Shown here: in pieces, positions 1 to 25,976 of the stretch
Position numbering within the stretch: position 1 is the first letter of the stretch
Layout of the letters: each line of letters begins with the position of its first letter
IMG/VR virus record: IMGVR_UViG_3300025626_000116
Span: 1-25,976 of that record
Strand: one strand, 5' to 3'
Origin: a virus
Length of the DNA stretch: 25,976 nucleotides
Position numbers and translations under genes: made by a program
Notes under the pieces: generated by a model
Databases searched by the model: none
What the model was told of the DNA's origin: nothing
What the model saw: the letters and a program-made list of their open reading frames with translations, nothing else

Positions 1-178
1 AAATCTAGCTGCAAGGTTGGAAGCAACTGCTGCTCGTCATGAGTATAAAGAATACAAAACTATTATCTCCTCATTCACTAGAGATATGCTCCCTGCTCAA
101 TATAAGTGCGAGAAGATCGGAGACATAAAAGTCAAAGGTAAAGAGGAGATTATTGAGATTTATTCTGTCGTAAGTTAG
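1..178 (+). CDS. Class III adenylate/guanylate cyclase, C-terminal end (partial)
   Basis: The reading frame is open from base 2 to a TAG at 176-178, giving 58 residues. It begins NLAARLEA and ends with a GDIKVKGKEEIIEIYSVV-type tail. In class III nucleotidyl cyclases the segment NxxxR supplies the transition-state Asn and Arg, and both are present here as the first and fifth residues. The family's C-terminal beta hairpin (G-x-V-x-L-K-G-x-x-E-P-V-x-V-Y-x-V) matches the tail closely. The enzyme class makes cAMP or cGMP (or other cyclic NMPs) from NTPs. The metal-binding aspartates and base-selecting residues lie upstream of the window, so substrate and completeness cannot be judged. It is the last gene before the minus-strand endonuclease. 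The family call is fairly secure; a role in phage infection is unknown. Confidence 0.78.
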   Translation, partial: NLAARLEATAARHEYKEYKTIISSFTRDMLPAQYKCEKIGDIKVKGKEEIIEIYSVVS

Positions 179-202
179 CATATCTTTTTTTAGCTGCTTC
201 AC

Positions 203-727
203 TCATTCTTCAGAATGCTTTCTACCAGCCTTTGCTTCAGATATCTTTTTTCTTGTTTCTTCAGAATGCTTTCTACCAGTCATCTTTTTTCTTGTTTCTT
301 CAGAATGCTTTCTACCAGTATTTGCTTCAGATATCTTTTTTCTTGTTTCTTCAGAATGCTTTCTACCAGACATCTTTTTTCTTGTTTCTTCTGAGAGCTT
401 TCTACCAGTATTTGCTTCAGATATCTTTTTTCTTGTTTCTTCAGACAGCTTTCTACCAGACATCTTTTTTCTTGTTTCTTCAGAATGCTTTCTACCAGTA
501 TTTTTTTTACCATTCTGACGTTGTATTTCTTTTATGATATCTTCTTTACCGAGCATTCCAGATAAACCTTTCCAAGCTAGTTTATCTTGCCAGCGACCAT
601 ATTGTTCGTATAGTTTGCGATGGGCTTCTGCGTGTTCTTCTAAGGTAAGTTCTACAATGTTGGACGGATCGTCTGTACCACCAGCGTGGCGTGGAATGAT
701 ATGATGTTTGTGTGTATAAATAGTCAT
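203..727 (-). CDS. HNH homing endonuclease with tandem NUMOD3 repeats
   Basis: 174 aa, the only convincing minus-strand gene here. The N terminus carries an HNH motif: HHIIP at residues 8-12, GGTDDPSN with N23, ELT, and EHAEAH at 31-36, which bind metal and cut DNA in HNH homing nucleases. From residue about 78 the protein is a string of NUMOD3-type units (GRK[HL]SEETRKK) that bind DNA non-specifically as small helices. A strong SD (AGGAG) lies 8 bases before the ATG. The gene sits behind a late promoter box and hairpin leader (728-793) shared with the GIY-YIG gene at 6015. The last unit is cut short by TGA at 203-205. Reading on in another frame gives a normal-looking tail (SEAAKKRYANL) ending with TAA at 150-152, so a 13-bp deletion may have truncated it. 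Confidence 0.88.
   Translation of the reverse strand: MTIYTHKHHIIPRHAGGTDDPSNIVELTLEEHAEAHRKLYEQYGRWQDKLAWKGLSGMLGKEDIIKEIQRQNGKKNTGRKHSEETRKKMSGRKLSEETRKKISEANTGRKLSEETRKKMSGRKHSEETRKKISEANTGRKHSEETRKKMTGRKHSEETRKKISEAKAGRKHSEE
211..500 (-). repeat. Alternating 51/39-bp tandem repeats encoding NUMOD3 units
   Basis: Seven near-identical units alternate between 51 bp (17 codons, GRKHSEETRKKISEANT type) and 39 bp (13 codons, GRKHSEETRKKM[ST] type), forming a higher-order 90-bp period. All unit lengths are multiples of three, so copy-number change keeps the frame. Most differences are at the H/L codon and at the unit ends. The high nucleotide identity suggests recent expansion or gene conversion. 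Confidence 0.9.
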
Positions 728-793
728 GCTGATACTCCTGTTAAGTGTTAGAGCGTATGGGAATTGGCGTTCCGCGATACGTTTCTATTTATA
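728..793 (-). promoter_or_regulatory. Late promoter and hairpin leader of the HNH gene
   Basis: Read on the minus strand. A perfect T4-type late box TATAAATA lies at 793-786. After it comes an interrupted hairpin: lower stem CGTAT/ATACG, a CGC bulge on the 5' side and a single C on the 3' side, upper stem GGAA/TTCC and a 6-nt loop. A spacer with AGGAG then leads to the ATG. The same architecture with different stem bases, and a nearly identical spacer of about 26 nt, precedes the GIY-YIG gene (5947-6014). Confidence 0.8.
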
Positions 794-810
794 ATATTGA
801 GGATTTTGAG

Positions 811-948
811 ATGTTACTTGAAGATCTTGATAGCGTTGAATACTGGGAACTGTACGACCAGATTAAAGCAGTGGCTGAAGGTGCTGGCAAAGAGTTGACT
901 TCTGAGCAAATTGAGGTCATAATGAAAGAAAGGCTGAAGACCTCATAA
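811..948 (+). CDS. Small hypothetical protein, possibly a truncated remnant
   Basis: 45 aa, starting MLLEDLDSVEYWELYDQ. I chose ATG 811 because TGAGGA at 798-803 gives a well spaced SD. The frame stays open upstream through ATG 757 and GTG 745. That part is antisense to the HNH leader, which appears to have arrived with the endonuclease, so the longer N terminus is probably fortuitous. The peptide is acidic and helical, with no recognised family. It could be a complete small early protein or the 3' remnant of a gene whose front was replaced when the HNH module inserted. It lies 62 bp upstream of the next early promoter. Confidence 0.45.
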   Translation: MLLEDLDSVEYWELYDQIKAVAEGAGKELTSEQIEVIMKERLKTS

Positions 949-980
949 CCATATATTCCCCAAAGTTATAAGCATATACT

Positions 981-1038
981 AAAAAAGTATAAAAAAGTAA
1001 AAATAATGCTTTACTTTCTCACGCATATCCAGTATAAT
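981..1038 (+). promoter_or_regulatory. Early sigma70-type promoter with phased A-tracts
   Basis: The -35 box TTTACT (1010-1015) and -10 box TATAAT (1033-1038) are separated by exactly 17 bp. A-tracts at 981-986, 991-996 and 999-1003 lie just upstream with about 10-bp phasing, as in an UP element or curved DNA. The promoter drives the gene at 1075, whose leader carries a GAGAGAG Shine-Dalgarno sequence. Confidence 0.85.
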
Positions 1039-1074
1039 AGCGGTATAAATTGAGAACTAAGAGAGAGCTTTGAT

Positions 1075-1482
1075 ATGACTAAATTTACTAATAAAATCGT
1101 TATTGATACTCAGTATATGGAGAACTACTCCGATGACCCAGAGACTCCTTACTGGAAGTCTAAGGGAGGATCGATTTACACGATCTATGGTAACTGGGAT
1201 ACTTCGATTGAAGAGTGGTCTAAGGTTGAAGATGTAGTTCGTGAAGTGAGCAAACTCATCGAGTATAGCAACCCTGCTTCTGAGGAGTATGTTATTGGTT
1301 CTCGTGTAGTTGATGCTGACAAGGTTGTTACTGAAGATTGGGAATCTGAGTGCGTCATTGCCAAGAACTTCTATGGCAACTATGTCCTTACTCGTGAAAC
1401 CTATTTGGGCTCAACTGAGTCTTGGGTTATGTTGCCTGAGGGTGATCGTGAGAACTATATTAATTTGAAAAAAACAGGATAA
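1075..1482 (+). CDS. Hypothetical early protein
   Basis: 135 aa with no family I recognise. It starts at ATG 1075 behind a purine-rich SD (AAGAGAGAG). The sequence is acidic and rich in aromatic residues (several W and Y), with alternating hydrophobic stretches such as NKIVIDTQYMENY and ECVIAKNFYGNYVL. This suggests a small soluble alpha/beta protein with no signal peptide or membrane segment. It lies directly downstream of a strong host-type promoter and upstream of a second one, so it is probably made immediately after infection. Such early T4-like genes often encode host-takeover or anti-defence proteins, but nothing in the sequence shows which function this one has. Confidence 0.75.
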   Translation: MTKFTNKIVIDTQYMENYSDDPETPYWKSKGGSIYTIYGNWDTSIEEWSKVEDVVREVSKLIEYSNPASEEYVIGSRVVDADKVVTEDWESECVIAKNFYGNYVLTRETYLGSTESWVMLPEGDRENYINLKKTG

Positions 1483-1502
1483 AGTGCTTTACATTCCTGT
1501 TT
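1472..1502 (+). promoter_or_regulatory. Inverted repeat overlapping a stop codon and a -35 box
   Basis: AAACAGGA (1472-1479) pairs with TCCTGTTT (1495-1502), 8 bp. Inside, TAAA/TTTA gives 4 more pairs around a GTGC loop with a 3-nt bulge. The palindrome covers the stop codon of the upstream gene and the -35 box of the next promoter. An A-run precedes it and only three T follow, so it could be a weak terminator in RNA or an operator in DNA. Confidence 0.5.
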
Positions 1503-1516
1503 GGATGTAGTATAAT
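1488..1516 (+). promoter_or_regulatory. Early sigma70-type promoter
   Basis: TTTACA (1488-1493), a 17-bp spacer and a perfect TATAAT (1511-1516). Like the promoter at 1010 its -35 box sits in TGCTTTAC. It precedes a run of small genes (1550, 1729, 1878) leading into the HAD gene, and its transcript leader carries AAAGAGAGAG as SD. Confidence 0.87.
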
Positions 1517-1549
1517 ACCTGTATTGATTAATTAAAGAGAGAGAATTTT

Positions 1550-1729
1550 ATGTCTAATCGTGACCAAGCTATTAAACTTCTTGAGCAAATTCAAAAGGCT
1601 CACCTTAATAAGAACGATAGTCCTCACTTCCATATTGGTTATCTACAGGCTCTTATCGGTACTCTTGCCGAAAAAGATTCTAGTATTCTGAACGAACTGA
1701 CTGAAACTCTGGACTGGACTGCCCAATAA
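1550..1729 (+). CDS. Small hypothetical early protein (59 aa)
   Basis: MSNRDQAIKLLEQIQKA... to TAA at 1727-1729. A GAGAGAGA Shine-Dalgarno sequence sits 5 bases ahead of ATG 1550, and the promoter at 1488-1516 lies just upstream. The sequence is mostly amphipathic helix (KLLEQIQKAHLNK, YLQALIGTLAEK, SILNELTETLDW), compatible with a helical hairpin or small adaptor. The last base of its stop is the first base of the next start (TAATG), so translation is probably coupled. No family recognised. Confidence 0.7.
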   Translation: MSNRDQAIKLLEQIQKAHLNKNDSPHFHIGYLQALIGTLAEKDSSILNELTETLDWTAQ

Positions 1730-1881
1730 TGTATATGGTTTGGTGCGTAAGTTGGCATGACGAAAAGGGTGAAAGGCGCATCGAGTGGAATGTGCCTGAC
1801 CCTGACAAATTGAGAAGAGAATTAATTGAGATGGGTATTGACCCTGATGTAATTGACGTATATGAAAAGGATGTATCATGA
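1729..1881 (+). CDS. Small hypothetical protein (50 aa)
   Basis: Starts at ATG 1729, overlapping the previous stop by one base, and ends with TGA at 1879-1881, overlapping the next start by four bases. The sequence MYMVWCVSWHDEKGERRIEW then continues into a short acidic helix (PDKLRRELIEMGIDPDVIDVYE). The beta-turn-beta followed by a helix reads like a compact folded domain rather than noise, and the TAATG/ATGA junctions on both sides support a real gene. No function can be assigned. Confidence 0.65.
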   Translation: MYMVWCVSWHDEKGERRIEWNVPDPDKLRRELIEMGIDPDVIDVYEKDVS

Positions 1882-2054
1882 TTCCATGTAATCCCAAAGT
1901 GTGTTTATTTATTGGTGGGTTTTTGATGATGGGTTCTGTGGGTGCTATTGAGCATAATACCATGGAGTTTGGTCGGGCGCTTATCTTTTCTTTCATTGGC
2001 GCCACCCTTGCGCTTGATGGTGCCATTCGTTTAAACAGGAACTCTGATGTATAG
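1878..2054 (+). CDS. Small membrane protein (58 aa, two predicted TM helices)
   Basis: Starts at ATG 1878 (ATGA overlap with the preceding gene) and ends with TAG at 2052-2054, inside the start of the HAD gene. Residues about 9-23 (CLFIGGFLMMGSVGA) and 32-48 (GRALIFSFIGATLALDG) are hydrophobic, separated by a polar turn (IEHNTME), with a basic C terminus. That suggests a hairpin in the inner membrane. AAAAGG upstream can serve as SD. No family recognised; a membrane-acting early effector is possible but unproven. Confidence 0.65.
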   Translation: MIPCNPKVCLFIGGFLMMGSVGAIEHNTMEFGRALIFSFIGATLALDGAIRLNRNSDV

Positions 2055-2643
2055 TAAATATTCTAAAGATAAAGTAATCCTCACAGATTGCGACGGTGTC
2101 CTCCTTGATTGGGGGCATTCCTTTTTTCAGTGGATGCGTGCACGTGACTACCATCCAGTTGAAGGTGCTGAAAAATTATATAAAATTGAAGAAGTCTTTG
2201 GTAGAACTCGAGCGGTCACTAAACCGCTAGTCCGCCAGTTCAATGAAAGCGCATGGATGAAAGACTTGACGCCATATCGAGATGCGGTAAAGTATGTCCG
2301 TAAACTCCATGAAGATCATGGCTATGTTTTCCATTGTATCACGTCTCAGTCATTAGACCCTAAAGCTAGAGAGCTTCGTATTGAGAATTTAGAAAAGGTT
2401 TTCGGTAAAGGTGTTTTTGAAGTTGTGACCTGCCTAGACTGTGGTGCCGATAAAGATGATGCCCTTGAGGAATATCGTGACAGTGATTTATATTGGATTG
2501 AAGATAAGCCAGCCAATGCCGATCTAGGTGTTGATATGGGTCTTGACTCGATATTACTTGCTCATGGACACAATGTAAGTTATAATGGTAATGCTACTAG
2601 AGTAATCAATTGGCGTGAAGTATACGAAACTATTACAGGTTAA
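2047..2643 (+). CDS. HAD-superfamily phosphatase, 5'-deoxyribonucleotidase-like
   Basis: 198 aa. HAD motif I is DCDGV at residues 14-18 (nucleophile D14, acid/base D16), motif II is the T99-S100 pair in CITSQS, and motif IV is WIEDKPANAD at 150-159 with acidic metal ligands. The layout and length fit the mitochondrial/bacterial 5'(3')-deoxyribonucleotidase group that dephosphorylates dNMPs, and related HAD genes occur in other T4-like phages. Substrate is inferred from the family; a polynucleotide 3'-phosphatase is an alternative. It overlaps the small membrane gene by 8 bp and is followed 5 bp later by the acidic gene, so it belongs to the early operon. Position just before the polymerase fits a role in nucleotide metabolism. 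Confidence 0.78.
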   Translation: MYSKYSKDKVILTDCDGVLLDWGHSFFQWMRARDYHPVEGAEKLYKIEEVFGRTRAVTKPLVRQFNESAWMKDLTPYRDAVKYVRKLHEDHGYVFHCITSQSLDPKARELRIENLEKVFGKGVFEVVTCLDCGADKDDALEEYRDSDLYWIEDKPANADLGVDMGLDSILLAHGHNVSYNGNATRVINWREVYETITG

Positions 2644-2648
2644 ATATT

Positions 2649-3086
2649 ATGAATATTGAGATTGGTAAAGAGTATGCGGTATCTCCTAAATGGAAGAAAT
2701 CGTTTGAAGAAAATGAATACTGGGCTAATGACAAAGGTCAGCGCATTACGATTACCACGTTGTGGCGTGGTGGTACAATCAATATTACTCCTCAGAATCA
2801 AGATGAATCTGCTTGGTTATCTCAAGCAGTGAAGCAAGAAGATGATGACACCTTTGAGCCATATTCGTTTGAAGAATATGAATACCAGTCAGCTTGGGAT
2901 GGCATTTCTGTAGATTTGTTCTTTAACGGATTTGATGGTAATACTGATGAAGAGTTAAGCGAAGAATGTCAAAAGCTACAGGATGGGTATGATGAAGAAG
3001 GTACTATGTTCCTCGAGGAAGAGGGGTTTGACGTTGACGATTCCGAAGTATTTATGTATGGCGAACTTGACATAGAAGAAGTTTAA
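2649..3086 (+). CDS. Highly acidic hypothetical protein
   Basis: 145 aa, with Asp and Glu making up roughly a quarter of residues and few Lys or Arg beyond the first 45. The N-terminal third (GKEYAVSPKWKKSFEENEYW and RITITTLWRGGTINITP) looks like a small beta barrel, and the C-terminal half is a long acidic stretch (TDEELSEECQ, EEEGFDVDDSE). Its TAA overlaps the polymerase start (TAATG at 3084-3088), so the two are probably translationally coupled. No family recognised. Acidic phage proteins can be DNA mimics or polymerase/clamp partners; both are speculation here. Confidence 0.7.
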   Translation: MNIEIGKEYAVSPKWKKSFEENEYWANDKGQRITITTLWRGGTINITPQNQDESAWLSQAVKQEDDDTFEPYSFEEYEYQSAWDGISVDLFFNGFDGNTDEELSEECQKLQDGYDEEGTMFLEEEGFDVDDSEVFMYGELDIEEV

Positions 3087-4537
3087 TGAAGTTTTATACC
3101 CATGCCCATGTGCGTAGTAATACAGTCTGCGTTCGTGGGTACAAGAACGGCAAGCGTTTCGATGAGAGGGTTGAATACAACCCAACGCTATACGTCCCAT
3201 CTCGTAAAACATCAGACTATCAAACTCTGACTGGTGAATATGTTGAGCCTATGCCGATGGGCACTATCAAAGATGCTAAACAGTTCGCTAAGAAATATGA
3301 GGGAGTTGATAACTTTAAGATCTATGGCTCAACTAAATTCGCATACGTTTATCTGAACGAAAAGTTCGGCAACGATTATGACGTTGATCAGGTTAAGGTT
3401 GCTAACATTGATATTGAGGTTGGCTCTGAGGAAGGATTCCCCAACCCCGATCTTGCTACTCAGCCAGTCACTGCTATTTGTATATCATACGACCACCCCA
3501 ACGGCAACAAGCGTTATCATGTAATTGGTAATGGTAAGTATGAGCGAACTCGTGACGATGTTCACTACATTGATGCCAAAGATGAGATGCGTTTACTATC
3601 TGTATTCCTCAGCTTTTGGGAAAAACTTGATCCTGATATCATTACTGGTTGGAATATTGAGGGGTTTGATATACCATACTTGGTCAATCGTATCAGTAAA
3701 CTTCTGGGTGAGAAAGAAGCTCGACGCCTTTCTCCATATAATTGGATTAAGAAAAGAGAGATAACCAAGTTCAATCGGATTGAAACTATGTATGAGTTGG
3801 TTGGTGTCGCAACTCTTGACTACCTACAGCTTTACAAGAAGTTCACATATTCTCAACAAGAATCTTATCGGCTTGATCATATTGCCTTTGTGGAACTTGG
3901 CGAGCGTAAGTTGGATTACTCTGAGGTTGAAAATCTACACCAGTTACATAAACTTGACTATCAGAAGTTTATCGACTATAATATAAAAGACGTTGAGCTT
4001 GTCGATCAAATCGAAGATAAGATGAAGTTGATTGAAATGGCGTTGGCGATTGCGTATGATGCCAAGGTTAATTACAACGATACGTTTACTCAGGTTACGA
4101 TGTGGGATGTACTTATACATAATTATCTCATGAGTAAGAATATCGTGATACCGCCAAAGGAAGATACAGTTAAAGATTCTACCTTTGCTGGTGCGTATGT
4201 GAAAGACCCGCAAGTGGGAATGCATGATTGGGTTATGAGTTTTGACCTTAATTCTCTGTATCCTCACTTGATTATGCAATATAACATCTCTCCCGAAACT
4301 ATGGTTGAAGATGAGTTTATGATAGATGTCAAAGTTGATGACATCATTGATAGGAATGTAGATACGCACCCTCACCACGCTATGGCTGGTAATGGTCGAT
4401 ACTTCCGAAAGGACAAGCAGGGATTCTTGCCTGAAATGATGAACAGGATGTACACTGAACGAAAGAGCTACAAGAAGAAGATGCTTGAAGCTGAATCGGA
4501 ACTTGAATTGATTAATAAAAGGTTGGCACAATTATGA
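3086..4537 (+). CDS. 43A: DNA polymerase gp43-type, N-terminal part (exonuclease and palm motif A)
   Basis: 483 aa, family B replicative polymerase of the T4/RB69 type. The 3'-5' exonuclease is intact: Exo I DIE at 109-111, Exo II N190-x4-D195 (GWNIEGFDIPYLVNR), Exo III Y298 and D302 (DYNIKDVEL). Polymerase motif A, DLNSLYP, starts at D387 and supplies a catalytic Asp. The chain stops just after the first finger helix (YTERKSYKKKMLEAESELEL), at the tip of the fingers coiled coil. Motifs B and C are in the separate gene at 4806. TGA at 4535-4537 overlaps the next ATG (4534). With the C part the total is 852 aa against about 900 for T4 gp43, so little is missing. The subunits probably assemble into one enzyme. 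Confidence 0.93.
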   Translation: MKFYTHAHVRSNTVCVRGYKNGKRFDERVEYNPTLYVPSRKTSDYQTLTGEYVEPMPMGTIKDAKQFAKKYEGVDNFKIYGSTKFAYVYLNEKFGNDYDVDQVKVANIDIEVGSEEGFPNPDLATQPVTAICISYDHPNGNKRYHVIGNGKYERTRDDVHYIDAKDEMRLLSVFLSFWEKLDPDIITGWNIEGFDIPYLVNRISKLLGEKEARRLSPYNWIKKREITKFNRIETMYELVGVATLDYLQLYKKFTYSQQESYRLDHIAFVELGERKLDYSEVENLHQLHKLDYQKFIDYNIKDVELVDQIEDKMKLIEMALAIAYDAKVNYNDTFTQVTMWDVLIHNYLMSKNIVIPPKEDTVKDSTFAGAYVKDPQVGMHDWVMSFDLNSLYPHLIMQYNISPETMVEDEFMIDVKVDDIIDRNVDTHPHHAMAGNGRYFRKDKQGFLPEMMNRMYTERKSYKKKMLEAESELELINKRLAQL

Positions 4538-4806
4538 AGAAAGGTGATGTAGTATCTCTGGTCACATTGACTGGTGAGTTTGTTGGTAAGTTTGAAGATC
4601 ATACTTCGGCAGGCGTAAAGTTGAAAGATCCACGCTGGGTTATCCATGGTGAACAGGGTATGGGCTTTGCTCACGGTTTGTGTTCAACAGGTAAGAACGA
4701 CCCAACTGATGTTGAGTTCTTCAGTGGTGGTATTATTTTTGTTACAGAATGTAATGAAGATGTTGAGAAAGCGTATCGTTCAGCAACGAGCGGACTAATT
4801 CTTTAA
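4534..4806 (+). CDS. Sm-like small protein lying between the polymerase halves
   Basis: 90 aa. The first 35 residues (MKKGDVVSLVTLTGEFVGKF, then a turn, then GVKLKDPRWV) fit the Sm1 pattern of Sm/Hfq-like beta barrels: alternating hydrophobic strand, G-E, V-G-K, strand ending in K-D-P. The rest (FFSGGIIFVTECNEDVEKAYRSATSGLIL) has a strand and a C-terminal helix. An Sm-like protein of putative cyanophage origin is known structurally, and I infer kinship from pattern only. It overlaps 43A by 4 bp (ATGA) and 43B by 1 bp (TAATG), so the three are translated as one coupled unit. It has no HNH, GIY-YIG or LAGLIDADG motif, so it is not the endonuclease that would explain the split. Confidence 0.72.
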   Translation: MKKGDVVSLVTLTGEFVGKFEDHTSAGVKLKDPRWVIHGEQGMGFAHGLCSTGKNDPTDVEFFSGGIIFVTECNEDVEKAYRSATSGLIL

Positions 4807-5915
4807 TGACTGATATTGCTGATATGTCTAAAGAACAACTGCTCGTTCAGAAAGCGCAGTTAGTCAAAGATATTAGTAAGTACAAGAACCTACAATTGGC
4901 CAAGAAAGTTCAGCTGAATTCATCATATGGCGCCATTGGAAACAAATACTTCCGCTTCTTCGATGTGAGGAAAGCGGAAGCAATCACACTATCAGGGCAG
5001 TTGTCAATTAAATGGATTGAGAGGAGAGTTAATGAATACCTTAATAAGTTACTTCAAACATCCGAAGCTGATTATGTTATTGCATCGGATACGGATTCTA
5101 TCTATGTCAACTTCGATGCACTTGTACGCAAATGCTTTGAAGAGGGAAGTGACCCTGTCAAGATCGTCAATTTCCTGGACAAAGTTGCAGCTGAGAAGTT
5201 GGAACCTTTTATTGATAAAAGTTATGAAGAACTGGCACGAATAACAAACTCGTATGATCAGAAGATGTTCATGAAGCGAGAAGTTATTGCGGACAAGGCT
5301 ATCTGGACTGCTAAGAAAAGATACATGATGAATGTGTATGATAATGAGGGAGTCCGATATGCCAAGCCCAAGCTGAAGATGATGGGAATTGAAACTGTAA
5401 AGTCATCAACGCCCCAGTCTTGCCGAACAGCACTTGAAGAAGCAATTAATATTATTATGAATAGTGGCGAGTCAGAGGCTCAGGCATTTATATCTGACTT
5501 CCGATCTAAGTTTGAGCAGTTGCCATTCGAAGTTGTTGCGTTTCCTAGATCTGTTTCTGACTTCGGCAAGTACGATGATGGCAAGAAGGATTTGACCATA
5601 CCCAAAAGTACACCGATTCACGTTCGTGGTGGTCTAGTTTATAATCATCTGATTAGAAAGCACGGTCTTGAGAAGAAGTATGAATTGGTAAAGGATGGTG
5701 AGAAGCTGAAGTTCTGTTACCTAAATAGTCCGAACCCTGCTCAACATAATGTAATCAGCGTTATGACAACGTTGCCTAGAGAGTTTGACCTGAGCAGTTA
5801 TATAGACTATGAGACGCAATTTAATAAAGCGTTTCTTGACCCATTAAAAGTTATACTCGAGTCAGTTGGCTGGAGTGATGAGAAGAAGTCTAGTCTTGAA
5901 GGCTTTTTCGGATAG
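4806..5915 (+). CDS. 43B: DNA polymerase gp43-type, C-terminal part (fingers, palm, thumb)
   Basis: 369 aa. It opens with the second finger helix (SKEQLLVQKAQLVKDISKYK) leading into motif B, KKVQLNSSYG at residues 33-42, which binds the incoming dNTP. Motif C is ASDTDSIY at 93-100, with catalytic D95 and D97; the usual YGDTDS has A-S in place of Y-G. The region RYAKPKLKMMGIETVKSST and the C-terminal EKKSSLEGFFG, with its hydrophobic end like the clamp-binding tail of gp43 (LFDMFDF), match T4 gp43 in order. Start ATG 4806 overlaps the stop of the Sm-like gene; no good SD is visible, so expression depends on coupling. A GIY-YIG endonuclease follows 99 bp later. Confidence 0.93.
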   Translation: MTDIADMSKEQLLVQKAQLVKDISKYKNLQLAKKVQLNSSYGAIGNKYFRFFDVRKAEAITLSGQLSIKWIERRVNEYLNKLLQTSEADYVIASDTDSIYVNFDALVRKCFEEGSDPVKIVNFLDKVAAEKLEPFIDKSYEELARITNSYDQKMFMKREVIADKAIWTAKKRYMMNVYDNEGVRYAKPKLKMMGIETVKSSTPQSCRTALEEAINIIMNSGESEAQAFISDFRSKFEQLPFEVVAFPRSVSDFGKYDDGKKDLTIPKSTPIHVRGGLVYNHLIRKHGLEKKYELVKDGEKLKFCYLNSPNPAQHNVISVMTTLPREFDLSSYIDYETQFNKAFLDPLKVILESVGWSDEKKSSLEGFFG

Positions 5916-5946
5916 GCGTTTATTCACTGCTGTAAATCTTCATTAG

Positions 5947-6014
5947 TATAAATAAAGGTGTAGTCCGCGATGTTTCAGCATCCGACTACTCTAATACTAA
6001 ACAGGAGTATCAGC
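5947..6014 (+). promoter_or_regulatory. Late promoter and hairpin leader of the GIY-YIG gene
   Basis: TATAAATA at 5947-5954, then an interrupted hairpin: lower stem TAGTC/GACTA, CGC bulge on the 5' side, upper stem GATG/CATC with loop TTTCAG, and single C on the 3' side. A spacer with AGGAG (6003-6007) then leads to ATG 6015. It has the same plan as the HNH leader at 728-793 on the other strand, with both stems changed by compensatory substitutions and the spacer differing at only two positions. Confidence 0.82.
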
Positions 6015-6635
6015 ATGATATATTTATATGTAAAAACGCACAACGAAACTAATCTCAAATACTTTGGCAAAACAATCAGAGATGATTATGAGAAATATTC
6101 TGGGTCGGGGAAACATTGGAAAAGTCATCTAAAGAAACATGGTAACAACATAAAGACTGTGTTGGTATTTGCCAGTGATGACATTAATGAAATTGAATCG
6201 GTCGCACTAAGATTCTCAGAAGAGAATAATATTGTTGAGTCCAAAGGTTGGGCTAATCTCATACCAGAAAATGGTAGAGATGGTGGTTCTTTATCAGAGC
6301 ATCATACAGAAGGCTCTCGTAAGAAAATGAGTGATAACAGGAGGGGAAAGGTGGGCATTCCAGCAGGTTGGAAACACGACGATGACACGAAGGAACGTAT
6401 GTCCAAAAAAGCTAAAGAGCGTTGCGATCGAATGGGCGCACCTAAAGGAGCTTTTAAAATTGGAAATGTCCCTCACAATAAGGGAACGAATATGACAGAA
6501 GAACAGAAAGCACTCCTGTCTGATCGTTGTAAAAAGCAAAAGAAGCATACATGCGAACATTGCGATAGAGAGTTCGCGGGCGGAAACTTCACCCTATGGC
6601 ATGGTGATAACTGTAAGGAGAAAAAAAATGGATGA
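6015..6635 (+). CDS. GIY-YIG homing endonuclease with NUMOD3 and zinc-finger-like tail
   Basis: 206 aa from ATG 6015, chosen over the in-frame ATG at 5970 because of AGGAG 7 bases upstream and the shared leader. Residues 2-20 (IYLYVKTH...LKYFGKT) are the GIY-YIG core, with IYL and YFG at the GIY and YIG positions. KYSGSGKHWKSHLKKHG and the E-rich helix at about 62-74 match Seg-type enzymes of T4. A NUMOD3-like stretch (SEHHTEGSRKKMS, DDTKERMSKKAKER) follows. The C terminus has a Cys/His cluster (CEHC, then H and C) like a zinc finger. Such free-standing enzymes cut unoccupied alleles and spread between phages. It lies just behind the split polymerase and overlaps the next gene by 8 bp. Confidence 0.87.
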   Translation: MIYLYVKTHNETNLKYFGKTIRDDYEKYSGSGKHWKSHLKKHGNNIKTVLVFASDDINEIESVALRFSEENNIVESKGWANLIPENGRDGGSLSEHHTEGSRKKMSDNRRGKVGIPAGWKHDDDTKERMSKKAKERCDRMGAPKGAFKIGNVPHNKGTNMTEEQKALLSDRCKKQKKHTCEHCDREFAGGNFTLWHGDNCKEKKNG

Positions 6636-6888
6636 GTTCAATGATTTTGGCTTCACGGCTATGGACGAAGACGAACTTGATAGCGTACAACAGGCAAGTA
6701 CTGCTGCTAAGGCTGCGTCAGAAACAGCTGATAGTTGGGAAGCCAAATGTGCTGACCTGTACAATACATTCAAACCATTGCTTAACAACTTGGCTAAGAA
6801 TCCAGAAAAAGCATATATCTATTGGCCAAATCGTATGGGTAAGTTGGAAGAATTTAGTGATCTAATTGATAAGATATATAATAGTTGA
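6628..6888 (+). CDS. Conserved small protein upstream of uvsX
   Basis: 86 aa from ATG 6628, with AAGGAG at 6615-6620. An in-frame ATG at 6601 has no SD and lies inside the endonuclease gene. The protein is acidic at the N terminus (DEFNDFGFTAMDEDELDS), has a helical middle and a characteristic end (AYIYWPNRMGKLEEFSDLIDKIY). I recall similar short proteins with a Y-I-x-W-P-N-R motif beside the replication genes of many marine T4-like phages, with no assigned function. The 3' end overlaps the -35 box of the uvsX promoter. Confidence 0.8.
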   Translation: MDEFNDFGFTAMDEDELDSVQQASTAAKAASETADSWEAKCADLYNTFKPLLNNLAKNPEKAYIYWPNRMGKLEEFSDLIDKIYNS

Positions 6889-6913
6889 CTTTGAGATTGA
6901 TTTGGTATATAAT
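6885..6913 (+). promoter_or_regulatory. Early sigma70-type promoter of uvsX
   Basis: TTGACT (6885-6890), a 17-bp spacer, TATAAT (6908-6913). The -35 box overlaps the last codons of the upstream gene. A second TATAAT-like AT-rich stretch (6915-6922) follows. The uvsX ATG is 30 bp downstream with GAGAGG as SD. Confidence 0.88.
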
Positions 6914-6942
6914 AGTATAATAGTTTTGATGAGAGGTTTATA

Positions 6943-7989
6943 ATGAGTTTTTTGACTGATATGGTGAAGGGTATTGACAATACATCCCTTCTTGCTGATG
7001 GTGGTAATAGTTCTGAGTTTTCGGGATCTATTGACACTGGTTCTTATATTTTAAATGCTGCCATTTCTGGTAGTATCTATGGCGGTGTTCCTAATAATAA
7101 GATCACCGCTTTTGCTGGTGAGTCTGCTACTGGTAAGACGTTCTTCGTACTTGGGGTTCTTAAGCAGTTCCTTGAAGATAACAAAGATGGTGGTGTTATT
7201 TACTTTGATACAGAGGCTGCTGTTACTAGGCAGATGATGGATGATCGTGGTATTGATACCAAGCGTGTAGTTATTTCTGAGCCGTCTTCGATTGAAGAGT
7301 TCCGGACTAATGCGACTCGTATCTTGACCACTTATATCGAGCAAGGTAAAGATGCTCCTCCGATGATGATGGTACTTGATTCACTAGGTATGTTGTCATC
7401 TGCTAAGGAACTTGCCGACACCGAATCTGGTAGCGAGAAACGTGATATGACCAAGTCGCAGTTACTGCGTGGCACATTCCGAGTTCTTTCGCTGAAGCTG
7501 GCTAAAGCTAATGTGCCTCTGCTAGTTACTAACCACGTCTACGATGTTATTGGTGCGTATATTCCTACCAAAGAAATCACTGGTGGCGCTGGTCTTAAAT
7601 ATGCTGCGTCTTCGATTGCTATGCTTGGTAAGAAGAAAGATAAAGATGGTACTGACGTTGTTGGTAACATTATCAAGGTAACAATGCATAAGTCTCGATT
7701 CACTAAAGAGCAGAAAAAGGTTGAGGTGAAGTTGTCATATGACACTGGTCTTGATCGTTACTATGGCTTGCTTGACCTTGCCGAGAAGTATGACATCATC
7801 AAGAAAGTATCGACTCGATTCGAGTTACCTGATGGTCGCAAAGTATTCGGTAAGGCAATTAATAATAATCCGACTGAATATTTTACTGATGACATTATGG
7901 CTCAGCTTGAAGTTGCTGCTGGCAAAGAATTCAAGTATGGTCAGGTTGGCGTTGATGAGGTAGTTGAGGAGGTTGAAGGTGCCAGTTAA
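6943..7989 (+). CDS. uvsX: UvsX, RecA-like recombinase
   Basis: 348 aa, against 391 in T4. Walker A GESATGKT lies at 59-66 and Walker B MMMVLDSLG at 141-149 with D146. The segments IYFDTEAAVTRQMM, KSQLLRGTFRVLSLKLAKAN and LLVTNHVYDVIGAYIPTKEITGGAGLKYAAS are typical of T4 UvsX and its marine relatives. The protein coats ssDNA with ATP and carries out strand exchange for recombination-dependent replication and repair, loaded by UvsY on gp32-covered DNA. The acidic C terminus (DEVVEEVEGAS) resembles the regulatory tail of RecA. Its own early promoter is at 6885-6913. The gene overlaps the next one by 11 bp. Confidence 0.96.
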   Translation: MSFLTDMVKGIDNTSLLADGGNSSEFSGSIDTGSYILNAAISGSIYGGVPNNKITAFAGESATGKTFFVLGVLKQFLEDNKDGGVIYFDTEAAVTRQMMDDRGIDTKRVVISEPSSIEEFRTNATRILTTYIEQGKDAPPMMMVLDSLGMLSSAKELADTESGSEKRDMTKSQLLRGTFRVLSLKLAKANVPLLVTNHVYDVIGAYIPTKEITGGAGLKYAASSIAMLGKKKDKDGTDVVGNIIKVTMHKSRFTKEQKKVEVKLSYDTGLDRYYGLLDLAEKYDIIKKVSTRFELPDGRKVFGKAINNNPTEYFTDDIMAQLEVAAGKEFKYGQVGVDEVVEEVEGAS

Positions 7990-8287
7990 GTATAAATTGG
8001 TTGAGAGGGATGAATCATATCACTCTGACCATTGGGCGATTGAGGTGTTGGAAGGCGAACTAGAGGGATTCGTCTTCCAATATGACACCGTTAAGTTTAG
8101 GGAAGAAGATGGTCAAGGCATTCTAGACTTTGAAGTATTAGATGTGCAGAATGGCGAAAAAGTTGACGTCAATAATGAGACTACTTCTAATATACTTGGC
8201 GGGATACTTGTAGATATTATTGAACAAAATATGAGAGAGATGGCAAATGGCGACGGAAACACTGATACTGAGACACCTGCTGAATGA
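7979..8287 (+). CDS. Conserved hypothetical protein between uvsX and the helicase
   Basis: 102 aa. The start is probably GTG 7979: GAGGAGG at 7966-7972 is placed 6 bases before it, inside the 3' end of uvsX. A TTG at 7964 lies in the SD itself and is less likely. Sequence features are an N-terminal beta-rich part (KYKLVERDESYHSDHWAIEV, FVFQYDTVKF), then EVLDVQNGEKVD, a helix (LGGILVDIIEQNMREMA) and an acidic tail. Similar short genes precede the helicase in other T4-like phages, and I do not know a function. It overlaps gene 41 by 41 bp. The shared replication context suggests a helicase- or recombinase-associated role, as inference only. Confidence 0.75.
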   Translation: MPVKYKLVERDESYHSDHWAIEVLEGELEGFVFQYDTVKFREEDGQGILDFEVLDVQNGEKVDVNNETTSNILGGILVDIIEQNMREMANGDGNTDTETPAE

Positions 8288-9668
8288 TGAAGGATATGCG
8301 AGAAGAACGCTCCCATACCTGAAGCCAGAGTATTTTTCAGACCGTATTGAGAAAACGGTCTACCAGCAGATTGATTCGTTTATACAAAACTACAACTCAC
8401 TTCCGACTAAGGAAGCTCTGACCATTGAGATGGATAAGGTGAAGAACCTATCCGACACAGAGTTTGAGCAATGCGGTGAGTATATCTCCCAGCTGGATAT
8501 TGAACAGCCTGAAGACGCAGACTGGCTAATCGGTACGACCGAAAAGTTCTGTCAGGAAAAGGCTGTATACAATGCCATCATGGAAAGTATCAGTATCCTA
8601 GAACCTAATGACAAGGAAGATCGGGATAAGGGTTCAATTCCTGAGTTACTTTCCGATGCCCTTGCCGTTTCTTTTGATCCCAATATTGGTCACGATTTTG
8701 TTGAAGATGCCGAAGAGCGTTATGAATTTTATCATCGTAAAGAAGAACGTGTTCCGTTTGACCTTGAGTACATGAACAAGATCACTCAAGGTGGTCTGCC
8801 TCGTAAGACGCTAAACATTCTGATGGCTGGTACTGGTGCAGGTAAATCTTTGGCTATGTGTCATATGGCTTCGGCTAATATGATGGATGGTAAGAACGTT
8901 CTCTACATTACAATGGAGATGGCTGAGGAAAAGATTGCGGAGCGTATCGATGCTAATCTACTCAATGTGACACTCGACGACCTGAAGAGTTTATCTAAGG
9001 CGATGTATGATAAGAAAATTGCTAGGGTAAAGGGCAAGACAACTGGTAAGTTAATTGTAAAAGAGTATCCGACTGCCTCTGCTGGATGTGGTCACTTTCG
9101 TCACCTAATTAATGAATTGAAACTCAAGAAGTCATTTACGCCTGATATCATTTATATTGACTATCTGAATATTTGTATGTCATCTCGTCTTCGTAATGGC
9201 GGTAATCACAATTCCTACACTTTGGTCAAGGCTATTGCTGAAGAGATTCGTGGTCTGGCAGGTGAGCAGAACGTGCCGATCGTATCAGCTACGCAAACAA
9301 CTCGTAGCGGTTATGGTAGCAGTGACATTGACCTGACTGATACTTCTGAGTCGTTTGGTTTGCCAGCTACAGCTGACTTTATGGCAGCGCTGATTGTGAC
9401 TGAAGAACTTGATGAAATTAATCAGATTATGATCAAGCAGTTGAAGAATCGTTATGGTGACCCTGGACAGTATAAAAGGTTCATGGTTGGCATTGACCGA
9501 GCTAAGATGCGACTGTATGACGTTGAGCAACAGGCTCAAGAAGATGTTGTCGATAATGGACCTGTGTTTGATAATACCACATATGGTAAGCGTATGAAGG
9601 AAGATGATCAAATGAGCTGGATGACCAAAAAAGCTGGACGAAAGGACTTCGGTGGCTTTAAAATGTAA
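8247..9668 (+). CDS. 41: gp41-type replicative DNA helicase (DnaB family)
   Basis: 473 aa, the length of T4 gp41. The N-terminal helical domain (LILRHLLNDEGYARRTLPYL) matches gp41. The RecA-like motor has Walker A GTGAGKS at 195-201, Walker B in DIIYIDYLN, and a later VSATQTTRSGYG segment resembling helicase motifs H3/H4. It forms hexamers on the lagging strand, unwinds 5' to 3' with ATP and works with the gp61 primase encoded at 23335. ATG 8247 sits behind GAGAGAGATGG; another ATG at 8240 is in the frame of the preceding gene, whose end it overlaps by 41 bp. A long hairpin with CU-rich loop follows 6 bp after the stop. Confidence 0.95.
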   Translation: MATETLILRHLLNDEGYARRTLPYLKPEYFSDRIEKTVYQQIDSFIQNYNSLPTKEALTIEMDKVKNLSDTEFEQCGEYISQLDIEQPEDADWLIGTTEKFCQEKAVYNAIMESISILEPNDKEDRDKGSIPELLSDALAVSFDPNIGHDFVEDAEERYEFYHRKEERVPFDLEYMNKITQGGLPRKTLNILMAGTGAGKSLAMCHMASANMMDGKNVLYITMEMAEEKIAERIDANLLNVTLDDLKSLSKAMYDKKIARVKGKTTGKLIVKEYPTASAGCGHFRHLINELKLKKSFTPDIIYIDYLNICMSSRLRNGGNHNSYTLVKAIAEEIRGLAGEQNVPIVSATQTTRSGYGSSDIDLTDTSESFGLPATADFMAALIVTEELDEINQIMIKQLKNRYGDPGQYKRFMVGIDRAKMRLYDVEQQAQEDVVDNGPVFDNTTYGKRMKEDDQMSWMTKKAGRKDFGGFKM

Positions 9669-9674
9669 CATGAT

Positions 9675-9715
9675 AGTATAGGTGCTTCTCTCTCACTCTC
9701 TCTCGCACCTATACT
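9675..9715 (+). terminator. 11-bp hairpin with 19-nt CU-repeat loop
   Basis: AGTATAGGTGC (9675-9685) pairs perfectly with GCACCTATACT (9705-9715). The loop (9686-9704) is nearly pure pyrimidine, a CUCUCU repeat with one A. No U-tract follows, so it is not a standard intrinsic terminator, but it marks the end of the replication block. The loop is complementary to the GAGAGAG Shine-Dalgarno sequences at 1061, 1537 and 8233, so a regulatory RNA role is possible. Confidence 0.6.
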
Positions 9716-9769
9716 TCGCCTGACCTGAGCATGTCACCCAAACTGCTCCTTTTTCTATTTACTTTATGT

Positions 9770-9777
9770 TATAAATA
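9770..9777 (+). promoter_or_regulatory. T4-type late promoter
   Basis: Perfect TATAAATA box in an AT-rich gap, 33 bp before the ATG at 9810. In T4 this box is read by host polymerase carrying gp55 and gp33 with the sliding clamp. Here it heads the operon of capsid-targeting-like genes. Confidence 0.85.
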
Positions 9778-9809
9778 GGTTATAATTATATTTTAGACTA
9801 AGGCTCGAT

Positions 9810-11144
9810 ATGCATAATTTCAATGAATACTTGACGGAAGCCACTAAACAGTGGTTGGGGTTTGACTCTTTACCGTCAGCAATGAATCCTGAATTGCGAA
9901 GATTCCTCAATCGACTACAGAAAGTAGCAGATGCTGAGTCAATTTACATTGAGCCCAAATACGATTTCAGAAGAGCAAAGACACGTCTAGTCATTAAAGT
10001 GACAGATAAAGCTGCATTGCCTAAAATTGTATCACATAAGACTTTGGTCGGTTATGGCTTCTCCCCTTCTGGTGATAAGTATGTTTCATCTAAGTTGGTA
10101 AATATTGCGCTGACACCATCAGGCGGTATTCGCGGAACTGGTAAACTACCACGGAAGGGAGAAGCGGTAACAATACCGTCAACAGCTGAGCAAGAAATGG
10201 GTTCTGTCGAATACTTCTCAGCTATGTTTAAGAATAAGAAAACAGACCTCAAGCAAATATCTGATGCTGTTGGCTATCCTTTCAGTGCTGAGTGGATGCA
10301 TAACTTTGAGCAACAATATAGAGCATTCAGTTCTAATATGGGCACAGGGTTTTCTAAGCATAAAATATACTTAGATTCAGAGAGAAACGACTCTAACATA
10401 TTATTCGCTCTAGCAAAGAAGTTCGGCTTGACCGATTTGAAGGATAACTGGAACCCAGCTGACATCTGGATTATGTCATTGAACCGATCGCAGATAATCA
10501 GACAAACAACTGATATCACAACTCTTGAAGAATTTAATGCTTGGTTGGCTAGTAAGTATGAGGATAAAGAAATTATTGGTGTCTCGCTAAAGAAAGTATC
10601 TGCTAGCAAGACTGGTAAGTTTGAAACAGTTTCTACAGTCGATCTCCCTGACGTTGATGTTAAAGTAAGTCGTGTATTATTTGACCCATTCCAAAAGAAC
10701 TTTATTCTAGAAACTTCTGGTAACATTACTGGGTTTAATATCAGAGTTGGTTATAAGGCATCAACAGTTTCGAGAGACTCGGATATTCGTATCTACCTTG
10801 AGGGTAGGCAAAAGGGTTCTCAGGTGCAGCTCGGTGCTATCTCTGCTCAATTATTCCCGAAACTAGCATTAGAGAATGGTTATGATATTCCTTCGGATAA
10901 AGTTAAGATTATGAACGACCCGATGAAATATCTGAACACTACGTTGCCAAGATTACTAAAAGACCCAGCAGTAGAGGATAAGGTTTCGCCATTCCCAGAA
11001 TCAGAAATAGCATTGAAAGCTGGTGCGTTTCTAACATACTATCTTGAGATTTTATTAGAAAGCAACCCTGACATACTGAAGAGTTGTTACTACTCAAGCA
11101 CTAAAGTAAATGACTTCTCATCAATTCACTGTAAACTATACTAG
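9810..11144 (+). CDS. Putative capsid-targeted PD-(D/E)XK-like nuclease
   Basis: 444 aa, first gene behind the late promoter. The N terminus MHNFNEYLTEA resembles the T4 internal-protein capsid-targeting sequence (M-x-x-F/Y-x-E-F/Y-x-x-E), with LTE^A as a possible gp21-type cleavage site after residue 10. In the middle, WNPADIWIM (D218) followed by a helical insert and IIGVSLKKV (K261) reads like the D...(E/S)xK half of a PD-(D/E)XK nuclease, and E127/E129 in IPSTAEQE could be the helix glutamate. The D-to-K spacing of 43 is long, so the nuclease call is tentative. The family is familiar to me as an uncharacterised protein of marine T4-like phages. A purely structural core protein is the alternative. 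Confidence 0.6.
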   Translation: MHNFNEYLTEATKQWLGFDSLPSAMNPELRRFLNRLQKVADAESIYIEPKYDFRRAKTRLVIKVTDKAALPKIVSHKTLVGYGFSPSGDKYVSSKLVNIALTPSGGIRGTGKLPRKGEAVTIPSTAEQEMGSVEYFSAMFKNKKTDLKQISDAVGYPFSAEWMHNFEQQYRAFSSNMGTGFSKHKIYLDSERNDSNILFALAKKFGLTDLKDNWNPADIWIMSLNRSQIIRQTTDITTLEEFNAWLASKYEDKEIIGVSLKKVSASKTGKFETVSTVDLPDVDVKVSRVLFDPFQKNFILETSGNITGFNIRVGYKASTVSRDSDIRIYLEGRQKGSQVQLGAISAQLFPKLALENGYDIPSDKVKIMNDPMKYLNTTLPRLLKDPAVEDKVSPFPESEIALKAGAFLTYYLEILLESNPDILKSCYYSSTKVNDFSSIHCKLY

Positions 11145-11151
11145 GATTATG

Positions 11152-11826
11152 ATGCATTCCTTTAAAGAATTTAAACAAGAACTGAACGAAGGTGTAAATG
11201 ACCCTTCAATCTTCAAGGCAGTATTTCTAGCTGGTGGTCCAGGCTCAGGTAAGTCTTTCGTTGTAGGTAAGACTGCGTTGCAAGCGTTGGGGTTTAAGTT
11301 AATCAACTCTGATGATGCGTTTGAAGCAGGTCTTAAGAAAGCAGGACTAACTACATCTCCCGAAGATATTGCTTCGGCTCAAGGTCAAGAGATACGTGCT
11401 GGCGCAAAGGCGCTGACTGGTAGAAAGATGAAGCTGGCTCTCGATGGTCGACTCGGTCTGGTTATTGATGGGACTGGTAAAGACTATGCTAAAATTAAAA
11501 AACAAGTTGACGAACTGCGTAAAATAGGTTATGCTGTTAAGATGATATTCGTTAATACTGACTTAGAAACTGCCCTTGACCGTAATAAAGCGAGGGAGCG
11601 TTCTGTACCTGATAAGATGGTAGAGAAAATGTGGAAAGATGTACAGAAGAATATTGGTAAGTTCCAAGGTCTGTTCCGAAACCGCATGATTGTTGTTGAT
11701 AACTCTGAAGGTTCTGACATTGAGCGATCAACTTTAGAAGCATATAAAGATATTAAAACATGGGCAGCAAAGCCACCTGAAAATAGGATTGCTGCAAAAT
11801 GGATTAAAGGACAAAAGAAGAGGTAA
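11152..11826 (+). CDS. P-loop kinase (zeta-toxin/polynucleotide-kinase-like) with capsid-targeting-like N terminus
   Basis: 224 aa from the second of two ATGs (11149, 11152); AGGA at 11143-11146 spaces better to 11152, and the protein then begins MHSFKEFKQELNEG like the targeting peptides nearby (LNE^G, residues 11-13). Walker A is AGGPGSGKS at 27-35. INSDDAF at 51-57 matches the N-x-D site of zeta-toxin kinases. LVIDGTG (103-109) and a lid with R144, R148 and R150 (DRNKARERS) complete a phosphotransferase fold. Zeta toxins phosphorylate UDP-sugars, while related phage enzymes phosphorylate polynucleotide 5' ends. Substrate cannot be read from sequence. It is 7 bp after the putative nuclease gene and in the same late operon. 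Confidence 0.8.
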   Translation: MHSFKEFKQELNEGVNDPSIFKAVFLAGGPGSGKSFVVGKTALQALGFKLINSDDAFEAGLKKAGLTTSPEDIASAQGQEIRAGAKALTGRKMKLALDGRLGLVIDGTGKDYAKIKKQVDELRKIGYAVKMIFVNTDLETALDRNKARERSVPDKMVEKMWKDVQKNIGKFQGLFRNRMIVVDNSEGSDIERSTLEAYKDIKTWAAKPPENRIAAKWIKGQKKR

Positions 11827-11828
11827 TT

Positions 11829-12179
11829 ATGTATAAATCTGAACATATGGACTGGAATCCGTTCACTTGGAAAAGAGAAATTGACCCCAGACACCATAAC
11901 AATTCAACAAGAATAGATAACCCATTGTATAAGTTGGTTGAGATTGGCGGCAACTGGGAAATACGTCAGATTATAGAGCCATTTACTGGCCAACTAGCAT
12001 TAGCACTTAAAGACGTAAGTGACCGAAACCCCCACAGAGGAACTGAGATATTTGATTATGTCCATGATGCTAAAGAAGCTGCAGCTAGATGGGACTGTGA
12101 TAAGTTTGAATTGGGTTGTGAGCCGCCAAGAGATTGGGAAGAAGAAGAAGAGGATTCAGGCGAAAATGGAATCATTTAA
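11829..12179 (+). CDS. Hypothetical protein
   Basis: 116 aa, starting 2 bp after the kinase stop, with AAGAGG as SD. It lacks the targeting-like N terminus of its neighbours (begins MYKSEHMDWNPFTWKREIDP). The centre (YKLVEIGGNWEIRQIIEPFTGQLALAL) looks like two or three beta strands, and the end is strongly acidic (DWEEEEEDSGENG). No family recognised. Its last 14 bp overlap the next gene, consistent with one transcript. It may be a cytoplasmic partner of the kinase or of the following small protein, but nothing proves that. Confidence 0.65.
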   Translation: MYKSEHMDWNPFTWKREIDPRHHNNSTRIDNPLYKLVEIGGNWEIRQIIEPFTGQLALALKDVSDRNPHRGTEIFDYVHDAKEAAARWDCDKFELGCEPPRDWEEEEEDSGENGII

Positions 12180-12477
12180 GCAGTTTAATGAGTCAGTCAA
12201 AATCAAATGGAAGAAAGTTCCAGATGGATATGGTGCTGGCAATAAAAAAGTATTCAAGCACGTTTCTCCAGATGGTAAGTATGAGATCCGTCTATCTGGT
12301 ATGGATTCTATGAAAAAGAATAAAGATGGTAGTCAGAAAGTAATGCCTACATTGTTCGATAATACCAAAGTAGGAGGTGATATACCTCGTCACCCAGTCA
12401 CCGCATACAGAAATGTAGGAACTGCTAAGAAAGAAGCCCAACGATGGCACGATGAGCACTATAATGAAAAAATTTAA
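12166..12477 (+). CDS. Small basic protein with capsid-targeting-like N terminus
   Basis: 103 aa from ATG 12166, within the end of the previous gene; the frame is open further upstream but ESFKQFNES at residues 2-10 fixes the start by analogy to neighbouring targeting peptides (possible FNE^S cleavage). The body is basic and beta-rich: KIKWKKVPDGYGAGNKKVFKHVSPDGKYEIRLSG, then KEAQRWHDEHYNEKI at the C terminus. It looks like a small DNA- or RNA-associated internal protein, comparable in size to T4 IPs. No family recognised. It overlaps the next start by 14 bp. Confidence 0.72.
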   Translation: MESFKQFNESVKIKWKKVPDGYGAGNKKVFKHVSPDGKYEIRLSGMDSMKKNKDGSQKVMPTLFDNTKVGGDIPRHPVTAYRNVGTAKKEAQRWHDEHYNEKI

Positions 12478-13687
12478 TTCATTCTTAATTGAACAAAAAA
12501 ATACACATATGACGCATCTTGAGGATGCTGTACTTTATGGGGGTGTAACTGGTGCGAGACAAGCTATTAACCTGCTTCGATCTATGCGTGACATGTTGTC
12601 TGGTAGTTCTAGCCGTGGCGTTTCTACTACTGTTAAATGGGACGGTGCTCCTGCTATCTTTGCTGGTCAAGATCCGAGGGATGGGCAATTCTTCGTGGCG
12701 AAAAAAGGGGTCTTCAACAAGAACCCCAAGATCTATAAAACCGCTGATGAAGTAGATGCTGATACTAAAGGTGATCTAGCAGCTAAACTGAAGCTGGCTC
12801 TGAAACATTTACCTGCCCTTGGAATTACTGGTGTGGTTCAAGGTGACTTCTTGTTCAGTAAGAGCGATTTAAAGAACGAAACGATAGATGGCGAAAAGGT
12901 TACTACATTCCACCCTAATACAATTGTATACTCTGTTCCTAGTAAATCAGAGATGGGCAAAGCCATTCGGTCGGCTAAGATCGGTATTGTTTGGCATACT
13001 GTTTATAGCGGTTCATCTTTTGAGACTATGACAGCTTCGTTCGGTGAGAAGATATCTGAGAAGCTGACAAAGTCATCTGATGTTTGGTTTGTTGACCCTG
13101 AGTTCACTGATATTTCTGGTAAGGCTACATTTACTGAGAAAGAAACTAAAGCTGTGACCAAGTCAATTAGTAATGCTGGTAAGATATTCCGTAAACTAGA
13201 CTCAGCTACTATGAATGCTATCTCTAGCAACCCAGAGCTGATTCGACAAATTACAGTTCACTTTAATACTAAAGTAAGAGCAGGGCAAAAGATAACTAAC
13301 GTAAGTTCTCATGTTCGTGATCTTGTCAATCATATTACTGGGTTCTATGCAAAAGAAGAAGGCAAGCGTAAGACTGCGAAGGGCAAGAAAGTTCAGACTG
13401 ATAAGCGTGACGAGATACTGAAGTTCTTTTCTAACGCTAACAAGACTAACTTGCAGAATATCTTTCTAATGATGAATGAGTTGATTGACGCAAAAGAAGC
13501 AATCATCAAGAAAATGGATAAAGCCAGCAATATAGATACGCTACTTAGAACTGCTGATGGATTCCAAGTAACTGCCCCAGAGGGTTATGTTGCTATTGAC
13601 AATGATGGTAGTGCGCTGAAGCTAGTGAATAGAATGCAGTTCAGCCATGCTAACTTCTCTGACAATTATATAAAAGGTTGGAGTTAA
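12464..13687 (+). CDS. DUF6267-type protein, putative ligase-fold nucleotidyltransferase, capsid-targeting-like N terminus
   Basis: 407 aa from ATG 12464. MKKFNSFLIEQ gives a targeting-like peptide with LIE^Q. The signature HMTHLEDAVLYGGVTGARQA belongs to a family very common in cyanophages and pelagiphages (DUF6267, from memory) that carries no function. I see covalent nucleotidyltransferase motifs in order: motif I KWDG at 58-61 (K58 would carry AMP), a motif III-like GDFLF at 127-131, motif IV EGYV at 373-376 and motif V LKLV at 385-388. Residues about 190-370 would be an insert. This fits an RNA/DNA ligase or capping-type fold. Next to the P-loop kinase it suggests a heal-and-seal pair. 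Family membership is strong; ligase activity is inferred. Confidence 0.78.
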   Translation: MKKFNSFLIEQKNTHMTHLEDAVLYGGVTGARQAINLLRSMRDMLSGSSSRGVSTTVKWDGAPAIFAGQDPRDGQFFVAKKGVFNKNPKIYKTADEVDADTKGDLAAKLKLALKHLPALGITGVVQGDFLFSKSDLKNETIDGEKVTTFHPNTIVYSVPSKSEMGKAIRSAKIGIVWHTVYSGSSFETMTASFGEKISEKLTKSSDVWFVDPEFTDISGKATFTEKETKAVTKSISNAGKIFRKLDSATMNAISSNPELIRQITVHFNTKVRAGQKITNVSSHVRDLVNHITGFYAKEEGKRKTAKGKKVQTDKRDEILKFFSNANKTNLQNIFLMMNELIDAKEAIIKKMDKASNIDTLLRTADGFQVTAPEGYVAIDNDGSALKLVNRMQFSHANFSDNYIKGWS

Positions 13688-13693
13688 AACTTT

Positions 13694-13701
13694 TATAAAT
13701 A
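13694..13701 (+). promoter_or_regulatory. T4-type late promoter
   Basis: Perfect TATAAATA 7 bp after the DUF6267 gene stop. Transcription would begin just ahead of the folded leader at 13707-13815, giving the nucleotidyltransferase and core genes an additional late start. Confidence 0.85.
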
Positions 13702-13706
13702 GCATG

Positions 13707-13815
13707 TAAGTAGAGTGATATGGGGCGTATCACTTAATATAGACCACCCACTAAAGTCGGTTATAGTCTACTTATTGAGTTTGGTCCACTATAGAGACCC
13801 GCATTGGTTCATGCG
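13707..13815 (+). ncRNA. Structured RNA leader: three-way junction plus two hairpins
   Basis: Closing stem P1 TAAGTAG (13707-13713) with CTACTTA (13768-13774), 7 perfect pairs. P2 AGTGATA (13714-13720) with TATCACT (13728-13734), 7 perfect pairs around loop TGGGGCG. P3 TATA-g-ACC (13738-13745) with GGTTATA (13759-13765). Loop 2 TGGG can pair with CCCA (13747-13750) of loop 3, a kissing interaction. Then GGTC/GACC (13783-13786, 13796-13799) and CGCAT/ATGCG (13800-13804, 13811-13815) follow, and the SD of a 27-codon ORF. TAGAC (13740-13744) with GTCTA (13766-13770) is an alternative pairing that excludes P1. The layout resembles a riboswitch or ribosome-protein leader. Ligand unknown. Confidence 0.6.
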
Positions 13816-13851
13816 TTAAAAGAATCGTATAATCCGAATAGGAGAAATGCG

Positions 13852-13935
13852 ATGAGTTACGAACTAACTTACAGAGGTGTTAAATACACCAAGCAAGTTA
13901 AATCAACTTCAGGCGTTAAGAAAGCGTCTAAGTAA
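13852..13935 (+). CDS. 27-aa peptide with DUF4278-like YRG motif
   Basis: Starts ATG 13852, with AGGAG at 13840-13844 spaced ideally, and ends TAA 13933-13935. The front ELTYRGVKYTK matches the short L-T-Y-R-G-x-x-Y motif of DUF4278 peptides, which I recall mainly from cyanobacteria and their phages. The rest is basic (KQVKSTSGVKKASK). It follows the folded leader directly. Structured RNAs upstream of such short peptides are known in cyanobacteria and cyanophages (the 'downstream-peptide' class), but the conserved core of that class is not evident here. It might be a leader peptide or a functional small protein. Confidence 0.7.
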   Translation: MSYELTYRGVKYTKQVKSTSGVKKASK

Positions 13936-13943
13936 TTTAACTG

Positions 13944-13969
13944 GAGAAGGGGGCTGCCATAGTGTCCCC
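13944..13969 (+). promoter_or_regulatory. G-rich hairpin between the peptide and the nucleotidyltransferase gene
   Basis: A purine stretch (GGAGAAGG) runs into GGGG (13950-13953), which pairs with CCCC (13966-13969) around a 12-nt loop; GTGT (13962-13965) with ACAC (13974-13977) is an alternative. No U-tract follows. It fills the 64-bp gap before the weakly SD-led ATG at 14000 and may control translation or protect RNA ends. Confidence 0.35.
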
Positions 13970-13999
13970 ACTTACACGTTAAGCCCACGGGAAACACGT

Positions 14000-16168
14000 A
14001 TGAAGAAAGTAGTATTTACATTTGGCAGACTTAATCCACCTACAGTCGGTCATCAAAAGCTAGTCGATAAAATCACATCTACTGCTAAGAGAGAAAAAGC
14101 TGATGCTAAAGTCTTTCTTTCTCATACACAGAATAATAAGAAAGATCCGCTCAACTATGCCGAGAAGATTCGGTTTGCCCGCAAAGCATTTGGTACGGTT
14201 ATTGAGCAATCTAACTCTAAAACTATAATTCAAATCCTACAAGAACTCCAAAAGAATTACACTGATATTGTATTGATCGTTGGCTCTGACCGAGTCAGTG
14301 AGTTTAGCGGTCTGTTAAACAAATACAACGGTGGTCCATTTGAGTTTGATTCAATTGACGTTCGTTCAGCTGGAGCTAGAGACCCAGACGCAGTTGGCGT
14401 TGCTGGTATGTCAGCATCAAAACTAAGAGCGTTGGCAATCCAAGGTAAATTTGATACATTTAAGACTGGGTTGCCTAAGAAGTTGAGCGACTCCGATGCC
14501 AAGGATTTGTACGACACTATCCGATCAGTAATTAAAGAAGATCTAGATGAGCAGAAGAAGCCATTATCTATATCTCAGCGTAAGGCTATCGGTCGAAGAA
14601 TGAAGCGCCTTGCTCCCAAGTTACAGCGCATTAAGAAGATGAAAGCCAAGAAGATGGCTGATGCTAAGACTATTCAAAAGCGAGCGCAAAAGGCAGCAAT
14701 TAAACTTATTAGAAAGAAAGTTGCAGGAAAGAAAGGTCAAAATTATGCCAATCTGACTCCTGGCGATAAAATGAATGTCGACAGACTAGTGGCTAAGAAG
14801 TCAGCGATTATACAAAAACTAGCTAAGAAACTAATTCCTGCTACACGCAAGAAGGAGATAGCGAGATTGAAATCACAAAGAGGTTCAAAGAATGAGAATT
14901 TTGATGCGATATTCGAATCAGTTATACTCGAGCGCCAAGACTCAGATATTAAGGATAGAGAAGGCAGTCAGCCTGCGAAGTACCATAGCGGTTTGGCTAA
15001 GTCAACTAAGACTAAGCGTGATTCGCAATTCCAGAAAGGCGCAGAGAAAGATTCAGGTGATCCGAGCGCATATCCTGATAAGCATGTGGGTGATTCTGAT
15101 GCTAAGACACGTACTTCCAAGCATACTAAGAAGTATCGTCAAATGTTCGGCGAGAAAGAAGTTGACCAAGTAAAAGCTAGAATTGAAAGAGAGAAGGCTT
15201 CCGATAAGAAAAAGCATGACCGCATGATGGATCGTGCCAGAACTACTGATACTAAAGATAAGAATCAGCAAACTGAGGCTCTAAAGAATCCATATAAAGG
15301 TAAGGGCGATAGGGACTTAAAGCGTAAGCTGGCTTCATTTGAATCTCAACTGGCTGACTTAATTAAAAAGAGTCGAGGTCGTCAGCGTAAAGATATCGAG
15401 GGCGAAATCCGAGATATGGAAACAAAGGTTCAACAAGTAAGGTCTGCCCTGAAAGAAGAATTTAGCTTCGACCTTACAGAAAACGCTAAAGCAGCTCTGA
15501 TGAAGAAAGCTGATAAATCTGGTATGCCATATGGTATCTTGAAAAAGGTATATGATCGTGGCATGGCAGCGTGGCGTACTGGTCATCGTCCAGGTGCTAA
15601 CCAACAGCAATGGGCATTTGCTCGAGTTAATAGTTTCGTTACTAAAGGTAAGGGGACTTGGGGTAAAGCTGATGCTGACTTGGCTGCCAAGGTTCGAGGT
15701 TCTAAAGCTGAATCTGTCAATGAAGAAATGGATCCTAGAGATCATGTCAAAGAAAAGGATGGCAAGTTTTGCGTTTACAACAAAGATGGTGAAGTTGTAA
15801 AAGAATTCGATAAAGAAGAAGACGCTAACAAGTATGCTATTGCTAATCATGACAGCCTGATGGAATCAAAGATGAGTGATGACATTGATAAGGTCAAGGC
15901 TAAGACTATACAGAAGAAGCGTTATACAGCTGCAGCTAAAATCTTGAAGGATATTATTAAGAGAAAGAAAGCTGAAGCGAAGAAGAAAGGTATTCCTGTT
16001 CGTCATGGTAACGAATACTATGCTGGCGTAGTTGCTAAGCAATATGACGTGAATCCTAGAGTTTTGCGCACTATGGCTGAGCAGATGATAGTTGAAGATG
16101 ACAGAGCTGGTGGGTTTGGTTCTGATAAGTTGCGTAAGAAATATCAAAAGGATACTCCTGATGCTTAG
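14000..16168 (+). CDS. HIGH-type nucleotidyltransferase fused to basic virion-core modules
   Basis: 722 aa from ATG 14000; the frame is open to 13877, but that part overlaps the peptide gene and the hairpin, and the fold begins at KKVVFTFGRLNPPTVGH. N-terminal domain: TVGH at 15-18 and SASKLRALA (about 138-146) are the two signatures of cytidylyl/adenylyl-transferases. Then come a very basic region (about 185-299), a block like DUF5872 (about 314-387, with QPAKYHSGLAKSTKTKR), a DUF5824 block (about 500-568, with GILKKVYDRGMAAWRTGHRP), a short beta block and a basic C-terminal helix bundle. Junctions carry possible gp21-type sites (VILE, LTE, IVE, LME), so it may be cut into peptides during head maturation. 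Substrate unknown. It overlaps the next gene by 8 bp. Confidence 0.82.
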   Translation: MKKVVFTFGRLNPPTVGHQKLVDKITSTAKREKADAKVFLSHTQNNKKDPLNYAEKIRFARKAFGTVIEQSNSKTIIQILQELQKNYTDIVLIVGSDRVSEFSGLLNKYNGGPFEFDSIDVRSAGARDPDAVGVAGMSASKLRALAIQGKFDTFKTGLPKKLSDSDAKDLYDTIRSVIKEDLDEQKKPLSISQRKAIGRRMKRLAPKLQRIKKMKAKKMADAKTIQKRAQKAAIKLIRKKVAGKKGQNYANLTPGDKMNVDRLVAKKSAIIQKLAKKLIPATRKKEIARLKSQRGSKNENFDAIFESVILERQDSDIKDREGSQPAKYHSGLAKSTKTKRDSQFQKGAEKDSGDPSAYPDKHVGDSDAKTRTSKHTKKYRQMFGEKEVDQVKARIEREKASDKKKHDRMMDRARTTDTKDKNQQTEALKNPYKGKGDRDLKRKLASFESQLADLIKKSRGRQRKDIEGEIRDMETKVQQVRSALKEEFSFDLTENAKAALMKKADKSGMPYGILKKVYDRGMAAWRTGHRPGANQQQWAFARVNSFVTKGKGTWGKADADLAAKVRGSKAESVNEEMDPRDHVKEKDGKFCVYNKDGEVVKEFDKEEDANKYAIANHDSLMESKMSDDIDKVKAKTIQKKRYTAAAKILKDIIKRKKAEAKKKGIPVRHGNEYYAGVVAKQYDVNPRVLRTMAEQMIVEDDRAGGFGSDKLRKKYQKDTPDA

Positions 16169-16475
16169 TTTCAAGGATTTCGTAACCGAAAAAGACAAAG
16201 ACCCTCGACTGGATAAAGCTGGAGTTTCAGGGTTTAATAAGCCAAAAGGAACGCCAAGTCACCCAAAGAAGAGTCATATTGTTGTAGCTAAAGATGGCGA
16301 TAAGATTAAAACTATTCGTTTCGGTGAGCAAGGCGCTTCAACTGCTGGTGAACCTAAAAAGGGTGAGTCTGATAAGATGAAGGCAAAGCGTAAGTCGTTC
16401 AAAGCACGGCACGCTAAGAATATCAAAAAAGGTAAAATGTCAGCTGCTTACTGGGCAGATAAAGTAAAGTGGTAA
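16161..16475 (+). CDS. DUF6321-type small basic protein with capsid-targeting-like N terminus
   Basis: 104 aa from ATG 16161, with AAGGA at 16148-16152. MLSFKDFVTEK gives the targeting-like start (VTE^K). The rest (DPRLDKAGVSGFNKPKGTPS, KKSHIVVAKDGDKIKTIRFG, KMSAAYWADKVKW) matches a short family common in phages and giant viruses that I recall as DUF6321. It is strongly basic (many K and R), consistent with binding packaged DNA. It may correspond functionally to T4 internal proteins. A 60-bp AT-rich gap with SD AAGGA leads to the next gene. Confidence 0.82.
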   Translation: MLSFKDFVTEKDKDPRLDKAGVSGFNKPKGTPSHPKKSHIVVAKDGDKIKTIRFGEQGASTAGEPKKGESDKMKAKRKSFKARHAKNIKKGKMSAAYWADKVKW

Positions 16476-16535
16476 ACACCATTAACAAATAAACTAAATA
16501 GAACACGTTATACTAAAGGAATCAAGGATATACCA

Positions 16536-18101
16536 ATGAAATCATTAAATACAGTCATCCGTGAGATGCATAATAAAGTAGAAGAAACGGTTGACCTTGA
16601 TGAGTCAACTAAAGCGTATGCTGCGTCATTAGAAAAGATGGCTAGTGATAAAAAGCTAAAGAATATCTCTAAGAAAGATCGTGACATTCTGGCTAAACTA
16701 GCTGATATGATGAAGAACGCTAACGAAGAGTTTGAGCTTGATGAAGACGCATTAAATGAAGCTATCGAATCTATTCAGTTAGAGGAAGATTACTTCAAAG
16801 TTCAGTATTTCGGCAAAGACGGTAAGCCAGAAGCTGGTAAAGAATCAAACTTCAAAGACGAAAACTCTGCTAAGAGATATCTAGCTAGAGCGCAAAAAGC
16901 TGTTAAAGTTGGCGAGTACAAGCTATCTAAGGAAAGGGGTAAGTTAGAGTCAGTTGATCTTGAAGAAAACGTAGGCAAGAAAGTCTATGAGAAAAAGGTT
17001 GGCCAAAGTACAGTAAAAGTATTCAAATACTCAAACGGAATGCATTTTGCGTTCTTCGATTCTAAAGGTTATGGCGAAACTAATGTTCAAATTAAGAAGC
17101 TTGACAAAGGCGTTCTTAATAAAGCTGTTAAGCATTTTGACGATAACAAAGGTCTGCTTGGCTCTAGTCTAGATTCGATTTATGAAGAAATCGCTGAAGG
17201 TCTTAATAAGCCATTAGCCGATAAGATCGGGAAACTTACTAAATTGCGCGATAGTATGAAAGGCGCAGAAAGCAGAGAAGTTGGTCGTCTTTTGGTTCAA
17301 TTGCGTAAAGGCGAAAGTGACCGAGTAAAAGGTATTCTTGGCGGAATGGGTAAGAAAACTCAGTCTGCTGTAGCAAAAATTATGGGCGAAGAATTAGAAT
17401 CAATCCAAGAATCTAATGTATTTGGCCACTCAGCTAATCATGGTATCACCGACTCACTACTAGCTGCTGTTAATCGTGTAGTTACTGGCGAAGCTGATGC
17501 TGTTGAGCCTGAAGTTGCTGACCAAAACGAAATCATTGAAGCTGGTGCTGAAGAACTAGGCGAAGCTGCAATCAAAGATGTACAGGGCAAGGATGGTAAG
17601 AAGTATGCTATCGAGCTTCAGAAAAATGGTCGCAAGCTTGCGGTTCGAACCAAGAATCAGTTTGGTGATATTGCCACTATCGACCTGAAGAAAGCTGCCA
17701 AATTATTTGAACAAGACGTTCTAGATAAGCTCGTTGAAGACAATACTAACGACAAGTCTGACGATGGCGAAGGTCTTGATAAAGTTCAGCCTAAAGCTGT
17801 GAAGAAGAAGTTTAAGGATCGTAAAGATAAAGACATCGACAATGACGGTGATGTTGACGATTCTGACAAGTTCTTACACAAGAAGCGTAAAGCTATTTCT
17901 AAAGCAGTCAATCAAGAAGAAGCTGAAGCTGATGACGAGCCTAAAGAAAAAGAAGATAAAAAAGATAAGAAAAAAGGCGCTGAGTCAGTTGACGTTAAGC
18001 CCAAATTAGATGAAGCTGCTTTTAAAGCAAAATATGGTAGTCGCTGGGAAGTTGTACTTGAAGCTACTGCTAACAAATTGGCTATGAAAACTACTAAATA
18101 A
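16536..18101 (+). CDS. Modular acidic/basic prohead-core-like protein with EF-hand/dockerin motif
   Basis: 521 aa. The start MKSLNTVIREM offers IRE^M as a first gp21-type site. Many further (L/I)xE sites recur (LDE 21-23 and 68-70, LNE 73-75, IAE 219-221, LGE 341-343, IIE 333-335, LVE 399-401, LDE 491-493), separating small alpha/beta modules. One module (DYFKVQYFGKDGKPEAGKES) and another (IKDVQGKDGKKYAIELQKNG) look like small beta folds. At 431-445, DKDIDNDGDVDDSDK is a calcium-binding EF-hand or dockerin-like loop that I recall in many marine T4-like virion proteins. Charge alternates between acidic and lysine-rich blocks. This fits a core or scaffold polyprotein processed in the prohead. 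Exact role unproven. Confidence 0.72.
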   Translation: MKSLNTVIREMHNKVEETVDLDESTKAYAASLEKMASDKKLKNISKKDRDILAKLADMMKNANEEFELDEDALNEAIESIQLEEDYFKVQYFGKDGKPEAGKESNFKDENSAKRYLARAQKAVKVGEYKLSKERGKLESVDLEENVGKKVYEKKVGQSTVKVFKYSNGMHFAFFDSKGYGETNVQIKKLDKGVLNKAVKHFDDNKGLLGSSLDSIYEEIAEGLNKPLADKIGKLTKLRDSMKGAESREVGRLLVQLRKGESDRVKGILGGMGKKTQSAVAKIMGEELESIQESNVFGHSANHGITDSLLAAVNRVVTGEADAVEPEVADQNEIIEAGAEELGEAAIKDVQGKDGKKYAIELQKNGRKLAVRTKNQFGDIATIDLKKAAKLFEQDVLDKLVEDNTNDKSDDGEGLDKVQPKAVKKKFKDRKDKDIDNDGDVDDSDKFLHKKRKAISKAVNQEEAEADDEPKEKEDKKDKKKGAESVDVKPKLDEAAFKAKYGSRWEVVLEATANKLAMKTTK

Positions 18102-18137
18102 GAAGTAAAATTAATAATATCTTAAGAGGATAAAGAA

Positions 18138-18617
18138 ATGAGTTTATGGGGAATGAAAGATAGCAAGACTGTCGCTGCGACTACTATCGCAATCGATACT
18201 GCTGGCGCTGTCACTGGTGTCGACACTACGTTCACAACAGAACTAGCCGTTGGTGACTTTATTTTAGTTGCTGGCGCACACTTCCGAGTAACTGAGATTG
18301 CTAGCGACACCACTGCTACAGTTGTATCTGCTGACCTTGCCGATCCAATCGTCGCTGTCTCTGCTACAGGCACTTTTGAAGTGTCAGAAAAGCCATTGTA
18401 TGTTACTACTGCATCTGGCGAATCCGTTGAATTTATTTACGGTGCTGATACTGCAGAAATGACTGAAGATGCTGGTGCTCAAGGCATCGCTCACGCTGGT
18501 TGGTTGAAGCGTACTGTTGGGACTGGCGCTCGTGCTGGTCGTGTTCAGTATGAAACATTAGTTGCTGCTAGTTCTATTACTGGCGATGCTTCTGACGACG
18601 CTGTATTGCCTGAATAA
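18138..18617 (+). CDS. Virion structural protein (marine T4-like family)
   Basis: 159 aa from ATG 18138, with AGAGG as SD. It begins MSLWGMKDSKTVAATTIAID and ends with a WLKRTVGTGARAGRVQYETL segment, a pattern I recall from structural proteins of cyanophages and related myophages. The composition is rich in A, T, V and G with regular beta strands (DFILVAGAHFRVTEI, TATVVSADL), suggesting a beta-sandwich exposed on the virion, such as a decoration, neck or fibre component. No signal peptide. It is the first gene after the core cluster and is followed 10 bp later by another virion-like gene. Confidence 0.72.
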   Translation: MSLWGMKDSKTVAATTIAIDTAGAVTGVDTTFTTELAVGDFILVAGAHFRVTEIASDTTATVVSADLADPIVAVSATGTFEVSEKPLYVTTASGESVEFIYGADTAEMTEDAGAQGIAHAGWLKRTVGTGARAGRVQYETLVAASSITGDASDDAVLPE

Positions 18618-18627
18618 GGATTGAATC

Positions 18628-18939
18628 ATGGCTGATAAAAAGGTAACACAACTAGATGCTCTGACTTCTCTGTCAGGTGACGACCTTTTTATGGTTGTTG
18701 ATGACCCTGCTGGAACACCAACTAGTAAGAAGATTACTGTAACGAATGCGTTTACTGGTATGACAGCTATTTTGACTGCAGGGTCAGTTTCAGGAACATT
18801 TGCGTTAAAGGCGAATACGCCAGAATCTAGTACACAAGATGGGTCTTTTCCAGCGGGATCAATATTTTACGATAATGATTACATTTACGTTGCGATAAGC
18901 CCAACACTAATTAAACGAGCAATACTAAGCGATTTCTAA
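18628..18939 (+). CDS. Small virion protein with fibre-type N-terminal domain
   Basis: 103 aa. The segment KKVTQLDALTSLSGDDLFMVVDDPAGTPTSKKITV is a widespread attachment module at the start of phage tail fibres and appendage proteins. Here it is followed only by a short beta region (GSIFYDNDYIYVAISPTLIKRAIL) that often ends receptor or whisker proteins. The gene could therefore be a minimal appendage subunit or adaptor. SD is AAGGA 11 bp before ATG 18628. It sits between the structural gene at 18138 and the conserved gene at 18943, 3 bp away. Confidence 0.7.
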   Translation: MADKKVTQLDALTSLSGDDLFMVVDDPAGTPTSKKITVTNAFTGMTAILTAGSVSGTFALKANTPESSTQDGSFPAGSIFYDNDYIYVAISPTLIKRAILSDF

Positions 18940-18942
18940 TAT

Positions 18943-19329
18943 ATGTTTGAAAATTTGACGGAAGAAAACTTCCAACTTTTTGCTATGAAATGTTATACAA
19001 ACCCGCATTGTGCGGATTTATTAGAGTTTCAGGATGACCTAAAGCGAATCAGGTACATCAAGCGATTGTTTAAGAAGTATAGAGAAACAGGCGAATTAAA
19101 AGAAAGGTTGATATTAAACCACTTAATTGTGTTGTATAATATGTTCGAATCAAGACCAGCAACTAGAATGTTGTTCTTGAAGCTCGATGGGTACTATGAG
19201 TATCTCAAACCTTTCTTGATATTCTTGGGGTACTACCCAACCGAACTTGGGTTGGTTGATGGTAATCGTGTTCTGGATTCAGAAATATCATTAGACGCAG
19301 ATATAGTTAAAGTTTTAAGGAATATCTAA
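18943..19329 (+). CDS. Conserved hypothetical protein of marine T4-like phages
   Basis: 128 aa, largely alpha-helical. The sequence MFENLTEENFQLFAMKCYTN, then LKRIRYIKRLFKKYRETGELKERLILNHLIVLYNMF, matches a family I recall from many cyanophages and pelagiphages next to structural genes; no function is known to me. The basic helix (KRIRYIKRLFKKYRE) could bind nucleic acid. Start ATG 18943 has no strong SD but follows the previous stop by 3 bp. TAA and the next ATG overlap (TAATG at 19327-19331), so it is translationally coupled to the following gene, which usually accompanies it. Confidence 0.75.
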   Translation: MFENLTEENFQLFAMKCYTNPHCADLLEFQDDLKRIRYIKRLFKKYRETGELKERLILNHLIVLYNMFESRPATRMLFLKLDGYYEYLKPFLIFLGYYPTELGLVDGNRVLDSEISLDADIVKVLRNI

Positions 19330-19895
19330 TGGCAGGTAAAATTACAGATCTCATACTGGTCTATCAGTTTTTGAAGAGGTTGACAACGCCATTTAATAAG
19401 ACTGAGGCGTTTAAACTTGGTATCATCGACAAAGACGGTAAGGTTCTTAAGAAATCTAAAGACCTAGAAACTACCGCTGAGAAGAATGCATATGGGTATT
19501 ATGACCGTATGGTTTTCAATCTTAAAAAGGTACTGGAAAAGGTTCCAGGCGGTAAGTCGCAGTTTGCATCATATGCTGCTGCGCTTTTCCTCATCAAGGA
19601 AAGTAATACTAGCAAGGACTATACTGAACAAGAATTAATGGAGGGGTTGTACGAAGCCATGTCAGATATTGAAGACTTAAAAGAAGAAAAAGAATTTAAG
19701 CACTTATTTGAAGATGCTCCTGCTAATGCTACTGGCGCTAATGTTGCTGGTACTGGTGACGATCCTGTTCACTGGAAGAAGCCAGACGCTCGTAAGAAAG
19801 AAACTAAGGCATTCCTCAAGCGGTATCTTGATCAGTCAGCCAAGCGTAAAAAGATTAAAGAACGCAAAGACTTCTTGAAACAATTCGGACTATAG
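19329..19895 (+). CDS. Conserved hypothetical protein, partner of the preceding gene
   Basis: 188 aa. The N-terminal half (ITDLILVYQFLKRLTTPFNK, TEAFKLGIIDKDGKVLKKSK) and the stretch MVFNLKKVLEKVPGGKSQFASYAAALFLIKE are well conserved, from memory, in marine T4-like phages beside the previous gene. The second half contains an acidic helix (MSDIEDLKEEKEFKHLFED), an Ala/Gly linker and a basic tail (KKETKAFLKRYLDQSAKRKK). An FKHLFED site might be a processing site. Coupled to the upstream gene by TAATG. Function unknown; association with the head or core is suggested by location. Confidence 0.75.
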   Translation: MAGKITDLILVYQFLKRLTTPFNKTEAFKLGIIDKDGKVLKKSKDLETTAEKNAYGYYDRMVFNLKKVLEKVPGGKSQFASYAAALFLIKESNTSKDYTEQELMEGLYEAMSDIEDLKEEKEFKHLFEDAPANATGANVAGTGDDPVHWKKPDARKKETKAFLKRYLDQSAKRKKIKERKDFLKQFGL

Positions 19896-19907
19896 GGATT
19901 ATAGAAC

Positions 19908-20702
19908 ATGGCACAATATAGAATAGACACTCAGCAATATCTACCCAATGGCACTACTCTCTTTGAAGCAAATATGCTTGCGGATAAGGATGGCAATATC
20001 ATTAACTCATTTGGCAATGCATCGAATATCCCCATCGCTGCTGGCCAAGTTACTGGTCATTCTCATATCAACAAGTTTGGGTTCAATCCAGCTGTAGGTA
20101 CAGGATTTGAAATTGTATCCGATCAAAGTGTTGTTGCTCAACCATACCCGACCACTGCTGTTACTATTTCGTTAATTAGTAGTGCAACAACTAATGATGC
20201 TGGGTTGAATATAAGCATACAAGGTCTTGACGCCAACTATGCGATACAGGAAGAAACCGTTACTTTGAGCGCAGGTGGCTCATTTACAACAACCAATACA
20301 TACCTTCGTGTGTTTCGTGCTATTGTAAACTCTACGAATCAGGGCGATATTACTATACAATATAATACCGACCCCACATCTATTGCTGATGTCATTCCCA
20401 CTGATGCTGGTCAGACATTGATGGCTGTGTACACAGTTCCTGCCGGAAAGACTGCGTATCTCATTAAGTTCCAAGGTAATGTGGAAAAAAATACGGGTAC
20501 GATATTCAGATTAAGGTGTAGACCTTTTGGTGGTCAATTCAGCGTAAAGGGTCAGTATGGCACATTCGGATCGTCAGTTACATATGATTACCCAGTACCA
20601 TTAGTGTTTACTGAGAAAGCTGATATAGAAATACAAGTAAAGGCGCTAGGTACGACTGGCGCTGGCGCAATCTTTGACCTAATTTTGGTAGATAATGCAT
20701 GA
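19908..20702 (+). CDS. Virion structural protein, beta-rich
   Basis: 264 aa. It opens MAQYRIDTQQYLPNGTTLFE and is built of beta strands with many T, V, I and G, ending in a typical strand pair (FTEKADIEIQVKALGTTGAG, then FDLILVDN). I recall this type as a virion structural protein in marine myophages, perhaps a fibre, collar or head-decoration component. AGGGA in front of ATG 19908 serves as SD. The TGA overlaps the next ATG (ATGA at 20699-20702). No catalytic motif is visible. Confidence 0.72.
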   Translation: MAQYRIDTQQYLPNGTTLFEANMLADKDGNIINSFGNASNIPIAAGQVTGHSHINKFGFNPAVGTGFEIVSDQSVVAQPYPTTAVTISLISSATTNDAGLNISIQGLDANYAIQEETVTLSAGGSFTTTNTYLRVFRAIVNSTNQGDITIQYNTDPTSIADVIPTDAGQTLMAVYTVPAGKTAYLIKFQGNVEKNTGTIFRLRCRPFGGQFSVKGQYGTFGSSVTYDYPVPLVFTEKADIEIQVKALGTTGAGAIFDLILVDNA

Positions 20703-21208
20703 TAACTAAGTCCGACCTAGATTCTATTGAGAAGTATGCTGATAAGCTGTTTGCTAAAGTTGGCATCGATGTCGAGTTCACTCGTCATTTTCTAGATCGT
20801 GCCAATGATGCTCGCAATAAGAAAGACATTAATACAGCCGAACTAACCCGACTCTTCAAGCAAACTTATAAGAAGCACGGTAAGGTTATCCCTAAGATGG
20901 GTCCAGATGCTGAAGCTGTAATTAAAGATATGAAGACTGACATCAACGTACCATTCGTATTGAACCTGCGAAGAGGTGAGTTGGAGTTGGTGGCCAAGAC
21001 AGTAATGCGTAAGAAGAATTTTAAGACGCCTGACCGTGAATTAGCGGTTGAGATGGCCAAGCGTAACACGCCTGCTAAGGCTGGTAAAGCGTTTGACAGC
21101 TTCTTCACGCCTGAAACGGCTCGTAATGTATCAGAAGAAACTGCGCTAACTAAAGTGAACGGAACGCTCAAAAAGGTGAGTGAGTTAAGTCTCAGAACCA
21201 AGAGGTAG
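20699..21208 (+). CDS. Conserved protein with possible RelE/BECR-like toxin fold
   Basis: 169 aa. An N-terminal helix (SDLDSIEKYADKLFAKVGID) leads to VEFTRHFLDRANDARNKKDI, a helix, and paired strands (PFVLNLRRGELELVAKTVMRKKNF). This order, with H and R residues ahead of a beta sheet ending in a basic strand, recalls RelE/BrnT or BECR-type RNases, but I see no definitive catalytic set. I recall the family from cyanophages as hypothetical. The C-terminal third is basic and helical. ATGA overlap with the structural gene at 19908; i-spanin starts 3 bp after its stop. It might be a virion-injected effector; that is inference. Confidence 0.65.
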   Translation: MITKSDLDSIEKYADKLFAKVGIDVEFTRHFLDRANDARNKKDINTAELTRLFKQTYKKHGKVIPKMGPDAEAVIKDMKTDINVPFVLNLRRGELELVAKTVMRKKNFKTPDRELAVEMAKRNTPAKAGKAFDSFFTPETARNVSEETALTKVNGTLKKVSELSLRTKR

Positions 21209-21211
21209 ATT

Positions 21212-21589
21212 ATGTTTAAGGTATATATGTTTTTAGCACTGTTTGGAGTACTTGGCGGTGTATTTTATGGCGGTTACTCCTACTACAAGGACACTCAAGC
21301 CCGCATCTCACAACTAACAGCTAATAACGCCACTCTCAAAGCAGCAAACGAAACTAATCAAGCGACTATCACCGAATTACAAGCGACCGCTGTATTACAG
21401 GCAGAGTTGACCCAAGACCTACAAAAGAATTTACAAAAAGCTGAGCAATATCAGGATAAACTGATTGGTAAGCTAAGAAAGCACGATTTAACTAAACTAA
21501 GTTTGAAAAAACCTGGACTGATTGAGACGAGAATAAACGATGGCACTAAAAAATTATTTGATAGTATTGAGTCTGATACTGCTAAGTAG
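21212..21589 (+). CDS. i-spanin (Rz-like)
   Basis: 125 aa. One N-terminal membrane anchor (residues about 5-24, YMFLALFGVLGGVFYGGYSY) with no cleavage site is followed by a long periplasmic coiled coil (ISQLTANNATLKAANETNQA through LTQDLQKNLQKAEQYQDKLI). This is the hallmark of inner-membrane spanins, which join an outer-membrane lipoprotein and fuse the two membranes at the end of lysis. The last 50 bp overlap the o-spanin gene in another frame, the arrangement found in overlapping Rz/Rz1 pairs. SD is AGAGG before ATG 21212. Confidence 0.82.
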   Translation: MFKVYMFLALFGVLGGVFYGGYSYYKDTQARISQLTANNATLKAANETNQATITELQATAVLQAELTQDLQKNLQKAEQYQDKLIGKLRKHDLTKLSLKKPGLIETRINDGTKKLFDSIESDTAK

Positions 21590-21920
21590 TGGTTGTAGCA
21601 CCTACAAAGCAATAACAGAAGCAGTTACCGTTACGGAAGTTGTACAAGCTAAGATCCCTGTACAAGAACGCCCGAAGCCAGTTAATCTGGACGATATTAA
21701 TTGGTATGTCGTAACCGAAAAGAATATGGATGAATTCATTAGTCGGTTCGAAGAGGAGAATGGTGCGCTGGTATTTTACGCCATGTCAGTCAGAGACTAT
21801 GAGACTCTGTCACTAAATATGGCTGACTTAAAAAGATATATTCTACAACAGAAAGAAATTATTATTTACTATGAAAACTCGGTAGAGCCGAAAAAGGAAG
21901 AAGATGATGAATCAAAATAG
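21540..21920 (+). CDS. o-spanin-like lipoprotein (Rz1-like)
   Basis: 126 aa. The signal sequence MALKNYLIVLSLILLSSGCS ends in a lipobox with Cys19; the -3 position is S rather than L, so the box is slightly unusual. The mature part has a proline-containing segment (PVQERPKPVNLDDI) and a C-terminal coiled region (LSLNMADLKRYILQQKEIII). The gene starts inside the i-spanin gene, +1 frame, 50 bp overlap, which strongly supports a spanin pair. At about 108 mature residues it is larger than lambda Rz1. It overlaps the lipase gene by 17 bp. Confidence 0.78.
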   Translation: MALKNYLIVLSLILLSSGCSTYKAITEAVTVTEVVQAKIPVQERPKPVNLDDINWYVVTEKNMDEFISRFEEENGALVFYAMSVRDYETLSLNMADLKRYILQQKEIIIYYENSVEPKKEEDDESK

Positions 21921-22635
21921 AGCACATACAGCAGCATGGTTAGCAAGAATCGCATACCGAAACGCCAATGGAATTAAAGAAGGGTGTAAGCGGTTAGGGA
22001 TGTCTGGTAAGTTGGTCGCTAAAGATGGAGCTGAGGTTGTTATTGCTAAGAACACTGCCGAACTTTGGTTTGCTTTTCGTGGTACTGAGCCAACTGTGTT
22101 GAATGATGTTCTAGCTGATTTAGATTTGTTTACTCACCGAGCCAAATCTGCTGGTAGGGTTCATGGTGGATTTCAAGATGAGGTTGACGAGATCTGGGCT
22201 GAGTGCCTGAAAGAAATCGACAAGAACGCTAAGTTGAAAAAGCCAAAGGCGATATTCTTCACTGGTCACTCATTAGGTGGCGCTATGGCAACTGTTGCTG
22301 CTAGTCGATGCGGTGCTCAAGAATTGTATACATTCGGTTCACCAAGAGTCGGTAATCGTAAGTTCGTAAATGCTCTTACTTGCCCACACTATCGCTTCGT
22401 AAATAACAATGACATTGTATGTAAAGTTCCGCCTGCTCTGTTTGGGTTCAAGCATGACGGTGAGTGTGTATACTTTAATGCGTATGGCGAGGTTCGTGAC
22501 CTGACACGTTGGCAGCGGTTTAAGGACTTCTTCCGAGGCGTATGGATTGGCTGGTCGCAAGGTAAGTTTTTCGATTCCTTTACTGATCATGGTATAGCGA
22601 ATTATACTGATAATGTAGAGAAACTAGGAGAATAA
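21904..22635 (+). CDS. Class 3 lipase (alpha/beta hydrolase)
   Basis: 243 aa. The catalytic triad is visible: Ser123 in the elbow GHSLGG (121-126), Asp170 in NNNDIVCKVPP and His229 in TDHGIANY. FAFRGTE (57-62) is the oxyanion region of lipase_3 enzymes, and ELYTFGSPRVGN is the conserved strand after the elbow. The enzyme should hydrolyse acyl esters of lipids. No signal peptide is seen, so it would act from the cytoplasmic side or after holin opening. It starts at one of two ATGs (21904, 21907) inside the o-spanin gene, with AAGGAAG as SD. Its position in the lysis cassette suggests membrane degradation at lysis. A virion-borne entry role is the alternative. Confidence 0.9.
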   Translation: MMNQNRAHTAAWLARIAYRNANGIKEGCKRLGMSGKLVAKDGAEVVIAKNTAELWFAFRGTEPTVLNDVLADLDLFTHRAKSAGRVHGGFQDEVDEIWAECLKEIDKNAKLKKPKAIFFTGHSLGGAMATVAASRCGAQELYTFGSPRVGNRKFVNALTCPHYRFVNNNDIVCKVPPALFGFKHDGECVYFNAYGEVRDLTRWQRFKDFFRGVWIGWSQGKFFDSFTDHGIANYTDNVEKLGE

Positions 22636-22636
22636 T

Positions 22637-22888
22637 ATGTATTGGTTTGTACTAAAATCTATCCTTGGGTCAGTTATTGGTAGTTCATTCTACAACTGGT
22701 TCAAGAATACTAAGATGGGCGTGTGGTTTCAAAAGCACGTCGATTGCGCTATGGAATATGTCGCCACTAAGTATGACATTAAGATTGCTACTCGTGAACA
22801 AAAATGGTTAGCAGAATATCCTAATTTAGCGAAAAGAATTCAAGAATTAGAAGCTGCAGCGTCTTCAAAGCAATCTTCTAAGAAATAA
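22637..22888 (+). CDS. Small protein with hydrophobic N terminus, lysis cassette
   Basis: 83 aa, starting 1 bp after the lipase stop, with AGGAG as SD. Residues 1-22 (MYWFVLKSILGSVIGSSFYN) are hydrophobic and short, enough for one membrane helix or an amphipathic anchor. They are followed by WFKNTKMGVWFQKHVDCAMEYVATKYDIK and a helical end rich in A, S and K. I recall similar short proteins in marine T4-like phages without function. Location between lipase and a tail-anchored protein suggests a lysis or envelope role, possibly holin or antiholin, with low confidence. Confidence 0.6.
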   Translation: MYWFVLKSILGSVIGSSFYNWFKNTKMGVWFQKHVDCAMEYVATKYDIKIATREQKWLAEYPNLAKRIQELEAAASSKQSSKK

Positions 22889-22922
22889 ATAAGAGTTAAT
22901 AATAAAAATAAACTAACGGTCA

Positions 22923-23291
22923 ATGAAAATGGCTACACGTGCTTCGGCTAACCCTGAACCTGCTGTTGTATTTGAGCAGGAAGATATAAGAAACTATGGT
23001 ATCAACATGGATCTATTCTCATTACTAGAGGAACGAAGAATCGAAGCCCAACAGCAGCAGGATATTCTACATAGAAGGATTGGCGCATTGCGTGACGAAC
23101 TGCATAAAGAACTCTCTGCATCTCATAAAGAAATCATGTCTGAAATCCGTGAGATGAAAGAAGAACAACGTGAACATGCCAAAGAAATGTCTAACCGTGT
23201 ACATAAGCTCGAACAATGGAAATGGCAAGCAGCAGGTGGCGTGGTAGCATTAGCATTTATGTGGCCAATGATTAAGGACTTCGTAGCGTAA
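22923..23291 (+). CDS. Tail-anchored coiled-coil protein, putative holin-like (XhlA-type)
   Basis: 122 aa. A soluble coiled coil (RRIEAQQQQDILHRRIGALR to MKEEQREHAKEMSNRVHKLE) ends in a C-terminal membrane segment (WQAAGGVVALAFMWPMIKDF, about 99-118). That order, coiled coil then single C-terminal TM, is the XhlA/haemolysin-type layout found in phage lysis genes. Either ATG 22923 or 22929 (MATRAS) could be the start; neither has a strong SD. No other holin candidate with multiple membrane spans was found here, and no endolysin is in the window. The holin call is inferred from topology and context. Confidence 0.55.
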   Translation: MKMATRASANPEPAVVFEQEDIRNYGINMDLFSLLEERRIEAQQQQDILHRRIGALRDELHKELSASHKEIMSEIREMKEEQREHAKEMSNRVHKLEQWKWQAAGGVVALAFMWPMIKDFVA

Positions 23292-23299
23292 AATAAGTC

Positions 23300-23328
23300 T
23301 TTACAATTGAGCAGTTTTAGTATATAAT
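23300..23328 (+). promoter_or_regulatory. Early sigma70-type promoter of the primase gene
   Basis: TTTACA (23300-23305), 17-bp spacer, TATAAT (23323-23328). The ATG of the primase is only 7 bp beyond the -10 box, so the mRNA is leaderless or starts almost at the ATG (23335). It marks a return from late to early transcription after the lysis cassette. Confidence 0.8.
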
Positions 23329-23334
23329 GAATAC

Positions 23335-24357
23335 ATGAGTAATTATCTTGAAAGCAAATATCTAAATCTCCTTTCTGCGCAACTTCAACAGTTCAAGCGC
23401 AAGAATGACACCTTATGGAACTTCCGATGCCCTTATTGCGGTGATTCTCAAACCAATGAGACTAAAGCGAGGGGATATGTATTCCTCAAGGAAGCCAGTT
23501 ACATATTTAAGTGTCATAACTGCGGGCAGGGAGCCTCCCTTAATAATCTAATCAAGCATGTCAATCCTAACCTTCATAAAGAATACACTATGGAGAAGTT
23601 TAAGGATGGTGGTCGCAAGATCGCTAATAATGCGCCTGCTAAAACTAAGACTGAGTTCAGGTTCAAAAAGAAAGCGAAATATCTCAAGACACCGCTCGGC
23701 AAGTTAAAGAAGATATCTCAACTAATGCCAACGCATAAAGCGAAAAGATATGTCCTTTCACGAAGAATCCCAACAAACTATCATTATAAATTATTCTACG
23801 CACCAAAGTTTTATGAGTTTGTTAATCAGTGCGTGCCAGGAAAGTTTCCTGAGAATGAGTTTGATGAAGCTAGAATTATCATACCATTTATTGATAAGAA
23901 CGAGAACCTAATAGGATTTCAGGGTAGGGCGCTGGGCAAGTCCGACCTGAAGTATATAACTATTATGATCGACGAAGATTCGCCCAAGATATTTGGCTTG
24001 GACTCCGTGGACCTTACTCAGCCAGTCTATGTTGTCGAAGGTCCAATTGATAGCATGTTCATAAATAACGCAATTGCGATGGCTGGGGCAGATGTGAGTG
24101 GTCTTGACAAGATGTCAGCCGACTATATCTTCGTTTACGACAATGAGCCGAGAAGCGTTGAGATAGTTCGTCGGATTGATAAAACTATTGATAAGAACCA
24201 TTCTGTGGTTATATTTCCAAATAGTTTTAAAGAAAAAGATATAAATGATATGATAATGACTGGTTTGAGCGTCGAGCAAGTTTCGGATATTATAAGTAAT
24301 AACACGTTTAATGGATTAGCTGCAAAAGCTAAACTTACAGAATGGAGGAGGGTGTAA
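23335..24357 (+). CDS. 61: gp61-type DNA primase
   Basis: 340 aa, close to T4 gp61 (342). Zinc-binding domain: C32-P-Y-C35 and C60-H-N-C63. TOPRIM catalytic core: VVEGPIDS with E235 and YIFVYDNEPRS with D269. The protein makes the RNA primers for lagging-strand synthesis within the gp41 helicase hexamer. No classical SD precedes ATG 23335, and the promoter -10 box is 7 bp upstream, so translation may be leaderless unless there is further transcription from upstream. It is separated by about 13.7 kb from gene 41, with the late region in between. Confidence 0.93.
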   Translation: MSNYLESKYLNLLSAQLQQFKRKNDTLWNFRCPYCGDSQTNETKARGYVFLKEASYIFKCHNCGQGASLNNLIKHVNPNLHKEYTMEKFKDGGRKIANNAPAKTKTEFRFKKKAKYLKTPLGKLKKISQLMPTHKAKRYVLSRRIPTNYHYKLFYAPKFYEFVNQCVPGKFPENEFDEARIIIPFIDKNENLIGFQGRALGKSDLKYITIMIDEDSPKIFGLDSVDLTQPVYVVEGPIDSMFINNAIAMAGADVSGLDKMSADYIFVYDNEPRSVEIVRRIDKTIDKNHSVVIFPNSFKEKDINDMIMTGLSVEQVSDIISNNTFNGLAAKAKLTEWRRV

Positions 24358-24406
24358 GTTTTCTCTTATACTCGTAGAACTAACTAAAATTTAGAAGGCG
24401 AAATAT

Positions 24407-25976
24407 ATGCTCGGTCTGCCAAGCAAGCACCTCGGTGTGCGAATAGATTACAATAGAGATGAAGTTATGACAGAACAAGCTGTCAAACTCCTCAAAGATT
24501 ATTATTGTCGTGATGATGAAAAGTCCCCCCAAGAAGCATTTGCTCGAGCAGCTGTAGCTTACTGTTACGGTGATAAGGAACTTGCCCAACGCATTTATGA
24601 TGGTGCGTCAAAAGGTTGGTTTATGTTTTCGTCACCAGTACTATCTAATGCGCCACTAGCTGGCGAAAAGGTAAAAGCATTGCCTATTTCTTGCTTCCTT
24701 ACATATGTTCCCGATACGCTAGAAGGTCTGATTGATCACAGCGCAGAGTTACGTTGGTTATCAGTTAAGGGTGGTGGAGTTGGCGGTCATTGGTCTGATG
24801 TTCGGTCAGTATCTGACGTTGCTCCTGGTCCGATGCCCTTTCTACACACTGTAGACAGCGATATGACTGCGTATCGTCAGGGCAAAACCCGCAAAGGTTC
24901 ATATGCATCATATATGGATATCTCTCATCCTGATATTGTTGAGTTCCTGAATATGCGCATCCCTACAGGTGATGTGAATCGTAAGTGTCTAAACCTACAC
25001 CATGCGGTCAACTTGACTGACGAGTTTATGGAAGCTGTGCGAGATAACGCTGACTGGGATTTGAAAGACCCTAATAAGTCAGAGGTCAGAGAAACTACTA
25101 AAGCACGTAAGTTATGGGAGTTAATCCTAGAGACTCGATACCGTACTGGCGAGCCATACCTAAACTTTATTGATACTGCGAACAGAGCGTTGCCTCAGGC
25201 GCAAAAGGATTTAGGTCTTAAGATTAATGGGTCTAATTTGTGTAACGAAATACACCTAGCCACTAATGAAGACCGCAGTGCTGTATGCTGCTTATCTTCA
25301 CTAAACTTGGAGAGATATGATGAGTGGAAAGATTCAACGATTGTTGCTGATCTTATCCGTTTCTTGGATAACGTCTTGCAGTTCTTTATCGACCACGCAG
25401 GTGATGAAATCTCAAGAGCAAAATACTCTGCAATGCAGGAGCGGAGTCTCGGTCTCGGGGCAATGGGCTATCACAGTTACTTGCAGAAACACAGAGTTGC
25501 ATTTGAATCTGAATATGCAGGGGAGCTGAACAAGGTAATCTTTAAGGATATCCAAGATAAAGCCATAGCTGAGTCGATTAACATTGCTAGCGAGAAAGGT
25601 GAGGCTCCAGATATGGCAGGTACAGGTCGAAGAAATGCTCACCTGTTGGCTATCGCCCCAAATGCTAATAGTTCATTAATCGGTGGAACGTCACCGTCAA
25701 TTGAGCCATGGAAAGCAAACGCATTTACTTCTCGTACACGTGCTGGTTCGCACCTGACCAAGAACAAGTATCTCGAGCAAGAACTTGAACGAGCTGGTAA
25801 AAATAATAGTGAGATTTGGTCGTCTATTATTACCAATGGAGGCTCAGTAATGCATCTTGACTTCTTGTCAGATCATATTAAGTCAGTGTTTAAAACGGCC
25901 ATCGAGATGGATCAGGATATAATCGTTAAGCAAGGCGGTGATCGGCAGGAATATCTATGTCAAGGTCAGTCGCTAA
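24407..25976 (+). CDS. nrdA: Class I ribonucleotide reductase large subunit NrdA (partial, runs off the window)
   Basis: 523 residues are open from ATG 24407 (SD AGAAGG) to the end. Key residues: C96 in PISCFLTYV, the N277-L-C279-N-E281 radical/proton site (thiyl Cys279), and C294/C295 in AVCCLSSLNL, the second redox cysteine pair region. ANSSLIGGTSPSIEP matches the substrate phosphate-binding loop. The enzyme converts NDPs to dNDPs for phage DNA synthesis with an NrdB subunit expected downstream. The N terminus is short, with no ATP-cone, so allosteric dATP shut-off is probably absent, as in many marine T4-like phages. The C-terminal redox tail lies outside the window. Confidence 0.93.
   Translation, partial: MLGLPSKHLGVRIDYNRDEVMTEQAVKLLKDYYCRDDEKSPQEAFARAAVAYCYGDKELAQRIYDGASKGWFMFSSPVLSNAPLAGEKVKALPISCFLTYVPDTLEGLIDHSAELRWLSVKGGGVGGHWSDVRSVSDVAPGPMPFLHTVDSDMTAYRQGKTRKGSYASYMDISHPDIVEFLNMRIPTGDVNRKCLNLHHAVNLTDEFMEAVRDNADWDLKDPNKSEVRETTKARKLWELILETRYRTGEPYLNFIDTANRALPQAQKDLGLKINGSNLCNEIHLATNEDRSAVCCLSSLNLERYDEWKDSTIVADLIRFLDNVLQFFIDHAGDEISRAKYSAMQERSLGLGAMGYHSYLQKHRVAFESEYAGELNKVIFKDIQDKAIAESINIASEKGEAPDMAGTGRRNAHLLAIAPNANSSLIGGTSPSIEPWKANAFTSRTRAGSHLTKNKYLEQELERAGKNNSEIWSSIITNGGSVMHLDFLSDHIKSVFKTAIEMDQDIIVKQGGDRQEYLCQGQSL

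What the first reader, a model, noticed from the sequence alone, without database searches (positions are those of the whole stretch)
9770..18101. Late operon of capsid-targeting-like proteins that includes nuclease-, kinase-, ligase- and nucleotidyltransferase-like enzymes
Six of the large and small genes start with a similar short peptide: MHNFNEYLTEA, MHSFKEFKQELNEG, MESFKQFNES, MKKFNSFLIEQ, MLSFKDFVTEK and MKSLNTVIRE. T4 internal proteins carry a comparable N-terminal capsid-targeting sequence that directs them into the prohead and is cut by gp21 after (L/I)xE. Attached to these peptides here are a PD-(D/E)XK-like protein, a P-loop kinase with zeta/PNK features and a protein with ligase motifs I, III, IV and V; a HIGH-type nucleotidyltransferase follows. 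My inference is that enzymes for processing and resealing nucleic-acid ends are packaged with the genome and injected, to counter host nucleases or to modify tRNA or DNA at entry. T4 Alt and the IPs set a precedent for injected proteins, but an injected heal-and-seal set is, to my knowledge, not described.
Basis: partly seen in the sequence, partly recalled or inferred. Interest (0 to 1): 0.85.

Follow-up and report, generated by a model that had tools for sequence, protein, structure and literature searches.

The report
Capsid-tagged enzyme cargo in marine phages
A T4-like phage carries an operon of enzymes that look able to cut, phosphorylate and seal nucleic acids, and several start with the short tag that T4 uses to load proteins into its head, so they are probably packed with the genome and injected into the host at infection.

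Summary
In DUF6267 relatives the leader conserves exactly residues 4, 7, 8 and 10, the positions that mutational work on T4 IPIII assigns to targeting and processing. A strict motif built from these leaders finds only IPII and IPIII in T4. In cyanophage S-CREM2 it finds five proteins; four, including SAM hydrolase, an APH/ChoK-like kinase and cytidylyltransferase, are in the published virion proteome. Tag-less DUF6267 proteins of S-CREM2 and S-SZBM1 are not in the published virion lists. A T4 late promoter precedes the first gene in 22 of 22 relatives.

The 12464 product (DUF6267) folds like an RNA ligase: all 50 listed PDB matches are ligases. The 11152 product is a zeta/PNK-type P-loop kinase. 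The 9810 product has conserved PD-(D/E)XK residues, but its fold could not be confirmed.

Best reading: CTS-delivered nucleic-acid-end enzymes. Packaging is probable. The 'injected heal-and-seal' function is plausible but unproved. I found no virion mass spectrometry for this lineage.

The parts
9770..9777 (+). T4-type late promoter TATAAATA, about 33 nt before the first gene
   Evidence: TATAAATA starts 40-48 nt upstream of the start codon in 22/22 relatives although the flanks diverge
9810..11144 (+). CTS-tagged putative PD-(D/E)XK nuclease (444 aa), leader MHNFNEYLTE|A
   Evidence: phrog_1462 2.3e-20; NPxD and G[VI]SLK conserved with cyanophage T4-GC419-type proteins; AF2 model unusable, pLDDT 42
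11152..11826 (+). CTS-tagged P-loop kinase, leader MHSFKEFKQELNE|G
   Evidence: AAA_33 3e-12 and Zeta_toxin 4e-12, both over cut-off; phrog_505 polynucleotide kinase 3.6e-9; [LI]xE before the kinase core in 17/20 relatives, E in 20/20
11829..12179 (+). small untagged protein of unknown function
   Evidence: no significant family; no tag
12166..12477 (+). small tagged protein, leader MESFKQFNES
   Evidence: strict tags in 7 relatives, e.g. MKSFKEYITEG
12464..13687 (+). CTS-tagged DUF6267 protein with RNA/DNA-ligase fold, leader MKKFNSFLIE|Q
   Evidence: PF19782 1.2e-111; AF2 pLDDT 88.3 with residues 1-14 of low confidence; all 50 listed PDB matches are nucleic-acid ligases, best Z 8.7
14000..16168 (+). 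HIGH-type nucleotidyltransferase with basic and DUF5824 segments; untagged here, excess of internal [LI]xE sites
   Evidence: phrog_3041 1.6e-87, DUF5824 4.1e-19; 9 [LI]xE sites against 4.3 expected, P 0.02
16161..16475 (+). small basic tagged protein, leader MLSFKDFVTE|K
   Evidence: strict tag; phrog_7595 2e-42 and weak similarity to a minor head / DNA pilot protein family, 1.8e-4
16536..18101 (+). protein rich in [LI]xE sites, weak leader MKSLNTVIRE
   Evidence: 14 [LI]xE sites against 6.5 expected, P 0.004; does not match the tag motif

Best explanation
This is a late operon of virion cargo. The short N-terminal leaders are T4-type capsid-targeting sequences. Aromatic or hydrophobic residues at positions 4 and 7 dock the protein in the prohead core, and the gp21-type protease then cuts after [L/I/V]-x-E, leaving the mature enzyme in the head to be injected with the DNA. 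The cargo here includes a ligase-fold protein (DUF6267), a P-loop kinase of the zeta/PNK group, a probable PD-(D/E)XK nuclease and small proteins. The neighbouring HIGH-type nucleotidyltransferase, tagged in relatives, is untagged in this genome. Shown by computation: the tags, the ligase fold, the kinase family, the late promoter and the gp21 gene in sister genomes. Inferred: packaging and cleavage in this phage (about 0.8). More weakly inferred: that the enzymes act together on nucleic-acid ends at entry, most likely RNA repair or counter-defence (about 0.4).
For: Leaders of DUF6267 relatives (31 distinct 10-mers) conserve F4 30/31, Y/F7 31/31, L/I/V8 31/31 and E10 31/31, other positions free. 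T4 IPIII mutagenesis assigns targeting to residues 4 and 7 and processing to 8 and 10 (PMC9026906). The strict motif finds only IPII and IPIII among 253 called T4 genes. S-CREM2: 5 of 219 CDS match, 4 are among its 52 virion proteins, Fisher P 0.012, or 0.0012 without 26 structural/lysin proteins. S-SZBM1 cytidylyltransferase in virions starts MRFRQFIIEA. Tag-less DUF6267 of both phages is not in the virion lists. In relatives, strict tags on about 30 sequence clusters, many unrelated. TATAAATA in 22/22. gp21-type protease PF03420 in 6 of 7 relatives searched. Ligase fold. A Swiss-army-knife RNA-repair HAD phosphatase sits directly upstream of DUF6267 in some relatives; 3 of the 5 proteins in that cluster are tagged.
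Against: I found no proteome for the window's phage or a close relative, so packaging of ligase, kinase and nuclease is inferred. In S-SZBM1 two strictly tagged proteins (_191 MKSFKSFLSES, _192 MKTFKQYITEA) are not in its 30-protein virion list. The S-CREM2 authors themselves say that carried-over enzymes could be contaminants. DUF6267 motif V has only one lysine (KLV, not KxK), so catalysis is not assured. Foldseek alone gave no PDB match below E 0.18. The cyanophage ligase-like and nuclease-like proteins examined are untagged, so delivery is not essential to whatever they do. The operon follows DNA replication genes (uvsX, gp41), which also suits a replication or repair role.
Confidence: 0.72

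Rival explanations
1. The leaders are capsid-targeting tags, but the cargo is a set of unrelated weapons rather than a repair kit: diverse nucleases attack host or rival-phage DNA on entry, and the ligase-fold protein and kinase have separate roles such as modifying a host factor or protecting phage DNA ends.
For: The gene slot upstream of DUF6267 is hypervariable: 21 clusters of at least 240 aa, 13 with a PD-(D/E)XK-like pattern against a 25% background, and untagged unrelated genes such as isocitrate lyase in some. The kinase is as close to zeta toxins as to PNKs. S-CREM2 cargo is a mixed bag: SAM hydrolase, APH/ChoK kinase, Cas9-like nuclease.
Against: DUF6267 is far more conserved than its neighbour (339 phage records) and repeatedly sits beside kinase, HAD phosphatase or nucleotidyltransferase, the usual partners of RNA ligases.
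Confidence: 0.4
2. The enzymes are ordinary replication and repair proteins made in the infected cell; the leader is a shared docking peptide for another complex, and virion detection of homologues is contamination.
For: The operon follows uvsX and the gp41 helicase in most relatives examined; the cyanophage DUF6267 and nuclease examined have no leader; the S-CREM2 authors allow contamination.
Against: The leader matches T4's experimentally mapped CTS at all four functional positions, marks only IPII/IPIII in T4, and is associated with virion detection in S-CREM2. A TATAAATA late promoter precedes the operon.
Confidence: 0.12
3. NAD metabolism: the HIGH-type nucleotidyltransferase is an NMNAT and the cargo restores NAD+ at entry, against NAD-depleting defences; the ligase-fold protein uses the NAD or is accessory.
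For: NMNAT-like proteins are repeatedly reported in cyanophage virions (PMC10665884, PMC9602691), and this nucleotidyltransferase is commonly fused or adjacent to DUF6267 (phrog_455).
Against: Matches to NMNAT models are weak (TIGR00482 0.005, far below cut-off). No nicotinamide phosphoribosyltransferase or other NAD enzyme turned up among the operon genes searched.
Confidence: 0.15

Closest known systems
T4 internal proteins IPI, IPII, IPIII and their capsid-targeting sequence
   Same: N-terminal leader of 10-19 residues; aromatic/hydrophobic at 4 and 7; [L/I]-x-E processing site; attached to unrelated proteins; gp21 protease in sister genomes
   Different: T4 IPs are small basic proteins (IPI inhibits a restriction enzyme); here the leader is on enzymes of about 220-450 aa with kinase, ligase-fold and nuclease-like cores
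RNA ligases of the covalent nucleotidyltransferase superfamily (Naegleria Rnl, T4 Rnl1/Rnl2, trypanosome REL1)
   Same: Predicted fold of the core, KxDG motif I, EG motif IV and a motif V lysine
   Different: About 12% identity, a helical insertion (about residues 225-352) before motif IV, only one lysine in motif V, activity untested
T4 Pnkp / RNA ligase 1 and 'Swiss-army-knife' phage RNA-repair systems
   Same: Kinase, HAD phosphatase and ligase-fold proteins encoded together across relatives
   Different: T4's repair enzymes carry no capsid-targeting leader in my scan and, from established knowledge, are made after infection; here several carry the leader
Virion-associated enzymes of cyanophages S-CREM2, S-SZBM1, S-SCSM1, S-SM1
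   Same: Cytidylyltransferase of the same operon found in virions; in S-CREM2 and S-SZBM1 it carries the leader
   Different: The parts of those reports that I read name no targeting signal; ligase-fold protein, PNK-type kinase and nuclease are not in the S-CREM2 or S-SZBM1 virion lists
MuF-fused and polyvalent phage effectors
   Same: Enzymes thought to be delivered with the phage genome from the head
   Different: Delivery there is by fusion to head proteins, not by a short removable leader

Membership tests
T4-type capsid-targeting sequence | N-terminal leader with aromatic/hydrophobic residues at positions 4 and 7 | tested here: met
   9810, 11152, 12166, 12464, 16161; 31 distinct DUF6267 leaders; positions mapped in IPIII by mutagenesis (PMC9026906)
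T4-type capsid-targeting sequence | gp21-type processing site [L/I]-x-E at the end of the leader | tested here: met
   9810 LTE, 11152 LNE, 12464 LIE; 16161 has VTE; 31/31 DUF6267 leaders L/I/V8 and E10; kinase relatives L/I at P3 17/20 and E at P1 20/20. 12166 (FNES) lacks it
T4-type capsid-targeting sequence | gp21-type prohead protease encoded by the phage | tested here: met
   PF03420 in sister genomes G001, G002 and in G003, C48C1, HTVC008M, S-CREM2; not found in G004. The window itself is a fragment without these head genes
T4-type capsid-targeting sequence | Tagged protein is found in the virion | tested here: inconclusive
   Met for tagged proteins of S-CREM2 (4 of 5) and S-SZBM1 cytidylyltransferase, not for S-SZBM1 _191/_192; no data found for this lineage
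T4-type capsid-targeting sequence | Leader alone is sufficient for packaging and is removed | not testable with these tools
   needs fusion and N-terminal mass-spectrometry experiments
Covalent nucleotidyltransferase (ATP-dependent nucleic-acid ligase) superfamily | Ligase adenylation-domain fold | tested here: met
   AF2 pLDDT 88.3; all 50 listed VIA matches are ligases, best Z 8.7, rmsd 3.6 over 183 residues; Foldseek alone E 0.18
Covalent nucleotidyltransferase (ATP-dependent nucleic-acid ligase) superfamily | Motif I KxDG, motif IV EG, motif V KxK | tested here: inconclusive
   K58xDG, E373G and K386 invariant in 60 sequences, but motif V reads K-L-V, second lysine absent
Covalent nucleotidyltransferase (ATP-dependent nucleic-acid ligase) superfamily | Enzyme-AMP formation and strand sealing | not testable with these tools
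   needs biochemistry
PD-(D/E)XK nuclease | Conserved PxD...(D/E/S)xK core | tested here: met
   NPxD and G[VI]SLK aligned between the window and four cyanophage relatives; the S-SZBM1 protein does not align there
PD-(D/E)XK nuclease | PD-(D/E)XK fold | tested here: inconclusive
   AF2 pLDDT 42; no PDB sequence match
Zeta-toxin / AAA_33 P-loop kinase | Pfam gathering score | tested here: met
   46.4 bits against 22.3 (Zeta_toxin), 47.5 against 27 (AAA_33)
Polynucleotide 5'-kinase (T4 Pnkp type) | Substrate and catalytic residues of the kinase site | tested here: inconclusive
   phrog_505 PNK 3.6e-9; NSD conserved, but the arginine that I recall three residues after Pnkp's catalytic Asp is not there; the Pnkp residue is from memory

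The most novel reading that the evidence does not exclude
Some T4-like phages pack a removable-leader nucleic-acid repair kit in the head: a ligase, a polynucleotide kinase, in some an RNA-repair HAD phosphatase, and a nucleotidyltransferase, plus a swappable nuclease. They inject it so that broken tRNAs or phage DNA ends are healed and sealed before any phage gene is expressed, pre-empting host abortive defences.
Probability: 0.3. Interest if true: 0.9.

Novelty: new variant of a known kind. Interest (0 to 1): 0.75.

Why it matters
A short leader that can be read from sequence would turn 'hypothetical' genes of abundant marine phages into a predicted list of injected proteins. It may explain why SAM hydrolase, kinases and nucleotidyltransferases appear in cyanophage virions, which the authors of one such report could not tell from contamination. 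If the ligase-fold, kinase and nuclease cargo is confirmed, it would mean that phages can deliver nucleic-acid repair or attack enzymes at the moment of entry, and it would make counter-defence at time zero directly testable.

Tried and rejected
Structure prediction of the 9810 product failed, with only 16 close relatives in the alignment (pLDDT 42), and a PDB profile search found nothing, so its nuclease fold stays unconfirmed. A PDB profile search with DUF6267 found only chance matches; the ligase assignment rests on fold plus motifs. Pfam scans of other first-gene proteins (HTVC008M, S-SZBM1, C48C1) gave no nuclease family. The simple PD-(D/E)XK pattern hits 25% of control proteins, so it was used only as an enrichment. 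A TTG start that would put S-CREM2's Cas9-like leader at residue 1 was checked and rejected: the codon is CTG, so its motif lies about 17 residues in. Near-identity search in phage records, Rfam and tRNA scans of the window found nothing. The papers library holds one paper that combines 'capsid targeting' and 'cyanophage', a T4 review; absence there is not proof that nobody has noted it.
Full report
What is there. The window is a 25,976-base virus record, a fragment with no larger genome held. It carries a T4-type replication block (uvsX 6943, DnaB-type helicase 8247) followed by an operon at 9810-18101. A T4 late promoter, TATAAATA, lies at 9770-9777; relatives of the first gene keep it 40-48 nt before the start codon in 22 of 22 cases although the sequence around it diverges. 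So 'late operon' is supported.

The tag. DUF6267 proteins from the IMG/VR loci gave 31 distinct 10-residue leaders: F4 in 30, Y/F7 in 31, L/I/V8 in 31, E10 in 31, with the other positions free. Mutational work on T4 IPIII, as reviewed in PMC9026906, found that the first 10 residues suffice for packaging, that residues 4 and 7 carry targeting and that residues 8 and 10 carry processing. The agreement covers every functional position. T4 IPIII itself reads MKTYQEFIAEA. In the window three genes match a strict form and two a looser form; shuffled sequences almost never do.

Specificity and independent test. The strict motif, derived from the DUF6267 leaders, matches only IPII and IPIII among 253 called genes of T4. 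[quoted passage not shown] The first four are among the 52 proteins that PMC10665884 detected in purified virions. Fisher P is 0.012 overall and 0.0012 when 26 structural and lysin proteins are set aside. The Cas9-like virion protein carries the motif about 17 residues in. In S-SZBM1 the virion cytidylyltransferase starts MRFRQFIIEA, but two other tagged proteins were not detected, in a shallower list of 30. Tag-less DUF6267 proteins of both phages are absent from the virion lists. PMC3037559 also reports the cyanophage cytidylyltransferase (T4-GC190) in S-SM1 virions; P-SSM4's T4-GC190 protein starts MKKFSAFLKEA.

A portable leader. Across the fetched loci the strict tag sits on 226 distinct ORFs in about 30 sequence clusters: DUF6267, the nucleotidyltransferase, the 9810 family, the kinase, HAD phosphatases, several further proteins with PD-(D/E)XK-like residues, and small proteins; a few singletons are probably chance. 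In kinase relatives the leader varies in length and sequence, but [L/I]xE stands directly before the kinase core in 17 of 20 and E in 20 of 20, also where the kinase is fused behind the nucleotidyltransferase protein. This fits a kept protease site. gp21-type protease genes are present in sister genomes. The untagged 14000 and 16536 products have more internal [LI]xE sites than expected (P 0.02 and 0.004), whereas the tagged enzymes and controls do not.

The enzymes. DUF6267 (12464): AlphaFold2 mean pLDDT 88.3 with the leader at low confidence; all 50 listed PDB matches in the structural second look are nucleic-acid ligases, led by Naegleria RNA ligase (Z 8.7, 3.6 A over 183 residues), with REL1, T4 Rnl1 and Rnl2. 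Z is moderate and Foldseek alone was weak (E 0.18), but the uniform list and invariant KxDG, QGD, EG and K residues point the same way. Motif V lacks its second lysine. Kinase (11152): Zeta_toxin and AAA_33, also like phage PNK families; substrate open. Nuclease (9810): residues only; no usable fold. The slot before DUF6267 is hypervariable and enriched in PD-(D/E)XK-like patterns (13 of 21 clusters against 25%); in some relatives it holds a HAD_SAK_1 RNA-repair phosphatase, and in others an untagged isocitrate lyase.

How it probably works. Late expression makes the tagged enzymes with the head proteins. Residues 4 and 7 dock them in the prohead core, the protease releases them after [L/I/V]xE, and they leave with the DNA. 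Packaging is inferred, not shown, in this lineage. What they do after entry is the weakest step. RNA repair is favoured by the ligase fold, the PNK-type kinase, the HAD_SAK neighbour and the literature on phage RNA repair (PMC7824862). A set of independent anti-host or anti-rival weapons fits the hypervariable nuclease slot about as well.

Novelty. T4 capsid targeting is known, and the T4 review already suggests that it may serve to load various proteins. I found no report that applies it to marine T4-like phages or to ligase, kinase or nuclease cargo, within a library that lacks most subscription journals. Hence a new variant of a known kind.

Noticed in passing
S-CREM2 OR473000 3837-5081, 10579-12846 (loci L235, L228): A SAM hydrolase and an APH/ChoK-like kinase found in virions carry the capsid-targeting leader (MKDFDSFLEE, MKRFDAFLTE); a packaged SAM hydrolase would be a ready-made anti-restriction cargo.
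   Followed up: partly
S-CREM2 ORF156, L105:16013-16726: A virion protein with a Pol-beta nucleotidyltransferase domain (NTP_transf_2 3.4e-4) encoded next but one to the tagged cytidylyltransferase; possibly of the ligase-associated kind.
   Followed up: no
window 14000-16168 and 16536-18101: Excess of [LI]xE sites, in the first between domains that are separate tagged genes in phage C48C1; may be polyproteins cut by the prohead protease.
   Followed up: partly
window 3086-4537 and 4806-5915: DNA polymerase is split into two ORFs, with a GIY-YIG-like ORF just downstream at 5970-6635; intron, intein or assembly error not resolved.
   Followed up: no
window 203-727 (- strand): HNH-like ORF ending in many near-identical 'GRKHSEETRKKI' repeats.
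   Followed up: no
window 21904-22635: Lipase-like alpha/beta hydrolase (GHSLGG) among late genes.
   Followed up: no
L065:2820-4097: Isocitrate lyase gene (PF00463 8.7e-112) in a phage, directly upstream of the DUF6267 gene; a cluster of five distinct proteins.
   Followed up: no
L038, L055, L057, L084, L176, L209: The P-loop kinase is fused behind a longer protein, in L038 recognisably the nucleotidyltransferase/DUF5824 type, with an [L/V]xE|G junction.
   Followed up: partly
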